Of a stretch of 64,000 nt of DNA, positions 1 through 64,000 are shown piece after piece; position 1 is the stretch's first letter, and every line of letters begins with the position of its first letter. A program made the translations under genes and the position numbers. The DNA lies in NCBI RefSeq assembly GCF_040215725.1, contig NZ_CP157968.1, forward strand, positions 248,001-312,000. Direction: 5' to 3'. This DNA comes from Rhizobium sp. ZPR4 (GTDB lineage Bacteria; Pseudomonadota; Alphaproteobacteria; Rhizobiales; Rhizobiaceae). The notes under the pieces are model-generated. The model saw nothing but the letters and a program-made list of their open reading frames with translations, ran no database searches and was not told the DNA's origin.

Positions 1-292
1 AATGTTCGACGCCGCAGACACCCTCAAGCTGCAGGATCAAAAACAGATGCTCGTTGGCATCGCGGCGAATGTCCTCCCAATCGCGGTGGACATAATCGAG
101 ATCGTTGGAAACATGGGCGAACTCCATGCCGCAGACGTCGATGCGGCTGGCCGTGCCGATAACGCTATCACCGCGCTGCATACTGTGCGGATTGAAGTTG
201 CCGCAAATGCTTTGAAGGTCGTCAACCCACTGGTCGTAGGGTGTCGGCGCCCAGGTCCGGTCAACCAGGCTGCGGTTCTGCAACAGGTCCAA
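1..292 (-). CDS. AraC-family transcriptional regulator, N-terminal part (cut by window edge)
   Basis: An open frame runs off the left edge on the minus strand and encodes about 97 residues. The text reads like the ligand-sensing N-terminal domain of AraC regulators of the FeaR / AraC-binding-like type, for example the stretches VIGTASRIDVCGMEFAHVSN and DYVHRDWEDIRRD. The DNA-binding half lies outside the window. An in-frame TGA sits six codons upstream of the TTG at 292 and there is no ATG between them, so the likely start is TTG, preceded at 5 bases by GGGAGG, a strong ribosome binding site. It lies 96 bases downstream of the HpaR-like gene on the same strand. AraC assignment is from recognition of the domain and is moderately sure; the effector is unknown. 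Confidence 0.62.
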   Translation of the reverse strand, partial: MDLLQNRSLVDRTWAPTPYDQWVDDLQSICGNFNPHSMQRGDSVIGTASRIDVCGMEFAHVSNDLDYVHRDWEDIRRDANEHLFLILQLEGVCGVEH

Positions 293-388
293 CTCCGCCT
301 CCCAACAGTGTCAGCACTATGGAAGACTGCTACAGATCCCCTGACGCGTCAATCAAATACTTAACACATTAACGAAATCAAGGGGCGT

Positions 389-874
389 TCATTCCTCGCC
401 GCCCGAGCCGTTCTCCAATTTCAACGAAGCAAGCTCCTCCAGCATGTCGAGAAGCTTTTCGACACGCTCCTCGCCGAAGCGGGCATCGATATCGGCGTAG
501 ACTTTCTGGCTCTCCGGCATGACGTCCTCGACGATCGCCTGCCCCGCCGAGGTGATCTGCAGCAGCACCCTGCGTCCGTCGGCATCATCCTTGTGCTTGG
601 TGATGAAGCCGCGCTCCTCAAGAGAGCGGATCATGCGCGTCAGGCTTGGCGCCAGAATGGATGCCTTGTCCGCAAGTTCCGTCGCATCGAGCTTGCCGCC
701 CTCATAAAGAACGCGAATGACGCGCCATTGCTGCTCGGTCACGTCATGCGCCGCCAAGATCGGCCGGAAATGGCTCATGACCGCTTCGCGGGCGCGCAGA
801 AGTCCGATTGCCAGAGAACGGCGGCGATCCCGCAGTGGCCGCTGTTTGACATCACTGTCTGTCTTATTTTGCAT
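389..874 (-). CDS. hpaR: MarR-family regulator, HpaR-like (homoprotocatechuate pathway repressor type)
   Basis: A 161-residue winged-helix MarR protein. The N-terminal segment (LLRAREAVMSHFRPILAAHD followed by VTEQQWRVIR) and the wing (DDADGRRVLLQIT) match the HpaR subgroup, which represses 4-hydroxyphenylacetate / homoprotocatechuate catabolic genes and responds to the aromatic substrate. Longer starts exist at 925 and 916, but the Met at 874 gives the normal family length and has a weak GGCGA upstream, so it was preferred. No hpa catabolic genes are visible in the window; they may lie beyond the left edge, next to the AraC gene. Function as an aromatic-acid-responsive repressor is inferred from the family. 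Confidence 0.78.
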   Translation of the reverse strand: MQNKTDSDVKQRPLRDRRRSLAIGLLRAREAVMSHFRPILAAHDVTEQQWRVIRVLYEGGKLDATELADKASILAPSLTRMIRSLEERGFITKHKDDADGRRVLLQITSAGQAIVEDVMPESQKVYADIDARFGEERVEKLLDMLEELASLKLENGSGGEE

Positions 875-1001
875 GTGCGCATATTCGCCTGAATTAAGAT
901 TCCCACTGATTAACATGAGAATCATTCAGCGCAAGGCGATTGCCGGATACTCCGACAGCTCAACGTTCTCAATTTCGAGAGTTCGCTTCCCGCACTCCTG
1001 C

Positions 1002-1017
1002 CGACCGCGAGCGGTCG
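1002..1017. terminator. Short GC-rich hairpin after the serine hydrolase gene
   Basis: CGACCG, a CGAG loop, then CGGTCG make a perfect 6-bp stem about 30 bases beyond the stop codon of the minus-strand hydrolase gene at 1049. There is no T-run, so this is only a possible terminator. Confidence 0.25.
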
Positions 1018-1048
1018 CCTCAAGCTGAACCGAGACCTTCAGGGTGTT

Positions 1049-2203
1049 CTAGGGAGCAGCCGCCGGCAAAATGAATCTGTTGAGTATCGCATCGCCGATC
1101 CCGTCTGCCGCCGGGTTTCCATAAAGTCCGGCATGAATGAGTACCACCATGTCAAGCGAGGGGATGATCACCAGATGTTGCCCGCCATAACCGAAACCCG
1201 CCGCCCAATCCACTTGACGTTGGTTCACCAGGGAACGCCCCAGCCAGAACTGAAAACCATAGAAATATGAGCCGGGACCGTTGATCTGAGGCGTCGTTGC
1301 TTGCTGTATCCACGCTGCCGGCACGATCTGCTGGCCGTGCCACATGCCTTTGTTAAGTACGAGCTGGCCGATCTTGAGTGTATCGCCAGGCAGCAACCGA
1401 AGCCCGGATGCCGCTACCGGCGCTCCGATTTTAGGATAGGGAGCCCATTCGGCATTTGAAATGCCGAGTGGCTTGAACAGATTCTCCTCGGCCAGTTGGT
1501 CGATCGTTTTCCCGGTCGCCTGATGCAGCACGCAGGCAATCAGGGCAGCGGAGCCACCGCTATAGTTCCAGACCGAACCCGGCGAATGCTGGACAGGCTG
1601 TTCGAGCACGAAGCGACAAGGGTCGGCGGCACGATCCATGCGGGTTTCGCTGTTCTCGGGGTTGCCGTAAGGCAGATGCTCGTTCCAGGTCAGCCCACTC
1701 GACATTGTCAGTAAATCGCGCAACCTAACGCGATCTTTCTCGGGCGAGCGAAGATCGGCATAGTTTGGCAGCAGTGCAAAAACAGGTTGATCGATGTCAT
1801 GCACCCAACCCTTATCGATCCCTATGCCGAGAACCAGTGAAACGACGCTCTTGCTTATCGAGCGGAGATCGTGGGGGACCGTGGGTCCGAAGGTGACATC
1901 ACCGAGCTGCTGCCCCCACTTCTCGTCGGAGCCGGAGTAGTATTGCTCAAAGATCAGTTTGCCGTGCCGCGCCACAAGAATGGCATGCACATTGTTTTCT
2001 TTCAGGTCCGCGCCGTGCTGGACAAGGCTACACAGCAAGTTTGGATCGACCCCGACATCGCCAGGTCCCGCAATTTCCCAACCCGCAGCCCCTCCACTTG
2101 GGGCGCCGCAATTTGTCTCGGCGTAAGCATAGGCGGAGAATGCAAGCCCGACGCTGAAGCTGAGAGTTAGAATTCGAATGATGGATGCTATCCCATAAAT
2201 CAT
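1049..2203 (-). CDS. Exported serine hydrolase of the beta-lactamase / class C penicillin-binding family
   Basis: A 384-residue protein with a clear signal peptide (MIYGIASIIRILTLSFSVG, ending near AYAYAE) and a beta-lactamase (class C / EstB-like) fold. The nucleophile motif SISK (S115-x-x-K118 from the chosen start) and a YSG motif near residue 215 (WNYSGGSAAL) are present; the third motif appears as HAG near the C-terminus, as in many esterases and D-aminopeptidases of this family. The start at 2203 was chosen over 2260 because it begins the signal peptide and has GGGAG about 8 bases upstream. Likely periplasmic; the substrate (ester, amide or peptidoglycan fragment) cannot be told. The gene stands alone between differently oriented or unrelated genes. 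Confidence 0.8.
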   Translation of the reverse strand: MIYGIASIIRILTLSFSVGLAFSAYAYAETNCGAPSGGAAGWEIAGPGDVGVDPNLLCSLVQHGADLKENNVHAILVARHGKLIFEQYYSGSDEKWGQQLGDVTFGPTVPHDLRSISKSVVSLVLGIGIDKGWVHDIDQPVFALLPNYADLRSPEKDRVRLRDLLTMSSGLTWNEHLPYGNPENSETRMDRAADPCRFVLEQPVQHSPGSVWNYSGGSAALIACVLHQATGKTIDQLAEENLFKPLGISNAEWAPYPKIGAPVAASGLRLLPGDTLKIGQLVLNKGMWHGQQIVPAAWIQQATTPQINGPGSYFYGFQFWLGRSLVNQRQVDWAAGFGYGGQHLVIIPSLDMVVLIHAGLYGNPAADGIGDAILNRFILPAAAP

Positions 2204-2359
2204 AACTGCAGCTCCCTTCTTGTATTGATTGAGTACTTGGCAAAAGGGGCGGCGCTTCATCAGAAGCTACGCGGGATACTCGCCAAGCGAGGTCGAAATC
2301 TTTCTCAATAGCGCCGCGAAAGCCACTCCGCCCGGGCAAATGTGCCCAACGCTTCAGAA

Positions 2360-3067
2360 CTACGGCACCTGCACGAGGCGGCCGCTGCCTCTGATTTCGG
2401 AACGCCGCAGGACCGGATGCCCGTATAATTCGATATTGCCGCTGCCGCTGATCGAGATGTCCGCATCCGCCGCGGCGGCAACTTGCGCGTCGCCGCTACC
2501 GCGAATTCTGATCTTCACGGATTGAGCGGCCAGATCCTTGAGACGGGCGGCGCCCGAACCGGAAACCTCCAGATCGACGGTCTTTACACTGCCCGTCGCG
2601 GCGACGCTGCCGCTACCCGATATGCTCAGACGCAGATCGGACTGGTCGAGTTCGGACAGGGCGAGGTCCCCGCTGCCGCGTACTTTCCAATCGGTGACAA
2701 GCGGCCCCGACAGGCTGACTTCGAATTTGGAGCTAGACCAGCCTGGATTGCAATCCAGGCTCAGCCTGCCGCCCTGCAGCCGCACATGATCGAGCAGTGC
2801 TGGATCACCGCTGATGACGGCCTCCGCCTTTCCGCCCGGCTGATACTGCACAGAGGCCGGAATATCGATCGCCAGGCTGCCATTGGAGCTGAAAGGCAAG
2901 ATAACCTGGCGGCCGCCGGATACCGCAGATCCGCAACTGGATTGCATGCCACCCCACCAATGTCCCGCGTTTGCCCAATCCGGCCCGGAAAGCCCGATGC
3001 CGAGCGCAAGAAAGACGAATGCACAAATCAGTCCGGTCGTCGCGACAGTCGCCAGTTTCCCGTTCAT
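2360..3067 (-). CDS. DUF2807 (GIN domain) exported protein
   Basis: A 235-residue protein with an N-terminal membrane/signal segment (LICAFVFLALGIGLSG) followed by a GIN-type beta-helix domain, recognised from repeated short strands rich in GSG (VRGSGDLALSELD, ISGSGSVAATGS, VSGSGAARLKDL, IRGSGDAQVAA, ISGSGNIELYG). The start at 3067 has GGAGG 8 bases upstream; the longer frame to 3151 runs into the upstream gene. It is the last gene of a PadR - DUF1700 - DUF2807 operon, 34 bases after DUF1700. GIN domains are thought to be envelope or secreted adhesin-like repeats, but no biochemical role is established. Probably an envelope-stress or surface module controlled by the PadR protein. Confidence 0.72.
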   Translation of the reverse strand: MNGKLATVATTGLICAFVFLALGIGLSGPDWANAGHWWGGMQSSCGSAVSGGRQVILPFSSNGSLAIDIPASVQYQPGGKAEAVISGDPALLDHVRLQGGRLSLDCNPGWSSSKFEVSLSGPLVTDWKVRGSGDLALSELDQSDLRLSISGSGSVAATGSVKTVDLEVSGSGAARLKDLAAQSVKIRIRGSGDAQVAAAADADISISGSGNIELYGHPVLRRSEIRGSGRLVQVP

Positions 3068-3101
3068 TGTCCATTTCCTCCAACGATATGCAGTCCGGCG
3101 C

Positions 3102-3674
3102 TCAAGCTCGACTGTCGTCGACTTGCGCCAGGCGAAAATGCAGGCGGGCATATTGCCCGAGCATGCGGATGCCCAAACTCAGCCCCATCAGCAGCAATGC
3201 ACCGCCGCCCACGAAGCAGCTCACCATCCCGGCACCGATAAGCAGGTGGGCCAGCATGCCGACGGAAGGCAAGCCGATATGGAACAGCACGGTCGTAACG
3301 ATGATCTTCAGGCCAACGACGCCGACGGCCACCAAAGCGACCGCAAGGCCGAGCGTGACGAACATCGCCGCAAACAACAGAGGCAGCAGGAAAAAGATAT
3401 CGACGATGGCAAGGCCGGCCAGCGCCATCATGGCGGCCAACAGGTTCGGCACGCTCCAATGCGCCTCGAAGCGGCGTAGCCCGACATCCGCGCGCAGCTC
3501 CCGCGCGATCCTGGCAGGATCGCCCAGGGCGGCGGAAACGTCCTCCTCGCTTCGGCCGGAGGCCTCGGATTCGGCGAAGTGAGCGGCGTAGTCGGCCACG
3601 ATATCATCGACCTCGTGAGGAGGCAGGCCTGCAAGTCCCAATCTCAGCGTGCGCAAAAAGGCTTCCCTGGTCAT
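3102..3674 (-). CDS. DUF1700 / HAAS-domain membrane protein
   Basis: A 190-residue protein with an N-terminal helical HAAS-type domain (MTREAFLRTLRLGLAGLPPH ... ADYAAHFAESEASGRSEED ... LGDPARIARELRA) and then about four hydrophobic segments between residues 75 and 175. This architecture is DUF1700, nearly always encoded right after a PadR regulator; the HAAS domain is thought to contact the regulator or sense membrane state. The start codon overlaps the PadR stop codon by 4 bases (ATGA), implying translational coupling. Role inferred as membrane partner or output of the PadR module. Confidence 0.78.
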   Translation of the reverse strand: MTREAFLRTLRLGLAGLPPHEVDDIVADYAAHFAESEASGRSEEDVSAALGDPARIARELRADVGLRRFEAHWSVPNLLAAMMALAGLAIVDIFFLLPLLFAAMFVTLGLAVALVAVGVVGLKIIVTTVLFHIGLPSVGMLAHLLIGAGMVSCFVGGGALLLMGLSLGIRMLGQYARLHFRLAQVDDSRA

Positions 3675-3997
3675 GGCAAATCCTCGAGTAGCTTGTCGAC
3701 GGAGCCCGCCAGCGAGCGCCAGTCGCGGCGATGCGCTTCGAAAATCGAACGCCCGAGCGGCGTGAGCCGATAATATTTACGCGGCGGCCCGTTGCTCGAC
3801 TCGACGATGCGGGTCGCAACCAGTCCGTCATTCTGCATCCTGCGCATCAGCGGGTAGATCGTTCCTTCGCCCATGCCGACCGCAGCAACCAGCGTGCTCG
3901 CAATTTCATAGCCGTAGCTTTCGCCCCGCGAGAGCACGGCCAGGACGCAAAGATCGAGCACGCCCTTTCGCAATTGAACTTGGATCGAGTCAGTCAT
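3671..3997 (-). CDS. PadR-family transcriptional regulator
   Basis: A 108-residue winged-helix protein of PadR type: the core LRKGVLDLCVLAVLSRGESY GYEIASTL and the wing MGEGTIYPLMRRMQNDGLV are classic, with a short C-terminal dimerisation helix. The start at 3997 (MTDSIQVQL) has GAGG about 6 bases upstream; the 4030 alternative adds residues unlike the family and would cover the operator. It is the first gene of the PadR-DUF1700-DUF2807 operon and very probably autoregulates from the dyad at 4030-4054. Confidence 0.88.
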   Translation of the reverse strand: MTDSIQVQLRKGVLDLCVLAVLSRGESYGYEIASTLVAAVGMGEGTIYPLMRRMQNDGLVATRIVESSNGPPRKYYRLTPLGRSIFEAHRRDWRSLAGSVDKLLEDLP

Positions 3998-4029
3998 GAA
4001 CGCCTCAGCTTTACAGAACGAATATAACA

Positions 4030-4054
4030 AGCTATCTGTTTATGCAAGATAGCT
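4030..4054. promoter_or_regulatory. Candidate PadR operator (perfect dyad)
   Basis: AGCTATCT and AGATAGCT form a perfect 8-bp inverted repeat with a 9-base centre, 33 to 57 bases upstream of the PadR start codon. Position and symmetry fit an autoregulatory operator. Confidence 0.6.
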
Positions 4055-4172
4055 AGACGGTTTTCCCAGCCCGGCGTATGCCGCCTTCGCGTCGGCTGAC
4101 CTACGGACCGGCGCGCCTTGCTATCGCAGCCTGTCGCGCAGCGTATATCTCTGGTTAAATGGAGCAGTTGCA

Positions 4173-5156
4173 ATGATCCGCTTCAGCCTTGCCCTCGCGG
4201 CCGCACTCTTTCTTGTCGCGTCATCGGGATATGCGGCAGGCTTGAAGTTCATTCACATCTCAGCCGATGCGGATAACCCGGCAATCGACGCTGCCATGTG
4301 GTCTCCTTGCGCAACCCCTCCGACAGAGGTGAGGATCGGAGCCCTGGCAGTTCCGGCAACGCCGGATTGCCCGATCGCGGGTGAGAAGTTGCCGCTCATC
4401 ATCGTCTCGCATGGCTATGGCGGCTGGTATCTAGGCCATCACGATACCGCCGAAGCACTTGCCGACGCCGGCTTCATTGTCGTTGCCATCAATCATCCGC
4501 ATGCCAATCATGCCGACATGAGCCAGGCAAACGGTCTTGGCGTATTGGTCGAGCGCCCTGCCGACATCACACGTACCGTCGACTTCATGCTTGACGCCTT
4601 TCCCGATGCCACAAAGATCAATCCGCAGCAAATTGGCTTCTATGGATTTTCCCAGGGCGGATATACCGGTCTCGTCGTTGCCGGAGCCAATCCGGATTTC
4701 AGCAAACTGCCGCCACGATGTGCAGATCCGAAGGCAGCCGGCTGCCCGCCAGCAGGCCATGCTCAGCCTCCCCGGCGGCAACCGCCACCGCAATCCTTAA
4801 CCCATGATCCCCGCATCAAGGCAGTCGTTGTAGCCGACCCATTGAGCATCGTATTCCCGACCGCGGACAGCGTGAAAGATGTCAAGGTTCCGCTTCAGCT
4901 TTGGGGCTCAGAACTTGGAGGAGGTGGCGGAGCATCTCCCGAAAATGTCGCAACGCTTGCGCGCCTATTGCCAGAGAAGCCTGATTTCCGGATCGTCCCC
5001 AATGCCGTACATCTGTCGTTTCTGACACCTTGCCCGGAATTAAGGCCATCGTCCGATGCCTGCATTGACGCTCCGGGGTTCGATCGCGTCGCATTTCATA
5101 AGCAATTCAATACGGCAGTCGTTGCATTTTTCCGCGAACACCTGATGAAGCCGTAA
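4173..5156 (+). CDS. Exported alpha/beta hydrolase (dienelactone hydrolase / PAF-acetylhydrolase-like)
   Basis: A 327-residue protein with a signal peptide ([20 protein letters not shown], cut near AAG) and an alpha/beta-hydrolase fold. The oxyanion-hole region [11 protein letters not shown] and the nucleophile elbow [12 protein letters not shown] (G-F-S-Q-G) are clear; a late Asp ([10 protein letters not shown] or later) and a late His ([10 protein letters not shown]) complete a plausible triad. A proline/glutamine-rich insert (PRRQPPPQS) lies near residue 205. GGAG precedes the ATG by 7 bases. It looks like the secreted platelet-activating-factor acetylhydrolase / dienelactone hydrolase group. 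Monocistronic; substrate unknown. Confidence 0.78.
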
Positions 5157-5256
5157 CCAGCGAACATGCCCGTGCGTGAGACGCCCCTATGGCGTGGAAT
5201 TATGCGCAGACATTATCGGCGTTGAAACTCGCCCGCGAATCCGATCAGATCATGGC

Positions 5257-5673
5257 ATGACGAAAACGATACGTATTGCGGCGGCTCTGGTGTTGCGCCC
5301 GGATGGGAAGACTTTGCTCGTGCGCAAGCGCGGCACGACCGCCTTCATGCAACCCGGCGGCAAGCTGGAACCGCAGGAGACGCCAGAGATGGCACTCATC
5401 AGGGAACTCTTCGAAGAGCTGGGTCTTACGGCAGAGACTAAAGATCTGACTTTCCTCGGCGGTTTCCAGGCAGCAGCGGCCAACGAACCGGACCATACCG
5501 TCGTTGCGGATATATTCCGCCTACAAGTAGGTAATATTGCAATCACGGCAGCGGCAGAGATCGAGGAGATCCGCTGGGTATCACCACAAGATCCGGGAGA
5601 TATCACCATGGCGCCGCTTACCGAGCATCATGTCCTGCCATTCCACCGGCGACAGGGCACATCCGCGATGTGA
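5257..5673 (+). CDS. Nudix hydrolase
   Basis: A 138-residue single-domain Nudix protein. The full Nudix box is present at [20 protein letters not shown] followed by LGL (G-x5-E-x7-R-E-x-x-E-E-x-G-L), which binds the metal and cleaves nucleoside-diphosphate-linked substrates. The start at 5257 ([17 protein letters not shown]) gives the normal family N-terminus; the in-frame ATG at 5176 adds sequence with no similarity to the fold. It could be a MutT-like sanitiser or act on another NDP-X. No operon partner. Confidence 0.85.
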
Positions 5674-5799
5674 CTGGCACCAACCCAGGCGAAGCGAAAG
5701 CCGGCAAGTCCCGCGCCGTCCTCGACAAATGAATATTCGAACGTCGGCGGCATGCATCTCCCACAGGCGCAATTCGAATATTGTGGTAAAATGAGAAAA

Positions 5800-5939
5800 T
5801 AACAGTTTTAAACTTCCAGCGCCTGATGTTTACTACGAAAATAAACCAAGGACAAAGAATATCCAAAGTCACATCAATTTTCATTGAAAGCAAAAACAAC
5901 ATTGGATACATAAATAAAAAACATTGCGTGAGGCCGAAA
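5800..5939 (+). promoter_or_regulatory. AT-rich leader of the MucR/Ros gene
   Basis: In strong contrast to the surrounding GC-rich DNA, these 140 bases are dominated by A and T, with many TA and TATT/AATA steps. Ros/MucR proteins are H-NS-like and bind AT-rich, T-A-step-containing DNA, and they repress their own genes. The stretch directly precedes the mucR-like start codon, so it is a likely promoter plus autoregulatory site. Confidence 0.4.
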
Positions 5940-6413
5940 ATGAAGAAGGAAAATACTACCAGCCACGAAAGGTATATTGAGCTCACGAGCAAGATTGTGT
6001 CTGCCTACGTACTTCGCAATGCGACCACGCCGGAAGATTTGCCGAGGCTCATCATGGAGACTTATTCGGCATTGACAGGCTCTCAGCAGCCTGCGTCGTC
6101 AACGGCGGCAGTGGAAAAGCTGTTGAAGCCGGCCGTGCCGATCAAGAAATCCATAACCGACGACTATCTGATCTGCCTCGAAGATGGTGGAAAATACAAG
6201 TCGCTAAAGCGCCACCTGAACAGTAAATATGGTCTCACGCCCGAAGAATATCGAAGGAAATGGGGCCTGCCCGCGGATTATCCGATGGTTTCGGCCTCTT
6301 ATGCGGCCACAAGATCGACCTTGGCAAAGAAGGCTCTCCTGGGCCATACGAAAAACGTAGCCGACATTTCTCCGGCGATCGAACCACCACGGCGCCAACG
6401 GAAAGCCGGTTAA
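5940..6413 (+). CDS. Ros/MucR-family zinc-finger transcriptional regulator
   Basis: A 157-residue MucR/Ros protein: the N-terminal helix pair (ELTSKIVSAYVLRNATTPED LPRLIMETYSAL), a basic linker with KKSITDDYLICLEDG, then the prokaryotic zinc finger (C-L-E-D ... KYKSLKRHLNSKYGLTPEEY). The second Cys is replaced by Asp, as is usual in MucR/Ros. GAGG lies 7 bases before the ATG at 5940. These proteins are global regulators of exopolysaccharide, motility and virulence or symbiosis genes in Rhizobiales; this may be one of several paralogs. The C-terminus is lysine/arginine rich. Confidence 0.9.
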   Translation: MKKENTTSHERYIELTSKIVSAYVLRNATTPEDLPRLIMETYSALTGSQQPASSTAAVEKLLKPAVPIKKSITDDYLICLEDGGKYKSLKRHLNSKYGLTPEEYRRKWGLPADYPMVSASYAATRSTLAKKALLGHTKNVADISPAIEPPRRQRKAG

Positions 6414-6530
6414 TCCGGATCGTTTCGTCACACGTCATAATCATGCGATCCGCCTGCGTGCCAGCATATGACCCGAGCCGGCGCCTCAGGATTTCGCTTG
6501 CCGGCCCGGATGCGGCTGGCATCGCACCCA

Positions 6531-7802
6531 TCAGGAGGTCTCAATTGTTCTGGCGTTGACGGTGATCGCGTGGCCGGCAAACCAGCCGTTGATCGCAGCA
6601 CCGAGACCGAGCAGCAGGAATAGGACGGAACTCCAGGCAAAGCTTCCAGTCCAACCGTGGATCATGCCGACGACGAGCGGGCCGATCGCGGCAAGCAGGT
6701 AACCCACGAATTGCGCCATGCCGGAAAGATGCGCGGCGACATGCGCATCGGGCGAACGCAATACGATGACGGTCAGCGCAACCGCGATCAATCCGCCCTG
6801 CCCGATGCCCTGGAGCACAGCCCAGAACCAGACAGTCCAGAGCGGGGCAAACAGCAGACCCAGCAAGGCAACGACGGCAATTATGCACAGGATGACATTG
6901 ATCGCGCGCTGATCCTTACCCTTGACGGCGATATGAGGCGCCACCAAGCAGGCGGCCGCCTGCACCATGACCGAGGCAGATACGATGACGCCAGCCGTCA
7001 CGCCGTCGAGACCACGTTCACGCAGAATGGGTACCAGCCAGCCAAAGACGCAATAGGCAAGCGCCGATTGCAGCCCCATGAAAAGCGTCACCTGCCAGGC
7101 GATGCGGTCTCTCCACAAACCGGTAACACGAAAGCCGGTACGCCGCGCCTGGCTGCGCGCTCCGATTACCTGCGGTAGCCAGAGAAGCCCGACGGCAAAG
7201 GCAGGCAAGGCCCAGACGGCAAGCGCGCCGCCGAGCGAGTCACCGAGAGCATGTTCGACAGGAAGCGTAAAGCCGGCCGCACTCGCAGCTCCCGCGCATA
7301 GCGCCATCGTATAGCAACCCGTCATGAGCGCCGCCTTATCGGGAAAATCGCGCTTGACCACACCCGGCAAGAGTACATTGCCGATAGCAATGCAGGCGCC
7401 GGCCAATGCGGTGCCCAAGAACAGCAGCGAAATCGAGGAAAAGCCACGCAATGCCGTGCCCAGCGCAAGCAGGAAAATGACGCCGAGCAGAACGCGCTCG
7501 GTTCCCACGCGCTGCGCGAGCCTTGGGGCGAGCGGCGAGAACAATCCCATGCAGATGACGGGCAAGGTCGTCAGAATACTGGTACCGAAGGCGGAAACGC
7601 CAAGTCCGGTCCGTATCTCCGGCAAAAGCGCCGATGCGCTTGAAAAAACCGGTCGCAGATTGAAAGCGATGAGCACAAGGCTTGCACCCAGCAGAAACCT
7701 GCCGATCGGCGACTTGCCTCCATGCGGCAGCGGTGCCGGAATCTCATCGGCCTCGGCATCGATCAATTCGATGGAAGCGGGATTTTGCGAGGGCATGGTC
7801 AT
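6531..7802 (-). CDS. MFS transporter, CynX/NimT family
   Basis: A 423-residue, twelve-helix major facilitator. The opening helix LIAFNLRPVFSSASALLPEI RTGLGVS is the signature of the CynX/NimT group (cyanate and nitroimidazole carriers). The start codon at 7802 overlaps the stop codon of the GntR gene by 4 bases (ATGA), so both are co-translated and the GntR protein probably controls this carrier. A hydrophilic N-terminal tail of about 30 residues precedes the first helix. Substrate unknown; could be export or uptake of a small organic anion. Confidence 0.85.
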   Translation of the reverse strand: MTMPSQNPASIELIDAEADEIPAPLPHGGKSPIGRFLLGASLVLIAFNLRPVFSSASALLPEIRTGLGVSAFGTSILTTLPVICMGLFSPLAPRLAQRVGTERVLLGVIFLLALGTALRGFSSISLLFLGTALAGACIAIGNVLLPGVVKRDFPDKAALMTGCYTMALCAGAASAAGFTLPVEHALGDSLGGALAVWALPAFAVGLLWLPQVIGARSQARRTGFRVTGLWRDRIAWQVTLFMGLQSALAYCVFGWLVPILRERGLDGVTAGVIVSASVMVQAAACLVAPHIAVKGKDQRAINVILCIIAVVALLGLLFAPLWTVWFWAVLQGIGQGGLIAVALTVIVLRSPDAHVAAHLSGMAQFVGYLLAAIGPLVVGMIHGWTGSFAWSSVLFLLLGLGAAINGWFAGHAITVNARTIETS

Positions 7803-8473
7803 GACATAAGCAACCGATCAAGAGTAGCAACGATGGGGGCCATGAAGCGGCGCACGGCTCTATCGGCCGCTTCGGGATTGCCGGCTTCGATGGCATCGAC
7901 AATGGCGATATGCGCCTGCATATCCGGCTCGGGAATGTCCTCGCCGAGCGTCGCTTCGATGGTTTCGGCAATCGAGAGAGAGAAGAACTCGTAGATTTCG
8001 ATCATGGCCCTGTTCTGCGAAGCCGCGACGACAGCCTTGTGGAAGGCAAGATCACGCTCGATGAATATGGCCTTGTCGCCGGCATAGTTGCCCCGGGCAA
8101 CCAGCAGGGCACGCAATTGCAGAACGACCTCCGGCGAGCGGCGAAGAGCTGCAAGCCGTGCAGCCTCAACCTCCAGGGCAAGCCGGGCCTCGAACTGGTC
8201 CCTCAATCCGGCACGGCGCGCCATGTCCAGCGGCAGGCTGACATCCGTGTTCGACAGAACATAAGTACCTGACCCCTGCCGCGTCTCGAGATAGCCCTGA
8301 GACACAAGGACCCTCACTGCTTCGCGAACCGTGCCACGGCTGACGGAGAGCATGGACGAGAGGGAGGCTTCGTTCGGCAGCTTTTCGCCGACGAGCCAGC
8401 GACGGCTTGTAATTTCGCTGCGAATTGCCTCAACGGCCGTCTCCGCAAGCGTCATTTTGATCAGGGCGCGCAT
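7799..8473 (-). CDS. GntR/FadR-type transcriptional regulator (FCD domain)
   Basis: A 224-residue GntR regulator: winged helix at the N-terminus (LPNEASLSSMLSVSRGTVRE AVRVLVSQGYLETRQGSGTY) and an all-helical FCD ligand domain (FIERDLAFHKAVVAASQNRA ... AHIAIVDAIEAGNPEAADRA) with the metal-binding D and H residues. First gene of a two-gene operon with the CynX/NimT carrier. The start at 8473 was kept; an internal Met at 8455 is an alternative. A perfect dyad 15 to 31 bases upstream is the likely operator, pointing to autoregulation. Confidence 0.9.
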   Translation of the reverse strand: MRALIKMTLAETAVEAIRSEITSRRWLVGEKLPNEASLSSMLSVSRGTVREAVRVLVSQGYLETRQGSGTYVLSNTDVSLPLDMARRAGLRDQFEARLALEVEAARLAALRRSPEVVLQLRALLVARGNYAGDKAIFIERDLAFHKAVVAASQNRAMIEIYEFFSLSIAETIEATLGEDIPEPDMQAHIAIVDAIEAGNPEAADRAVRRFMAPIVATLDRLLMS

Positions 8474-8487
8474 GATAGGATTTCATC

Positions 8488-8504
8488 AAGTCATCAGATG
8501 ACTT
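8488..8504. promoter_or_regulatory. Candidate operator of the GntR/CynX operon
   Basis: AAGTCATC-A-GATGACTT is a perfect 8-bp inverted repeat around one central base, 15 bases upstream of the GntR start codon. FadR-subfamily proteins bind short pseudopalindromes of this size. Confidence 0.6.
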
Positions 8505-8785
8505 TATCATTTAGTCAATCGACAGCCTTCCGTCAATCACATTTTCAGCAAGACGAATAATCGGTTAGCCAAGCGATATGGCAGCTCCGGCGAAACCGAA
8601 AGCGAAGATGGCGAGCATGCTCATCCGAATTGTCGGGCCGCGGAAAACATCAGGAAGAAGGCAGATCATTGGCAGGTCGAGGATCTGTCAAATCATCCGA
8701 AATCAGAATGAAGGACTTGCAGGAGGTTTGCCGCACCCCCGAAAGCTGCCGAAGTGAAGTGATACCTTCCTGTGGTAGGAAACCC
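8505..8785. other. Non-coding stretch between the GntR gene and the next MFS gene
   Basis: About 280 bases with no convincing gene. It holds the upstream promoter region of the GntR operon and the 3' end of the minus-strand MFS gene. A weak TTCCT / AGGAA stem (8767-8781) follows that gene's stop codon and might act as its terminator. Nothing else was recognised. Confidence 0.4.
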
Positions 8786-10027
8786 CTATTTGATGGCGCC
8801 CGAGCGGGCCATCACGGCGAGACCGATCGCTGCTGCCAGAGAAAATGCCGCCGGAAGGTAAAAAACATTCGGAAGCCCGAGATAGGCAACACCGATACCT
8901 CCAACGCCGCCGCCAAGCGCACTGGCAAGGGCAGACGAACTCATGAAGATCGCCGAAGCCGTCGCAACCGCATTCGGAAGCAGCCTTTGGGCAACGATCA
9001 GCCCGAGGACCATATAGAGCCCCCAGACACCGCCCATCAGGATCTGGCCGGCAAACATGCCCATAGCCGTCGGCCAGGCGGCAAAACAGAGGTTGGCCAT
9101 GACGCCGCAAATGGCGGCGATGCACATCATCCATAGAATGCCGATCCGTCGTGAAAGCATGACACTGAACGGCATCAGAATAAGCTCGATGAATGGCTGC
9201 GTTCCGATCACCGATCCTTGAATCGAGGGATCGAGCTTGAGCTGGTCCTGCATGTAGAGCAGCAGGAATCCGTATTTGATCGGCTCGCCGGCATAAACGA
9301 GAACGTAAAGACCGGTGAAGGCCAAGAGCGGCAGCATTTCGCTCCAGCTGACCGGCGCGACCGCATCGGTCTTTTTATCGGCTCGCCGCCCCGGGCCAGC
9401 CAGCGCCTGTTGGGCTCCAAGCGGAATGATCTGCGCGAGGAAACAGATCGCGGTTCCCCAAAGCATGGCGCGAAGCCCGATTTCAACGGCAAACCAGGCG
9501 CCGAGAAACGGCCCGATGACCCATCCGGCCGTCAAGGCCATTCGGATGATCGCGACCACGCTATCGTTAGCGCCGGTTCCTTTCGCTTTGAGATCGTCAT
9601 GAATGGCAGTGAACAGCTGCGATGTGGCCGATCCCGAAAAGCCTAGAATGACGGTGCCGATCACGAACGGCATCCATGGCTTGGTGGAAAGGGCGATCCC
9701 CGCCCAGCCGAGAGCGCCGGCGATAGCGCAAAGCCGGAAAAGGCTTAGACGCCTGCCGCTTCTGTCGGAATAGCTGCCGACGAGGTAGCCGGCGATCGGC
9801 GCCGTCAGACCGGTCAGATAATAGAGCCCTGCCACAGGCAAGGACGCCCCGAGTTCCTTTACAAGAAAGAGGACGATCTGCGGCAAAGAAGCGGATGTCG
9901 CAAGGCCGGAGAGAAACAGTGCAAGCGTCGCGCCGCGATAAAGCGGAGAAGCCCAAACCTGCTGGATTGCCGTTGCTCTGCTGGGGGTCGCCAAGGATTG
10001 CGCGTCCATAACCCTATCGTCCGTCAT
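8786..10027 (-). CDS. MFS transporter, sugar efflux (Set)-like
   Basis: A 413-residue twelve-helix MFS protein. The first helices (LALFLSGLATSASLPQIVLF LVKELGAS) and the loop YLVGSYSDRSGRRLSLF resemble the SetA/SetB sugar-efflux group; the AIHDDLKAKG loop after helix 4 and the EPIKYGFLLLYMQ helix also fit. The first Met at 10027 was used; a second at 10009 is possible and neither has a strong ribosome binding site. It lies on the same strand as the GntR gene upstream (222-base gap). Substrate and direction are inferred from family only. Confidence 0.75.
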   Translation of the reverse strand: MTDDRVMDAQSLATPSRATAIQQVWASPLYRGATLALFLSGLATSASLPQIVLFLVKELGASLPVAGLYYLTGLTAPIAGYLVGSYSDRSGRRLSLFRLCAIAGALGWAGIALSTKPWMPFVIGTVILGFSGSATSQLFTAIHDDLKAKGTGANDSVVAIIRMALTAGWVIGPFLGAWFAVEIGLRAMLWGTAICFLAQIIPLGAQQALAGPGRRADKKTDAVAPVSWSEMLPLLAFTGLYVLVYAGEPIKYGFLLLYMQDQLKLDPSIQGSVIGTQPFIELILMPFSVMLSRRIGILWMMCIAAICGVMANLCFAAWPTAMGMFAGQILMGGVWGLYMVLGLIVAQRLLPNAVATASAIFMSSSALASALGGGVGGIGVAYLGLPNVFYLPAAFSLAAAIGLAVMARSGAIK

Positions 10028-10249
10028 AACCGGTTGTCGACATGCCTTTCCCGGTCGAGCGGCACAGAATCGCCCTGATCGATTGCAGCCAAGCCGAGGT
10101 TTGCTGCCCGATCGAAATCACGCCTTCATCCGGGGTGCGGCCTATCCTTCCGTCAAAGCTGCTGAAGACGCAAATGGTTGCATCGAGCTTTGACCCTTCG
10201 GGCGCGGATTGTCCACATCATTCATCATATCAATGGCGGCGACAGTACT

Positions 10250-10942
10250 TCAGCCAGGCATCGCTCTCGAATAAGCAGCCAGGATGAAGCGTTCGGCCTG
10301 GAACAGGTATTTCTCCAGAGCGTCGGCAGCACTCGCCGGCGATCCCTCCTCCAGATGCGAAAGAATGGTGGCATTCTGACCGACATAGGGTGCATGCAGA
10401 TATTCGGGATCACGGATCAGACCAAAGACGAGACGCAGCTCCAGCGAGATCTGCGCATAGAAGGCAGAGAGCCTGGGACTGTCGGCAAGCTCGACGATCG
10501 CGGCATGAAAGGCGATATCGGCGCTGCCGACCTCCAGCCATTCGCCGCGATCACGATGCTGGACGGCAGCCTCGATGGCGGCGCGCATCTTGTCGACGCT
10601 CGGGTGACGGTGATGTGCATTGGCAAGCGCCGAACACTCGATCAGCCGGCGAATATGGAAGATATCCATGATCGTCGAGATGCTCGGCGTGGAAACGAAG
10701 ACGCCGCGATTGGCTTCGTGGCGCAGCACGCCCTCTTTCGTCAGCAGCCGGAAGACTTCGCGCAGCGTATTGCGCGAGACCTGCAGCTCCTCGCAAAGAG
10801 CTGCCTCGGACAAATGGCTGCCCGGCGACAGCGTACCGCTGATCACGCGCTCGCGGATGCGCGCAGCCGTCAGTTCCGCCAGGGTCTGCCCCGTCTCTGC
10901 GACGGCTGTCGGCTCGATGCTCGCAAGATTTGTCTGTTTCAT
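10250..10942 (-). CDS. GntR-family regulator (FCD domain)
   Basis: A 230-residue GntR/FCD regulator with winged helix (AALCEELQVSRNTLREVFRL LTKEGVLRHEANRGVFV) and FCD domain (HIRRLIECSALANAHHRHPS ... DIAFHAAIVELADSPRLSAF). GGGAG lies 6 bases upstream of the ATG. It is divergent from the peptide ABC operon that begins at 11386, with 443 bases between them, and a GntR-consensus dyad (11115-11127) lies in that gap. It therefore probably controls the transporter / M14 peptidase operon, and perhaps also the downstream MFS gene. Confidence 0.9.
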   Translation of the reverse strand: MKQTNLASIEPTAVAETGQTLAELTAARIRERVISGTLSPGSHLSEAALCEELQVSRNTLREVFRLLTKEGVLRHEANRGVFVSTPSISTIMDIFHIRRLIECSALANAHHRHPSVDKMRAAIEAAVQHRDRGEWLEVGSADIAFHAAIVELADSPRLSAFYAQISLELRLVFGLIRDPEYLHAPYVGQNATILSHLEEGSPASAADALEKYLFQAERFILAAYSRAMPG

Positions 10943-11385
10943 TTGCTCTCCCGGCGCCTGCGCTCAATCGTCCCCGATGCCTGCCTGTATCAAGCATTTA
11001 CTGGAAAGCGAGTAGCGATCCCATGCTTGTCTGCGGCTGTCGAGCTGCCCAGCGGAAAAGTCCGTTGGACGATTTTGTACAGGTTTGTTCCCATTTTTGA
11101 TTGGCAATACGAAAATTGTTGAACAATATAGACCAGATTGTTGTTTGATGCTATCTCATGCCCTAACAAATATAATGGGAACGCAGATACAGATGTTCAT
11201 GAGACGCCTGTTTTGTAGAAAAACATCGCCTGCTTTTGCCGGGCTGCAGCGAGTATCGGCATGAGCATGCTACGATCCGGCCCTGACGGCAATCTCGGCG
11301 AGCGCACCTGCATGATCGATGCAAAATGTGACACGGCTATCGTCCCGGATGCCATGAACGACCTGCCCAATACCGAGGTAAGCGC
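10943..11385. other. Divergent promoter region, GntR / peptide ABC operon
   Basis: A 443-base non-coding gap between two divergent genes. The middle part (about 11090-11180) is clearly more AT-rich than its flanks and contains the dyad at 11115-11127. A GAGGTAAG ribosome binding site precedes the ABC gene. No small gene was recognised. Confidence 0.5.
11115..11127. promoter_or_regulatory. Candidate GntR operator for the peptide ABC operon
   Basis: ATTGTT-G-AACAAT is a perfect 6-bp dyad around one base and contains TTGTTGAACAA, which fits the FadR-subfamily consensus TnGTnnnACnA exactly. A second half site (ATTGTTG) follows about 20 bases later. Confidence 0.6.
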
Positions 11386-13212
11386 ATGACGAATGCTGCA
11401 GGCGACAACAAACCGCTCCTGTCTGTAGCGGATCTGACCGTGCGGTTTGGCGAAAACCGCGTGGTCGAGGGGCTTTCCTTTTCGGTCGAACCAGGCAGAA
11501 CCCTCGCGGTCGTCGGCGAATCCGGCTCCGGCAAATCCGTGACCTCGCTTTCGATCATGCGCCTTGCCGATATGATGGGTGCACGCTTCGAGACCGGCAG
11601 CATCCTCTTCAACGGCAAAGACCTGCTGAAGCTTCCGCAGAAGGACATGCGCGCAGTCCGCGGCAAGGAGATCGCCATGATCTTCCAGGAGCCGATGACC
11701 TCGCTCAACCCCGTCTTCACCATTGGCGACCAGATCTGCGAAGTCCTTCTTCTTCACGAGAAGATCGGCAAGTCCGCCGCCATCGCCGAGGCTCGACGCC
11801 TGCTGGAAATGGTGCGCCTGCCGGATACCGAGGCGCTCTTGAAGCGCTTTCCGCATCAGCTCTCCGGCGGCATGCGCCAGCGCGTCATGATCGCCATGGC
11901 GCTCGCCTGCCGCCCCAAGCTCCTGATTGCCGACGAACCGACGACAGCGCTTGACGTGACGATCCAGGCGCAGATCCTCAACATCATGCGGGACCTGCAG
12001 AAAGATCTCGGCATGGGCATGATCTTCATCACCCATGATATGGGTGTGGTTGCCGAAATGGCCGACGACGTGGTGGTCATGTGGAAAGGCAAGAAAGTCG
12101 AGGAAGGCCCGGTTCGCGAAATATTCGCCAATCCGCAGCACCCTTACACGAAGGCTCTCCTCGCGGCAGTTCCGAAGCTTGGCAGCATGACCGGCCAGGA
12201 TTTTCCAAAGCGCATGCCCTTGACCGTACTCGACGGCGGCACGCCGAAAGTCGTCGGTGAAGAGCGGGTGCAGAATACCGCCCGCTATGACCAGCAGCCG
12301 CTTCTGTCCGTACGCGATCTCTTCGTACGCTTCGATATCAAAAAGAACATATTCGGCCAGGTCACCCATCGCTGCAGTGCCGTCCAGAAGGTCGCTTTTG
12401 ATATTCATCCCGGCGAGACGCTGGCCCTCGTCGGCGAATCCGGTTCCGGCAAGTCGACCATCGGCCGCACCATCCAGCAATTGCAGAAGGCACGCTCCGG
12501 CGAAATCACCTTCAATGGTAAGAGCTTTGCCGCCATGTCGGCGCTGGAGCGTTTCCGCCTGCGCCGCGATGTGCAGTATATCTTCCAGGACCCCTTCGCT
12601 TCGCTCGACCCGCGCAAGACGGTCGGCTTCTCGATTGCCGAACCGATCAACACGCACGGCATTATTTCCGGATCGAAAGAGGTGCGCCGAAGGGTGGACG
12701 AGCTTCTGGAGCGCGTCGGTCTGACGTCTGCCCATGCCGATCGCTATCCGCATGAGTTTTCCGGCGGCCAGCGCCAGCGTGTCTGCATTGCCCGCGCGCT
12801 TGCCTCCGATCCGAAACTCATCATTGCCGATGAGGCGCTTTCCGCTCTAGACGTCTCGATCCAGGCCCAGATCATCAATCTCTTGATGGATCTGCAGGCG
12901 GAGCGCGAGCTCGCCTATCTGTTCATCAGCCATGACATGGCGGTGGTCGAAAAGATCAGCCATCGCGTCGCCGTGCTCTACCTCGGCCAGATCATGGAGA
13001 TCGGCAGCCGCCGTCAGGTCTTCGAAACGCCGATGCACGCCTATACGCAGCGCCTGATCTCGGCCGTACCGATCGCCGATCCGACACAGGAGCGCAAAAC
13101 CGCCCTCATCGAGGGAGAGATCCCCAATCCCGTCCGTCGCGTCGGCGATGAGCCGCCGATCCTGGCTCACGAGGAAATCACTTCAGGCCACTTCATCGCC
13201 AAGAGCGCCTGA
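11386..13212 (+). CDS. Peptide ABC transporter, fused duplicated ATP-binding protein (DppD-DppF/GsiA type)
   Basis: A 608-residue protein with two complete ABC domains. Each half has a Walker A GESGSGKS (near residues 45 and 350), a signature (LSGGMRQR in the first half, FSGGQRQR in the second) and a Walker B ([12 protein letters not shown] and [12 protein letters not shown]). In the second half the usual E-P-T after Walker B is E-A-L. Both halves end with the oligopeptide-type C-terminal extension ([24 protein letters not shown]). It energises uptake of peptides or related amides with the permeases at 14856 and 15784. It is the first gene of the operon, an unusual order since binding proteins more often come first. 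Confidence 0.93.
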
Positions 13213-13256
13213 GCGACCGCCAACCGAAATATCGATCTGAAGAGGAAACAGGTTCA

Positions 13257-14792
13257 ATGAAAACAATGAAATGGGGATTGAAAACCGCTCTGACCGCACT
13301 CGTCATGTCGAGCGTCGCCATCAGCGCCGCCCCCGCTTTCGCGGCAGGCAAGCTCACGGTGTCGTCATCGCAGGACCCGGGCAGCTGGGACCCGATCGAC
13401 ACCTTCCTGGTGGCATGGGCCGCCGTCTCGACCAATATCTTCGACGGACTTACCTATCGCGGCCCCGATCTCAAGCTGGTGCCAGGCCTTGCCGAATCCT
13501 GGGAAGAACTCGACCAGGGCAAGCGCATCCGCTTCAAGCTGCGCCACAACGTGAAATTCCATGACGGCGAGCCCTTCAATGCCGAAGCCGTGAAATTCAC
13601 CTTCGATCGTCTGCTCGGCGAACAGGGTGCCAAGGGGCCGCAGCGCTCGAACTACACCGCGATCGAAAGCGTTGATATCATCGACGACTATACGGTTGAC
13701 ATGAAGCTGAAGACGCCCGATCCGGTGCTTTTGACCAAGCTTGCCGGCTATGGCGCGATGATCGTTCCGCCGAAATACATCAAGGAAAAGGGCGAGGATT
13801 ATTTCAACCTCAATCCGGTCGGCACCGGCGCATTCAAGTTCGTTTCCTATACGCCGAAGGTGAACATCAAGCTCGAAGCCAATCCGGATTATTGGGGCGG
13901 GGCGCCGAAGCTTTCTGAGCTCGAATACCGCTTCATCAGCGAGCCGGCGACCGCCGTTGCCGAGCTTCAGGCCGGCCGCGTCGATATCGTTATCCCGCCG
14001 ACCATTCCGATCGGCATGCTCCCGGTTATCCAGGGCGACTCCAAGCTCGAAATCGCCAGCGTTCCCGGCCCGACCGTGGACTCGCTGCGCTTCAACACCC
14101 GCGATGGCATCACGGCCGATCCGCGCGTGCGCAAGGCGATCATCATGGCCGTCGACCGCGACACGATCGTCAAGTCGATTCTCGCGGGCCAGGGAACAGA
14201 AATCGTCAGCTTCCAGAATTCTCTGTCCTTCGGCTACGATCCAGACCTGAAGCCGCTTCCCTACGATCCGGCAGGCGCAAAGAAGCTGCTCGCCGAAGCC
14301 GGCGTGAAGCCCGGCGCTGCGTTGCAGATCGACATTCGCGGCAATGACGCGACGATGAACGAAGTAGCGCAGGTCGTCGCAAGCTATCTGCAGATGGTCG
14401 GCCTCACCGCCACCATCAAGCCCTATGAAACCAACGTTCTGCTGAACGACATCATCCCGCAGGGCAAGACCGGCGCGATGTTCCAGCAGAAGTGGGGCGG
14501 CTGGACCTTCGACTACGACAACACCGCTTATTCGATGTACCACTCCGGCGAAAAGTGGAATCCGTACGAAAAGGATGCCACGCTGAACAAGCTCCTGGAA
14601 TCGCAGCGTCCCCTCACCGATCGCGCCGAGCGCGAGAAGGTGCTGAAGGATATCGGCAAGTATGTTGCCGACAAGGCGCTCGAACTGCCGCTCTACAACA
14701 GCAATGCGATCTACGGCGTCAGCAAGCGGGTCAAAGGCTTCGTGCCCGCACCCGATACCCGCATCAAGCTGAACGAAGTCACCGTCGACTAA
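13257..14792 (+). CDS. ABC transporter substrate-binding protein, family 5 (peptide type)
   Basis: A 511-residue periplasmic binding protein with a signal peptide (MKTMKWGLKTALTALVMSSV, cut near AFAAGK). The family-5 features are clear: the early FDGLTYRGPD, SWEELDQGKRIRFKLRHNVK FHDGEPFNAEAVKFTFDRL and the GTGAFKFVSY motif. Family 5 binds di/oligopeptides, nickel, opines and glutathione. The gene follows the ATPase by 44 bases in one operon. The partner M14 carboxypeptidase in the same operon suggests a peptide or acyl-amino-acid ligand. Confidence 0.93.
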   Translation: MKTMKWGLKTALTALVMSSVAISAAPAFAAGKLTVSSSQDPGSWDPIDTFLVAWAAVSTNIFDGLTYRGPDLKLVPGLAESWEELDQGKRIRFKLRHNVKFHDGEPFNAEAVKFTFDRLLGEQGAKGPQRSNYTAIESVDIIDDYTVDMKLKTPDPVLLTKLAGYGAMIVPPKYIKEKGEDYFNLNPVGTGAFKFVSYTPKVNIKLEANPDYWGGAPKLSELEYRFISEPATAVAELQAGRVDIVIPPTIPIGMLPVIQGDSKLEIASVPGPTVDSLRFNTRDGITADPRVRKAIIMAVDRDTIVKSILAGQGTEIVSFQNSLSFGYDPDLKPLPYDPAGAKKLLAEAGVKPGAALQIDIRGNDATMNEVAQVVASYLQMVGLTATIKPYETNVLLNDIIPQGKTGAMFQQKWGGWTFDYDNTAYSMYHSGEKWNPYEKDATLNKLLESQRPLTDRAEREKVLKDIGKYVADKALELPLYNSNAIYGVSKRVKGFVPAPDTRIKLNEVTVD

Positions 14793-14855
14793 TCATCCAG
14801 CGGGACGCCGCCGGCTCGGTCGGCGGCGTCGTCCAAAAGCTCTCGGGGTAAGAAC

Positions 14856-15779
14856 GTGGCCGGTTTTCTCATCAAGCGATTGCTGCAGGCGATTTTCGTC
14901 GTGATCGCCATTACTCTTCTCGTCTCATTCGCCATCCGTCTGACGGGCGACCCTGCCCTGATGATGTTTCAGGGCGGCGGCAGCATGACGGAAGACGATC
15001 TCGCGCGCATTCGCGTAGCGCTTGGCACGGACCAGCCTTTCCTCGTGCAATATTTCACTTTCCTGAAGGGGTTGCTGACGCTGGACTTCGGCCGTAGCTT
15101 CACCGGCGGAACGCCGGTGTCCCAGCTGATTGCCAATGCCCTGCCCGCAACGCTCCTGCTTGCCTTCATCTCCATGGTCGTTTCGATCGCGCTCTCCATC
15201 CCGCTCGGGATCAAGGCGGCGACGGCGCGCGGCAAGACGGCGGATCAGATCATCCGCGTTCTCTCGCTGCTCGGCCTCTCCTTCCCGAACTTCTGGCTGG
15301 CGCTGATGATGGTCCTATTATTCTCCATCACGCTCGGCTGGCTGCCGCCAAGCGGCATGGTCGGCATTTCGAGCTATGTCATGCCTGCGCTGACGATGGG
15401 CGTGATCCTGACGGCAACGAATGTGCGCCTGGTGCGTACCGCTATGCTGGAAACGCTGCAATCGCAATATATCATGGTCGCGCGGGCCAAGGGCCTCAGC
15501 GAAAGCAAGGTGCTCTACAAGCACGCGCTGCGCAACTGCGCGATACCGCTCATCACCTATTTCGGCATCCAGTTCGGCGGCCTGCTCGGCGGCATCGTCG
15601 TCATCGAGCGCGTCTTCAATTGGCCGGGTCTCGGCACGCTGGCATTCGATGCCGTCGGCGCGCGCGACTATCCAGTGCTGCAAGGCGTGATTACCGTGCT
15701 GGCGCTGTTCATCGTCGGCGTCAATCTTCTCGTCGACATCGCCTATGGCCTTGTCGATCCTCGTATTCGCACGGAGTAA
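14856..15779 (+). CDS. Peptide ABC transporter permease (DppB type)
   Basis: A 307-residue inner-membrane permease with six hydrophobic segments. The N-terminus (FLIKRLLQAIFVVIAITLLV SFAIRLTGDP) and the cytoplasmic coupling loop (YIMVARAKGLSESKVLYKHA LRNCAIPLI) are typical of DppB. The start codon is GTG at 14856 with GGGGTAAG a few bases upstream. It ends 4 bases before the second permease. It pairs with the DppC-type protein to form the channel. Confidence 0.93.
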   Translation: MAGFLIKRLLQAIFVVIAITLLVSFAIRLTGDPALMMFQGGGSMTEDDLARIRVALGTDQPFLVQYFTFLKGLLTLDFGRSFTGGTPVSQLIANALPATLLLAFISMVVSIALSIPLGIKAATARGKTADQIIRVLSLLGLSFPNFWLALMMVLLFSITLGWLPPSGMVGISSYVMPALTMGVILTATNVRLVRTAMLETLQSQYIMVARAKGLSESKVLYKHALRNCAIPLITYFGIQFGGLLGGIVVIERVFNWPGLGTLAFDAVGARDYPVLQGVITVLALFIVGVNLLVDIAYGLVDPRIRTE

Positions 15780-15783
15780 GCCG

Positions 15784-16632
15784 ATGGCCGCCACGATCTC
15801 ACGCCGTTCGCGTTTCTACAGCTTCGAATTCATCGTCGGAGCCCTGATCACCGTCGTCATCTGCCTTGCCGTGCTGCTCTCCGACATTCTATTTCCCGGC
15901 GGTGCGGAAAAGATCGACCTGATGGCACGGCTCGCAAGACCCTTTGCCAGCCTCGCTCATCCCTTCGGCACCGATCCGCTCGGGCGTGATGTGCTTGCCC
16001 GCGTCGTCGCAGGCGGCAAGATATCGCTGACCGTCGGCCTGACTTCGGTCATTGGCGGCGTGGTGCTTGGCGTGTTGGTCGGCCTTGCGGCGGGCTATTA
16101 CCGTGGCATCTGGGACATGCTGCTGATGCGCTTTGCCGACATCCAGCTCGCCATGCCCTTCATTCTCCTGGCCATCACCTTCATTGCCATCGTCGGCGGC
16201 AGCCTGACCAACACGATCATCCTGCTGATCGTGTCGCAATGGGTGCAATATGCCCGCCTCGTTCGCGGCTCGGTACTCAGCCTGCGCGAACGCGAGTTCA
16301 TCCTGTCGGCACGGGCGATCGGCGTCAAAGACTGGCGCATCATCTTCCAGCATCTGCTGCCAAACCTTGTCGGGCCGGTGATCGTGCTGATGACGCTGAA
16401 CATCGCCAACAACATTCTCCTGGAAAGCAGCCTGACCTTCCTCGGTCTGGGCGTCGACCCGACAATTCCAAGCTGGGGCGGCATGTTGGCCGACGGACGA
16501 ACCTATCTGCAGACCGCGTGGTGGGTGAGCCTCTTTCCTGGCCTAGCGATCCTTTTGACCGTGCTCGGCCTCAATCTTCTCGGCGACTGGCTGCGCGATA
16601 GCCTCGACCCCACTGGCAGAACGACAAGGTAA
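15784..16632 (+). CDS. Peptide ABC transporter permease (DppC type)
   Basis: A 282-residue permease of the DppC group: an N-terminal cytoplasmic tail, first helix, then the conserved HPFGTDPLGRDVLARVVAGG loop and the coupling segment REREFILSARAIGVKDWRII FQHLLPN. The ATG at 15784 follows the first permease's stop by a few bases; the in-frame ATG at 15745 lies inside the upstream gene and is less likely. C-terminus WLRDSLDPTGR is usual for the family. Confidence 0.92.
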   Translation: MAATISRRSRFYSFEFIVGALITVVICLAVLLSDILFPGGAEKIDLMARLARPFASLAHPFGTDPLGRDVLARVVAGGKISLTVGLTSVIGGVVLGVLVGLAAGYYRGIWDMLLMRFADIQLAMPFILLAITFIAIVGGSLTNTIILLIVSQWVQYARLVRGSVLSLREREFILSARAIGVKDWRIIFQHLLPNLVGPVIVLMTLNIANNILLESSLTFLGLGVDPTIPSWGGMLADGRTYLQTAWWVSLFPGLAILLTVLGLNLLGDWLRDSLDPTGRTTR

Positions 16633-16638
16633 GACATC

Positions 16639-18369
16639 ATGACTCTGATTTTCGAAAGAAGCTTTGAGCGCACGCTGTCGCGCCTCGTCGCCGATGCCAA
16701 GCCTGACCAGAACTTCCAAGCCTGGATCTTCGATGACCGGGAAAGCCGCCAGCGGGCAGAGCGCGAACTCAAGGAAAAGGGTGTCAAGGCGCGCATTCGC
16801 AGCGCCTACAAGCCGCTGGTGACCGCCTTCATCGAGGAGATTGATCTACGGGATGTGGACGCGATCGAGATCCGCTACCCGGTTCATCCCAACGCACCGG
16901 AAAACCGCTTCCGACTGGAAGCCTATCCACTTGCGGCGATGGTCGGAGATCGCAAGATCGCCTTCATCGCCCGAGCTGACAGCGATTTCCATTATGATGT
17001 CCACTTAAAGAGCAATGCGGCTGGCGAGCGCCGATTGAAGGTGCTCGTGCCCAATCGCGTCCATGTCGATGCGGCTGGTGAAACGAGCGTTTCTCCGACC
17101 GGCTGGCTCATGCGGGACGGCAATGCGACGGGTGAACGCCTCGCCACGGATTATGAACAGCTTTTCGAAGAAACCATCGCAGCAGTCACCCACTTCGACT
17201 GGGGCGCAACCGAGCCCTATTTCGAGGAGCTGAATATCCGAGTTGCCCTGCCGGCGACGGATGAGGCCTTGCCTGTCGGCGATGAAGTGATGAGCCTGCG
17301 CGAGGCGCTGCATGAAGACTTCTATTTCTCGCTGCTCGAATTCTTCCAGAAGAAGTCCGGCCGGCCGCTGGGCGACCGCGGCTTGAAGCCCGGGCAGATC
17401 GTTCCCCAAGTCCTACTCTCCTCCGGCGAGATCTCTGTCAAAGTCGAAACGCAACCGCTATCCACTCGCTACTGGGATGGCCTGGAGCAGCGGATCGAGG
17501 CGGCAACGGAACCTTTGGCCGTACAGCAGATCGAGGCCGAGCTTAACCAGATCGGCGGCGAAGCATTTGAGGCTGCCACTCGCTCCGGACGCTCTGTACG
17601 AGCACGCTATATCAAGGGCCGCGATGCTGCTGTGATGATCAGCGGCGGGCAGCACGCCAATGAGACGACCGGCGGCGCGGGAGCACTGCGCGCGGCAAAA
17701 CGCCTGGCCAAGATCGAAGGGGCTAATTTCACCATCTCGCCGCTGGAGAATCCCGATGGCTACGCGCTGCATCAGCGCCTGCGTCAGGACAGCCCGCGCC
17801 ATATGTATCATGCCGCCCGCTATACCGCGCTCGGCGACGACCTCGAATACCGCACCGAGGCCAATGCCGGCCCCTATCTCTTCGAGAAGAAGATCCGCTT
17901 CCAGGCGGAAAAGCTGAGCGGCGCGCAACTGCACGTCAATCTGCATGGCTATCCAGCGCATGAATGGACGCGCCCGCTTTCCGGTTACGTCCCGCGCAAT
18001 TTCGCCATGTGGACGCTGCCGAAAGGTTTCTTCCTGATTGCTCGCTATCACTCCGGCTGGGCGACCCAGGCCGAGCAGCTTCTCGACAAGGTCACCAAAC
18101 ACCTTGGCGTCATCCCCGGCCTGCTGGACTACAATGACCGTCAGATCGCACTTTACGAAACCCATGCAGGCGAAACCGGCTTCCGCATCATCAACGGCTT
18201 CCCCTGCCTCGCCGATATCGACGATCGCCACACGGTGCCGATGACCCTGATTACCGAATATCCGGACGAGACTATCTATGGCGATGCATTCGTCGCCGGT
18301 CATACGGCCCAGATGGAAACCGTGCTGTCGGCCTATGGCGCCTGGCAGGAAATCATGGCTTCGAGCTGA
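16639..18369 (+). CDS. M14-family zinc carboxypeptidase
   Basis: A 576-residue protein whose C-terminal half is an M14 peptidase: zinc ligands H339 and E342 (GGQHANET), third ligand H436 (NLHGYPAHEW) and a catalytic glutamate at about E540 (TEYPDET). The first 300 residues are an extra region I do not recognise; it has no signal peptide or membrane span, so the enzyme is probably cytoplasmic. It starts 6 bases after the last permease gene and closes the operon, so it likely trims or deacylates the imported substrate. Its 3' end overlaps the convergent LysR gene by 17 bases. Confidence 0.85.
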   Translation: MTLIFERSFERTLSRLVADAKPDQNFQAWIFDDRESRQRAERELKEKGVKARIRSAYKPLVTAFIEEIDLRDVDAIEIRYPVHPNAPENRFRLEAYPLAAMVGDRKIAFIARADSDFHYDVHLKSNAAGERRLKVLVPNRVHVDAAGETSVSPTGWLMRDGNATGERLATDYEQLFEETIAAVTHFDWGATEPYFEELNIRVALPATDEALPVGDEVMSLREALHEDFYFSLLEFFQKKSGRPLGDRGLKPGQIVPQVLLSSGEISVKVETQPLSTRYWDGLEQRIEAATEPLAVQQIEAELNQIGGEAFEAATRSGRSVRARYIKGRDAAVMISGGQHANETTGGAGALRAAKRLAKIEGANFTISPLENPDGYALHQRLRQDSPRHMYHAARYTALGDDLEYRTEANAGPYLFEKKIRFQAEKLSGAQLHVNLHGYPAHEWTRPLSGYVPRNFAMWTLPKGFFLIARYHSGWATQAEQLLDKVTKHLGVIPGLLDYNDRQIALYETHAGETGFRIINGFPCLADIDDRHTVPMTLITEYPDETIYGDAFVAGHTAQMETVLSAYGAWQEIMASS

Positions 18370-19237
18370 CCGAGCGGGCTGATCGGAGCATATCGAGAAG
18401 CGCGGTCATGGCACTGGACCTATAGGCGTCCTTCCGGCGTACGAAGAGCGTATCCACCAGCGACCGCTCCGGCGGGAGATCGTGGATCGCAACCCTGCCC
18501 TCGCGGGCGGCGGCAGCGACGACACCCTTCGGCAGGAGAGTGACGCCGACGCCTGCCGATACGCAGCTTATGATCGTGTCGAGAGAACCGAATTCCAGCG
18601 GCTTCGACGTGACAATGCCCATATCGGCGAGAAGCGCTTCCAGCCGCTGCCGATAGGAGCATCCGATCTGGAAGACGATGGTCTTCAGATCGGCAATCGT
18701 GGCCAAGTTTTCCAGCGCTTGAATGGCCGGCAATGTCACGAGAACCAGCTCCTCTCGAAAGATCACTTCGTCGTCGAGATCGGGATGGCTGACGGGACCT
18801 GCCACGAAGGCACCCTCGACCCGGCATGAAACGACATCTTCGATCAGCCGGCGGGTCGTACCAGTCGTGACGACAAGGCGCACCTGTGGATAGGTTTTGG
18901 CGAATTGGCCGAGGAGCGGTGACAATCGCAACGCCGTAGTCGTTTCCAGGCTGCCGATCGAGAGCGTCCCACCCGGTGAGCCATCATCCTGCGCGGCGGT
19001 GCGTGCATCGGCGAGCAGCTTGGTGATACGACCGACGAACGGCAGAACGCGCTCTCCGGCCGGTGTGGTGGACACACCGCGCGCATGCCGCTGGAACAGG
19101 CTGACACCCAGCTCCTCTTCCAGTGCCCGAATACGCGCTGTTACGTTCGATTGAACCGTATGCAGCTCCTGTGCCGCCCGGTTCATGCTGCCATGCCGCG
19201 ATACCGCTTCGAAAACTCTGAGGTCGGATACGTTCAT
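18353..19237 (-). CDS. LysR-family transcriptional regulator
   Basis: A 294-residue LysR protein: N-terminal helix-turn-helix (LRVFEAVSRHGSMNRAAQEL HTVQSNVTARIRALEEELGV SLFQR) and a periplasmic-binding-like effector domain. GGTGAGGC precedes the ATG. It is divergent from the YbfB/YjiJ-type MFS gene at 19342, which is therefore its likely target together with the NTF2-like gene. The HTH has the CbI/CysB-like VQSNVTARI spelling seen in the CrgA/YbhD-type group. Effector unknown. Confidence 0.92.
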   Translation of the reverse strand: MNVSDLRVFEAVSRHGSMNRAAQELHTVQSNVTARIRALEEELGVSLFQRHARGVSTTPAGERVLPFVGRITKLLADARTAAQDDGSPGGTLSIGSLETTTALRLSPLLGQFAKTYPQVRLVVTTGTTRRLIEDVVSCRVEGAFVAGPVSHPDLDDEVIFREELVLVTLPAIQALENLATIADLKTIVFQIGCSYRQRLEALLADMGIVTSKPLEFGSLDTIISCVSAGVGVTLLPKGVVAAAAREGRVAIHDLPPERSLVDTLFVRRKDAYRSSAMTALLDMLRSARSVSSKP

Positions 19238-19245
19238 GCCTCACC

Positions 19246-19271
19246 TATCTTAAAGAGAGATAACCGCTCTC
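19246..19271. promoter_or_regulatory. Candidate LysR binding region
   Basis: The 104-base divergent gap holds TATCT-N7-AGATA (19246-19262, a LysR-type T-N11-A core) overlapping GAGAG-N7-CTCTC (19255-19271). It lies just upstream of the LysR start and fits an autoregulatory site. Confidence 0.4.
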
Positions 19272-19341
19272 ATAACAAATCAATTTTTATGATATAGCTC
19301 GCGGCGTATTCTCTCAAGCACCGATAGCTGAGAGAATTCCC

Positions 19342-20586
19342 ATGACTGACGCAACGACGCACGAAATCGATCGAAACCATCATGGCGCCCGGATGGCATG
19401 GCGCGCCATCCTGTCGGCATTCTGCGCCTGCCTGATTGGCATCGGCCTTGCCCGCTTCGCCTATACGCCACTTCTGCCTGTTATCGTCGACGCGCATTGG
19501 TTCGAGGCCTCGGCAGCCGCCTATCTCGGCGCCGCCAATCTTTCCGGCTATCTCGTCGGTGCGTTGCTCGGGCGACCGGTGGCCGGGCGCATCTCCACTG
19601 TCCTCACGCTCAGGATCATGATGCTTGCCGCCACCGCAGCATTTTTGGCCTGCGCCTTCCCGATCAGCTTTGCATGGTTCTTCGCATGGCGTTTCGTGGC
19701 CGGCCTTGCCGGTGGCATCCTGATGGTGCTCGCGGCGCCGACCGTCTTGCCGCTGATCGCGCCTTCCCGGCGCGGGCTCGCCAGCGGTGTGATTTTCATG
19801 GGCATCGGCGCCGGCGTTGCGCTATCGGGCACGCTGGTTCCCCTGTTGCTGCAACAGGGCTTGCGCGAAACCTGGCTCAGCCTCGGCGCCCTGTCGCTGC
19901 TCTTGACGATCATTGCCTGGGCCGGATGGCCGCACGATGTCGCCGGCCACACCACCACAAACCATCGTACTACCCATGTCCCGAAACGCTGGACGCTGCG
20001 CACGCTCTACATCGAATACGCGCTGAACGCCGCAGGCTGGGTTCCGCATATGATCTTCCTCGTGGATTTCGTTGCCCGCGGATTGGGACGAGGGCTACAG
20101 GTCGGCGCGGAATATTGGGTATTATTCGGCCTCGGCGCCACAGTCGGCCCAATCCTTGCGGGTCATTTGGCGGACCGCACCGGTTTTGCCGCGGCGCTGC
20201 GGTTCGCCTTTCTTCTCGAGGCTGTCGCAGTCGCCATTCCCGCCCTTGGCCACGGGCAGGTTTGGCTCATCGCCTCGAGCCTGATCGTCGGCGCATTCGT
20301 GACCGGCACGGTTCCTCTGATGCTCGGGCGGATCGCAGAACTACTGCCGCACCACCCGGCCCAACAGAAAGTCGCCTGGAGCCTGGCGACCGTGTCCTTT
20401 GCGCTGTTCCAGGCCGTTGCAGCCTACGGGCTTTCCTTCGTCTTCGCCCGAACCGGTGGAAACTACTACCTGCTCTTCTTCATCGGAGCCGGCGCGATGG
20501 TTCTCGCCCTGGCGATCGATCTCTTCGTTGCGGTGTTCGTCCGCACGCCGCCGCAGCAAGCCCAGGATCATGACGCACAACGATAG
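19342..20586 (+). CDS. MFS transporter, YbfB/YjiJ family
   Basis: A 414-residue MFS carrier of the YbfB/YjiJ type, recognised by GIGLARFAYTPLLPVIVDAH W and the AAYLGAANLSGYLVGALLGR P helix pair. About twelve membrane spans. Divergent from the LysR gene and followed after 11 bases by the NTF2-like gene, so probably a LysR-controlled two-gene unit. Transport substrate is not known for most of this family; small organic acids or drugs are possible. Confidence 0.85.
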   Translation: MTDATTHEIDRNHHGARMAWRAILSAFCACLIGIGLARFAYTPLLPVIVDAHWFEASAAAYLGAANLSGYLVGALLGRPVAGRISTVLTLRIMMLAATAAFLACAFPISFAWFFAWRFVAGLAGGILMVLAAPTVLPLIAPSRRGLASGVIFMGIGAGVALSGTLVPLLLQQGLRETWLSLGALSLLLTIIAWAGWPHDVAGHTTTNHRTTHVPKRWTLRTLYIEYALNAAGWVPHMIFLVDFVARGLGRGLQVGAEYWVLFGLGATVGPILAGHLADRTGFAAALRFAFLLEAVAVAIPALGHGQVWLIASSLIVGAFVTGTVPLMLGRIAELLPHHPAQQKVAWSLATVSFALFQAVAAYGLSFVFARTGGNYYLLFFIGAGAMVLALAIDLFVAVFVRTPPQQAQDHDAQR

Positions 20587-20597
20587 GAGGATCAGAC

Positions 20598-21080
20598 ATG
20601 GCAAACCTTTTGACTGAGATTACCGGCAGCGAAAAAATGACAGGCGATGGTGGCGCCCTCGATACACTCATCGGCTTCTATCGCGCCTTCAACGCCGGCG
20701 ACCTGGATGCACTGGCCGCCAACTGGGCCGATGGCGATAGGCCAAGCATGGACAATCCGATCGGAGGCATCCGGCGCGGATGGCCGTCTATCCGTGATGG
20801 CTATGCGAAGCTGTTTGGTGGAAAGGCGAAAGTCCTGGTCACATTCCACGATTTTACCAGCCAGGGCGGCGATGACTGGCATCTGTTCGTCGGTCGAGAG
20901 AAGGGAAGTTGCGTCACCGCCGACAAGAGTATCGAGCTTCGCATTCGCACGACACGCTGGTTCACCCGGATCGACGGTGTCTGGCGCCAGCTTCACCATC
21001 ACGGCTCCATCGAGGAGCCTGCCCTGCTTGCCGCCTATCAGGAGATCATCTTCGGCGCGCCATTGGAGCGACCGGCGTAG
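20598..21080 (+). CDS. SnoaL/NTF2-like protein
   Basis: A 160-residue protein with the cone-shaped NTF2-like fold, seen from LDTLIGFYRAFNAGDLDALA ANWAD, a central GDDWHLFVG strand and RTTRWFTRIDGVWRQLHHHG near the end. AGGAGG lies 7 bases upstream of the ATG. Members range from ketosteroid isomerases and polyketide cyclases to proteins with no known activity. Probably co-transcribed with the MFS gene before it. No catalytic residue can be assigned with confidence. Confidence 0.7.
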   Translation: MANLLTEITGSEKMTGDGGALDTLIGFYRAFNAGDLDALAANWADGDRPSMDNPIGGIRRGWPSIRDGYAKLFGGKAKVLVTFHDFTSQGGDDWHLFVGREKGSCVTADKSIELRIRTTRWFTRIDGVWRQLHHHGSIEEPALLAAYQEIIFGAPLERPA

Positions 21081-21156
21081 ATGATGTCACGAGATTTTGG
21101 CCCTCCATGCGGTAGCTTGCCCACATGGCGCCAAAGTTTCACGCGAGTTGGGATTC

Positions 21157-22422
21157 ATGAGGCATTTTCTACTGTTGTTCGCCAGCCTGTCCATTATCTG
21201 CCTGGGGTCATTTGCCCCACCGGCATATGCCGAAGGATTCGTTCGTGCCGATCATCAGCGGATCGTCGACGGCAAGGGCAATCCCCTCATCCTGCGCGGT
21301 CTCGGCCTCGGCGGCTGGATGGTGCAGGAGGGCTACATGATGGGCCTTGCCAATCTCAAGGCGCAGCACATCATTCGCGCCCGCATTTCCGAAGTCATCG
21401 GCGAGAAAAGGACCGAGCAATTCTATCGGTCCTGGCGCGAGAATGCGGTAACGAAAGCCGATATCGACGCGATGGCCGAATGGGGTTTCAACAGCGTACG
21501 GCTGCCGATGCACTGGAACCTGTTCATCGAGGACAAGCACGGCAAGAACACCTCCAGGAATATTGTCTGGAACGAAGAGGGCTTTCGCCGGGTCGACGTT
21601 TTGATCCGCTGGCTGAAAGCCAACGACATGTACTTGATTCTCGACCTGCATGCGGCACCCGGCGGTCAGGGTCACGACATCGCCATTTCCGACCGCAATC
21701 CGAACAAGCCGTCGCTTTGGTACAGCGATGAGAACCAGGCGATGATGATCGCGCTGTGGAGCGAGATCGCCCGTCGCTACAGGAACGAGCCGACGATCGC
21801 TGGTTACGATCTCCTCAACGAACCGAATTGGGGTTTTCAGGACAAGAAAGACAAGGGCGGCTGCCGCGAGACCGAAAATCGGCCGCTGCGCGACATCTAT
21901 CAGCGCACCATCCGCGCCATCCGCGCGATCGATACCAACCATATGCTTATTATCGAGGGCAATTGCTGGGGCAACAACTATGCCGGAATATTGCCGGTTG
22001 CCGACCGCAATACGGCGCTCAGCTTTCACAAATACTGGACGCCGACGACGCAGGAATCGATCGAACCCTTTTTGAAGCTACGCGAGCAATATGACATGCC
22101 GCTCTGGAACGGCGAATCCGGCGAGAACAACAATCACTGGTATGCGCGCGCCGTAGAATTGCAGGAAAAGAACGGCATCGGCTGGTCGTGGTGGCCATTG
22201 AAGAAAATGGGCGCTGGCAATCCGCTGGAAATCAAGACCAATGCCAATTATCGCCGCCTGACTGCCTATCTCCGCGGCGAAGGCAGGAAACCTTCCGCCA
22301 AGAGCGCCTTTGCCGGGCTGATCCAGCTTGCAACCGACAGCCGCTATGACAGGAATATCCATCATCAAGCCGTGGTCGACGCTTTGATGGGACCTTCGCG
22401 CAAATCGGGCATGACCGAATAG
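21157..22422 (+). CDS. Secreted glycoside hydrolase family 5 (cellulase-like)
   Basis: A 421-residue protein with a signal peptide (MRHFLLLFASLSIICLGSFA, cut near AYAEG) and a GH5 barrel. The acid/base E222 is in DLLNEPNW and the nucleophile E320 in LWNGESGEN; the early HWNLFIED, LDLHAAPGGQ and HKYW motifs also fit. The start at 21157 begins the signal peptide; the frame extends to 21097 but without a membrane segment. The enzyme should act on beta-1,4 or beta-1,3 glucans outside the cell or in the periplasm, for example cellulose, plant wall or the cell's own exopolysaccharide. Convergent with a GT2 gene. Confidence 0.88.
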   Translation: MRHFLLLFASLSIICLGSFAPPAYAEGFVRADHQRIVDGKGNPLILRGLGLGGWMVQEGYMMGLANLKAQHIIRARISEVIGEKRTEQFYRSWRENAVTKADIDAMAEWGFNSVRLPMHWNLFIEDKHGKNTSRNIVWNEEGFRRVDVLIRWLKANDMYLILDLHAAPGGQGHDIAISDRNPNKPSLWYSDENQAMMIALWSEIARRYRNEPTIAGYDLLNEPNWGFQDKKDKGGCRETENRPLRDIYQRTIRAIRAIDTNHMLIIEGNCWGNNYAGILPVADRNTALSFHKYWTPTTQESIEPFLKLREQYDMPLWNGESGENNNHWYARAVELQEKNGIGWSWWPLKKMGAGNPLEIKTNANYRRLTAYLRGEGRKPSAKSAFAGLIQLATDSRYDRNIHHQAVVDALMGPSRKSGMTE

Positions 22423-22473
22423 GATTCACTGTCATCCGTCGGCGCGAGGCACTCCATGTCTCCCGCAATGCGG

Positions 22474-23538
22474 CTATCCCATTGCATGCCTGATGGTCTT
22501 CGAGAGACGCAGGAGAAACGAGGGCCGGGACGATGCCACAAGCTTCCACGAAAGGATGGTCTTTGCCATATCCCGAGGCAGGACACCGATGGAAAGAAAC
22601 CATCCGGCCAGCATCAGGCGACGCTTTCGCGACGCGTTCATCTTGAAACTGGCAACCGCGCCGGCGGCGGCAAGGGAGAGCCTGGAATCATTCGCGACAG
22701 GATGCTGGTCCCTGTCGATGCAAAGTGACGCCAGACGCTCCTCCAGATGGACGGGATCGTGCAGGCCGGCATCATCAGGCACATCCAATCCGATCTCCGT
22801 CGCTTGATCCGACAAGGCCTCCAATCGACGGAAATCATGCGCTATGCGCCAGCGCGCGCGCTGGCCGAGCCTTTCGGCGAAGACGGAATGATTGGCGCCA
22901 TGGATACGATAGGCACCGAGGCAATCTTCGATTGACGTCACCTCGCCATGGAGCGGTGCAACCGTGGCAAGATATCCATCGGCGCCCTGGCGAAACTCCG
23001 GCTCCGGGACCGGCATGACCTTGTCCAGCACCGAACGCTTGAATGCCAGACCGCTGGTAACCGTCGTCTGATAGCGACCTTTCCGCAGCAATTCCGGAGT
23101 GACGTCGCCGGAATCGAAGGGTAATTCTACGGGTGGAAATACGTCCTTTACATGCATCTGTTCGTCAACGATATGCAGCCTGAATTGCACCTGGGCTGTC
23201 TTCTCTTCCCACGCTTCGACAACCTCTGATACCGCATTCGGATAGAGGTAATCATCCGCATCGAGAAACAGTACGATCTCACCGTGGCTGGATGCAAAGC
23301 CTGTGTTGAATGCGGCAGCATGCCCACCGTTCATCTCGCGCAGACATGTCTTTATTCTAGAACCGTAGGAGGCAATGACCTCTGCTGTCGCGTCAGTCGA
23401 TGCATCATCAACGACAATGACCTCAGCGTCGTCGTAATCCTGCTCCAATGCGCTGTCGATGCTGCGTCTCAGAAAATGCGCGTAGTTGTAGTTCGCAATG
23501 ACGATTGAAACGGGAGTGTGGTCTTGGATGGAGTACAT
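22474..23538 (-). CDS. Glycosyltransferase family 2
   Basis: A 354-residue GT-A fold glycosyltransferase: VSIVIANYNYAHFLRRSIDS AL then VIVVDDASTDATAEVI, the metal-binding DADD (VLFLDADDYLYPNAV), and a probable catalytic region RQGADGYLATVAPLHG. There is no long membrane segment. It uses a nucleotide sugar to build a polysaccharide, lipid-linked or protein-linked glycan; donor and acceptor are unknown. It stands alone, converging with the GH5 gene at 51 bases. Confidence 0.85.
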   Translation of the reverse strand: MYSIQDHTPVSIVIANYNYAHFLRRSIDSALEQDYDDAEVIVVDDASTDATAEVIASYGSRIKTCLREMNGGHAAAFNTGFASSHGEIVLFLDADDYLYPNAVSEVVEAWEEKTAQVQFRLHIVDEQMHVKDVFPPVELPFDSGDVTPELLRKGRYQTTVTSGLAFKRSVLDKVMPVPEPEFRQGADGYLATVAPLHGEVTSIEDCLGAYRIHGANHSVFAERLGQRARWRIAHDFRRLEALSDQATEIGLDVPDDAGLHDPVHLEERLASLCIDRDQHPVANDSRLSLAAAGAVASFKMNASRKRRLMLAGWFLSIGVLPRDMAKTILSWKLVASSRPSFLLRLSKTIRHAMG

Positions 23539-23636
23539 CGCATTGAACCTCGCAGATCTGCTTTGGTCGCGGCGAACCTTCTCATTCAGGTCCTGATGGA
23601 TGATGTCGATGCCGGCTGGGATATATCCTGACGCAT

Positions 23637-23755
23637 AGGTGGTATCACCTGATATGCCATGCAGCCGATGCTTGGATCATGTCGACCCGTCTTGCCTTTC
23701 CGAACCTCACCAGTTTTATGGCTTTTGAATGACCGGCAGGCATGATGTGAATGCC
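23637..23755. other. Gap between SDR and GT2 genes with small dyads
   Basis: Part of the 243-base gap upstream of the GT2 gene and downstream of the SDR gene. It has AGGTG-GTAT-CACCT (23637-23650), a possible site near the GT2 promoter, and a GGCAT / ATGCC stem (23739-23755) shortly after the SDR stop codon that may be a weak terminator. No gene seen. Confidence 0.3.
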
Positions 23756-23781
23756 GGCCACCCTGTTCATTCGACAGATTC

Positions 23782-24576
23782 TTACTTCACTTGATAACGT
23801 CGAGCTGCAGCAGACCGCGACAAGTTGGGCTTCAAGGTCTGCCGCGCATCTTCATAAGCCTTCTGCAGATCGACATCTTCGAGCGAGGGGATCGTCGCCA
23901 ATTCTCCCTGATCAAAGCCAACCAGCGCGGCATCGACCATGTCTTCGGTGGACATGACGATCTCCGATGGCAGATGCTCGACGGAGATACCGGCAACTGC
24001 CCAGAACTCCGTTGCGGTCGCGCCTGGCAGAACGGCCTGTATGCGAATATTCTTGTCCGCCAGCTCATGCTTCAGGGACTGGCTGAAGGCGAGGACGAAG
24101 GCTTTCGTGCCACCATAAACGCCATTCAGCAATTCCGGTGCGATTGCAACGATCGACGCGATATTGATGATGGAGCCGCCGCCACGCTGAACCAGGCCTG
24201 GCACTGCTGCGTAAGTGAGCCGCATGAGCGCAGTGACATTCAGATCAATCATCTGCTGCATCTTGTCGACATCAGCCTCCAGCAAGGGTGCCGCCCCGCC
24301 AAAGCCGGCATTATTGATGAGAAGCGTGATCGCTTCATCCGTTTTCAACACATGCTCCACACGACGCAGCCCGCCCGCGGAGCCGAGGTCTGCGGCGATC
24401 ACTTCGACTTTGCGGCCCGTCTCGGCACGAAGCCGAGATGCGATCACCGAAAGCCGCTCTTCATTGCGTGCCACCAGAATGAGATCGAAGCCCCGATGGG
24501 CGAGCCGATGCGCGTAGACGGCGCCGATGCCCGAAGACGCGCCCGTTACCAATGCCTTGCCCGATGAATTTGTCAT
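23782..24576 (-). CDS. Short-chain dehydrogenase/reductase (SDR)
   Basis: A 264-residue classical SDR: cofactor motif TGASSGIG, the LINNAGFG turn, catalytic Ser in NIASIVAIAPE and the Y-G-G-T-K (YxxxK) pair. An Arg after the second strand (LVARNEERL) favours NADP(H). Two Met starts (24585 and 24576) are possible; the one at 24576 has AAGGA at a better spacing. It is divergent from a GlxA-type AraC gene 195 bases away, a common pairing in which the regulator controls the SDR. Substrate unknown. Confidence 0.9.
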   Translation of the reverse strand: MTNSSGKALVTGASSGIGAVYAHRLAHRGFDLILVARNEERLSVIASRLRAETGRKVEVIAADLGSAGGLRRVEHVLKTDEAITLLINNAGFGGAAPLLEADVDKMQQMIDLNVTALMRLTYAAVPGLVQRGGGSIINIASIVAIAPELLNGVYGGTKAFVLAFSQSLKHELADKNIRIQAVLPGATATEFWAVAGISVEHLPSEIVMSTEDMVDAALVGFDQGELATIPSLEDVDLQKAYEDARQTLKPNLSRSAAARRYQVK

Positions 24577-24771
24577 TGTTTCCATTCCTTGTCCTGCGGT
24601 GTCGTTATCCCGCCTACAATGACAATACGCTCGAATGCCGATGACCCAAATGTCATATTCACCACGTTTTCAGACATTCAAAATGCTGACCAATGGCCGG
24701 AACCGTAGAAAGTTGATGCCGTTTGCGACCGATAAGTGCTATAAACACCTTTTCCAGCCGTGAGTTTTGCC

Positions 24772-25710
24772 ATGCATTCCATTGGATTTCTCGTCTTCCC
24801 CGGCTTTCAGGTCATGGGATTTACCGCGGTGACTGCCTTCGAGGTTGCAAATCTGGCGAGCGGGAGGGAGCTCTATCGTGTGACGCTGCTATCGGAGACA
24901 GGAGGGCACGTACGCTCGTCGGCAGGGTTCAGCGTCGAAACGGAGGCATTTGGCGAGACTGCATTCGATTCTCTTTTCATCGGCGCCGCGACAGAAGTTT
25001 CATCCACGTCTCCCGCGATCCTCGACTATATCCGTCGGGCTGCAAAATCCGCCCGTCGCGTCGCGGCTCCGTGCACCGGCGCCTTTGCTTTGGCTGAAGC
25101 TGGCCTGCTCGATGGCCGCCGCGCAACGACACATTGGGTTTTCGCGCGCGAGCTGCGGGATCGTTTTCCCGCCCTCAAGGTCGATGAAGACAAGATCTTC
25201 ATCATCGACGGGGCCATCTGGACATCGGCGGGCATGACCGCCACCATCGATCTCGCCCTTGCGATGATCGAGAAGGATCACGGCGAGGAACTGGCGCGAA
25301 CCGTAGCCCGAAAGCTCGTCGTCTATCATCGTCGCGCCGGCGGCCAGTCGCAATTTTCGACGCTTCTCGAGCTGGAACCGAAATCCGACCGTGTTCAACG
25401 CGCGCTCGATTTTGCCGGACGAAACCTGCGCAAGATCGTATCGGTCGAGGAGCTGGCGGAAGCGGCAAGCCTCAGTCCACGTCAGTTCAACCGCATCTTT
25501 CGCAGCGAAACCGGCCAGTCCCCCGCCAAGGCGATCGAGAACATGCGGGTGGAGGCGGCACGGCTGATGATCGAAGACGGCCGCCATTCGATGGACGAAA
25601 TCGCCATCGAAGTCGGCTTTGCCGATCGCGAGCGCATGCGCCGCGCTTTCCTGCGCGTGCTCGGCCAACCACCGCAGACGATCCGCCGCAATGTTCGCGC
25701 ATTCGGGTAG
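24772..25710 (+). CDS. GlxA-family AraC regulator with DJ-1/PfpI domain
   Basis: A 312-residue regulator: residues 1-165 form a DJ-1/PfpI-like domain (IGFLVFPGFQVMGFTAVTAF E; the nucleophile-elbow region VAAPCTGAFALAEAGLL keeps a cysteine) and the C-terminus is an AraC double helix-turn-helix (VEELAEAASLSPRQFNRIFR ... MDEIAIEVGFADRERMRRAF). Start set at 24772; a GTG at 24760 is also in frame. It is divergent from the SDR gene and probably regulates it. Such proteins respond to small metabolites; the ligand is unknown. Confidence 0.9.
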   Translation: MHSIGFLVFPGFQVMGFTAVTAFEVANLASGRELYRVTLLSETGGHVRSSAGFSVETEAFGETAFDSLFIGAATEVSSTSPAILDYIRRAAKSARRVAAPCTGAFALAEAGLLDGRRATTHWVFARELRDRFPALKVDEDKIFIIDGAIWTSAGMTATIDLALAMIEKDHGEELARTVARKLVVYHRRAGGQSQFSTLLELEPKSDRVQRALDFAGRNLRKIVSVEELAEAASLSPRQFNRIFRSETGQSPAKAIENMRVEAARLMIEDGRHSMDEIAIEVGFADRERMRRAFLRVLGQPPQTIRRNVRAFG

Positions 25711-25751
25711 ATGCTGAACCATGGGCACTTAGCTGTGCATTCGCTGATCTA

Positions 25752-25769
25752 TGTCACAAGCCCGTAACA
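25752..25769 (+). promoter_or_regulatory. Possible Pho box upstream of the pyrophosphatase gene
   Basis: TGTCACA and CGTAACA form an imperfect direct repeat separated by 4 bases, an 11-base period like the PhoB site (CTGTCAT-N4-CTGTCAT). It lies about 47 bases upstream of the start codon. Confidence 0.35.
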
Positions 25770-25815
25770 ACCCCTGATTAGGGCGATAGCGTTCAACCTT
25801 AACGCGGGGGCGTAT

Positions 25816-26418
25816 ATGAAAAAGCTTATCTCCGTCATTGCAATGACGATCCTGTCCAGCAGCATTGCTTCGGCAGCCGACTACGTGTCCTATATCGACT
25901 ATCCTCAGCCGAAGGACGAGAGCCGGGAATTCTACACCGCTATCGAAATTCCTGCCGGCAGCTTCACCAAATATGAAATCGATGCCAAGACCGGCCACAT
26001 CGTCGTCGACCGCTTCCAGTCCATGCCGGTCGCCTACCCGGCAAACTATGGTTCCATCACCAGCTCGCTCGGCGGCGACGGCGATCCGCTCGACGCCATC
26101 GTCTATACGCGCGAACCGATCGTTCCCGGCGCCATCGTCCGCGTACGCGCAATCGGCGTGCTGAAGATGATCGACGGTGGCGAGGTCGACAACAAGATCG
26201 TTGCCGTACCCACCACGAAGATCGATCCGACCTATGACGGCATCAAGGAGATCTCCGATCTTCCGAAGCTGGAGCAGGACCGGCTGCAGGCATTCTTCCG
26301 TGTCTACAAACAGCTTCCGGACGCCCGAAAAGTCGTCGAAGTCGGTGGCTTCGACAATGCGGAAGCGGCGAAGAACGAAGTCGCCGCTGCCATCAAGGCC
26401 TATAGCGAGAAAAAGTGA
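25816..26418 (+). CDS. ppa: Exported inorganic pyrophosphatase (family I)
   Basis: A 200-residue protein carrying the family I pyrophosphatase signature GDGDPLDAIV (D88, D90, D93) plus FYTAIEIPAGSFTKYEIDAK TG and PANYGSI. Unusually for this enzyme it starts with a signal peptide (MKKLISVIAMTILSSSIASA, cut before or after A21), so it should work in the periplasm, turning PPi into phosphate. The C-terminal half matches the family, including the KVVEVGGFDNAEAAKNEV end. Standing alone, with a possible Pho box upstream and a strong hairpin after it. This is probably a second enzyme, distinct from the cytoplasmic housekeeping Ppa. Confidence 0.88.
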   Translation: MKKLISVIAMTILSSSIASAADYVSYIDYPQPKDESREFYTAIEIPAGSFTKYEIDAKTGHIVVDRFQSMPVAYPANYGSITSSLGGDGDPLDAIVYTREPIVPGAIVRVRAIGVLKMIDGGEVDNKIVAVPTTKIDPTYDGIKEISDLPKLEQDRLQAFFRVYKQLPDARKVVEVGGFDNAEAAKNEVAAAIKAYSEKK

Positions 26419-26427
26419 AATCGACCG

Positions 26428-26453
26428 GAAGGGGCGGCATATGCCGCTCCTTC
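26428..26453 (+). terminator. Hairpin terminator after the pyrophosphatase gene
   Basis: GAAGGGGCGGCAT / ATGCCGCTCCTTC form a 13-bp stem with one G-T wobble, 9 bases after the stop codon. There is no long T-run. Confidence 0.6.
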
Positions 26454-26832
26454 TGCTGCATGGTACGGAATGAACCTTCTTAGAGCCGAGCGTCATTGCG
26501 CCCCCACGATCGGTCAGCTCAAAGAGAGGTTCGCTCAGCGTGTTGCCTGTCGCAGCCTAACACCGTCGCCTCGAAGCACTCGTTACAACGATATGATGCG
26601 TAGTCTGTCGGCCGTATCAATCAACTATCCGCAGGTTTGATCTGATGCGGTACAGAGTTTCGGCCAATCCATCAGCACCAATAACCGCATAGTCATCTCA
26701 TTAGGTTCGTATCTCTCTTCCAGTTCGGTCCAACTCTTGGGACCGGCAATGTCAAGGATACATCCGCCATAATGCTTGTTCGATGGCGCTGCCATACATC
26801 TTCGATGACATGAGCATGTTTCAAGCCAAGAA
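26454..26832. other. Non-coding stretch, nothing recognised
   Basis: About 380 bases between two terminators. A 72-codon minus-strand frame (26625-26843) exists but runs through the terminator of the next gene, and its translation is rich in Cys and Trp with no recognisable pattern. I do not call a gene here. Confidence 0.4.
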
Positions 26833-26855
26833 AAAGCCCGCATGAAGCGGGCTTT
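26833..26855 (-). terminator. Rho-independent terminator of the Lys/Ala-rich tail protein gene
   Basis: Read on the minus strand, AAAGCCCGC, loop TTCAT, GCGGGCTTT followed by TTCTT: a 9-bp stem and T-run just after the stop codon at 26862. Confidence 0.85.
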
Positions 26856-26861
26856 CTGATC

Positions 26862-27452
26862 TTATTCTGCTGCGCCTGCAGCCTTCGTCTTACGCGTGCG
26901 CTTCGGCTTTGCTGCCTCTGCAGCAGCCGGTGCGGGAGCAGCTACGGAAGCAGCCTTTGCCCGAGTAGCCTTCGGTGCTGCCTTGGTAGCAGCAGGCTTG
27001 ACGGCGGCCGACTTTGCCGTTGCGGCGGGCTTGGTAGCCTTCGCTTTGGCCTTCGACGTCGCTGCCTTGCCTCCGGTCTTTGCCGCATTCAGAAGTGCGA
27101 CGCGACGCTGGCGGTTCTGCTCGAGGGCCTGCCGGAAGCCGGCATCATGCTCTGCGTGATAGGCGAGATCATCGAGAAACTCGGCCACGTCCTTGATCGC
27201 GTCGACAACAACATAGCTCAATCCACGACCGGCGTTGACGGAGTCACGACCGACGGTCACGCCAAAGCCACCGGGAACGCGCTGAAACCAAGTGGAGCGC
27301 CACTTCTTGAAACCTGCCGCGTCTCGCTCGTACTCCTCCAGATATGCCTTCTGTTCCGCTACTCGAGCACGAAATGTATCAACAACATTGCGTGCGCCAG
27401 CCTTCGGCTTATCAGCCTTTTTTGAAGTCCATTTCTCAAGAAAGTTTGCCAT
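26862..27452 (-). CDS. Conserved-type protein with histone-H1-like Lys/Ala-rich tail
   Basis: A 196-residue protein I do not recognise by name. Residues 1-115 look globular, with several charged helices (DTFRARVAEQKAYLEEYERD and VDAIKDVAEFLDDLAYHAEH) and a FQRVPGGFGVTVGRDSVNAG segment. Residues 120-196 are almost only Ala, Lys, Thr, Pro (KAATSKAKAKATKPAATAKS and similar), the composition of histone H1-like or PHA-granule-associated tails. That tail could bind DNA or other polyanions. It stands alone with its own strong terminator, which suggests it is well expressed. Confidence 0.7.
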   Translation of the reverse strand: MANFLEKWTSKKADKPKAGARNVVDTFRARVAEQKAYLEEYERDAAGFKKWRSTWFQRVPGGFGVTVGRDSVNAGRGLSYVVVDAIKDVAEFLDDLAYHAEHDAGFRQALEQNRQRRVALLNAAKTGGKAATSKAKAKATKPAATAKSAAVKPAATKAAPKATRAKAASVAAPAPAAAEAAKPKRTRKTKAAGAAE

Positions 27453-27834
27453 TGATCCGATCTCTTCAGGTTAGCGTTCTTTGTCAAGCCGCCGTTGCTT
27501 GGGAAGCGATGACGAAGCTCCTCCGCATGGATGCCCGCATATATGTAAAGGATAGATGTATAATGGCAACATAATACGTCATTATTATCGATAATTGGCC
27601 TCTGCAGCCACCTCTGGAGACCAGGGGCGCCCAAATTTCGCGGATTTTCCGACCCGACCAGCCATTTTCAAACATGATCTGAAACGTCGGCAAGACGTGC
27701 TGCGGCGCATACTTGCTTGAAATGCTCTATGGCGGTGCACAAACCTGCGGGTGTATGGATGGGCAATTGATGCCTTCTCTGGCTCTTGCCGCCATTTGTT
27801 GTCCGGCAAACTCATATGCGTTCGCCACTACGAC
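27453..27834. other. Non-coding stretch upstream of the Lys/Ala-tail gene
   Basis: About 380 bases without a convincing gene. A more AT-rich part (27540-27600) includes the perfect 12-base palindrome ATTATCGATAAT at 27584-27595, roughly 130 bases upstream of the minus-strand start codon, and may hold its promoter. Short frames on both strands show no recognisable protein. Confidence 0.35.
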
Positions 27835-27868
27835 ACCGAGGGCGGAGATACCAATCTCCGCCCTCGGT
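27835..27868. terminator. Perfect 15-bp inverted repeat downstream of fdhA
   Basis: ACCGAGGGCGGAGAT, loop ACCA, ATCTCCGCCCTCGGT: a flawless 15-bp stem 48 bases beyond the fdhA stop codon. There is no T-run on either side. It may be a Rho-independent-like transcript end or an mRNA-stabilising hairpin. Confidence 0.6.
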
Positions 27869-27915
27869 CTGCATTCACTTCGGGATCACTCCGTGATCCT
27901 GTGCGTTCTTCTTCT

Positions 27916-29106
27916 CTACGCTGCCTTTGTCAGCTCGCCATGCGGATCGAGCACGAACTTCGTTGCAGCACCTTGATCGAAACTCTCATATCCTTGTGCC
28001 GCATCTTCGAGTGAAATGATCTTGGCGTTGACAATATCGGCAATCGGCAACCTGTCGTGCAGGATCGCCTGCATGAGCTGGCGATTGTACTTCAGCACCG
28101 GCGTCTGACCCGTATGGAAGGATTGCGCTTTCGCCCAGCCGAGACCAAAGCGCAGAGACAGGCTGCCTTGCTTGGCAGCACTGTCTGCGGCACCAGGATC
28201 CTCCGTCACATACAGTCCGGGAATGCCGATCGAACCAGCGGCTCGTGTAATCTCCATCATTTGATTGAGCACGATCGCGGGCTGCTCCCCGCCCGAATGA
28301 CCGCGCGCCTCGAAACCGACTGCATCGATCGCACTATCCACTTCATTGGTGCCGACGACTTCCGCGATCATATCGCCCAGACGATCGCTCTTGGAAAGAT
28401 CGATGGGCTCGAAACCGACCTTGGCTGCATGTGCAAGACGATCCTTGTTGAAGTCACCGATCATGACGACGGCGGCACCCAGGATACGAGCGGAAGCAGC
28501 AGCAGCCAGACCGACCGGCCCTGCACCTGCGACATAGACCGTAGAACCCACCCCGACGCCCGCACGAACGGCTCCGTGAAAGCCCGTCGGCAGAATGTCG
28601 GAAAGCATGGTCAGATCACGGATCTTCGCCATGGCCTTGTCTCGATCCGGGAACTTCAACAGATTGAAATCCGCATAAGGCACCATCACGTAGCGCGCCT
28701 GGCCGCCAATCCAGCCGCCCATGTCGACGTAGCCATAGGCGCCGCCGGCGCGCGACGGATTGACCGTCAGGCAGACGCCGGTGTCCTGCGACTTGCAGCA
28801 ACGGCAACGGCCGCAGGCAACGTTGAACGGAACCGAGACGATGTCGCCGACATCGAGCATCTCGACATCGATACCCTTTTCAATGATCTGTCCGGTGATC
28901 TCATGCCCGAGCACGAGGCCGGGCATCGCAGTCGTGCGACCACGAACCATGTGCTGATCGGAGCCGCAGATATTCGTGGAGATCACCTTCAGGATCACAC
29001 CATGTTCGATGCGTCTGCCGTCCGGCGCCTCCAGCTTCGGATCGTCGATATCGCGCACGTCGACCTTGCCGGGCCGCATATAGACGACGCCTCTGTTCCC
29101 AGTCAT
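27916..29106 (-). CDS. fdhA: Glutathione-independent formaldehyde dehydrogenase (zinc alcohol dehydrogenase family)
   Basis: A 396-residue zinc-dependent medium-chain dehydrogenase. Catalytic zinc motifs ICGSDQHMVRG and GLVLGHEITGQI and the structural zinc cysteines (CGRCRCCKSQDTGVC) are present, followed by the NAD-binding VYVAGAGPVGLAAAASARIL G. The GYVDMGGWIGGQARYVMVPY A segment and the length match Pseudomonas putida FdhA, which oxidises formaldehyde to formate without glutathione and carries tightly bound NAD. GGAGGAG precedes the ATG, and the start overlaps the stop of a small upstream frame (ATGA). A cobalamin riboswitch lies further upstream in the same transcript direction. Confidence 0.9.
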   Translation of the reverse strand: MTGNRGVVYMRPGKVDVRDIDDPKLEAPDGRRIEHGVILKVISTNICGSDQHMVRGRTTAMPGLVLGHEITGQIIEKGIDVEMLDVGDIVSVPFNVACGRCRCCKSQDTGVCLTVNPSRAGGAYGYVDMGGWIGGQARYVMVPYADFNLLKFPDRDKAMAKIRDLTMLSDILPTGFHGAVRAGVGVGSTVYVAGAGPVGLAAAASARILGAAVVMIGDFNKDRLAHAAKVGFEPIDLSKSDRLGDMIAEVVGTNEVDSAIDAVGFEARGHSGGEQPAIVLNQMMEITRAAGSIGIPGLYVTEDPGAADSAAKQGSLSLRFGLGWAKAQSFHTGQTPVLKYNRQLMQAILHDRLPIADIVNAKIISLEDAAQGYESFDQGAATKFVLDPHGELTKAA

Positions 29107-29321
29107 GCCATCTCCTCCTTGATTGAACGCTTGATGATTGCCCGAATGTCGGACCTCTTCGGATCGGCCCGCTCCTCAACGGGCTGAACGGCAGCAAAAT
29201 CGGTCTCGGGAGCAGCAGCTTTCGCGGCATCCCGGCCGGCGCAAGCATGACTGACAGGAAGCTGCGCGAGATTGGAACGGGGTGATCCCAGGGAACCCGC
29301 ATTCACCTCTCGATCGCCCAC
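29103..29321 (-). CDS. Possible small gene (72 codons) between riboswitch and fdhA
   Basis: A GTG-started frame of 72 codons lies in the leader and ends in a 4-base overlap with the fdhA start. Its second half reads like real protein (AAPETDFAAVQPVEERADPK then RSDIRAIIKRSIKEEMA), charged and helical, while the first 28 residues look less protein-like and the GTG has no clear ribosome binding site. It contains no membrane segment, so it is not CbtB. It could be a genuine short coupled gene, a leader peptide, or chance. Not recognised. Confidence 0.3.
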   Translation of the reverse strand: MGDREVNAGSLGSPRSNLAQLPVSHACAGRDAAKAAAPETDFAAVQPVEERADPKRSDIRAIIKRSIKEEMA

Positions 29322-29342
29322 CGCGATCAGTCAAGCCTGCCG

Positions 29343-29512
29343 TCAAGGCTGGTTTCCGGGCTTGGACCTGTCCTTTCGGACATCTCGACACCTTCCCGGC
29401 ACTTCTGCCAGTGGCATCGATCGAGATATTCGGTCCGCTACCGTTGCGGGGGCAGCACCGGCTTCTGACCGGTTTCCCAATTATCCGTCGGGCGCTTCCC
29501 GATGGCACCTTG
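29343..29512 (-). ncRNA. Cobalamin (B12) riboswitch
   Basis: Read on the minus strand, all the conserved blocks of the cobalamin aptamer occur in order: AAGGTGCC, then GGGAAACCGGT, AAGCCGGTGCTGCCCCCGCA followed by ACGG, GCCACTGG (the B12 box core), GCCGGGAAGG, and the closing AAGCCCGGAAACCAGCC. The spacing is normal. It lies about 235 bases upstream of the fdhA start on the same strand, with only the small frame in between. A short AGCCT / AGGCT stem after the aptamer may be the switching element; no T-run follows, so control of translation is more likely than attenuation. B12 would normally repress the downstream gene. Confidence 0.93.
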
Positions 29513-29678
29513 AACATGTCCAGAAGATCACGGGAGGAACCGTGTTGCGCATGAAAAAACGACATCATCGCTCTGCTGGGCGACATGAGGCGCTTTCATT
29601 CCATATGGCAAAATGACAAACCGCTGCCAGCGATCATGTCGCGGCAAGGACAGAAGCGATCACAGCACTTCACGAATC

Positions 29679-29713
29679 GAGCCTGACCGACGCTATCCAC
29701 ATCGGTCAGGCTC
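29679..29713 (-). terminator. Hairpin after the omega-aminotransferase gene
   Basis: GAGCCTGACCGA and TCGGTCAGGCTC make a perfect 12-bp stem with an 11-base loop, 9 bases beyond the aminotransferase stop codon. No T-run. Confidence 0.6.
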
Positions 29714-29721
29714 AGAGATTA

Positions 29722-31056
29722 TCAAGCTGCCCGCTTCAGCGCATCGCCAAGCACGGAGACGATCGTTTCGATCTCAGCCCGCTCGATGATGAGTGGCGGA
29801 GAGAGCGCGATGATATCGCCGGTTACGCGGATCAACAGGCCCTTCTGGAAGCAATCGACAAAGACGTCGTAGGCGCGCGTGCCGGGAGCACCATCACGCG
29901 AGGCGAGTTCGACGGCGCCGACGAGACCGAGATTGCGGATATCGACCACATGCGGCAGACCCTTCAGCGAATGCAGGGCGTTCTGCCAGTCCTCGGCAAG
30001 CTCGGCTGCACGCGTCAGCAGGCCTTCTTCCTCGTAGATTTCCATGGTCGCGAGTCCGGCGGCGCAAGCGACCGGATGGCCGGAATAGGTATAGCCGTGG
30101 AAGAGCTCGATCTGGTTTTCCGGGCCGGTCATCAGGCCATCATAGACCTTGCGGCTGGCAAAGACGGCGCCCATCGGTATCGTGCCGTTGGTGATGCCTT
30201 TTGCTGTCGTGACGAGATCGGGGACCACGCCGAAATACTCGGTCGCAAACGGGGTGCCGAGGCGGCCGAAACCGGTGATCACTTCATCAAAAATCAGCAG
30301 GATGCCATATTTGTCGGCGATGGCGCGCAGCCGCTCCAGATAGCCCTTCGGCGGCAGGATGACGCCGGCGGAACCGGACATCGGCTCGACGATGACGGCT
30401 GCGATCGTTTCAGCCCCGTGCAGCGCGACCAGCCGTTCCAGATCTTCAGCAAGCTCGATGCCATGGGCCGGAAGGCCCTTGCTGAAGGCGTTGCGCTCGA
30501 TATCAAGCGTATGACGCATGTGATCGGCAGGAATCTGCGGAAAAACGCGGCGGTTGTTGACGAGACCGCCGACTGAAATTCCGCCGAAACCGACGCCATG
30601 ATAACCCTTCTCGCGGCCGATGATGCGAGTGCGCGTGCCCTGCCCGATCGCGCGTTGATAAGCGATGGCGATCTTGAGCGCGGTGTCGACGGATTCAGAA
30701 CCGGAGCCCGTGAAGAACACACGGTCGAGCCCAGCCTCAGGCCCACCCGGCGCGTGCGCGGCGAGCTTTGCGGCGAAATCGAAGGCAATGGGATGTCCCA
30801 TCTGGAAGGTCGGGGCGAAATCCATGGTCGACAACTGCCGCTCGACCGCCTGTGCGATCTTCTTGCGGCCGTGGCCGGCGTTGACGCACCAGAGGCCCGC
30901 CGTCCCGTCGAGCACCTTGTTGCCGTCGACATCGGTATAATACATGCCATCAGCGGCGGCGAGCAGCCTCGGGGCGGCCTTGAACTGCCGGTTTGCTGTG
31001 AACGGCATCCAGAAATTGTCGAGAACAGGGGTGTTGGGATGGGTGATCTTGTCCAT
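29722..31056 (-). CDS. Class III omega-amino acid : pyruvate aminotransferase
   Basis: A 444-residue PLP enzyme of aminotransferase class III. The N-terminus (LDNFWMPFTANRQFKAAPRL) is that of beta-alanine/omega-amino-acid:pyruvate aminotransferases. The PLP site is LLIFDEVITGFGRLG with the Schiff-base lysine in TTAKGITNG. GSGSESVDTALKIA is the phosphate-binding turn. The start was set at 31056 because GGAGG lies 6 bases upstream; the frame runs open to 31245 into the regulator gene. It moves amino groups from beta-alanine, GABA, putrescine or similar amines to pyruvate. Divergent from an XRE-cupin regulator, which likely controls it. Confidence 0.9.
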   Translation of the reverse strand: MDKITHPNTPVLDNFWMPFTANRQFKAAPRLLAAADGMYYTDVDGNKVLDGTAGLWCVNAGHGRKKIAQAVERQLSTMDFAPTFQMGHPIAFDFAAKLAAHAPGGPEAGLDRVFFTGSGSESVDTALKIAIAYQRAIGQGTRTRIIGREKGYHGVGFGGISVGGLVNNRRVFPQIPADHMRHTLDIERNAFSKGLPAHGIELAEDLERLVALHGAETIAAVIVEPMSGSAGVILPPKGYLERLRAIADKYGILLIFDEVITGFGRLGTPFATEYFGVVPDLVTTAKGITNGTIPMGAVFASRKVYDGLMTGPENQIELFHGYTYSGHPVACAAGLATMEIYEEEGLLTRAAELAEDWQNALHSLKGLPHVVDIRNLGLVGAVELASRDGAPGTRAYDVFVDCFQKGLLIRVTGDIIALSPPLIIERAEIETIVSVLGDALKRAA

Positions 31057-31157
31057 TATCGCCTCCATTGCGCTGCTTCTGACATCAGCGATTTTCCTGG
31101 TCCGAACAAGTCCTTTTCTCCCTGAATTTAAGCCATTGATTTTGCTTATTTCACATG

Positions 31158-31183
31158 AGATGTTTTCGATATTTCGAACATCT
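31158..31183. promoter_or_regulatory. Candidate operator between aminotransferase and XRE genes
   Basis: AGATGTT and AACATCT are perfect 7-bp arms around a 12-base centre that is itself partly symmetric (TTCGA ... TTCGAA). It lies 17 bases before the XRE start and about 100 before the aminotransferase start. Confidence 0.55.
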
Positions 31184-31199
31184 GAAACTCGAGACCGCA

Positions 31200-31748
31200 A
31201 TGTCCGTCGATATCGGCAATCGCCTGCGTCATCTGCGCCTGGCACGCAACCTCTCCCAACGTGAACTCGCCAAGCGGGCGGGCGTCACCAATTCGACGAT
31301 CTCGCTGATCGAATCCAATTCGGCCAATCCATCCGTCGGCGCGCTGAAACGCATTCTCGACGGCATCCCGATCGGCCTTGCCGAATTCTTCGCTTTCGAA
31401 CCGGAAGCGCCGAAAAAGGCCTTCTATGCGGCCGAGGAACTGGTCGAGATCGGCAAGGGGCCGATTTCCTATCGCCAGATCGGCGAAAACCTCTTCGGCC
31501 GCAGCCTTCAGATCCTGAAGGAGTGCTATCAGCCAGGCGCCGATACCGGCAAGGTGCCGCTGGTGCATGAGGGAGAGGAAGGCGGCATCGTCCTCTCCGG
31601 CCGCCTGGAGGTGACAGTGGACGACGAACGCCGCATTCTCGGCCCAGGCGACGCCTACTACTTCGAAAGCCGTCGCCCGCATCGCTTCCGCTGCGTCGGG
31701 CCATATCCCTGCGAGGTCATCAGCGCTTGCACGCCGCCGAGCTTTTAG
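31200..31748 (+). CDS. XRE-family regulator with C-terminal cupin domain
   Basis: A 182-residue protein: XRE helix-turn-helix at residues 5-60 (RLRHLRLARNLSQRELAKRA GVTNSTISLIESNSANPS) and a cupin domain at 110-175 (VHEGEEGGIVLSGRLEVTV, LGPGDAYYFESRRPHRFRC). This is the PuuR-like architecture that controls polyamine and amino-acid catabolism. The start at 31200 leaves the HTH intact; the frame reaches back to 31155 over the dyad. Divergent from the omega-aminotransferase, its probable target. Confidence 0.9.
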   Translation: MSVDIGNRLRHLRLARNLSQRELAKRAGVTNSTISLIESNSANPSVGALKRILDGIPIGLAEFFAFEPEAPKKAFYAAEELVEIGKGPISYRQIGENLFGRSLQILKECYQPGADTGKVPLVHEGEEGGIVLSGRLEVTVDDERRILGPGDAYYFESRRPHRFRCVGPYPCEVISACTPPSF

Positions 31749-31889
31749 TGAGCGAAAAGCCGGCTACGGCCGATCATTCGCGATCGACCGCGGGAAGAGA
31801 CGCAGATGTCGAGGTCGAGCATCTCGTGCGAAACCGGGAGGCGAAACCGGAGGGCCTGCTCGGGCACGCCGCATCAGTTTTGCCCGGTG

Positions 31890-32690
31890 TTACGTCAACC
31901 AGGTACCCTGAAACGCCGGTTCAACAGGCCCTGTCAGCAATACGCCACCGGCACCATTCCATGCCACCTTCAAGAGGCCGCCATCACATTCGACCTCCAC
32001 GAAATTGCTCAAGAGGCCACGCCGGATTCCGTTGACCACGCCACCGCAGGTACACGACCCCGAGCCGGGCGAAATGCCGCCGCCGCGCTCCCATATTCGA
32101 AGCCGAATCCGTGTGGAATCTATCACCTGCACGAAGTGAACGTTGGTTCCTAGCGGAAAGAGAGGATGCCTCTCCACCGCCGCACCGCGCTCTTCGATGC
32201 GAACCGCCTCCACGTCTTCAACAAAGAAGGTGCAATGTGGATTCCCCATACTGCAAGCGGCTGGACTGCCATCCAGCGGCAGCCGGAGGGTGTCAATCTC
32301 CTCTGTAAGCGGGACGTCCGTCCAATGAAGAAGAGGCTCGCCCATATCGACCGATATCAAGCCATCTTCCGCCTGAGCACAGGTCAGGAGCCCCCGCTCG
32401 GTTCTCAACACAACTCTGGAAGAGCGCGCTTCCCGCATCAGCTTCCATGCAGCCCCGCGCGTGGCGCTGCCGCAAGCATCCAGCGTCGAGCCGTCGGGAT
32501 TCCAGAAGGCAAGGCGGGCGGCCGCATCCGCACAATCGGTCATGACCGCTAGCTGATTGAATCCTATTCCACGATTGCGATTGCCGAGACGCCGGACGAT
32601 CTCTTCATCGATGAACGGCGCTTGTCCACGGCAATCGACAATGATGAAGTCATCTCCATTGGCATGCATTTTCTCAAAGGTGAATGACAT
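31890..32690 (-). CDS. DapF-fold epimerase-like protein with Cys-to-Ser active site change
   Basis: A 266-residue protein with the two-domain diaminopimelate epimerase fold: EKMHANGDDFIIVDCR, RNRGIGFNQL, FWNPDGSTLDACGSATRG, SVDMGEP, SMGNPHCTFFV, HPLFPLGTNVHFVQV and RIWERGGGISPGSGSCTCGG. The first catalytic cysteine is kept (C73). At the place of the second (C217 of DapF, in A-C-G-T-G) the sequence has serine (S210), and the preceding G-E-T is G-I-S. The usual G-A-D-Q is G-F-N-Q. It is therefore probably not the lysine-pathway enzyme but a relative acting on another amino acid, as an epimerase, isomerase or dehydratase. It closes a likely operon with two flavin monooxygenases and a GNAT protein. 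Confidence 0.82.
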   Translation of the reverse strand: MSFTFEKMHANGDDFIIVDCRGQAPFIDEEIVRRLGNRNRGIGFNQLAVMTDCADAAARLAFWNPDGSTLDACGSATRGAAWKLMREARSSRVVLRTERGLLTCAQAEDGLISVDMGEPLLHWTDVPLTEEIDTLRLPLDGSPAACSMGNPHCTFFVEDVEAVRIEERGAAVERHPLFPLGTNVHFVQVIDSTRIRLRIWERGGGISPGSGSCTCGGVVNGIRRGLLSNFVEVECDGGLLKVAWNGAGGVLLTGPVEPAFQGTWLT

Positions 32691-32729
32691 CAGTCGGCCG
32701 ATTTCGAAATATTGAGCTGGTAGAGCCTA

Positions 32730-34046
32730 TCACGCGGTCTGGGAAAGATGCCGCAGCGACCGGCTTTCTTCCGTCGGATCCGGCAGGCCAAGATTGGAGC
32801 GAAGGGCCGCATCGGCATATTCCCTGCGATAGACACCGCGCTCCTGCAAAACCGGCACGACCTTATCGACGAATTCGTCAAAACCGCCGGGCGTCAGGTG
32901 CGGCGCAAAGACGAAGCCGTCCGCAGCGTCGGCTTGCACATAGCGATTGATCTCGTCGGCGATGCTTTCCGGCGTTCCGACGAACTGCTTTCGAGCGGTA
33001 ACACGGATGGCAAGTTCGCGGATGCTAAGGCGATCCCGCTCGGCAATCTCGCGCCATGACCGCGCCGTATCCAGCCGCCGTTTGATATCCTGATTGCTGG
33101 CGCGGCCTTGAACCAGGCTCTCTCCGGAAACATCCGGATCGATATCCGGTAGCGGCCCATCCGGATCGTAGCTTGAGAGATCCCTGTTCCAAACCTGTTC
33201 GAGAAACACGATCGCACTCTTTGGACTGACCTGTTGCAGGCGTATCGCTTTCTGCTTCTCGTCTGCATCCTCCTGTGTGTCACCTATAACGAAATTGGCC
33301 CCAGGCAGGATTTTCAAAGCGTCATGGCTGCGATCATATTTCGCCAAACGCTTCTTTACATCTGCATAGAAGGCTTGCCCAGCCTCAAGCGAGCCATGGC
33401 GGGAGTAGATCAGGTCGGCATGGCGAGCCGCAAACTCTCTTCCCTCATCGGAATCTCCAGCCTGAGCAATGACAGGAGCGCCTTGTGGCGACCGCTCAAG
33501 TCCGGACCGCCCGACGATATCGAAATATCTCGACCGGATCGAAAACTCCCCGCCGCCCCATATGCTTTGCGCGGCTTCGATGAACGCGCGGGCGCGTTCG
33601 TAGCGCTGCTCATGGGGAAGGTGGTCCGCGCGACGAAAATTCGCGCCGGTAAAAGCGTCGGGTGAAGTGACGACATTCCAGCCGGCGCGTCCGCCCGACA
33701 GGATATCCAGCGTCGCCAATTGTCGGGCCAATACATACGGCTCATTGAAGGTGGTCGTCAGCGTGCCGATCAGGCCGACATGTTCGGTAATCGAGGCAAG
33801 CGCGGTCAGAATGGCAAGCGTATTCGGGCGGCCTGCAACATCCAGCTCGTGAAAGCGCCCCTTCTGCTCGCGGATGCGCAAGCCTTCCGCCAGAAATATG
33901 AAGTCGAACTTTCCTCGCTCGACCGTTTCGGCAAAATGGCGGAAGGACGAAAACTCGATCTGACTTCCTGCAGCCGGATCGCTCCAGACTGTGAAGTTAT
34001 TGACGCCGGGAAATTGGGCTCCAAGAATTACCTGCTTCTTCGTCAT
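32730..34046 (-). CDS. LLM-class flavin-dependent monooxygenase (NtaA/SnaA/DszA family)
   Basis: A 438-residue luciferase-like barrel of the NtaA/SnaA/DszA/SoxA group: FRHFAETVERGKFDFIFLAE GL, LAILTALASITEHVGLIGTL TTTFNEPYVLARQLATLDIL SGGRAGWNVVTS and the APVIAQAGDSDEGREFAARH A site. These enzymes use FMNH2 from a partner reductase to attack C-N or C-S bonds (nitrilotriacetate, dibenzothiophene sulfone, N-acetyl-S-substituted cysteines). It starts 18 bases after the previous monooxygenase gene and runs into the DapF-like gene after 39 bases. No reductase gene is visible. Confidence 0.9.
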   Translation of the reverse strand: MTKKQVILGAQFPGVNNFTVWSDPAAGSQIEFSSFRHFAETVERGKFDFIFLAEGLRIREQKGRFHELDVAGRPNTLAILTALASITEHVGLIGTLTTTFNEPYVLARQLATLDILSGGRAGWNVVTSPDAFTGANFRRADHLPHEQRYERARAFIEAAQSIWGGGEFSIRSRYFDIVGRSGLERSPQGAPVIAQAGDSDEGREFAARHADLIYSRHGSLEAGQAFYADVKKRLAKYDRSHDALKILPGANFVIGDTQEDADEKQKAIRLQQVSPKSAIVFLEQVWNRDLSSYDPDGPLPDIDPDVSGESLVQGRASNQDIKRRLDTARSWREIAERDRLSIRELAIRVTARKQFVGTPESIADEINRYVQADAADGFVFAPHLTPGGFDEFVDKVVPVLQERGVYRREYADAALRSNLGLPDPTEESRSLRHLSQTA

Positions 34047-34064
34047 GGGGCTCTCCTTGGAAAT

Positions 34065-35069
34065 TCAGGCTGCATCGGTATAGCGATTGCCGGCTGCCGG
34101 CAGGCCAAATCGACCTCTCAACGGACCCGTAGCGACCGGGCCAACAGACGAGCGGCTCCTCAGCGCCGGAATAAGCTCGTCGATCACATATGCCGCCTGC
34201 GCCGCCGGATCGCTGAGAACGAGGCGAATACCGGCGATATCCGACCCGGCGAACTCGCCAAGTTGCGCCACATAGTCGTCGACCGATTTCGGCGCGGCAT
34301 CGATGACGACGTCGGCGATGAATGCCCGCGCCCTAGTCTCGTCCGCAGAGCGGATAGTTGCGACGACAGTGGCAATGTCGGGGCTATCCGGATGGAGGAA
34401 GACGACATCGGCAGCCGAGGCGAGGGACGGATCATCCCCGTGACGATAAGCTGCCGCGACCACTGGCTGCCCCTGAGGCGGGCGCGGCGTGATCGAAGGA
34501 CCGAGAACTTGAAAGCCGCTGCCTTTGAAATTGATGTAATGCAGCTTCGAGCCATCCAGAAAACGCTGGCTTTCCCTGTCTCGAATGATCGCTCCATCTT
34601 CCCAGCTGTCCCATAAGCCACGAACGACATCGACAACATCAAGCCCATCCTGACGCAAGGCCGAACCCTCCGTTACAGGAAAGCCATTGAGGGCACCGAT
34701 GGCTTGCCGGGCATGCACGGCTCTCAACCCATCATATTGCTGAACCAGGAAACCCGCCCGGCCCTCGCTCACGAAATCCAGCGTCGCGATGGCGGTCGAA
34801 ACATGAAACGGCTCGAGGAAATTGGCTGCCGCGCCGGGGATGATTCCGATATTGCTGCTGCCCGCTGCGAGCCAATTGGCGAGTAGCACGGCATCCAGCC
34901 CGTCACCGTCGGGACGGGCAAAACCATCTTCCAGCGTCACGAAATCAACAACCGTGTCGAAACGCGCGACAAACGCCCGCCAGAAATTTTTCTGAACATC
35001 GCGCGGAGTGCGGGATTGCGCAGCAACATCTAACCCGATGCCGACCCTGAGGCCATTTGGATGCGTCAT
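34065..35069 (-). CDS. Second LLM-class flavin-dependent oxidoreductase
   Basis: A 334-residue luciferase-like protein, shorter than its neighbour, with VGIGLDVAAQSRTPRDVQ, ANWLAAGSSNIGIIPGAAAN and LDFVSEGRAGFLVQQYDGLR and the C-terminal RSSVGPVATGPLRGRFGL. The start at 35069 has AGGA 7 bases upstream; the frame reaches back to 35198 into the GNAT gene. Likely a partner or a second step in the same pathway as the larger monooxygenase. Substrate unknown. Confidence 0.85.
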   Translation of the reverse strand: MTHPNGLRVGIGLDVAAQSRTPRDVQKNFWRAFVARFDTVVDFVTLEDGFARPDGDGLDAVLLANWLAAGSSNIGIIPGAAANFLEPFHVSTAIATLDFVSEGRAGFLVQQYDGLRAVHARQAIGALNGFPVTEGSALRQDGLDVVDVVRGLWDSWEDGAIIRDRESQRFLDGSKLHYINFKGSGFQVLGPSITPRPPQGQPVVAAAYRHGDDPSLASAADVVFLHPDSPDIATVVATIRSADETRARAFIADVVIDAAPKSVDDYVAQLGEFAGSDIAGIRLVLSDPAAQAAYVIDELIPALRSRSSVGPVATGPLRGRFGLPAAGNRYTDAA

Positions 35070-35160
35070 GTGAAATCCTGTTTCGTGATGATTATGAACC
35101 CCGAAGGCGGCCCCCGTTGCTTCCCAGGGTTTGCCGATCGCCATCGGAGGTGCCATGCCG

Positions 35161-35787
35161 TCAGGCAGCAGAAGTTTCGCGAGCCGCCAGACGGGCAATG
35201 ATGAGCTGCTCCTGCGTAGCCTTCAGCGCAGTCACGCGCGCCGTGGCCTCCTCGAAAGAGGCTGCGGGCGGATAGATCGGCGTTAAACCGGGTTCGCCCG
35301 TCCTTTTGCCAATGTGCTTTTCGAAAGGCAGAGAGCGATAGAAGCTCGGGTCGACAGTCGGGTCGAAAAGGGGACGATAGCCGAGCGACAGATAGAAGGC
35401 TACGGCCTCCGGTTGACGAAAGCCGGTGCTAAGATAGGCCCGGCTATAGCCGAGTTGCCCAGCACTCTCCTCAAGCGCGATCATGATGCGGCGCGCCAAT
35501 CCCTGACGCCGGAGATCCGGATGCGCCCATATCCGTTTGAACTCAGCGGTTTCATCGTCGTGGCTCATGAAGGCGCCGCCGGCAATGGTTTTGCCGCCAC
35601 GCTGCAGCAGGAGAAAATCGCCAAGCGGCGGTGCAAACAGGGCGCTCGGATAGCGCATGATTTCCGCGCGTGCGCCGCCCGGACGGCTGGCGGCGCCATA
35701 TCTGCCATCATACTCGCTGGCAAGGCCATCGATCAGCGGTTCTGCCGCCGGATCCAGCAATGACGACCGGACGATGATATCGCTCAT
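35161..35787 (-). CDS. GNAT-family N-acetyltransferase
   Basis: A 208-residue GNAT protein: FLLLQRGGKTIAGGAFM, the acetyl-CoA site IWAHPDLRRQGLARRIMIAL E (R-R-Q-G-L-A) and STGFRQPEAVAFYLSLGYRP. GGAGG lies 8 bases before the ATG at 35787; the frame extends to 35859 without support. It is the first gene of the four-gene set with the two flavin monooxygenases and the DapF-like protein. In Bacillus, an N-acetyltransferase with an NtaA-type monooxygenase salvages S-modified cysteines, so an amino-acid N-acetylation role is plausible here. Confidence 0.85.
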   Translation of the reverse strand: MSDIIVRSSLLDPAAEPLIDGLASEYDGRYGAASRPGGARAEIMRYPSALFAPPLGDFLLLQRGGKTIAGGAFMSHDDETAEFKRIWAHPDLRRQGLARRIMIALEESAGQLGYSRAYLSTGFRQPEAVAFYLSLGYRPLFDPTVDPSFYRSLPFEKHIGKRTGEPGLTPIYPPAASFEEATARVTALKATQEQLIIARLAARETSAA

Positions 35788-36288
35788 GCATATGCCTCCA
35801 AACAATGTTCTGAAGGCTGCCCGGGGGCGGTCGTCAGGATCACCGATCTTGCCGACCACTCTGTAAACTCCGCTCAGCGCTTCGCACGCAGAGCATGCAT
35901 GATTGATGGTCCGCTTCGCACGGCACGATCTTTCATTGTGCGGTCGATGATTGAAACATCATTGCCCGATTCATTTGTCTATTAAAATTATAGATTATAT
36001 CATCGAATTATGCCGCCAGAGAGGCTCGAGCCCATCTGTTCGAGGCTCCCGCAACAAAGCGCAAATCGGCGGCTTGAAATCTGCGTCCGCACGTGGACAT
36101 CCGCTGGGCCCTGCGTGGCCTTCCGATGGACCACGGTGCTGTTCGATGGATGGGCAGACGGACGATGCCGGAAAATCGAAATCGCCATTCCTGTTGATCT
36201 CCCTTAAATCTTTGAGCATCCATAGGCCAGCCAAGCAGCATGGCAATATGGATTTCGATGCGATCGATATGGAAGGAGCGCAAACCAA
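35788..36288. other. Divergent promoter region between two GNAT genes
   Basis: About 500 bases with no convincing gene. It contains ATGAT-N6-ATCAT (35947-35962), TCTAT-N7-ATAGA (35978-35994, a LysR-like T-N11-A arrangement in an AT-rich patch) and the 10-base palindrome GGCTCGAGCC (36023-36032). The first two lie 160 to 210 bases upstream of the minus-strand operon. No regulator gene is adjacent, so the site's owner is unknown. Confidence 0.4.
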
Positions 36289-36741
36289 GTGGTCGAATTT
36301 AGAAGAGCGAACGACGCCGACCTTCAGGCGATCATCGCACTACTTGCAGAAGACGATCTCGGCGCAGGCAGAGAAGATACAAGCCTTCCTGTCCCAGATG
36401 CCTATCGAACAGCCTTCGCCGCGATTGATGCCGATCCCAATCAATTTCTGGCTGTTGTGACCGACAGTGGCAGCGTCATCGGCACCTTCCAGATCACGAT
36501 CATTCCCAACATATCGAGATTAGGCGCGCTGCGAGGGCAGATCGAGGGCGTCAGGATCGCTGCTTCCCATCAGGGCAAGGGGATTGGCAAGCAGACGTTC
36601 GAATGGGCATTTGACTATTGCCGTTCGAGAGGTTGCTTTCTGGTGCAATTGACGAGTGACAAGTCACGCTCGGCGGCACTCCGCTTCTATGAACAGCTGG
36701 GATTTGTCGCCAGCCACATCGGTTTCAAGAAAGTCCTCTGA
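36289..36741 (+). CDS. GNAT-family N-acetyltransferase
   Basis: A 150-residue GNAT enzyme with the usual order: FRRANDADLQAIIALLAEDD, a central GTFQITIIPNISRLGALRGQ strand, the acetyl-CoA motif RIAASHQGKGIGKQTFEWAF (Q-G-K-G-I-G) and SAALRFYEQLGFVASHIGF. The start codon is GTG with AAGGAG 10 bases upstream. Similar to small GNATs said to act on amino acids or drugs. Not part of an obvious operon; acceptor unknown. Confidence 0.85.
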   Translation: MVEFRRANDADLQAIIALLAEDDLGAGREDTSLPVPDAYRTAFAAIDADPNQFLAVVTDSGSVIGTFQITIIPNISRLGALRGQIEGVRIAASHQGKGIGKQTFEWAFDYCRSRGCFLVQLTSDKSRSAALRFYEQLGFVASHIGFKKVL

Positions 36742-36828
36742 GGCGCGTACCGCAAGGGTTTGCCGCGCCGTGGCCCTTGCGAGATGCAGAGATCACGGCG
36801 CCTATCCATCGCTGTCGGCTTCGTGCCG

Positions 36829-38133
36829 TCACACTCTCCCGATCATGCTTCCGGGAACGTGCGATGCGTCCTTGCGCGAGATGGAATATTGGACAAGCAG
36901 AACCAGCAGAGCCGTGATCGCCAGGCAGAAAGCCAGGAAGAACATCGGTGCGGTGGCGCTGCCTGTCGCGTCCCGGATCCATGGGACAACATTCTGTGCG
37001 ATAAAGCCGCCAAGATTGCCCACGGAATTTATCACCGCCAATCCCGCTGCCGCGCCTGCCCCCTTCAGGAATTTCGACGGCAAGCTCCAGAAGACAGGTT
37101 GCCCCGCAAAGATCCCCGCTGCCGCCAGACACAGGAAGGCAAATTGCAGCGCATGATTGGCTAGAACGGCGGATGCGACGAGGCAGATAATACCGACCAC
37201 AGCAGGCCCGACAATATATGGGGTTTGCGATCTGGATCGGGCAGCCGCAGCCGGTACGACATAAAGGCCTATCGCGACCAGAACCCATGGAATGATGTTG
37301 AGAAATCCATTCGTCAGGCTATCGACCCCAAAGCTCTTGACGATCGTCGGCAACCAATAGCTCAACCCATACGCAGATAGCGGAAAGCCGATGAAGCAGA
37401 TGGACATGAGCAGCACCCTGGCATCCAATAGCGTGGCAAGTGGATTGCGGCCATGGCTCTCGATCCCCGCATCCTCCGATGCCAATCGCTGCGCCAGCCA
37501 TGCCTTTTCCGAATTACCGAGAAAAGCCGCCTGTTCAGGCCTATCCGGAAGCAGAAAGAGCGTGGCAATTCCAGCAAGCACGGCAGGAACACCGGTTGCA
37601 AGAAAGACCCATTCCCACCCTGCAAACCCGAACAGGCCATCGAGGCTGAGAAGAGTTCCACCCAGTGGCGCGCCGACGGCGTTGGCGACAGCGCTGAAGA
37701 TCATGAACAAGCCGACCATCTTACCGCGATGTTCGGACGGATACCAAAGCGTCAGGAGATAGAGCACACCGGGAAAGAACCCTGCCTCGCACACACCAAG
37801 CAGGAAGCGAAGAATGTAGAACATCGTCGCATTGGCGGTGAATGCGAGCGCGATGGTTACGATCCCCCATGATACCAGGATACGCGCGAACCATTTGCTC
37901 GCACCAAACCTGGTCAGCAGAAGATTGCTCGGCACCTCGAAAATGAAATATCCGATGAAGAACAGCGATGCTCCCAGCCCATAGGCATATTCGCTGAGGC
38001 CGAGCGCATCGACCATCTGCAATTTTGCGAAACTGACATTCTGCCGGTCGATGTAAGCAATCAAGTACAGGAAGCCCAGCCAGGGCATCAACCGCCAAGT
38101 GATCTTGGCGACGAGGTCTTTTTCGGAAACCAT
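36829..38133 (-). CDS. MFS transporter, anion:cation symporter (sugar-acid) family
   Basis: A 434-residue twelve-helix carrier of the ACS family: WLGFLYLIAYIDRQNVSFAK then FEVPSNLLLTRFGASKWFAR I and LLGVCEAGFFPGVLYLLTLW YPSEHRGKM. These symport galactonate, glucarate, tartrate, phthalate and similar acids. GGAGGAG precedes the ATG at 38133; a long upstream extension of the frame overlaps the dehydratase gene and is not used. It follows the IlvD/Edd dehydratase on the same strand by 35 bases, so it likely imports that enzyme's sugar-acid substrate. Confidence 0.9.
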   Translation of the reverse strand: MVSEKDLVAKITWRLMPWLGFLYLIAYIDRQNVSFAKLQMVDALGLSEYAYGLGASLFFIGYFIFEVPSNLLLTRFGASKWFARILVSWGIVTIALAFTANATMFYILRFLLGVCEAGFFPGVLYLLTLWYPSEHRGKMVGLFMIFSAVANAVGAPLGGTLLSLDGLFGFAGWEWVFLATGVPAVLAGIATLFLLPDRPEQAAFLGNSEKAWLAQRLASEDAGIESHGRNPLATLLDARVLLMSICFIGFPLSAYGLSYWLPTIVKSFGVDSLTNGFLNIIPWVLVAIGLYVVPAAAARSRSQTPYIVGPAVVGIICLVASAVLANHALQFAFLCLAAAGIFAGQPVFWSLPSKFLKGAGAAAGLAVINSVGNLGGFIAQNVVPWIRDATGSATAPMFFLAFCLAITALLVLLVQYSISRKDASHVPGSMIGRV

Positions 38134-38168
38134 CGATCTCCTCCTTTTATGGTTCTGAACGAAATGAA

Positions 38169-39890
38169 TTAGTGGCTCTCGCGCGGGATCTTGGCGCCGC
38201 GTCCTCCGACCAGGAAATCGAGATCGGCGCCGGTATCGGCCTGCATGACCGTTCGAACGTAAAGGCCCTGATATCCGGAGGTCATTTGCGGCACCGGCTC
38301 CTTCCACGCCGCCCGCCGCCTTGCAAGCTCGTCGTCCGGCACGTCGAGAACCAATGTGCGGGCCTCGACATCGAGTGCGATAAAATCCCCTTGCTCGACG
38401 AGCGCCAGCGGACCGCCGGCGGCGGCTTCCGGCGATATATGCAGCACCACCGTTCCATAGGCGGTGCCGCTCATCCGGCCGTCGGAAACGCGCACCATGT
38501 CGCGCACGCCTTTCTCCAGCAGTTTGCTTGGCAAAGCCATGTTGCCGACCTCAGCCATGCCGGGATAGCCGCGCGGACCGGCACCCTTCAGAACGAGAAC
38601 GGAATTCTCGTCGACATCAAGGTTCGGATCGTCGATCCTGGCATGGAAATCCTCGATATTTTCGAAGACGACGGCACGGCCGCGATGACGCATCAGATGC
38701 GGCGATGCAGCCGATGGTTTGAGCACGGCTCCATCAGGCGCAAGATTGCCCTTGAGGACGGCAATTCCCCCGCGGTCGACGAGCGGATTTGACCGGCTGC
38801 GGATGACATCCGAATTGTGATTGACGACATCGGCAATATTTTCTCCGACACTCCCCCCCGATACCGTGAGCGCGTCGAGGTGGAGAAGATCGGCGATTTC
38901 CTTCATCACGGCAGGGATGCCGCCGGCATAACAGAAATCCTCCATGAGGTATTTTCCCGACGGCATGAGGTCGACGATCGTCGGGACATCGCGGCCGAGC
39001 CTGTCCCAATCCTCCAGCGACAGGTCGACACCGATACGCCCAGCGATGGCGAGCAGATGAACGACGGCATTGGTCGACCCACCGATCGCGCCATTGATCT
39101 TGATGGCGTTCTCAAACGCCTGCCGCGTGAGAACCCTCGAAAGCCGCATATCCTCCTTGACCATGGCGACGGCGCTGCGCCCGGTCATGCGAGCGAGGCG
39201 CGCACGCCTCGCATCAACGGCGGGCCATGCCGCATTGGTCGGCAGGGCAACGCCAAGAGCTTCCACCATCGACGCCATGGTCGATGCCGTTCCCATCGTC
39301 ATGCAGTGGCCGGGCGAGCGCGACATGGCGCTTTCCGCATCCATGAATTCTTGCCGGCTCATGGTGCCTGCCCTCACCTCCTCGGAGAATTTCCACACAT
39401 CCGTGCCGGAGCCGATCGGCTTGCCGCGAAAATTGCCATTCAGCATCGGCCCACCGGAAATGACGATCGTCGGCAGATCGCAACTGGCCGCGCCCATCAG
39501 CAGCGACGGCGTGGTCTTGTCGCAGCCGGCCATCAGGATGACGCCGTCCATGGGATTGCCGCGGATCGCTTCTTCGACATCCATGGAAGCGAGGTTCCTG
39601 AAGAGCATCGCCGTCGGACGCAGGTTGGATTCGCCGCAGGAGAACACCGGAAATTCGAGCGGCAACCCGCCGGCTTCCAGGACGCCCGCCTTGATATGCG
39701 TGACGAGCTCGCGGAAATGGGCGTTGCAGGGCGTAAATTCCGAAAACGTGTTGCAGATGCCGATGACGGGGCGGCCATCGAATACATCATCGGGCAGACC
39801 GCCATTCTTCATCCACGAGCGATGGATGAAGCCATCCTTGTCCACTCCGCCGAACCACGCCTGCGACCGACGCTTTGAATCCTTGGTCAT
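38169..39890 (-). CDS. IlvD/Edd-family sugar-acid dehydratase (L-arabonate dehydratase-like)
   Basis: A 573-residue dehydratase. The Fe-S/Mg site is seen in GICNTFSEFTPCNAHFRELV, the GVILMAGCDKTTPSLLMGAA segment, SPGHCMTMGTASTM, NGAIGGSTNAVVHLLAIAGR and DGRMSGTAYGTVVLHISPE. The N-terminal RSQAWFGGVDKDGFIHRSW is typical of the sugar-acid branch (arabonate, xylonate, fuconate) rather than IlvD or Edd themselves. GAGG precedes the ATG at 39890. The product would be a 2-keto-3-deoxy acid, which a DapA-type lyase such as the one at 40770 could process. Likely repressed by the divergent GntR gene. Confidence 0.9.
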   Translation of the reverse strand: MTKDSKRRSQAWFGGVDKDGFIHRSWMKNGGLPDDVFDGRPVIGICNTFSEFTPCNAHFRELVTHIKAGVLEAGGLPLEFPVFSCGESNLRPTAMLFRNLASMDVEEAIRGNPMDGVILMAGCDKTTPSLLMGAASCDLPTIVISGGPMLNGNFRGKPIGSGTDVWKFSEEVRAGTMSRQEFMDAESAMSRSPGHCMTMGTASTMASMVEALGVALPTNAAWPAVDARRARLARMTGRSAVAMVKEDMRLSRVLTRQAFENAIKINGAIGGSTNAVVHLLAIAGRIGVDLSLEDWDRLGRDVPTIVDLMPSGKYLMEDFCYAGGIPAVMKEIADLLHLDALTVSGGSVGENIADVVNHNSDVIRSRSNPLVDRGGIAVLKGNLAPDGAVLKPSAASPHLMRHRGRAVVFENIEDFHARIDDPNLDVDENSVLVLKGAGPRGYPGMAEVGNMALPSKLLEKGVRDMVRVSDGRMSGTAYGTVVLHISPEAAAGGPLALVEQGDFIALDVEARTLVLDVPDDELARRRAAWKEPVPQMTSGYQGLYVRTVMQADTGADLDFLVGGRGAKIPRESH

Positions 39891-39920
39891 GATTGCCTCT
39901 TTTGTATTATGATTTATATT

Positions 39921-39933
39921 TTTGTTATACAAA
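39921..39933. promoter_or_regulatory. Candidate GntR operator for the dehydratase operon
   Basis: TTTGT-TAT-ACAAA is a perfect 5-bp dyad and includes TTGTTATACAA, which fits the FadR-subfamily consensus TnGTnnnACnA. It lies in an AT-rich patch 31 bases upstream of the dehydratase start and 83 upstream of the GntR gene. Confidence 0.65.
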
Positions 39934-40015
39934 TAGACAAAGGCGGTCAAGCGCGGTTGCGCTTGTGACCACAGGCTGAAGACGCTAGACATGTCTCGAT
40001 TTTTGGGAAAAGCAG

Positions 40016-40762
40016 ATGGCCGGGATGACTTCGGATGCCGACGACGCAAGCCTCGGCACGAACAAAAGATACCATGACGCGATCGTGCATGCTTTGGGCG
40101 AGCGGATCGTCGGCGGCGGGCTTGCGGCGGGAGCTTCTGTGGGAACGGAGCAGGAGCTCTGCGACCATTTCGGGACGTCGCGTACCGTCATCCGGGAAGC
40201 CATCAAGATTCTGTCGGCCAAGGGCCTTCTCGAAAGCCGCCCGAGAAGCGGCACCAGAGTGACCGATCATTCGGAATGGCTTCTGCTTGATCCGCAGGTT
40301 CTCGCATGGAGGCTCGGCGCGGAGAACGGCAGCGAACGGGCGCGTATCGACCTCTATGAACTGCGGCAATCCTTCGAGCCGGCCGCGGCGGAGCTTGCTG
40401 CCGCGCGCGCGACACCGCAGACGCTGCAGAAAATGAAACATGCCCTGCTTGGCATGACCCTTGCCTCGACCGCAGAAGAAAAGATCGAGCATGATCTTGC
40501 GTTTCACACCGCCATTTTGGCCGCGACGGGCAACGCCTTCTATTTGGCATTGGGGTCGCTGATCTCGGCGGGGCTGAAACACGTCTTCAAGGCGGGACTG
40601 CAACGGACGGCAAAGGAAGACGAACGCTGGATACGCCGTCACCAGAATGTCTATGAGGCTATTGCCGGCGCCAACGGCCCCGGCGCGGCCGAGCAGATGA
40701 AGAACCTCCTGCGCGAGGCGCTGGAGGTTCAGAAGCTGGAACTGCCGCAGTCCGAGAGTTAG
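40016..40762 (+). CDS. GntR-family regulator (FCD domain) of the sugar-acid dehydratase operon
   Basis: A 248-residue FadR-type protein: helix-turn-helix TEQELCDHFGTSRTVIREAI KILSAKGLLESRPRSGTRV and an FCD domain (ELRQSFEPAAAELAAARATP ... EHDLAFHTAILAATGNAFYL). The D-L-A-F-H and late histidines form the metal site. Divergent from the dehydratase-MFS operon, with a consensus operator between them. It resembles the second GntR at 43116 (same SRTVIREAIKILSAKGL-type helix), so the two may have arisen by duplication or respond to related acids. ATG at 40016; an alternative Met lies four codons in. Confidence 0.92.
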   Translation: MAGMTSDADDASLGTNKRYHDAIVHALGERIVGGGLAAGASVGTEQELCDHFGTSRTVIREAIKILSAKGLLESRPRSGTRVTDHSEWLLLDPQVLAWRLGAENGSERARIDLYELRQSFEPAAAELAAARATPQTLQKMKHALLGMTLASTAEEKIEHDLAFHTAILAATGNAFYLALGSLISAGLKHVFKAGLQRTAKEDERWIRRHQNVYEAIAGANGPGAAEQMKNLLREALEVQKLELPQSES

Positions 40763-40769
40763 AACCAGA

Positions 40770-41672
40770 TCAGCTTCGGAAAGATCCGAGCCTCCTTGCA
40801 TGCAAGGCGACGAGTTCCTCGCCGAACGGCGTCGGACGCATCGCTGGCGCCCGATCCCAAACCGTGAGCCCCGCCCGCTCCGCGAACAGCCGCTTGCCAT
40901 AGCACATCAGGTGCTCGATCCCCTGCATGACGGCAACGGCGGACGGGAGCATGGCGCGATAGATTTCCTCGGCGCGAGCCTCATCCCCGGCGCGAAAGGC
41001 GTTATATGCCTTGACCGCATAATCGATGAGATCCGGAGCAAGAATATAGCCGGCGCAACCGGCCCGCAGCCCATCAAGCAATTCCAGGCCACCTCGGCCG
41101 TTGAAAACAGGTACGTCGTCGCCGATCGCCTCCATCAGCGCCTTGACCTCGACGGCAGAGCCCTCTGCCTTCAGCACCCTTACATTGGGATGGACAGTCC
41201 GCAACGCCGCGAGATCCGGCCCTGTCAGTCCGCGCCCGAGAAAAGCAGGGGCGTTCTGGATCGCCACCGGCAGCTTCGTCGCGTCCGCGACGCGGCCAAA
41301 AAAGTCGATATATTCCTTTGCTCCAAAAGAGCCGACCGGCGGCGGCTGGAGTATCACCCAGTCGGCACCAACCTTCTCCGCATGACGCACCTGCTCGACC
41401 TGTTCGGCGACCGACGTGCCGAAGATCGTGAAGGCAAGCGGCAGACGGCCGGCATTGTCCTCGGCCAGCCAGTCCATCACAGTCCGGCGCTCCGCAACCG
41501 TCAATTTGGAAACCTCGGTGGCAAGGCCGAGCGCCGCAAGCCCATGCACGCCTGCCGCCACACAAATCTCGGTCTGCCGCTTCATCGCCATCCTGTCGAG
41601 CTTCTCATCGCCATCGAAGAGGGCGTAGAGGATCGCGTGGATGCCATGCAGTTTCTCAGCTTCGAATGCCAT
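40770..41672 (-). CDS. DapA-family lyase (2-keto-3-deoxy-sugar-acid dehydratase/aldolase type)
   Basis: A 300-residue class I lyase of the dihydrodipicolinate synthase family. The Schiff-base lysine is in VRVLKAEGSAVEVK, and GLAALGLATEVSKLTVAERR supplies the early loop. The catalytic tyrosine normally found in Y-N-x-P is replaced: the segment reads AIQNAPAFLG. This excludes a true DapA role; it fits sugar-acid dehydratases/aldolases. The ATG at 41672 has AAGG upstream and lies 11 bases after the MFS stop codon. With that carrier and the divergent GntR it forms a catabolic unit that could process the product of the dehydratase at 38169. Confidence 0.85.
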   Translation of the reverse strand: MAFEAEKLHGIHAILYALFDGDEKLDRMAMKRQTEICVAAGVHGLAALGLATEVSKLTVAERRTVMDWLAEDNAGRLPLAFTIFGTSVAEQVEQVRHAEKVGADWVILQPPPVGSFGAKEYIDFFGRVADATKLPVAIQNAPAFLGRGLTGPDLAALRTVHPNVRVLKAEGSAVEVKALMEAIGDDVPVFNGRGGLELLDGLRAGCAGYILAPDLIDYAVKAYNAFRAGDEARAEEIYRAMLPSAVAVMQGIEHLMCYGKRLFAERAGLTVWDRAPAMRPTPFGEELVALHARRLGSFRS

Positions 41673-41682
41673 CTTGAATGCC

Positions 41683-42978
41683 TTACCGTTTTGAAAGCCG
41701 AAGGACCGGTACGCCGGTGCGGACGATTGCAATGCCGAGAAGACCACCCGCGATGAGTGCCGCAGCCACTAATGTCAGCGCGATATCATAGCTCCCGGTC
41801 GAATCCTTGATCCAGCCAATGACAGGCGGCAGGGCAAGACCGGCGACGTTTGCAAGCGCGTTGATGAGCGCGATCGATACGGCAGCCGCAATCCCCGAGA
41901 CGAATTCGGTGGTGACAGCCCAGAAGATCGGAATAACCGCCCAGTTGAGTGCCACCGAAAGAACGAGCAGCAGATAGGCCAGGTGTGGATCGCCGGCATA
42001 GGTCGCACCGAGAAGGCAGACGCCGGCAAGAGTGAGCGGCAGCCCGAGATGAAGCGCGCGCTCGCCGGTTCGATCCGAATGCCTGCTATTGAAGAACATC
42101 AAGATGCAGGCGGCCAGAAACGGCACCGCTGAAAGCAGGCTCACCGCCAGATTGCCGCCGCCGGACAGGTTCTTGACGATCAGAGGCATGAAAAGCGTGA
42201 TGCCTATCGTCCCAAAGGCCTGAAGCAGCCAGAAGAAAGCAAGCATCCAGACGCGTGCGTTGGAAAACGCAGCACTCCAGGACGCATGATGCGAGACAGG
42301 TGCCCTCTCCTCTTCGGCCGCGATTGTCTGCTCGAGGCCATCCTGCAGTTCGGCGGTGAGCCAGGCCGCGTCTCGCGGGCGATCGGGGAGAAACTTCAAC
42401 ACGATGAAGCCCAAGACGATGGCGGGAATGCCCTCGATCAGAAACACCCAGCGCCACCCCGACAGGCCGAGAACGCCGTGCGCATTGAGCAGCAGGCCGG
42501 AGAGCGGCAAGCCGATGACCGAGGCAAGCGCTGCGCCGATATAGAAGAAGGACATGGCGTTCGCCCTGTCGCGCGACGGATACCATTTCGCGAGATAGAA
42601 GATGATGCCCGGCGTGAAGCCGGCCTCGGCCGCTCCGAGAAGGAGGCGCATTCCATAGAGCTGATAGGCGTTGGATATGAACGCCATGCCGGCAGCAATA
42701 ATGCCCCAGCTGATCATGATACGTGCAATCCAGCGGCGTGCGCCGAAGCGGGCCAGCAGCATGTTGCTCGGTATTTCGAAGACGATATAGGTCGCGAAAA
42801 ATATGCCGGCCGCCAGCCCATACATCTGGCTTGTCAGGCCCAGCTCCTCATTCATTCCGAGCGCGGCGACCGAGATATTGGATCGGTCGATGTAAGCGAC
42901 GAGATAAAGCAGCATCAGGAACGGCAGGATGCGCAGATTGATGCGCCGGACCGCCTCCGCATTGGTATCGAAATTCAT
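41683..42978 (-). CDS. MFS transporter, anion:cation symporter (sugar-acid) family
   Basis: A 431-residue ACS-family carrier: LPFLMLLYLVAYIDRSNISV, FEIPSNMLLARFGARRWIAR I, LLGAAEAGFTPGIIFYLAKW YPSRDRANAM. It resembles the carrier at 36829 in every conserved block. The start at 42978 has GGAGGGGGAA just before it; an ATG at 42999 is also in frame. First gene of the MFS-DapA operon; a long inverted repeat lies just upstream. Imports an organic acid, probably a sugar acid. Confidence 0.9.
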   Translation of the reverse strand: MNFDTNAEAVRRINLRILPFLMLLYLVAYIDRSNISVAALGMNEELGLTSQMYGLAAGIFFATYIVFEIPSNMLLARFGARRWIARIMISWGIIAAGMAFISNAYQLYGMRLLLGAAEAGFTPGIIFYLAKWYPSRDRANAMSFFYIGAALASVIGLPLSGLLLNAHGVLGLSGWRWVFLIEGIPAIVLGFIVLKFLPDRPRDAAWLTAELQDGLEQTIAAEEERAPVSHHASWSAAFSNARVWMLAFFWLLQAFGTIGITLFMPLIVKNLSGGGNLAVSLLSAVPFLAACILMFFNSRHSDRTGERALHLGLPLTLAGVCLLGATYAGDPHLAYLLLVLSVALNWAVIPIFWAVTTEFVSGIAAAVSIALINALANVAGLALPPVIGWIKDSTGSYDIALTLVAAALIAGGLLGIAIVRTGVPVLRLSKR

Positions 42979-43004
42979 TTCCCCCTCCGCGGCGCTCATC
43001 AGCG

Positions 43005-43045
43005 CCTCACAAACATCATACCTTTAACATATGATGTTTGTGAGG
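43005..43045. promoter_or_regulatory. Long perfect inverted repeat between MFS and GntR genes
   Basis: CCTCACAAACATCATA and TATGATGTTTGTGAGG are perfect 16-bp arms around a 9-base centre, 27 bases upstream of the MFS start and 71 upstream of the GntR start. It is almost certainly the operator for this divergent pair, long enough for two dimers. Confidence 0.8.
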
Positions 43046-43115
43046 CAACAAGCTATTTGCTTTTGTCACCGCATTCTGATTGGTCTCGTTGGCGATGGGG
43101 GTGAAGGACTGACGC

Positions 43116-43817
43116 ATGACGAAGACAAAGCCGAACAGGACGACAGCTCTCGTGGAGGCCCTCGGCATCCGCATCGCGTCCGGACAAATCCTCCCCGGCG
43201 CCTATCTTCCCTCGGAAGGCGAACTGGAGCAGGAATTCGGCGTCAGTCGCACGGTCGTGCGCGAGGCGGCGAAGATATTGTCAGCCAAGGGTCTCGTAAC
43301 CGTCAGACAACGCACGGGCACACGGGTCGAGCCGCGTGAGCAATGGCAGTGGCTCGATGGGGAATTGATCGGATGGTTGTCGCGCGGCCGGATTTCGCAC
43401 GATGAACTTATGGCTTTTGCCGAAGCCCGCCAGATCATCGAGCCCGGAGCCGCCGCACTGGCGGCATTGCGGGCAACCGACCTGGAACGTCAGGCGATCC
43501 TCGATACCTATCGCCGCATGGAGCGGGACCAGAAGGATCCGACCGCAGCCGTCGCCGCCGACAAGGCCTTTCATATGTCGATCCTTGCCGCGACACATAA
43601 TCCCGTGCTGCAGAGCCTGCGTCAGGCGATCGAATCCATTCTCGATGCTGTTTTCCCACATACGGTCGGGGCATTCGCGGCCAATCTCGAAAACCATGCC
43701 GCAGTCGCCGAAGCGATCGCCGCTGGCGACAGTATCGCCGCCAGACACGCCATGGAGGCCGTTCTCGACCGGACGTCGGGCTTTCTTGGACACGCGCGGG
43801 AGCAGGCGAGACCATAG
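43116..43817 (+). CDS. GntR-family regulator (FCD domain) of the MFS-DapA operon
   Basis: A 233-residue FadR-type regulator: SEGELEQEFGVSRTVVREAA KILSAKGLVTVRQRTGTRVE for DNA binding and an FCD domain (EARQIIEPGAAALAALRATD ... DKAFHMSILAATHNPVLQSL). Divergent from the MFS-DapA operon across the long inverted repeat at 43005-43045. The helix-turn-helix is very like that of the GntR at 40016, and both have a Trp-rich linker (EWLLLDPQVLAW; QWQWLDGELIGWL), which marks the subgroup controlling sugar-acid genes. Confidence 0.92.
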   Translation: MTKTKPNRTTALVEALGIRIASGQILPGAYLPSEGELEQEFGVSRTVVREAAKILSAKGLVTVRQRTGTRVEPREQWQWLDGELIGWLSRGRISHDELMAFAEARQIIEPGAAALAALRATDLERQAILDTYRRMERDQKDPTAAVAADKAFHMSILAATHNPVLQSLRQAIESILDAVFPHTVGAFAANLENHAAVAEAIAAGDSIAARHAMEAVLDRTSGFLGHAREQARP

Positions 43818-44131
43818 CCGTCGGGACTCGCTCGCCAAAGCAAGGATTGTAAGGATATGGATTGACGGAGAAGGACCGGACCGCGAAAGGGGGTTCGCCC
43901 CTCGTAAACGGAACGCTCTCACGGCCGGTCCCCTATTTCCTACAGGCCAAGCCCGCAAGAGGCGGCGCTTTTGCGCGCCCATTGCGGCAATATATTGTCT
44001 AACGCTAAAAAATAGGCAGCAAATAAAATCGCGAGATACTAGCTTTTCATTGCCGCCTCGCGCCTGGATAGTGGTGTCGAATATACTCCCTCACCACTTC
44101 TGTCGGCATTTTTCAATCCGCAAGGCACTCT
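43818..44131. other. Non-coding stretch between GntR and GNAT genes
   Basis: A 314-base gap. GGGG-TTCG-CCCC (43890-43901) is a short stable tetraloop hairpin about 75 bases after the GntR stop codon and sits within a wider GGACCGG ... CCGGTCC pairing; together these may end the GntR transcript. The last 150 bases are more AT-rich and probably hold the GNAT promoter. No gene seen. Confidence 0.35.
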
Positions 44132-44677
44132 ATGATGACTGCAAGATCGATCCCTCGCTCGTCCATCGTAACAGCACGCCTCCGCCTGCGCCCGACGTCG
44201 GCGGCTGACGCAAAACGCGCATTCGAAATTCAGAGTGATTGGACGGTGACGCGGATGCTGAGCAACGCCACCTATCCGCCTCACCAGAAGGATGTCGAGA
44301 ACTGGTTTTCCAGCCACGAGCACGAATGGGCCGAAGGCTCCGCCTATCGCTTCGCCATCGAGGAAGAAGAGAGAATGATCGGCATCGTCGACGTCGATGG
44401 CATTGTCGGCAGCAAGGGCAGCCTTGGCTTTTGGCTGGAAAAGCCGGCCTGGAGCAAAGGCTATGCCTTCGAGGCAGCCCATGCGCTGATCGGCTTCGTC
44501 TTCCACGAGGTCGGCCTATCCAGGCTGGAATCCGGCCACGCATCCGACAACCCCGCCTCAGGACGGGTACTGATCAAACTGGGCTTCAGCCAAGTCGGCA
44601 ACAGGGAGCTTTTTTCGAGGGCACGCCGCGAAACCATCGTCCAGTGCTACTATGTGCTTGAGCGCCAGGCGCCGTAA
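44132..44677 (+). CDS. GNAT N-acetyltransferase, RimJ/RimL type
   Basis: A 181-residue GNAT protein of the RimJ/RimL group: IVTARLRLRPTSAADAKRAF at the N-terminus, RFAIEEEERMIGIVDVDGI, GSLGFWLEKPAWSKGYAFEA A (acetyl-CoA motif) and RLESGHASDNPASGRVLIKL GF. These acetylate ribosomal protein termini or small amines. The ATG at 44132 is followed by a second at 44135. Converges with the isoaspartyl peptidase gene at 47 bases; unrelated to that cluster in orientation. Confidence 0.85.
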   Translation: MMTARSIPRSSIVTARLRLRPTSAADAKRAFEIQSDWTVTRMLSNATYPPHQKDVENWFSSHEHEWAEGSAYRFAIEEEERMIGIVDVDGIVGSKGSLGFWLEKPAWSKGYAFEAAHALIGFVFHEVGLSRLESGHASDNPASGRVLIKLGFSQVGNRELFSRARRETIVQCYYVLERQAP

Positions 44678-44724
44678 ATCCATAGCACGACGCGGCGCCG
44701 CATCTTCCAGCAACCGAGTTCCCG

Positions 44725-45669
44725 TTAGAGCTCGATTTCGTAGACCCGCTCATGCGTCGCGACGAAACCCTTGCCGTCCGGCGTCACCCAGCCACGAAAC
44801 ATCCCAGGCGTATTGTAGGGCGCAACGGCAATGCCGTGAGCATCTATCGCCACCAGCCCGGCACCGATCTGATGCGGCGCCAGATCGTGGTTGATAAGCC
44901 CGTCCGTTGCGGTTGCGATATCCTGCCGCAGATAAGCCATGCGAGACGCGATCTCGTGTCCGACAACGTAGCGTATAAAAAATTCGCCCTTGCCCGTTCC
45001 TGAAACCGCACAGACGCCATCGCGCGCATAGGTGCCCGCACCGATGACCGGGCTATCGCCCACGCGCCCGTCAGGCTTGTTGTTGTAGCCGCCTGTCGAG
45101 GTGGCGGCGGCAAGATGGCCGGCGGCATCGAGCGCCACGGCCCCAACCGTGCCATGCTTTTCGTTTTCCGTTCCTTCGGTGCCGGCAGCCGCATGGAGCT
45201 TCATCGCCTCCAGCGCCTCGACCCGCTTCTGCGTGGTAAAATAGGATTGCGGCTCCACTTGCAGCCCCTTGGCTTCGGCAAAGCGATCGGCGGCTGGGCC
45301 AGTCATGTAGATGGCACGACCGTCCTCCATCAGCGCACGGGCGGCCCTGATCGGATTGCGGATCGCGCGCGAGGCACTGATGGCACCCGCCTCCAGCGTT
45401 GCGCCGTCCATGATCGAGGCATCAAGCTCGTGCACGCCGTTTTCGTTAAGCGCAGCGCCATGTCCGGCGTTGAAATGCGGGCTGTCCTCCATGGTCACGA
45501 CAGCAGCTTCGACGGCATCAATGGCGCTGTCGCCGGCCCTCAGCCGCGCATAGCCCGCACGCAAAGCGGCAGCCAGATCACGGCGCGCACCCTCCCATTC
45601 CTCCGGCGTCATGCTGTCTTCCGGCATGACGCCGCAACCACCGTGAATAGCCAGCGCAATTTTCGTCAT
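44725..45669 (-). CDS. iaaA: Isoaspartyl peptidase / plant-type L-asparaginase
   Basis: A 314-residue Ntn hydrolase of the isoaspartyl aminopeptidase/asparaginase family: ALAIHGGCGVMPEDSMTPEE, the GHGAALNENGVHELDASIMD G loop, and the self-cleavage site KHGTVGAVALD with T174 as the new N-terminal nucleophile, plus STGGYNNKPDGRVGDSPVIG AGTYA. It splits beta-aspartyl dipeptides and L-asparagine. It lies 88 bases after hydantoinase B at the end of the large cluster, and a hairpin separates them, so it may be read partly on its own. Its presence suggests an isoaspartyl or related peptide appears in the pathway. Confidence 0.92.
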   Translation of the reverse strand: MTKIALAIHGGCGVMPEDSMTPEEWEGARRDLAAALRAGYARLRAGDSAIDAVEAAVVTMEDSPHFNAGHGAALNENGVHELDASIMDGATLEAGAISASRAIRNPIRAARALMEDGRAIYMTGPAADRFAEAKGLQVEPQSYFTTQKRVEALEAMKLHAAAGTEGTENEKHGTVGAVALDAAGHLAAATSTGGYNNKPDGRVGDSPVIGAGTYARDGVCAVSGTGKGEFFIRYVVGHEIASRMAYLRQDIATATDGLINHDLAPHQIGAGLVAIDAHGIAVAPYNTPGMFRGWVTPDGKGFVATHERVYEIEL

Positions 45670-45726
45670 TTTCCACTCCGATCCGGTGATGTCACGTATC
45701 GCGTCCTATCACCGCTCCCATGCATG

Positions 45727-45751
45727 ATGCCCGATCGACATGATCGGGCAT
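45727..45751 (-). terminator. Hairpin between hydantoinase B and the isoaspartyl peptidase gene
   Basis: ATGCCCGATC, loop GACAT, GATCGGGCAT: a perfect 10-bp stem 7 bases after the hydantoinase B stop codon. There is no T-run. Confidence 0.55.
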
Positions 45752-45757
45752 GCTATT

Positions 45758-47296
45758 TCAACCGAAGGCGATATCACCGATGACCCTTACTCTTACACGG
45801 CGCGCTCCGCCGGGCAGATAAGCGATCGGAATATCCTCGACTTCGAGCGTCTTTAGGCTCTCGCGGCTCGCGCCGGAAGCGACGGCGGCATTCTGAGCCT
45901 CCGACTCTGCCTTGGCGAGAGCCTCGTCACGGCTCAGCCCCGAAAATACCTGATCGACCTCGCCCGACACCTGCGCCATCGCGGCACCGAGCGCATTGGC
46001 GACGCCGGCGTTTTCGACGCGAAGAATCTCCGAGGCTCCCTCGATCCTTTCCGGGATCAGGAAGGCGCCGCCGCCGACGGCAATCAGCGGCACATCCTCG
46101 GCCGATGTCTTCATCTGGTCGAAACTGTCCGTGACCATGTCGCGGATGCGGTCGAGGCTTGCCTTGACGAAGGCCGGATCGAGACCGCGAACGCGATCCT
46201 TATCCCCCATCTCGATCAGGCCGGCGGCGACGGCGACGTCCGAGGTCGTCAGCGTATTGCCGCCAAAAACGCGCGCCTCCGTCAGGATGCGATAGCCGAC
46301 CGAACGCGGACCGATCTTGCCCGTTTCCGGATCGATGATCGTGCCGCCGCCAAGGGCGATCGGCAGGAGATCGGGCATCCGGAACAGCGTGCGCACACCA
46401 CCGATATGAACGATGTTGTTGGCCTCGCGCGGAAAGCCACCGACAAGGCAGCCGATGTCCGAAGTCGTGCCGCCGACATCGACCACCATGGCGTCGCTTA
46501 AACCCGTCAGGAAGGCTGCACCACGCATCGAATTGGTCGGACCGGATGCAAAGCTGTGAACCGGGTTAGCGGCCGCGACATCCGCCAGCGCCACCGTACC
46601 GTCGTTCTGCGTCAGATAGAAAGGTGCGGTAATGCCTGCTTCGCGCAGCGCATCCGAGAATGCCTGCACCGTAGTCCTGCCGAGCGACTGCAGTGCCGCA
46701 TTGAGAAGCGCGACATTCTCGCGCTCAAGCAATCCGATCCGTCCGAGGGTATGCGACAGCGTGATCCTTGCATCGGGGATCACCGAGCGAACGATCTCTG
46801 CGGCCCTGACCTCGCATTCGGTCGTCAGCGGCGAGAAGGTCGCCGATATCGCGATCGAGGTGACGCCGGCATCGCGGATCTTCATCGCCGCTTCACGGAT
46901 CTCGTCGGGGATCATCGGCACGAGCGGGCTGCCGTCATACTCATGGCCACCATGAACCATGAAGATGAGCGGATCGACAGCCGCGCGCAAATCATTGGGC
47001 CAGTCGCACATGGGCGGTAAGGAGGCGCCAGTCGGCAGCGCAATGCGGATCGCAGCCACCCTTTCCAGCCGCGCCCGCTCGACGACCGCATTGGTGAAAT
47101 GGGTAGTGCCGATCATCACGGCGTCGATCGGCCGGCCGGATGCGCCGGCGTGGCCGGCCACATGGCTGAGAGCCGCCTTCACGCCTGACATCACGTCTTG
47201 CGTCGTGGGAACCTTGATGGAAGCGATGATCTTCTCACCGTCGATCAGAACGGCATCCGTATTGGTGCCGCCAACGTCAATACCGATGCGTTTCAT
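45758..47296 (-). CDS. Hydantoinase/oxoprolinase-family protein (copy B)
   Basis: A 512-residue protein of the HyuA / 5-oxoprolinase family, with the actin-like ATPase motifs RIGIDVGGTNTDAV, MIGTTHFTNAVVERARLERV A, SFASGPTNSMRGAAFLTG and MVVDVGGTTSDIG. These enzymes use ATP to open five-membered cyclic amides (hydantoins, 5-oxoproline). It is clearly shorter than the HyuA enzymes of about 690 residues. Its start overlaps the DUF917 B stop by 4 bases (ATGA). It is a close relative of copy A at 51301. Substrate unknown. Confidence 0.9.
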   Translation of the reverse strand: MKRIGIDVGGTNTDAVLIDGEKIIASIKVPTTQDVMSGVKAALSHVAGHAGASGRPIDAVMIGTTHFTNAVVERARLERVAAIRIALPTGASLPPMCDWPNDLRAAVDPLIFMVHGGHEYDGSPLVPMIPDEIREAAMKIRDAGVTSIAISATFSPLTTECEVRAAEIVRSVIPDARITLSHTLGRIGLLERENVALLNAALQSLGRTTVQAFSDALREAGITAPFYLTQNDGTVALADVAAANPVHSFASGPTNSMRGAAFLTGLSDAMVVDVGGTTSDIGCLVGGFPREANNIVHIGGVRTLFRMPDLLPIALGGGTIIDPETGKIGPRSVGYRILTEARVFGGNTLTTSDVAVAAGLIEMGDKDRVRGLDPAFVKASLDRIRDMVTDSFDQMKTSAEDVPLIAVGGGAFLIPERIEGASEILRVENAGVANALGAAMAQVSGEVDQVFSGLSRDEALAKAESEAQNAAVASGASRESLKTLEVEDIPIAYLPGGARRVRVRVIGDIAFG

Positions 47297-48369
47297 GCGA
47301 ATACCGATCTGAAATCAATGTCATAGCCGAAAGCGCGCGGGCCGACGGCAGCAATCCCCGCAGGCGAGGTCAAAAGCTCGGGTGCCGGTAGAGCGACAAC
47401 GGTGACGCGCTGGCCGTAGCGCACGGATTCCGTGCCGATCGCGCTGCCGGAAATCGTGTCGAGCAGGCAGAGAAGATCAGGCGTCATCGCCACTGGCTCG
47501 CCATCCCGGAAGGCGACCGCCCATTCGTTCTGGAAAGCGAGCTCCATTCGGGAGCCCTTGTCGGCATCGATGCCTTCGATCACGGTCCGGCCGCGCAGGA
47601 AGCCGCCGGTGGTTTCGCGCGCCACATCGATCACCTTGCCGCGGAACAATTGCTTGCCGCCCTCGTGGTCCAGGACCGCCTTTACCGGGTCGTCGTGACG
47701 TGCACGTGCCTCGATGACCGCACGACCAAGTTCGGTCGCCTTGGTGATGGTGTAGTGAATGCCCCAGTCCTTCACCTCGCGGCCGGTGCGTGGCGCCTTG
47801 CAGGTGGCGGCGGTCGATCCGACTTCGGTGCAGACCTTGCGCGAAATCCGCTCCATCCACTTCCAGGACGCAGCCTTGGTGACGATGACCTCGTTGTCGC
47901 GCACGTCGACGAGGGAAAGCGGATACATCGGTAGGTTGCCGATGGCAAAGGAGGTCATCTGCGCCTCGGGATAGGCGCGTCCCATCGCATCGGCATTGAC
48001 AACAGGCCGGCCCAGCATCGCAGCGGCAAGGAAGGAGGACAGCGCATTCGAGCCGCCGATCTCGACGCTCATGATCGCACGGAAGGGTTTTCCGAGGTAA
48101 TCCTCCATGACCTCGACCGCGCGCGCCAGATGCACAGGATCGCTGAGACGTTCCTGCCCCACCAGCGGCGCTCCCATCTTCGAGACGACGGCAACCATAT
48201 CGTCATCGTCGAGCGCCATCGGGTCCATCACCTGGACGCGACGGCCTTCGGCATAGAGCCTGCGAAGATTGAGCGTCGAAATATAAGGATTGCCACCGCC
48301 TCCGGTTCCCAGGATCCAGGCTCCCGTTGCGAGCGGCTCGATATTATCTTCGGAAAATTCCTGAAGCAT
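47293..48369 (-). CDS. DUF917-family protein (copy B)
   Basis: A 358-residue DUF917 protein: the glycine-rich ILGTGGGGNPYISTLNLRRL at the N-terminus, EIGGSNALSSFLAAAMLGRP VVNADAMGRAYPEAQM, and the late VRYGQRVTVVALPAPELLTS. DUF917 proteins nearly always accompany hydantoinase/oxoprolinase subunits, and may be the partner or a second enzyme in opening the ring. AAGGTG precedes the ATG. Translationally coupled to hydantoinase B. It lies after the binding-protein gene, with a repeat and hairpin in the 169-base gap. Confidence 0.88.
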   Translation of the reverse strand: MLQEFSEDNIEPLATGAWILGTGGGGNPYISTLNLRRLYAEGRRVQVMDPMALDDDDMVAVVSKMGAPLVGQERLSDPVHLARAVEVMEDYLGKPFRAIMSVEIGGSNALSSFLAAAMLGRPVVNADAMGRAYPEAQMTSFAIGNLPMYPLSLVDVRDNEVIVTKAASWKWMERISRKVCTEVGSTAATCKAPRTGREVKDWGIHYTITKATELGRAVIEARARHDDPVKAVLDHEGGKQLFRGKVIDVARETTGGFLRGRTVIEGIDADKGSRMELAFQNEWAVAFRDGEPVAMTPDLLCLLDTISGSAIGTESVRYGQRVTVVALPAPELLTSPAGIAAVGPRAFGYDIDFRSVFA

Positions 48370-48447
48370 GTTTCACCTTCGGCAATAGAGCAATTCCAGG
48401 AAAAGTGCGCAGCGGTTTTCCGTCCGGGATTGCTTAAAATAAGGAGA

Positions 48448-48488
48448 TAGAGCGGTTCGGAGATTCCGTGAAAAGCTGAACCGCTCTA
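48448..48488. repeat. Rhizobial palindromic repeat (AGAGCGGTTC type)
   Basis: TAGAGCGGTTC and GAACCGCTCTA are perfect 11-bp arms around a 19-base centre ending in GTGAAAAGCT. This spelling resembles intergenic palindromes common in Rhizobium genomes. It sits in the gap between the binding-protein and DUF917 B genes. Confidence 0.6.
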
Positions 48489-48493
48489 GCTGC

Positions 48494-48515
48494 CCCGACC
48501 CCGAATGGGGCCGGG
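48494..48515 (-). terminator. Hairpin after the binding-protein gene
   Basis: CCCGACCCC, loop GAAT, GGGGCCGGG: a 9-bp stem with one mismatch, 23 bases after the stop codon of the binding protein. With the neighbouring palindrome it may reduce read-through into DUF917 B. Confidence 0.45.
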
Positions 48516-48538
48516 TCTATGTCATGTGCCGGCGAAGA

Positions 48539-50134
48539 TCAGTTCGCCTTGCAGTCCCAATGGAAATTCGAGAAGTTCAGATCCCAGCTCTGCATGGGAA
48601 TGAACTCATAGCCCTGCAGGCATTTGTTCGCCGCATAGCGCCTGTTCGGCGATACCGCCCATACGTCGGGCTGCAGCTCGGCAAGCTTCGTTTGCAGCTC
48701 CTTGTAGGTCGCGTTCTGCGCCTTGATGTCGGTGGTCCCCCTCGCCTTGTCGATCAGGGCATCGACCTCGGGATTCTGCAGCCATTCCATCGACATCCAG
48801 GTGCCGGAAGCCTTGGAGTGATACTGGTTGTAGAATATCGCGTCCGGCGACGGATAATTTGGCGAGATGTTGACCTGCGTCGAGGCCGGCGTGGTTTCCG
48901 GCTTCGACGAGAGCTCGACGATGCGGTTCCAGGGTTCGGGCTTGATATCGAGGGTGATCCCGATCTGCTCGAGATTGGCCTGCATCAGCAGCGCAACTTC
49001 GGACTCAAAGGCGAGCGAGGCGACGTAGCTGTTGACCAGCGTGATCTTCTGACCGGCATATTTCGACTTCGCAAGCTCTTCCTTCGCCTTTTCGAGATCG
49101 AAGACGCCGGGCTGGGTATCGTCGTTATGCGCGTCCTTGAAGACGGTAGAAAGCGGGCCGGTCATGTCGAAGCCCGGATAGATCGCCTCCTGGATGGTCT
49201 TGTAGTCGGTTGCATAGGCGATCGCGCGCCGAACATGCACGTCGTCGGTCGGATAGACCTTGCTGTTCAGCTTGATGACGAAGCCGCCGGCGGTCGTCGA
49301 CTGGAGCAGCTTGTAGCCCGGCATCTTGCCGATCGTTTCATAGGTGTCGTTGCCGAGGCCATGCGAGGAGAGGCCGAGCTCACCCTTTTCGGCGAGCGCC
49401 TTGACGGTGGCGTCGTCGCTCGTCTGGACGAAACGCACTTCATCGATCGGCGTCCCCTTGGACCAGCCGAGAAAGTAATCGGGATTGCGTGCGATCACCA
49501 TGTCGGCGGAGCGATTGTAGCTGACCAGCTTATAAGGACCTGAACCGGCCGAGTGTTCGCCGACATAGGCTTCGCCCCATTTGTCGTCCGGCTTGGAATT
49601 GGCTTCGATCAGCTTTTCGTTCAGCGCCATCATCAGCGGCGTCACAGCCATGAACGGCGAGAACTGGCGATCGAGCTTGACGACGACAGTCTTCTCGTCC
49701 GGTGCGGTGACGTTTTCGGGCTTTACGAGGCCGACGACGAGGTTCGAGGGACCCTTGTTAATGCCGATCAGGCGCCTGATCGACCAGACGAAGTCGGAGG
49801 CCTTGACGGGCGTACCATCCTGGAACTTCGCATCGTCGCGAAGATGGAAGGTGTAGGTCAGACCATCCGGGGAAATATCCCAGGACTTTGCCAGATGGGG
49901 CACGATCTCGCCCGAAGGGCTGACGGTCGTCAGGGCATCATACATGTTTACGATGGCCATGTAGCCCGTATAGTCGGTGACCTTGGCCGGATCGAGCGAG
50001 CTGAAGATCTGCATCGTGTTGACGGCGATCGACACCTTGTCGGCCGCCGATGCCGCGACCGACGTCAGCGGCAATGCCATGACACCGGCAAGCAGCAACG
50101 TCGAGAGACGCAGATTTCTGGAACCCATCTTCAT
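48539..50134 (-). CDS. ABC transporter substrate-binding protein, family 5
   Basis: A 531-residue binding protein with a signal peptide (RLSTLLLAGVMALPLTSVAA, cut near ASAADK). Family-5 features: MYDALTTVSPSGEIVPHLAK, WDISPDGLTYTFHLRDDAKF QDGTPVKASDFVWSI and SGPYKLVSYNRSADMVIARN P. GAGGAG precedes the ATG at 50134. Encoded between the two hydantoinase-DUF917 pairs, it should capture the substrate for the permeases at 54525 and 55406. Cys near the C-terminus (NKCLQGYEF, WDCKAN) may form a disulfide. Confidence 0.93.
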   Translation of the reverse strand: MKMGSRNLRLSTLLLAGVMALPLTSVAASAADKVSIAVNTMQIFSSLDPAKVTDYTGYMAIVNMYDALTTVSPSGEIVPHLAKSWDISPDGLTYTFHLRDDAKFQDGTPVKASDFVWSIRRLIGINKGPSNLVVGLVKPENVTAPDEKTVVVKLDRQFSPFMAVTPLMMALNEKLIEANSKPDDKWGEAYVGEHSAGSGPYKLVSYNRSADMVIARNPDYFLGWSKGTPIDEVRFVQTSDDATVKALAEKGELGLSSHGLGNDTYETIGKMPGYKLLQSTTAGGFVIKLNSKVYPTDDVHVRRAIAYATDYKTIQEAIYPGFDMTGPLSTVFKDAHNDDTQPGVFDLEKAKEELAKSKYAGQKITLVNSYVASLAFESEVALLMQANLEQIGITLDIKPEPWNRIVELSSKPETTPASTQVNISPNYPSPDAIFYNQYHSKASGTWMSMEWLQNPEVDALIDKARGTTDIKAQNATYKELQTKLAELQPDVWAVSPNRRYAANKCLQGYEFIPMQSWDLNFSNFHWDCKAN

Positions 50135-50174
50135 TCTAGTTCTCCTCTTTGATGCGGGAACTCCCCGCTTATGG

Positions 50175-51308
50175 TTAGGCTGCCTTTCGGCCTGGGGCCG
50201 GCAGCGGCGAATAGGTGATGTCCGGGTAGCCGAAGGCCGCCGGGCCGACGACATCCAGCGCGCGCGCGCTGCGCAACAGCTCGTGACAGGGAATGGCGAC
50301 GACGGCGACGCGCTGGCCGTAGCGCAGCATTTCGGTGGTGATCGGATAGCCGGTATCGACATCGAGCAGTACGATCAGATCCGGTACGCAGACCTCGATC
50401 ACGCCATCGCGGCGGAAGACCAGGAATTCGTTCTGGATCGCCACGTTTGCCATCTGGCCGGCGCAATCGTCGAAGCCCGCGAGCTCCATGTCGCCGACGA
50501 CGAAACCACCGCGCAGATGGCGTTTCAGATCGGTGATCTTGCCATTGAAGACACGCCGCCCGCCTTCCAGCGCACAAACGGCAGCAATCGGATCCTCCTG
50601 CGCCTTGCGCGCGCGGATCACCGCTTCGCCGAGCGCGATCGCCTTGGTGAAGCTCTTCGGAATGCCATACTGATGGACGTAATGCGCCTGCATCGGCGCC
50701 GTCGCCAGCATGGCACCGCCACCCTGCGCCACGACGCAGGCGCGCGCCATCCGCTCGTGCCAGACTTCCGATACGGCGTGGCTGAAGATCACGGCATTGC
50801 CATGCAGGTCGCACATGACCGAAGGCGTGGAGCTGTGGCCATAGATCGAAAAGGTCGTCATCTGCATTTCGGGAAAGGCACGGCCCATGCCGTCGCAATC
50901 GAGGATCGGCAGGCCGCCGAGAGCCGCTGTGACGAGCGGGTTCATCGAATTCGCGCCACCGATCTCTTCGCAGACGATGGCATCGATCGGCGTGCGGATC
51001 AGCTCTTCCATGGCGCGCAGGCAGCGCAAGCCCTCGCGCCCTTCGCGGATGCGCTCGACGCCGACAACCGGTGCGCCGATGCCGCCGATCGACATGCAAA
51101 GGGCGTCAGGCTCGATGGCGTCAGTCGCCAGAACCTTCATCTCGTAGCCGGCCTTCATGGCTTCGAGGACGAGGAGCTTGCCTTGATAGGGGTTGCCGCC
51201 GCCGCCGGTGCCGAGAATGCCCGCCCCGATTTCGAGCGCATCGAGATCCTCGGGCGTCAGCCGGCGCAGATTGGCGTCATCATATTTCTGCTTGCGCGTC
51301 TCAGGCAT
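50175..51308 (-). CDS. DUF917-family protein (copy A)
   Basis: A 377-residue DUF917 protein: GAGILGTGGGGNPYQGKLLV, EEIGGANSMNPLVTAALGGL PILDCDGMGRAFPEMQM, and the late LRYGQRVAVVAIPCHELLRS. It matches copy B block by block. The ATG at 51308 overlaps the hydantoinase A stop by 8 bases, with GGGAGG just upstream; the long frame to 51566 lies inside hydantoinase A and is not used. It starts right after the hydantoinase and is followed by the binding protein. Probable partner of hydantoinase A. Confidence 0.88.
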   Translation of the reverse strand: MPETRKQKYDDANLRRLTPEDLDALEIGAGILGTGGGGNPYQGKLLVLEAMKAGYEMKVLATDAIEPDALCMSIGGIGAPVVGVERIREGREGLRCLRAMEELIRTPIDAIVCEEIGGANSMNPLVTAALGGLPILDCDGMGRAFPEMQMTTFSIYGHSSTPSVMCDLHGNAVIFSHAVSEVWHERMARACVVAQGGGAMLATAPMQAHYVHQYGIPKSFTKAIALGEAVIRARKAQEDPIAAVCALEGGRRVFNGKITDLKRHLRGGFVVGDMELAGFDDCAGQMANVAIQNEFLVFRRDGVIEVCVPDLIVLLDVDTGYPITTEMLRYGQRVAVVAIPCHELLRSARALDVVGPAAFGYPDITYSPLPAPGRKAA

Positions 51309-52857
51309 GATGGCCTCCCATTTCACCGACGACTTTGACGTGAATGCGCGTGGCGTTGCCCGGCAGATAGGCAAGCGGCGTGTCTTCGCGCTCGATAACT
51401 TCAAGGGTTTCCGCAAGCGCTCCGGCGGCGATCGCCTTTTCCCGGGCCTCGGCTTCAGCTTCGGCAAGTGCGCTCTCGCGCGTGCGGCCATCGACAAGCG
51501 AGAAGACGCGATCCGTCTCACCGCTGATCTGGGCGATGGCAGCGCCAACGGCATTGGCCACGGCAAAATTTTCCGGCAGGATCACCTCGAGATCGCCGAT
51601 GCGATCAGGCATCAGGATCGAGCCGCCGCCCACCGCAATGACTGGCACCGGCGTTGACGAAATCCGGCTGCGCTCGACGCAGGCCTCGAGCATCGCATCG
51701 ATCTTTGCCACAGCAGCCTCGACAAGCGTCTTGTCGAGATTGGCGACCAGCGCGCGATCACCGATATCGGCCTTGCCGGCAGCAACCGCAATATCGGTAG
51801 CGGTCAGTGTCGACCCTCCGAAGCAGAGCGCTTCCTTGCGCACGCGATAACCGACCGACTTCGGCCCAACGGTGATGCCCGCTTCACCCCTGACAACAAG
51901 CGAACCGCCACCAAGGCCGATGGAAAAGACATCGGGCATGCGGAAATTGGTGCGGACCCCGCCGATATCGACGGTTGTGGAGGCCTGTCGCGGGAAACCG
52001 TGCGACAGAGCGCCGACGTCCGAGGTCGTGCCGCCGACATCGACGACGACGGCGTCCTTCAGTCCTGTCAGGAATGCGGCACCGCGCATGGAATTGGTCG
52101 GACCGGAGGCAAAGGTCAGCACCGGAAAGGCACGCACGACGTCGGCGGCCATCAGGGTTCCGTCGTTCTGCGTTATGTAGAACGGGCACGGGATGCCGGC
52201 AGCCGCAAGCGCCTTGCCGAAAGCCGCAACCGTACGATCCGCAAGCGACAGCAGGCTCGCATTCATGATCGCAGCACTTTCGCGCGCCAGCAGGCCGTGA
52301 CGGCCGATATCCTTCGACATCACCACAGGTAGGCCAGGGCAATGCTGCCGCAGGATTTCCTTGGCCCGCACTTCCATCGCATCGTTGATACCGCTGAAAA
52401 CGCAGGTCACGGCGGCAGCCTTCAGGCCCTTTGCACGGATTTCACCGGCGATGCGCACGATGGCGTCTTCATCGAGCGGTGAAAGTTCGCGCCCGTCGAA
52501 CTCGTAGCCGCCCTTGACCTGGTAGCCATGATTGCCGACGATCTCGCGCAGGTCGTCGGGCCAGTCGACCATGGGCGGCAGACCTGCACCCGACGGCAGG
52601 CTCAGACGGATGGCTGCGACCTCGTCCATGTGCCGGCGCTCGATCACCGCATTGGTGAAATGCGTGGTGCCGATCATCACGGCGGCAATGCGGATACGAT
52701 CGATGCCGGAGGCCTCGATGACCTTCTCCAATGCCTCGATCACGCCCGAAGTCACATCTTCGGTCGTCGAGGCCTTGACCCCAGCCAGAACGGTCTTTCC
52801 CTCAAGGACGACAGCATCCGTATTGGTGCCGCCGACGTCAATTCCAACGCGATACAC
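51301..52857 (-). CDS. Hydantoinase/oxoprolinase-family protein (copy A)
   Basis: A 518-residue HyuA/oxoprolinase-family protein with RVGIDVGGTNTDAVVL, MIGTTHFTNAVIERRHMDEV A, FASGPTNSMRGAAFLTGLKD AVVVDVGGTTSDVG and GLGGGSLV. The start codon is GTG with GAGGAG 7 bases upstream. Copies A and B share every motif and are near-equal in length, so they look like paralogs, but their spacing and the differing loops (GHEYDGSPLVPM in B, GYEFDGRELSPLDEDAI in A) suggest different substrates or a heteromer. It follows the ABC ATPase by 17 bases. Confidence 0.9.
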   Translation of the reverse strand: MYRVGIDVGGTNTDAVVLEGKTVLAGVKASTTEDVTSGVIEALEKVIEASGIDRIRIAAVMIGTTHFTNAVIERRHMDEVAAIRLSLPSGAGLPPMVDWPDDLREIVGNHGYQVKGGYEFDGRELSPLDEDAIVRIAGEIRAKGLKAAAVTCVFSGINDAMEVRAKEILRQHCPGLPVVMSKDIGRHGLLARESAAIMNASLLSLADRTVAAFGKALAAAGIPCPFYITQNDGTLMAADVVRAFPVLTFASGPTNSMRGAAFLTGLKDAVVVDVGGTTSDVGALSHGFPRQASTTVDIGGVRTNFRMPDVFSIGLGGGSLVVRGEAGITVGPKSVGYRVRKEALCFGGSTLTATDIAVAAGKADIGDRALVANLDKTLVEAAVAKIDAMLEACVERSRISSTPVPVIAVGGGSILMPDRIGDLEVILPENFAVANAVGAAIAQISGETDRVFSLVDGRTRESALAEAEAEAREKAIAAGALAETLEVIEREDTPLAYLPGNATRIHVKVVGEMGGHHA

Positions 52858-52874
52858 GTCAGGCTCCTCTTCAA

Positions 52875-54521
52875 TCAGTCTGTGGTTTTGACGAGGAAGC
52901 GCGTGCGCTCTTCCTCGCTCACGCTGGGCTTCAGGCGCTCTTCTTCGTCGGTGACGACGGGAATGGCGGCTATCAGCGCGCGTGTGTAGGGGTGATTGGG
53001 TGCGGCAAAGACCGCCGGCGTCGGTCCTTCCTCGACGATCTCGCCGCGCAGCATGATGGCGATACGCGAACAGAAATTACGCATCAGCGATAGGTCATGC
53101 GAGATCATCAGATAGGTGAGACCAAGTTCCTCGCGCAGCTGCAACAGCAACTCGATAACCGTTTTCTGCACCGACACGTCAAGCGCTGCCGTCGGCTCGT
53201 CCAGGATCAGGATCTTCGGCTCGGCGGCAAGCGCGCGCGCAATCGCCACGCGCTGCTTCTGGCCGCCCGAAAGCTCATGCGGATATTTTGCCAGATAGGA
53301 TTGCGGCAGACGCACGAGCTGCATGAGCTGCTTCATCCGTGCCTCGCGGGCTGGTCCATCCATGCCGATGGATTTCAAAGGCAGCGCGAGCGTTTGCTGA
53401 ACGTTGCGCTTGGGATTGAGAGACGTGCCGGGGTTCTGATAGACGATCTGCGTCAGCCGCTTGCCGCGACCGGGAGCCGGCGCATCAATGGTGACGCCAC
53501 CTGAGGTCGGGCGAGACAGATCCATGATGATGCGTGCGACCGAGGTTTTGCCCGAGCCGGATTCGCCGGCCAATCCGAAGATTTCGCCCTGACGCAGCGT
53601 CAGGCTCACGTCGCGAACGGCATGGAAACCGGGTTTCCTGCCATAGACCTTGTTGAGGCCTTCGACCTTGACGATGGGCGCACGGTCGCTCTGCGGCAGA
53701 TCGATAACGCGCTCACCGTAAAGCGGCGGTACGGCTTCCAATAGAGCTTTGGTATAAGGCTGCTGCGGGCTGGTCAGAATCTCGTGGCAGGGGCCGGTCT
53801 CGACGATATCGCCATGATGCATGACCACCACTCGGTCCGCCACCTTGCGCACGACGCCGAGATTGTGGGTGATCATGAGAAGAGCCATGTTCTCCTCGAC
53901 CACCAGCTGGTTGATCAGGTTCAGGATCTCGTCCTGGGTCGTCACGTCGAGCGCGGTACCGGGCTCGTCGGCGATCAGAAGTTTCGGCTGGTGCAGCAGC
54001 GCAAGCCCGATCAGGACGCGTTGGCGCATGCCGCCCGACAACTCGGACGGATAGGCATTCATCACACGCTCGGCATCGGCAAGCTGAACGCGGCGCAAGA
54101 CGGCCGCGATGCGCTTCCGACGCTCCGCCCTGGACGAACTGGCTCCGTCGCGCTTGTCGGCGAAACGCATGACGTCATCGAGATGCGTGCCGATCTTGAA
54201 GACCGGATTGAAGGATGAAAGCGGGTCCTGCATGATCAGCGAAAAGGCCGTGCCTTTCAGCGCCTCCCGTTCTCTTCGCTGCATTTTCAAAACATCGCGT
54301 CCTGCGACCGAGATCGTGCCTGAGCTGATCGCCGCATTCTTCGGCAAGGTGCCGATAATCGCCTTTGCCGTTACGGATTTGCCCGATCCGGTCTCCCCGA
54401 TCAGCGCGACGCGCTCGCCAGCTGCGACGGTGAAGGCAATGTCTCGCAGCACTTGCCGGGTGCGGCCATAGGTGGTGAAGGAGACGTTCAAAGCCTCGAT
54501 CTTGAGAAGCGGCTCGGTCAT
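52875..54521 (-). CDS. ABC transporter, fused duplicated ATP-binding protein
   Basis: A 548-residue double ABC ATPase of the oligopeptide class. First half: Walker A GETGSGKS, signature LSGGMRQR, Walker B LLIADEPGTALD. Second half: Walker A GESGSGKT, signature LSGGQKQR, Walker B ILILDEPTAALD. Each ends with the HPYTRALIAAIP / QPYTKALLEAVP extension. It drives the permeases encoded just upstream, with a 3-base gap to the DppC-type gene. It is related to, but clearly distinct from, the fused ATPase at 11386. Confidence 0.93.
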   Translation of the reverse strand: MTEPLLKIEALNVSFTTYGRTRQVLRDIAFTVAAGERVALIGETGSGKSVTAKAIIGTLPKNAAISSGTISVAGRDVLKMQRREREALKGTAFSLIMQDPLSSFNPVFKIGTHLDDVMRFADKRDGASSSRAERRKRIAAVLRRVQLADAERVMNAYPSELSGGMRQRVLIGLALLHQPKLLIADEPGTALDVTTQDEILNLINQLVVEENMALLMITHNLGVVRKVADRVVVMHHGDIVETGPCHEILTSPQQPYTKALLEAVPPLYGERVIDLPQSDRAPIVKVEGLNKVYGRKPGFHAVRDVSLTLRQGEIFGLAGESGSGKTSVARIIMDLSRPTSGGVTIDAPAPGRGKRLTQIVYQNPGTSLNPKRNVQQTLALPLKSIGMDGPAREARMKQLMQLVRLPQSYLAKYPHELSGGQKQRVAIARALAAEPKILILDEPTAALDVSVQKTVIELLLQLREELGLTYLMISHDLSLMRNFCSRIAIMLRGEIVEEGPTPAVFAAPNHPYTRALIAAIPVVTDEEERLKPSVSEEERTRFLVKTTD

Positions 54522-54524
54522 GGC

Positions 54525-55406
54525 TCAGCTCTCCACATCAAACATGTCGCGCAAACCATCGCCTAGAAGATTGAAGCCGAGCGTCACGTAGAAGACCGCG
54601 GCTCCCGGGCACACGACTTCCCACCAATAATCGGGCATGAACTGGCGGCCGTCGGCGACCATGGAACCGAGGTCAGGAATGGGCGGCTTCACACCAAAGC
54701 CGAGGAAGCTGAGAGTGGCACCAAAGAGGATGACGAAGGCCGCATCCAGCGTCGTCTTGACGGAAATCACCGCAACGCAATTCGGCAGGATTTCGCGGAA
54801 GAGGATGTGCATCGGCCCGGCACCGGCAAGGCGGGCTGCCTCGATATAATCTTCGGACGCGATGGACTTGGAAACGGAATAGATCAGCCGCGCATGCCAT
54901 GTCCACCACAGCAGCGTGATGGCAATCATCGCGTTCGTCAGGTTCGGCTCGAGCAGGTTCGACACGGCAAGCGCCATGACGAGCGGCGGCATCGCCAGCA
55001 TGACGTTCGTCAGGCCCGTGATGATCTTTTCGACCCAGCCACCGAAATAGCCGGCAATCAGGCCAAGTACCGTACCGATCGGCACGGAAATACCAAGTAC
55101 GCCGATGACCAGAAGCAGGGAGACGCGCATGCCGAAAATTGTGCGGGAGAAGATATCCCGGCCGACTTTGTCGGTGCCGAACCAATGAGCAGCGTCAGGT
55201 GCAACGTGCCGTGCCCGGAAATCGACCACAGCACCCACATGCTTGGGATAGGGCGTCAGCCATGGCGCGAAAACCGCTAGTACGATGACGGAAATGAGGA
55301 TCAGCGTGCCGATCACCGCAGCCGGATTGCGGCTGAAGCGATACCACATCATGTAACCCGTGCTCAGCCCGCGGTCGGACGCATCAAGCATCTTCATATC
55401 GGCCAT
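54525..55406 (-). CDS. Peptide-type ABC permease (DppC type)
   Basis: A 293-residue inner-membrane permease: a hydrophilic start, first helix AAVIGTLILISVIVLAVFAP WL, the HWFGTDKVGRDIFSRTIFGM loop and the coupling helix IASEDYIEAARLAGAGPMHI LFREILPN. C-terminus LGDGLRDMFDVES. Its start overlaps the last base of the DppB-type gene. It forms the channel with that protein. Confidence 0.93.
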   Translation of the reverse strand: MADMKMLDASDRGLSTGYMMWYRFSRNPAAVIGTLILISVIVLAVFAPWLTPYPKHVGAVVDFRARHVAPDAAHWFGTDKVGRDIFSRTIFGMRVSLLLVIGVLGISVPIGTVLGLIAGYFGGWVEKIITGLTNVMLAMPPLVMALAVSNLLEPNLTNAMIAITLLWWTWHARLIYSVSKSIASEDYIEAARLAGAGPMHILFREILPNCVAVISVKTTLDAAFVILFGATLSFLGFGVKPPIPDLGSMVADGRQFMPDYWWEVVCPGAAVFYVTLGFNLLGDGLRDMFDVES

Positions 55407-56434
55407 CAGCGTGCCTCCTTGCGGCGCAGGCGTGGGTCAATGATCGAGATCAGGACGTCTACGACCAGGTTCGCAACGATGAAAAACAGGCCGGCGACCA
55501 GCACGACGGCGGTCACGGCGTTGAGGTCCTTTTGCAGGATGGCGTTCAGCCCGTAGGACGCGAAGCCACCCCAGGCGAACACCATCTCGATGACGAAGGC
55601 ATTGCCGATCAGCGATGCGAATTCCAGCCCCATGATCGTCAGTGGCGCAATCGACGACAGCTTGAGGAGATAGCGGAAGATGATGACCCTCTCCGGCACG
55701 CCGAAACTCTGCAGGGTCAACACGTGGTCCTTGCGCTGGTTCTCCAGCATGGAGGAACGGGTGATGCGCGTAATCTGGCCGATGCCGGCCATGGCGAGCG
55801 CGAAAGCCGGCAGCACGAGATGTTGAAGCGCATCGACGAACACATCCAGACGTCCCGCCAGCAAGCCATCGATCAACAGGAAGCCGGTCGGCCCGGGCTG
55901 AAAGCTTAAGGAATGATCGAGGCGGCCGATGATCGGCCAGTTCGGCAGACAGCGGGCAGCCAGCAATTGCAGGCTGATCGCAAATAGGAAACTCGGAATG
56001 GTGACACCGGTCAAAGACAGGATGCGGCCGATATGATCCAGCGCGCGATCCCTAAAATGCGCAGTGATGACGCCGAGGGGAATGGCCACCACAAACATGA
56101 AGATCACAGAGACGAGAACCAGCTCGACGGTCGCCGGCACGGTCTGCTCCAGATCGGTCGTGACGGGACGTTGCGACACCAGCGACATGCCGAGATCGCC
56201 CCGCAGCGCCTTGCCGACATAGTCGACATATTGGACCAGAAGCGGCTTATCCAACCCCATCTGCACGCGCAGCGCATCGACCTGCTCCTGCGTTGCCGCA
56301 GGGCCAAGGGCCATGCGCGCGGGATCTCCCGGCACGACGCGCGCCAGCGCGAAAATCATGATGGAAAGCGCGATCATGACCAGCACGAAGGTGCCGAGCC
56401 GCGTCAGGATCGCGACCAACGGATGTTGCTGCAT
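55406..56434 (-). CDS. Peptide-type ABC permease (DppB type)
   Basis: A 342-residue permease, first gene of the large minus-strand cluster. It has IMIFALARVVPGDPARMALG PAATQEQVDALRVQMGLDKP (the periplasmic loop after helix 1), the GLLAGRLDVFVDALQHLVLP AF loop and the coupling segment HVLTLQSFGVPERVIIFRYL LKLSSIAPL. Slightly longer than the one at 14856. The promoter lies in the 115-base gap shared with the LuxR-type gene. Confidence 0.92.
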   Translation of the reverse strand: MQQHPLVAILTRLGTFVLVMIALSIMIFALARVVPGDPARMALGPAATQEQVDALRVQMGLDKPLLVQYVDYVGKALRGDLGMSLVSQRPVTTDLEQTVPATVELVLVSVIFMFVVAIPLGVITAHFRDRALDHIGRILSLTGVTIPSFLFAISLQLLAARCLPNWPIIGRLDHSLSFQPGPTGFLLIDGLLAGRLDVFVDALQHLVLPAFALAMAGIGQITRITRSSMLENQRKDHVLTLQSFGVPERVIIFRYLLKLSSIAPLTIMGLEFASLIGNAFVIEMVFAWGGFASYGLNAILQKDLNAVTAVVLVAGLFFIVANLVVDVLISIIDPRLRRKEAR

Positions 56435-56454
56435 CGACGGGAGTTTCCTTGTTC

Positions 56455-56538
56455 GTCAGCTAACTGACAGACAACAATCCTCATCTGCGGACGTTGGACA
56501 ACCGGCCAAAGGTATAGTTTTCCAGCTTTATGGTATAG
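56455..56538. promoter_or_regulatory. Divergent control region with dyad and 21-base-spaced direct repeat
   Basis: GTCAG-CTAA-CTGAC (56455-56468) is a dyad close to the permease start. GGTATAG occurs at 56511 and again at 56532, exactly 21 bases apart, two helical turns, as expected for an activator binding one face of the DNA. Confidence 0.45.
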
Positions 56539-56549
56539 GTTATTTTTCA

Positions 56550-58925
56550 ATGTGCGCTTACAAACGCCGCATGCACAGACTGATTGCCCGACCTCATCTT
56601 TGCCATCGCATCGCTACAGCGCGCGCCGGCGTCATCTTTCTGCGTGCCCCCGCGGGAGCCGGAAAGAGCGCGCTCCTGTCGATGGCCGCCGAAGCGATGG
56701 GCCGGCGGATTTGCAGCCTGCAGCAACCGCGCATGAGCGACGTCGAGGATGGATGGCTCTTCTGGGACGTACCGGTTTCAGCTCGATCGGCTCGTCTTTC
56801 CACTCAGGTCATCGAGACCATCAGCGTCATGGTCATCGCCTGCCGTCCCGATCAGCGTATCAGCGGGCTGGCGCGGTTCATCCTGCATCGAGGTTCGGCG
56901 ACGCTCGATGCAGGCGACCTGACATTTTCCGATGAGGAATTACTGGAGCTGCCCGCCGAAGAAGCCAACCGGTTGGTCAAGGATTATGCCGGCTGGCCGG
57001 TTTTCCTGCCGCTGACACGCCGGCAAGACCCTCGCCTGTCCATCGATTATCTGCGCGAGAACTTTCTCGGCCACCTTTCGCCAGGGCAGACAGCGCTACT
57101 TTCCATCTGGCTCGAAACGCGATCGCCTGTCTCCTCCGAGGAATGGGTAGGGCTTTTACCGCCGCTTCTGGTCCAGACACCGGCCGCGCACGAGGAGTTG
57201 CTGAAGCTTCTGACAAGCGCCGTCAGCGAACGCCTGGCAAGCTTCGAAACCACGGTCGCCGTGATCGAAGTAGCCTCTGCTTTCGAGCAGGCGGGACAAG
57301 CGCTCGACGCCATGTCGCTGCTCCTCAAGCACGGGCACGAGGCCCATGCGGCGCAGATTCTGGAGCGTGCCCGAGGTCTGGAGCTGATCTATAGAAACAG
57401 CCTTGGGACCTTTCGCGACATCATCATGCGTTTTTCCCACGAGATGATCGCAACCAACGAGGTCGTACTTTTCGCCATGGCCCGCACGCTTCTAAAGCTC
57501 GGAGAACTGCAACGCGTGCGCCATCTCGTCGGCAAACATCTGGGGTCGGACTATCTCGATCCGCTGAAGGTCTTGCTGCGCGGATCGCGCTTTTCCTTCG
57601 CGGCACGAACCTTCCGGCTCAATCTCATGATCTCCGAAGACCTGATGCCGACCGACGCCATGATCACCCGCCTCGGCGAGTTCATGGCGGATTATCCGAT
57701 GGGCGATTACGGCAAATGGGCCGCCTACTACAACGCCCTGCTGGAATTCGAAATTCGCCGCCGGAATTTCCGCGAAGCGGAGGCCGCCGCCGCCCGCGCC
57801 TTGATCTATCTCGGCCATATGGGCGGCCAACCGTTGCTGGAATTCTTCATCCATCTGCATCAGACGGTATTGCGTCTGATGAGCGGCGATGTCCTTTTTG
57901 CTCGCCGCGCCGTCCAGGAGGCCCGGCAGAAACTGGAGCAGGTGCCGCACGCGGCGGAGGCGGAATTCCGCATGCTGCGGCTCGCCGAAGCCTGTATCGC
58001 CTATGAGGCCGGCCATCCGCGCGATCTCCTCCAATTCGTTCAGAGCGAGTTCGATGATTTTGCTGCTGCAGAAATCTGGCCGAGCCTGATGCAATTCGCT
58101 CTTCACTATGCATCACAGGTGCTGGCGGACCACTTTCCGATGGTGATCAGGCCCGGTTTTCTCGACGGGCTCTGGATCCATCTGTCGGAAGGCCTGCAGT
58201 TTCACGCCATGATGGAGATTCGCACCGCCATCGCCTATCAGAATGCCAATCGCTGGAACGATGCGGCAGCAACGCTATCCGCTGTCCGTATGCGCATCGG
58301 CCGCAACTGGGTCGAAAGCGCCAGCGAGGAACTGACGCGACTGACCAGACGGGACGAGATTTCCTATGCCATGACATGGCTGCGCGACAGCGTGCGTCTG
58401 TCGACGCCGCGTCCCTATCTATCGCGCCAGATCGATGCGCTGATCGCCAACCCGAAGGTCACCAATCGCGAAAAGGTCGCGCTCCAGCTCTGGCAAAGCT
58501 ATGCCGCCTATCAGCGCCGTGACAATGCTGCGACGCGCGCGCATCTGCTGTCGGCGCTTGAAGGCGCCACGCGCCTCGGCTGCAACGGCGTACTCTCTGA
58601 AGAGCGGATCTTTCTCTCCCCGCTTCTCAAGAACCAGCGCATCCGCAGCTTCATCGAAACCTCGTCCGATGTCCGCACCGCGCTTTCGCTCTTTGCAAGC
58701 TCCGTGAACTCGCCGCAGGCGAAAGCCTTGCAGGGCGGCCTCTCGCAGCGCGAGGTACAGATGATCCAACTGATCGCCAGCGGCATGTCGAACAAGCGCA
58801 TTGCTCATACCCTCAATGTTTCCGAGGTGACTGTGAAATTTCACCTCGGAAATCTGTTTCGCAAGCTGGGCTGTCATCGCCGCGCCGAAGCGATCCGGGC
58901 CGCGACCGCGCTCGGCTGGCTGTGA
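56550..58925 (+). CDS. MalT/LAL-type LuxR regulator
   Basis: A 791-residue regulator. The N-terminus has a P-loop (VIFLRAPAGAGKSALLSMAA E) in the MalT-like setting RLIARPHLCHRI; there is a reduced ATPase region, then a long helical TPR-like sensor from about residue 270 to 700, and a C-terminal LuxR helix-turn-helix (GLSQREVQMIQLIASGMSNK RIAHTLNVSEVTVKFHLGNL FRKLG). No phosphoacceptor domain. LAL proteins are inducer- and ATP-dependent activators. It is divergent from the ABC/hydantoinase cluster and is its most likely activator. The start at 56550 is weakly supported; a Met seven codons on is possible. Confidence 0.85.
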   Translation: MCAYKRRMHRLIARPHLCHRIATARAGVIFLRAPAGAGKSALLSMAAEAMGRRICSLQQPRMSDVEDGWLFWDVPVSARSARLSTQVIETISVMVIACRPDQRISGLARFILHRGSATLDAGDLTFSDEELLELPAEEANRLVKDYAGWPVFLPLTRRQDPRLSIDYLRENFLGHLSPGQTALLSIWLETRSPVSSEEWVGLLPPLLVQTPAAHEELLKLLTSAVSERLASFETTVAVIEVASAFEQAGQALDAMSLLLKHGHEAHAAQILERARGLELIYRNSLGTFRDIIMRFSHEMIATNEVVLFAMARTLLKLGELQRVRHLVGKHLGSDYLDPLKVLLRGSRFSFAARTFRLNLMISEDLMPTDAMITRLGEFMADYPMGDYGKWAAYYNALLEFEIRRRNFREAEAAAARALIYLGHMGGQPLLEFFIHLHQTVLRLMSGDVLFARRAVQEARQKLEQVPHAAEAEFRMLRLAEACIAYEAGHPRDLLQFVQSEFDDFAAAEIWPSLMQFALHYASQVLADHFPMVIRPGFLDGLWIHLSEGLQFHAMMEIRTAIAYQNANRWNDAAATLSAVRMRIGRNWVESASEELTRLTRRDEISYAMTWLRDSVRLSTPRPYLSRQIDALIANPKVTNREKVALQLWQSYAAYQRRDNAATRAHLLSALEGATRLGCNGVLSEERIFLSPLLKNQRIRSFIETSSDVRTALSLFASSVNSPQAKALQGGLSQREVQMIQLIASGMSNKRIAHTLNVSEVTVKFHLGNLFRKLGCHRRAEAIRAATALGWL

Positions 58926-58942
58926 GACCGGCTATGGACGTT

Positions 58943-60607
58943 TCAGACCACGCTTGCCTTGTCGGCATCCTCCTGCAAGGCGCGGCTGGCACCGATATCT
59001 TCGGCACCCAGCACAGCATAGCCGATGCTGGCAAAATGGGAATTGACGAGCTTGAGATCGCGCAAAGTCGCAAGGAACAGGCCGCTTGAACCGAGCAGCA
59101 CCGGATTGGCGCCACCAAGACGGGCGAGATGCTCCCTCGTCGCGCTCCGCTCGGCTTCGTTGAGGTGCCGTTTCGCATCGACGAGCTCCTGTGCCGAGCG
59201 CAGATCTTCCGTCGTCAAGGTCGACAGCGCCAACCGAAGGTCTGCCGCGACCTCGGCTTGCATGGTCTGCAGGGCGGCGTGGTCGGCCGCGTTGATCGTT
59301 CCCTCGGCCCGCCGCGTGATCTGCTCAAGGCAACGCTCAAGGATATCGCCAGCATGCCCGAGATTGACCGCGAATTCGATGACATCGGACAGGCGGCTGG
59401 CATCGCGGTCGGTCAGCTCCGACGGCTCGAGCCGGGCAAGATAGGCCTTGACGGCCTCATGCAGCATGTCGAGTTCCCTGCCTAGCCGAATGGCTTGTGA
59501 CGTCGCCTGCTTGTCGGGACGGGCGAGATCGGCCGGAACCAGGCGAAGAAGCGCCTCGACCAGATCGCCCATGCGCAAGATCTCCCGCGCCGCGCTGGCA
59601 AGGGCGAGATAAGGCGTTTCCAGCACCGACTTGTCCAGAAAGAGCGGGCGTGCCGCATCTCCCACCGGCTTGATCTTCTCGGGAAACAATTTGATCAATA
59701 GCGCCTGGGTCGGACCGAGCAGGCCGACGCAGGCAATAGCCAGCGCAGCATTGAAGGCCAGATGGAAGTTTGTCAGCATCGATGCCGGGTCCGCCGTGTG
59801 CTTCTGCAGGATATCCGCAAGAGGCTGCAGAAAGGGCAAGACGACGATACAGCCGATCGCGCGGAACAGGAGATTACCCATCGGCACGCGGCGGTTGGCC
59901 GGATTGGCCGCATTCGTTTCGAAGACCGGAGGCAGCGCACCACCGAGATTGGCACCAAGAACCAATGCAAGGCCAGCGGTCGGCGTCACGACGTTACCGG
60001 CGGCAAGACCTACCAGCAACAGCATCACGGCGACGCTGGAATGCGCTGCGAATGTCAGCGCTGCCGCCAGCAATATGTCGAGTACGGGATCGCCGGTAAT
60101 CGCGTCAAGGATGCTTCGCAGCGCGGGCGCGGTGCTGACCGGCTGGATCGTCTGCACGAGATCATGCAGGGCAAGCAGCATCAAGCCAAGCCCGATGCCG
60201 ACACGCCCGAGCTGGCGCACGCGCCCTTTCGGACCACGCCTGAAGGCGACATAACCTGCAAGAAGCAGCAAGGGTGAGATGAAGGAGACATCGAAGGAGA
60301 GCGCCTTGACGATCAGTGCCGTGCCGACATTGGCGCCCAGCATGACCGCCAGAGCCGGCACGAGGGCGACCGCGCCACGTGCTGCAAAGGAGGTCACCAT
60401 CATGACAGTCGCTGTGCTGCTCTGGAGCAGCATCGTCACACCCGCGCCGGCGGCAACGGCCACCAGGCGATTGCGCAGCGCACGGCCAAGAACGCGTCTC
60501 AGGTCGGAGCCGAAGGCCTTTTCAATGCCGCCTTGCACCATGCGCATTCCCCAGAGGAGAAGTGCGACATGCCCCATAAGTTCCAGGATGACGAGACTAC
60601 CGGTCAT
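58943..60607 (-). CDS. Na/Pi cotransporter-family protein with PhoU-like domain
   Basis: A 554-residue protein with two repeats of the Na+/phosphate cotransporter fold (QSSTATVMMVTSFAARGAVA LVPALAVMLGANVGTALIV and AHSSVAVMLLLVGLAAGNVV ... LVLGANLGGALPPVF; the Q-S-S and S-S motifs are diagnostic) followed by a helical PhoU-like region from about residue 340. This is the NptA / YjbB type, which exports or imports phosphate. It converges with the LuxR gene (17-base gap). No Pho box was seen upstream. Confidence 0.9.
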   Translation of the reverse strand: MTGSLVILELMGHVALLLWGMRMVQGGIEKAFGSDLRRVLGRALRNRLVAVAAGAGVTMLLQSSTATVMMVTSFAARGAVALVPALAVMLGANVGTALIVKALSFDVSFISPLLLLAGYVAFRRGPKGRVRQLGRVGIGLGLMLLALHDLVQTIQPVSTAPALRSILDAITGDPVLDILLAAALTFAAHSSVAVMLLLVGLAAGNVVTPTAGLALVLGANLGGALPPVFETNAANPANRRVPMGNLLFRAIGCIVVLPFLQPLADILQKHTADPASMLTNFHLAFNAALAIACVGLLGPTQALLIKLFPEKIKPVGDAARPLFLDKSVLETPYLALASAAREILRMGDLVEALLRLVPADLARPDKQATSQAIRLGRELDMLHEAVKAYLARLEPSELTDRDASRLSDVIEFAVNLGHAGDILERCLEQITRRAEGTINAADHAALQTMQAEVAADLRLALSTLTTEDLRSAQELVDAKRHLNEAERSATREHLARLGGANPVLLGSSGLFLATLRDLKLVNSHFASIGYAVLGAEDIGASRALQEDADKASVV

Positions 60608-61175
60608 GACACGCTATCCGGTTGAAAATGAAACCAATGCTAGTTGAATGCAGACGGCTCATGCCGCCGGAGATCGTCATTTTCGACGCGAGACGTTTCC
60701 GTTATGGCCGGGCTCCACCCATGCAGTAGGCAATCGACCACACGCAAAAGTATCATGCCAATTGCGACAGCGAGATAACCGCGTTACGGCGCGCGGTGCA
60801 TCGTTCATCGCAGCCAATTCGAAGATAGTGATCATGATGGAGACCTCCTGGTTCGATGGTTGTTCGAAACCGGGAGGCCAGGCCGCGGATCAACGCATGT
60901 GGCGTTGGCCTTTGCGGTCACATGGTCTGCCCGGGCATTGGGTGAGCACGGCGAACGCATCCGATAAGCGTCGACTGTCGGCTTCCGTGTGCTGGCGACT
61001 GGATCGCGAGTTCATGTGGTCCTCTGTGATACCGCGTGCTTGACCGGAATCAGGCGTCCCGAAATGCAAGGGTTCAGGATGAGTTGCTCTATACGCCACT
61101 GCGTAACAGGATCAATCGATACCATGGTATAATCGACTGAGCGCGGAATGAACCCGCACCCGTGCAACCACTGCT
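60608..61175. other. Non-coding stretch between nptA-like and phaG genes
   Basis: A 568-base gap without a gene I can support; short frames on both strands have no recognisable protein. It has an imperfect 11-bp hairpin with one bulge (60844-60877), a CAACGC / GCGTTG hairpin (60891-60907) and the 12-base palindrome ATACCATGGTAT (61119-61130), the last close to the end of phaG. The hairpins may terminate pha transcripts. Confidence 0.35.
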
Positions 61176-61559
61176 CTATGGCATTGACTGCTCAGCCTCT
61201 GGCTGGCTCGAAGCCTGCTTTGGCGGGACGTTGCCGTTCTGCTCGGCACGATCGCGATGCAGCGCCGCACGAGCGAGCAGCATGAAGGTGACCGGCGTCG
61301 TGACCGTTACGAAAATGCCGATCAGCAGTTCATGAATAACGAGCGTCCGCGTTGCGATCGAAAAGAAGATCATCGATGCGATCATGATCGCACCGATACC
61401 GCCGCTCGTTCCGAGCGTCGGCGCGTGGATGCGCTCGTAGAATGTTCCAAGCCTCAGAAACCCGATCGCACCGACGAGCGTCAGGAAGGCGCCGACCACG
61501 AGAAGTCCGCCAACGGGGATCGCAGCCCAGAGAGGTATGTTTTCAAACGGCGTGCTCAT
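61176..61559 (-). CDS. phaG: Monovalent cation/H+ antiporter subunit G (PhaG/MnhG)
   Basis: A 127-residue membrane protein with three hydrophobic helices: AAIPVGGLLVVGAFLTLVGA IGFLRLGTFYERIHAPTLGT, a GIGAIMIASMIFFS segment and LIGIFVTVTTPVTFMLLARA. This is the MnhG/PhaG family. The tail is hydrophilic. Last gene of the pha operon; its start overlaps the phaF stop by 4 bases. It is a structural subunit of the Pha/Mrp antiporter, which exchanges K+ (or Na+) for protons and is needed for alkaline and salt tolerance and, in S. meliloti, for nodule invasion. Confidence 0.93.
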   Translation of the reverse strand: MSTPFENIPLWAAIPVGGLLVVGAFLTLVGAIGFLRLGTFYERIHAPTLGTSGGIGAIMIASMIFFSIATRTLVIHELLIGIFVTVTTPVTFMLLARAALHRDRAEQNGNVPPKQASSQPEAEQSMP

Positions 61560-61837
61560 TCGATCACCTCGCCGCGCATCAGGAATTTTGCGAGTGCGAC
61601 TGTTGCGACGAAGCCCAGCATGCCGATGACGAGCGCCGCCTCGAAATAAACGACGCGACCGGTGCCAATGCCGAAGGTCAACAGAAGCAGCATGGCGTTC
61701 ACATAGAGCGTATCGAGCGCGATGATGCGATCCTGCGCACGCGGGCCGCGAAACATGCGAATGGAAGCGATCGCCATGGCCGCGACGATCATCAGCTGCG
61801 CAGCCGCAACAGATATCTGGATGATCATGGCGCTCAT
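61556..61837 (-). CDS. phaF: Monovalent cation/H+ antiporter subunit F (PhaF/MnhF)
   Basis: A 93-residue protein with three membrane helices: AQLMIVAAMAIASIRMFRGP RAQDRIIALDTLYVNAMLLL is typical of the MrpF/PhaF family, including the R-x-Q-D-R-I-x-A-L-D motif. Overlaps both neighbours by 4 bases. Confidence 0.93.
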   Translation of the reverse strand: MSAMIIQISVAAAQLMIVAAMAIASIRMFRGPRAQDRIIALDTLYVNAMLLLLTFGIGTGRVVYFEAALVIGMLGFVATVALAKFLMRGEVIE

Positions 61838-62313
61838 GCGAATATCTCCATCAGCAGGCTTTCATAGCGATTGGCGACCGTGTCGCGCCATTGCGCCTCG
61901 TTTTCGAGATCGAGGACATGCAGCAGCACGGTATTGTCGTTGGAATCATATTCCAGCCAGGCAGAGCCCGGCGTGCTGGTCAGGATAACGGCAAGCAGCG
62001 CCAGCGGAATCTGATCCCGCACCTTAAGCTCAAGGACCACAAAGCCCGGCGTCGTCTTGCGCGAGCGACCCCTCAGGATGATCCAGGCTACCTCGGCATT
62101 CGATTTCAAGACGTCGAAAACGACCCGGAAGAAGAGCTTGGGCAGCAAATACCATTTCCGCAGCCGCGGCTTTTCGGGCCGCAACGATGCCATCCCCCAG
62201 GAGGCGAAGACCGCGACGATGATGCCGAGGATAAGCTGGCCAAGCGTGAAGCCGTTCAGCAGCAGCCACATCAGGATCAGGCTCAGCGCCAGAAGCGGGT
62301 AAGGCAGCATCAC
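61834..62313 (-). CDS. phaE: Monovalent cation/H+ antiporter subunit E (PhaE/MnhE)
   Basis: A 159-residue protein: two N-terminal helices (LALSLILMWLLLNGFTLGQL ILGIIVAVFASWGMASL), a basic region, VVFDVLKSNAEVAWIILRG and the conserved LALLAVILTSTPGSAWLEYD segment of the MnhE/PhaE family. The tail is soluble. Coupled to phaD and phaF by 4-base overlaps. Confidence 0.93.
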   Translation of the reverse strand: MMLPYPLLALSLILMWLLLNGFTLGQLILGIIVAVFASWGMASLRPEKPRLRKWYLLPKLFFRVVFDVLKSNAEVAWIILRGRSRKTTPGFVVLELKVRDQIPLALLAVILTSTPGSAWLEYDSNDNTVLLHVLDLENEAQWRDTVANRYESLLMEIFA

Positions 62314-63920
62314 AAGCCCTCCGCTTTTGCCGGAGCAACCACGGTATTGCGGACGGCATCGACATAGACATTGGGGTCGCTGAGCGTGCGGATGGTCGCG
62401 TCCATGTACTGCATGACCGGACCGGCCCAGATGGTCAATGCCAGCGTCAATGCGAGCAGGCCCATGACCGGAAATATCTCGATGACAAGGACGCGGGGAA
62501 CCGTGCCCTCCAGCGAGCTCCAGAATGTGCGTATGCCGGCCCGCGTCATGGCGATCAGGGCGGCAATGCCGGAGAGAATGACCAGCAGGATCAACGTCCA
62601 GACGGCGGCACTCGGCGGAATGCCGATCGCGCCGGTCCCCATCATGGCCGAGAGCATGGCGAATTTGGCAACGAAGCCGGAAAGCGGCGGCAGGCCGGCA
62701 AGCAGGATGCCGCAGGCGGCAAAGCAGATGCCGAGCATTGCCATGGTGCCGGGCATGGTGACACCATCGCCTTCGGCCGGCTCCTTCTCCTCGGCATCGC
62801 CGTAGGCTTCCATGGTGACGGCGAGAACGCTGGCGCCGGCGTCCTGTCCGCGCTCGACGAGCTCGATCAGCATGAAGAAGGCGCTTATCGTCAGCGTCGA
62901 ACTGACGAGATACATCAGCGCGCCGGACGAGATGGAACCATCATTGATACCGATCACCATCAGCAGCGTGCCGGACGAGACCAGCACCGAAAAGCCGGCC
63001 AGCCGGCCAAGCGCCTGCGATGCCAGCACACCGACCGTTCCAAAGATCAGCGTTGCCATGCCGCCATAGAGAAGCACGGTCGCACCGAAGCCGGCGGATG
63101 GCCCGGTACTGAACAGAAGCATGGTCAGCCGCAGGATGACATAGATGCCGAGCTTGCTGAGGATCGCGAATATGCCTGCGACAGGCGCGGAAGCTGCGCT
63201 ATAGGCCGTCGGCAACCAGAAGCAGAGCGGCCACATGCCGGCCTTGATGAGGAATGCAATGCCGAGCACGCCGGCGCCCGCCTGCATCAGCATGCGGCGA
63301 TCGGCCGACATTTCCGGGATGCGGACCGCCAGATCCGCCATGTTCAGCGTTCCCGCCGTGCCATAGATCAAGCTGACACCGATGAGGAAGAGCAGCGCCG
63401 CCGCGAGGTTGACGGCAATGTAATGCATACCCGCCTTGACCCTGAGCGGCCCCGAGCCGTGCAGCAGAAGGCCGTAGGACGCGGCCAGCATAACTTCGAA
63501 GAAGACGAAGAGGTTGAAGAGATCACCCGTCAGGAAGGCGCCGTTGACGCCCATCAAGAGCAGCTGGAACATGGTATGGAAATGGGCGCCGACCGCGTGC
63601 CAGCGCGCCAGCGAGAATATTAGCGCGGCAACGGCGACGATGGATGTCAGCAGCAGCATGAGTGCAGACAACCCATCGAGCACGAGCACGATGCCGAAGG
63701 GCGCGCTCCAGTTTCCAAGCAGATAGGCGCGTTCCTGGCTGGGCGACCAGCCTTCGGCACGGAAGAGCGCAAGTGCAATGCCCACCAGCAAGAGTGTTGC
63801 AGCGAGGCTGATGAGCGCCTTCAGCGTGCGCGAACGCTCGTCGATGAACACAAGCAGCGCGCCCGCAACAAGAGGGACGAGGATCGGCGCAATGATGAGA
63901 TGGTGCGACCAGCCTGTCAT
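62310..63920 (-). CDS. phaD: Monovalent cation/H+ antiporter subunit D (PhaD/MnhD)
   Basis: A 536-residue, roughly fourteen-helix protein related to the proton-pumping subunits of complex I (NuoN/NuoM type). Conserved Lys and Glu positions are in LLMGVNGAFLTGDLFNLFVF FEVMLAAS and LIKAGMWPLCFWLPTAYSAA SAPVAGIFAILSKLGIYVIL. It carries ion translocation. A hydrophilic insert (DAEEKEPAEGDGVTM) breaks the helices near residue 385. Coupled by 4-base overlaps to phaC upstream and phaE downstream. Confidence 0.95.
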   Translation of the reverse strand: MTGWSHHLIIAPILVPLVAGALLVFIDERSRTLKALISLAATLLLVGIALALFRAEGWSPSQERAYLLGNWSAPFGIVLVLDGLSALMLLLTSIVAVAALIFSLARWHAVGAHFHTMFQLLLMGVNGAFLTGDLFNLFVFFEVMLAASYGLLLHGSGPLRVKAGMHYIAVNLAAALLFLIGVSLIYGTAGTLNMADLAVRIPEMSADRRMLMQAGAGVLGIAFLIKAGMWPLCFWLPTAYSAASAPVAGIFAILSKLGIYVILRLTMLLFSTGPSAGFGATVLLYGGMATLIFGTVGVLASQALGRLAGFSVLVSSGTLLMVIGINDGSISSGALMYLVSSTLTISAFFMLIELVERGQDAGASVLAVTMEAYGDAEEKEPAEGDGVTMPGTMAMLGICFAACGILLAGLPPLSGFVAKFAMLSAMMGTGAIGIPPSAAVWTLILLVILSGIAALIAMTRAGIRTFWSSLEGTVPRVLVIEIFPVMGLLALTLALTIWAGPVMQYMDATIRTLSDPNVYVDAVRNTVVAPAKAEGL

Positions 63921-64000
63921 TTCCGGTCGCTCCTTCCATCGACGTGATCCGTACCGGTCAGGCCGCGCGAGGCAAGCAGCACGACGAGGAACAGGGCCGT
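63917..64000 (-). CDS. phaC: Monovalent cation/H+ antiporter subunit C (PhaC/MnhC), C-terminal end
   Basis: A frame entering from the right edge encodes ALFLVVLLASRGLTGTDHVD and a short basic tail (GRSDRK), then stops in a 4-base overlap with the phaD start. The hydrophobic helix and tail fit the end of MnhC/PhaC, and the position directly before phaD is exactly that of phaC. Only 27 codons are visible; phaA/B should follow outside the window. Confidence 0.8.
   Translation of the reverse strand, partial: TALFLVVLLASRGLTGTDHVDGRSDRK

Follow-up and report, generated by a model that had tools for sequence, protein, structure and literature searches.

What compound would be degraded by an operon that combines a peptide-type importer, two hydantoinase-like gene pairs and a peptidase? 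This question is raised by positions 44725 to 58925 of the window, i.e., the whole 64,000-nucleotide stretch of Rhizobium sp. ZPR4 DNA analysed here. We propose that the operon is inducible and serves to catabolize a small cyclic amide composed of amino acids; 2,5-diketopiperazines (cyclic dipeptides) are the likeliest candidates, and we give this reading an even chance of being right. The initial annotation had seen in these genes a catabolic-looking operon in which an importer and HyuA-type ATPases are combined with a peptidase at the end; this view was supported, and all genes were found at the coordinates given there, each above the Pfam cut-offs, with corrected starts for DUF917_2, the binding protein and the regulator (corrected ranges are given below). 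No description of this gene set was found in the open-access literature, including the available parts of PMC11055893, PMC9503626, PMC6061476 and PMC3852281.

The peptide-type importer was complete. Pfam identified a family-5 solute-binding protein (48539–50134, minus strand; SBP_bac_5, PF00496, 266 bits), with an N-terminus that resembled a signal peptide by eye; DppC-type and DppB-type permeases (54525–55406 and 55406–56434, both minus strand, with BPD_transp_1 above the Pfam cut-off), whose genes overlap by 1 nt; and a fused DppD-DppF-type double ATPase of 548 aa (52875–54521, minus strand), with two ABC_tran and two oligo_HPY stretches. The binding protein scored below all equivalog cut-offs shown (the best match being NikA, 134 versus 393), and the fused ATPase passed the NikD, NikE, CntD and CntF models, a result that does not point to one substrate. 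The divergent regulator (56550–58925, plus strand; 791 aa) had been termed MalT-like, which was appropriate for its GerE (LuxR) helix-turn-helix (71 bits) and its MalT-like build, but not for an assignment to MalT itself: the MalT equivalog was matched with 56 versus 537 bits, and this match was confined to the LuxR helix-turn-helix. A P-loop-like APAGAGKS was observed near the N-terminus of the regulator.

Translational coupling within the two pairs, as initially described, is real, with an overlap of 4 nt between DUF917_1 (47293–48369, minus strand) and HyuA1 (45758–47296, minus strand), and of 8 nt between HyuA2 (51301–52857, minus strand) and DUF917_2 (50175–51308, minus strand). The peptidase gene (44725–45669, minus strand) is separated from HyuA1 by 88 nt. 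The doubled operon was found in 13 of the 80 loci fetched, in the order LuxR-DppB-DppC-ABC-HyuA2-DUF917_2-SBP-DUF917_1-HyuA1; the fetched stretch breaks off within the regulator of this recurrent block. Within the genus, the operon was present in 22 of the 148 genomes surveyed. The dN/dS values, calculated against seven loci, ranged from 0.011 to 0.162 for the eight importer, HyuA and DUF917 genes, from 0.011 to 0.112 for the four HyuA and DUF917 genes alone, and from 0.05 to 0.20 for the peptidase (five of the seven loci, those with a full-length copy). Since the block recurs and its dN/dS values are low, the gene arrangement is not due to chance. Both HyuA–DUF917 pairs are under purifying selection and, as both are conserved and intact, including the motifs of HyuA and DUF917, the possibility that they are inactive duplicates was not borne out.

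The two pairs, considered to be paralogous in the initial annotation, are so in a deep sense and not as close copies, each belonging to a different old lineage. In the DUF917 tree (99 of the 145 matches, picked by locus, with matches shorter than 300 aa dropped), DUF917_1 fell in a clade of 60 and DUF917_2 in a clade of 39; the former lineage is positioned before its own HyuA and the latter after it. The HyuA tree contained 52 of 115 rows, with matches shorter than 430 aa dropped. Both are quick trees in which support is given by SH-aLRT only. A recent tandem duplication of the pairs was ruled out by the separate DUF917 clades together with the HyuA tree. Judged from these sequences, the pairs are two old lineages that were joined once.

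Both HyuA proteins are short (512–518 aa, versus 689 aa in the caprolactamase alpha model) and consist of PF05378 and PF01968, matching Hydant_A_N with 144–151 bits and Hydantoinase_A with 101–102 bits (cut-offs of 25.2 and 22.9, respectively). Sequence and fold matches were obtained with N-methylhydantoinase, the closest solved relative, as well as with caprolactamase (6yra) and acetone/acetophenone carboxylases. The HyuA domains, ATP motifs, fold and organization as a gene pair are common to caprolactamase CapAB, N-methylhydantoinase and 5-oxoprolinase (PF01968/PF02538). The residues of the DVGGTNTDA, GGTT and GGG motifs were invariant in the 17 aligned rows (D7, G9–D14, D273, G275–T278 and G408–G410), and we take these residues to be involved in ATP binding. 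Unlike in HyuA/HyuB hydrolases, no HyuB was found adjoining the HyuA–DUF917 pairs in a genome-wide PF02538 search: the closest of its four HyuB genes lies on this contig at C2:498693, about 190 kb from the cluster. DUF917, which stands beside HyuA, thus suggests itself as the second subunit. HyuA adjoined DUF917 in 76 of the 80 fetched loci; of the four others, the contig breaks off in L113, L127 and L135 but not in L139. Relatives of HyuA2 numbered at least 8000, counted irrespective of a DUF917 neighbour. Both parts were joined in one protein in two of the best 120 rows (P0121 and P0147); by eye, the DUF917 end is frame-shifted in P0121 and missing in P0147. Both look like frameshift or deletion artefacts, so no natural fusion backs a complex.

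DUF917 had been described as a family without an established reaction; it is now S-Me-THD in Pfam, and the names used in both Pfam and NCBIfam derive from (S-methyl) thiohydantoin desulfurases. A 2024 paper nevertheless refers to the family, in the part available, as still experimentally uncharacterised (PMC11055893). The domains of these desulfurases, PF06032 and PF20906, extend over the whole length of both window copies (180/230 and 181/215 bits). A third copy in the genome, located in an ergothioneine-type operon, scored 601 bits for the NCBIfam thiohydantoin-desulfurase cut-off of 440; ergothioneine has reportedly been a subject of the Seebeck group. Thirty-five residues were invariant across the 22 HyuA-partner DUF917 proteins aligned, and R131, R177, N281 and E282 were common to these proteins and the ergothioneine-type copy. 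A fourth PF06032 match in the genome (21.9 bits, under the cut-off) corresponded to MurG.

As initially noted, the operon ends in an isoaspartyl-peptidase-family gene, and IaaA accompanied the operon in more than one genus, as judged by record titles, as well as within the genus. The window protein (Asparaginase_2 family, IaaA-like; PF01112, 299 bits) possesses the nucleophile Thr174, which aligns with the start of the mature beta subunit in solved relatives, and scored 240 for a cut-off of 567 with the NCBIfam beta-aspartyl-peptidase equivalog. Directly after HyuA1, the 13 doubled operons carried IaaA in eight cases (the commonest last gene, lying in two frames in L066), an M19 dipeptidase alone in one (L062), and neither in four (L063, L068, L069 and L079), IaaA being 3 kb off on the opposite strand in L069. 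M19 was also observed behind IaaA in L070, with a 4-nt overlap, and an eroded IaaA remnant was present just ahead of an intact M19 in L191 and L192; neither gene was found directly after HyuA1 in G187 and G298. A high-scoring IaaA (E < 1e-86) was detected in 21 of the 148 genus genomes; operon and IaaA were both present in 18 and both absent in 123 (Fisher p = 1.4e-16, kinship ignored), one of the 18 (G740) having a 42%-identical IaaA located elsewhere. As IaaA is swapped for an M19 dipeptidase, a cyclic dipeptide is a better guess than a hydantoin, a succinimide or a beta-aspartyl ring, each of which is a possible substrate.

In the pathway that we propose, the family-5 ABC importer would bring the ring compound in. 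In each of the two modules, the short HyuA would use ATP to phosphorylate the amide oxygen, yielding an O-phospho-imidate, and DUF917, in the place of HyuB, would promote the attack of water on the phospho-imidate carbon, thereby opening the ring to a dipeptide; this chemistry is modelled on the attack by DUF917 relatives at the thioimidate-like C2 of thiohydantoins. A desulfurase-fold subunit could replace HyuB because an O-phospho-imidate would be electronically similar to the thioimidate that its relatives hydrolyse. The isoaspartyl peptidase and/or the M19 dipeptidase would then cleave the resulting dipeptide. The modules probably differ in the amide bond, side chain or stereoisomer on which each acts. 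The initial annotation envisaged two ATP-dependent steps in succession; the pairs might instead work side by side or form a single complex. ATP-dependent ring opening by HyuA–DUF917 is probable and a dipeptide is slightly favoured as the product, while a diketopiperazine as substrate falls somewhat short of an even chance. IaaA fits a diketopiperazine loosely, since beta-aspartyl bonds are its expected target and the opening of an ordinary diketopiperazine yields alpha-dipeptides. Cyclic dipeptides are widespread and their degradation is little known; breakdown of cyclo(Asp-Phe), cyclo(Asp-Asp) and cyclo(Gly-Phe) is described for a Rhizobium strain, and that of glycine-containing rings for an Agrobacterium, which employs first a hydrolase and next a dipeptidase (PMC3852281). 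This route follows the same logic of ring opening and dipeptidase action, although the portion of PMC3852281 at hand names no genes and does not mention ATP.

Other rings may be considered. If the DUF917 proteins were themselves thiohydantoin or S-methyl-thiohydantoin desulfurases, the operon would degrade a sulfur-containing ring, as might be expected from the matches of both to NF058532/NF058529 and to the S-Me-THD domains over their whole length. However, their scores (114/93 and 107/99 bits versus cut-offs of 450/440) are about fourfold too low; all 22 HyuA-partner proteins matched both models, with a best E of 2.7e-37 versus 5.1e-181 for the ergothioneine-type copy. Six of the invariant polar residues (E73, E103, N108, D127, E173 and D298) are altered in that copy, a comparison with one sequence at 24% identity in which the alignment is uncertain in places. 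Moreover, the partner of DUF917 is HyuA instead of ErtD/ErtE-type proteins and the cluster contains no Ert-type gene, making this reading very improbable. A 5-substituted hydantoin or dihydropyrimidine, opened by HyuA–DUF917 to an N-carbamoyl amino acid, would agree with N-methylhydantoinase being the closest solved relative of HyuA, with the hydantoin-type ring on which the named DUF917 relatives act, and with the proposal, in the accessible portion of PMC11055893, that DUF917 proteins are hydantoinases and AroM is racemase-like. AroM or an AroM-LuxR fusion was found in 54 of the 67 single-pair loci, which would provide AroM-type racemases; as no AroM match was obtained in the 13 doubled loci, this link is limited to relatives. 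Against a hydantoin, no carbamoylase (M20/HyuC) appeared among the 25 listed of the 97 families matched by neighbours (263 candidates in 193 clusters; 123 drawn up and 86, one per cluster, submitted to Pfam), these 25 occurring in two members or one, or among the recurrent neighbour families, which were scanned apart because one member per cluster had been used. In addition, IaaA and M19 are peptidase families and the recognisable hydantoin route of the genome (ErtD, ErtE type) is located elsewhere. A hydantoin thus appears doubtful.

The last gene bears on two further possibilities. A lactam, a succinimide or another cyclic beta-aspartyl or opine-like compound would be opened to a beta-aspartyl amide and cut by IaaA, in line with the frequency of IaaA as last gene, with caprolactamase being a HyuA-type enzyme that opens a lactam (PMC6061476, in the part available), and with the hosts being relatives of Rhizobium and Agrobacterium. 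Yet M19, a general dipeptidase family, can take the place of IaaA, and HyuA1–DUF917_1 pairs are widespread without IaaA, so we regard such a compound as unlikely. Alternatively, the peptidase could be a mere neighbour of an operon running from LuxR to HyuA1, with IaaA present earlier. The same IaaA indeed occurs without the operon in three genomes: in G306, the sequences that border the 13-kb block (at window positions 45670 and 58940) are about 130 bp apart and IaaA is kept, and in G726 and G794, IaaA adjoins Mrp antiporter genes. However, IaaA follows HyuA1 in Agrobacterium (L065 and L071) and Alloyangia (L070) with other flanks and, within the genus, hardly occurs in genomes lacking the operon; it is therefore simpler to assume that these three genomes lost the block, and a chance neighbour is quite unlikely.

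Returning to cyclic dipeptides, we suggest, more speculatively, that HyuA–DUF917 may constitute a separate class of ATP-dependent amide-ring hydrolases, in which a desulfurase-fold subunit replaced HyuB, and that two such modules of old lineages, joined once with dipeptidases, may provide general cyclic-dipeptide catabolism in Rhizobium, Agrobacterium and their kin. If so, the widespread HyuA–DUF917 pair would gain a function, many "hydantoinase/oxoprolinase" genes would need renaming, and one fold would serve both desulfuration and phospho-imidate hydrolysis within one genome. In the available part of PMC11055893, an enrichment of DUF917, AroM and transport genes, dipeptide ABC transporters among them, is described for cyclodipeptide-oxidase clusters; DUF917 and the dipeptide-type transporter are shared with the window operon and AroM with its single-pair relatives, but the operon has no cyclodipeptide oxidase gene. 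M19 and a nitroreductase-domain protein also adjoin HyuA–DUF917–DUF917 operons (L047, L048 and L050); the latter protein was found only in L047–L051, where albonoursin synthase was not the best match.

Among the neighbours of related loci, an amidase (PF01425) cluster was found in 10 of 105 stretches, at a median distance of 6 kb, and other recurrent neighbours were oxidoreductases, regulators and transporters. A second importer is referred to as "Pot-type", a label coined here, its permeases being outside the family scan. Finally, a stretch that separates the binding protein gene from DUF917_1 (48382–48498) has matches in other Rhizobium plasmids, with 88% identity to NZ_CP032685, where 11 places match some part of the query; inverted-repeat arms were recognized by eye, and this stretch may be a dispersed repeat.

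The cluster at 44725-58925 lies on contig C2 of the 7.74-Mb source genome and contains all the genes named in the initial annotation. On the minus strand, these are, in order, DppB, DppC, a fused double ATPase, HyuA2, DUF917_2, the binding protein, DUF917_1, HyuA1, and the isoaspartyl peptidase IaaA; a LuxR/MalT-like regulator of 791 aa (56550-58925) is divergent from them. The two pairs mirror each other, one with HyuA leading (HyuA2/DUF917_2, 8-nt overlap) and the other with DUF917 leading (DUF917_1/HyuA1, 4-nt overlap). Judging from their sequences, both pairs look active; dN/dS against seven loci was 0.011-0.112 for the four genes, which argues against the inactive duplicates considered in the initial annotation. 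The operon is real, conserved, and of catabolic type, and our literature searches found no earlier description of it. Positions 48382-48498, which separate the binding protein gene from DUF917_1, contain inverted-repeat arms (by eye) and match Rhizobium plasmids; the best-listed record matches parts of the query in 11 places, and the stretch is perhaps a dispersed rhizobial repeat. Just outside the cluster (41683-43817), an MFS-like transporter is divergent from a GntR/FadR-like regulator (both by eye), the latter having matches in 1 of the 13 loci with the doubled operon (L060).

HyuA1 and HyuA2 both gave profile matches to N-methylhydantoinase, caprolactamase, and acetone/acetophenone carboxylases, and the predicted HyuA1 model (pLDDT 89.7) matched the same enzymes by fold. 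The genome holds seven Hydantoinase_A and four Hydantoinase_B matches, and the closest HyuB is about 190 kb away from the cluster. In the oxoprolinase/caprolactamase family, ring phosphorylation is ascribed to the alpha subunit and hydrolysis of the intermediate to the beta subunit (PMC6061476); here DUF917 occupies the beta-subunit role by gene position. DUF917 would then hydrolyse a phospho-imidate. With DUF917 rather than HyuB beside HyuA, the operon is predicted to represent a new variant among HyuA-type ATP-dependent ring openers.

DUF917 had been annotated as having no established reaction, which is out of date, since PF06032/PF20906 bear the Pfam name 'S-Me-THD-like' and NCBIfam models both S-methyl thiohydantoin desulfurase and thiohydantoin desulfurase as equivalogs. 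The window copies scored below the cut-offs of these models (114/93 and 107/99 bits versus 450/440). A third copy in the same genome (contig C1:4051052-4052173; fetched locus L054:9053-10174) is a built-in positive control for this score, with 601 bits versus a cut-off of 440. It adjoins an ErtE-type N-carbamyl-glutamate amidohydrolase (631 versus 520), an ErtD-type hydantoin-5-propionate amidohydrolase (783 versus 600), and a histidine ammonia-lyase relative, in what is probably an ergothioneine-utilisation operon (C1:4051052-4056678; L054:9053-14679). We compared 35 positions, invariant in 22 HyuA-partner DUF917 proteins, with this copy, a single sequence at 24% identity: E73, E103, N108, D127, E173, and D298 were among those altered in it, and R131, R177, N281, and E282 were common to both. 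Because of the low scores and the altered residues, the window's DUF917 proteins are probably not desulfurases, although they belong to the S-Me-THD fold family. The predicted DUF917 model (pLDDT 91.8) had a sole match in the fold search, 2o3i, a 'hypothetical protein'. A 2024 paper (PMC11055893) describes the family as lacking experimental characterisation and suggests that its members act as hydantoinases.

The full doubled operon was present in 13 of 80 loci, which are best matches, led by DUF917_1, rather than a census. These were records of Rhizobium, Agrobacterium, Neorhizobium, isolate AFS060926, Alloyangia pacifica, and Pararhizobium mangrovi. AroM or AroM-LuxR matches occurred in 54 of the 67 other loci, some of the 13 without a match being short contigs; AroM was absent from the doubled loci. 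Within the genus, 22 of 148 genomes carried the operon (DUF917_1 at least 93% identical). In four plasmid records, two from the same strain, a single place accounted for 80% or more of the query. In one genome (G306, locus L193), the sequences that flank 45671-58939 in the window are separated by about 130 bp, the LuxR-HyuA1 block being absent and IaaA kept, which indicates that the block was lost or gained there as one unit. In L194 and L195, the block is likewise absent between IaaA and the downstream genes, as is the next gene (58943-60607).

IaaA directly followed HyuA1 in 8 of the 13 doubled loci (L060, L061, L064-L067, L070, and L071), in two frames in L066. In L070, it was followed by an M19 dipeptidase with a 4-nt overlap, and in L062, M19 took the slot itself. 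Neither gene followed HyuA1 in L063, L068, L069, or L079; in L069, an IaaA lay at a distance of 3 kb on the opposite strand. By coordinates, IaaA lay directly behind HyuA1 in 16 of the 22 operon-bearing genus genomes, a sample that overlaps with the loci (G740 = L062, G799 = L066). It was in two frames in G799, eroded and followed by an intact M19 in G739 and G740, on a separate contig in the fragmented assembly G777, and missing in G187 and G298. Of the 22 operon-bearing genomes, 18 had a high-scoring IaaA (E < 1e-86), or 17 by orthology, since that of G740 is a different gene (42% identical), compared with 3 of the 126 lacking the operon; any PF01112 match was found in 20 of 22 versus 28 of 126. 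M19 was present in all 13 genus genomes checked, and therefore only its position is informative. From its gene content, the position after HyuA1 is a dipeptidase slot.

In this slot, a general dipeptidase can replace an enzyme of the beta-aspartyl-peptidase family, which suggests that the upstream enzymes supply dipeptides. Cyclic dipeptides fit as a putative substrate, based on the peptide-type importer and the chemistry of HyuA. Two literature findings also fit: cyclodipeptide-oxidase clusters are associated with DUF917 and AroM (PMC11055893), and a Rhizobium strain is reported to degrade cyclo(Asp-Phe) and cyclo(Asp-Asp) (PMC3852281). Against this reading stand the beta-aspartyl specificity expected of IaaA, the loci with no dipeptidase in the slot, the doubled loci without AroM, and PMC11055893 itself, which reads DUF917 proteins as hydantoinases. 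Two ring openings in sequence, as initially proposed, are one among several possibilities.

Among 24 loci surveyed from other genomes, three arrangements were observed: a LuxR-Dpp-HyuA-DUF917-DUF917 operon (L046, L052, L053, L056, and L059); another importer, which we label 'Pot', with HyuA-DUF917-DUF917 (L047-L051); and DUF917-HyuA pairs, which often have ABC genes of their own as well as AroM. In a quick DUF917 tree (99 rows), DUF917_1 fell among DUF917-first pairs (60 rows) and DUF917_2 among HyuA-first operons (39 rows), a split with an SH-aLRT support of 100; within each half, the 15 doubled-operon rows clustered into one group (96 and 100). Among the 52 rows of the HyuA tree, the 29 HyuA of DUF917-first pairs separated from the remaining 23 (98), with the 11 doubled rows forming a single group per side (99 and 99). 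Because these rows group once in each half of both trees, we read the doubled operon as two systems that were joined once, long ago. A second DUF917 is carried by L053 and L056, the closest relatives in both trees; the joining would have come with the loss of this gene from the HyuA-first operon, the DUF917_1-HyuA1 pair now standing after the binding protein. The intermediate stage was not among the arrangements observed.

A nitroreductase-domain protein of 393 aa is also encoded in the L047-L051 operons, together with an M19 dipeptidase in L047, L048, and L050. In records of Reyranella and other Alphaproteobacteria, two tandem DUF917 genes precede one HyuA (L105, L109, L110, L115, L119, L120, L122, L123, L128, L129, and L131), or three in L125; several DUF917 chains may thus assemble into hetero-oligomers. 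Finally, an AroM domain is fused to a LuxR helix-turn-helix in L037:12109-13149 (Pfam), with matches in L072-L078, L088, and others (tblastn only); a racemase-like domain is perhaps used here as a sensor beside HyuA-DUF917.
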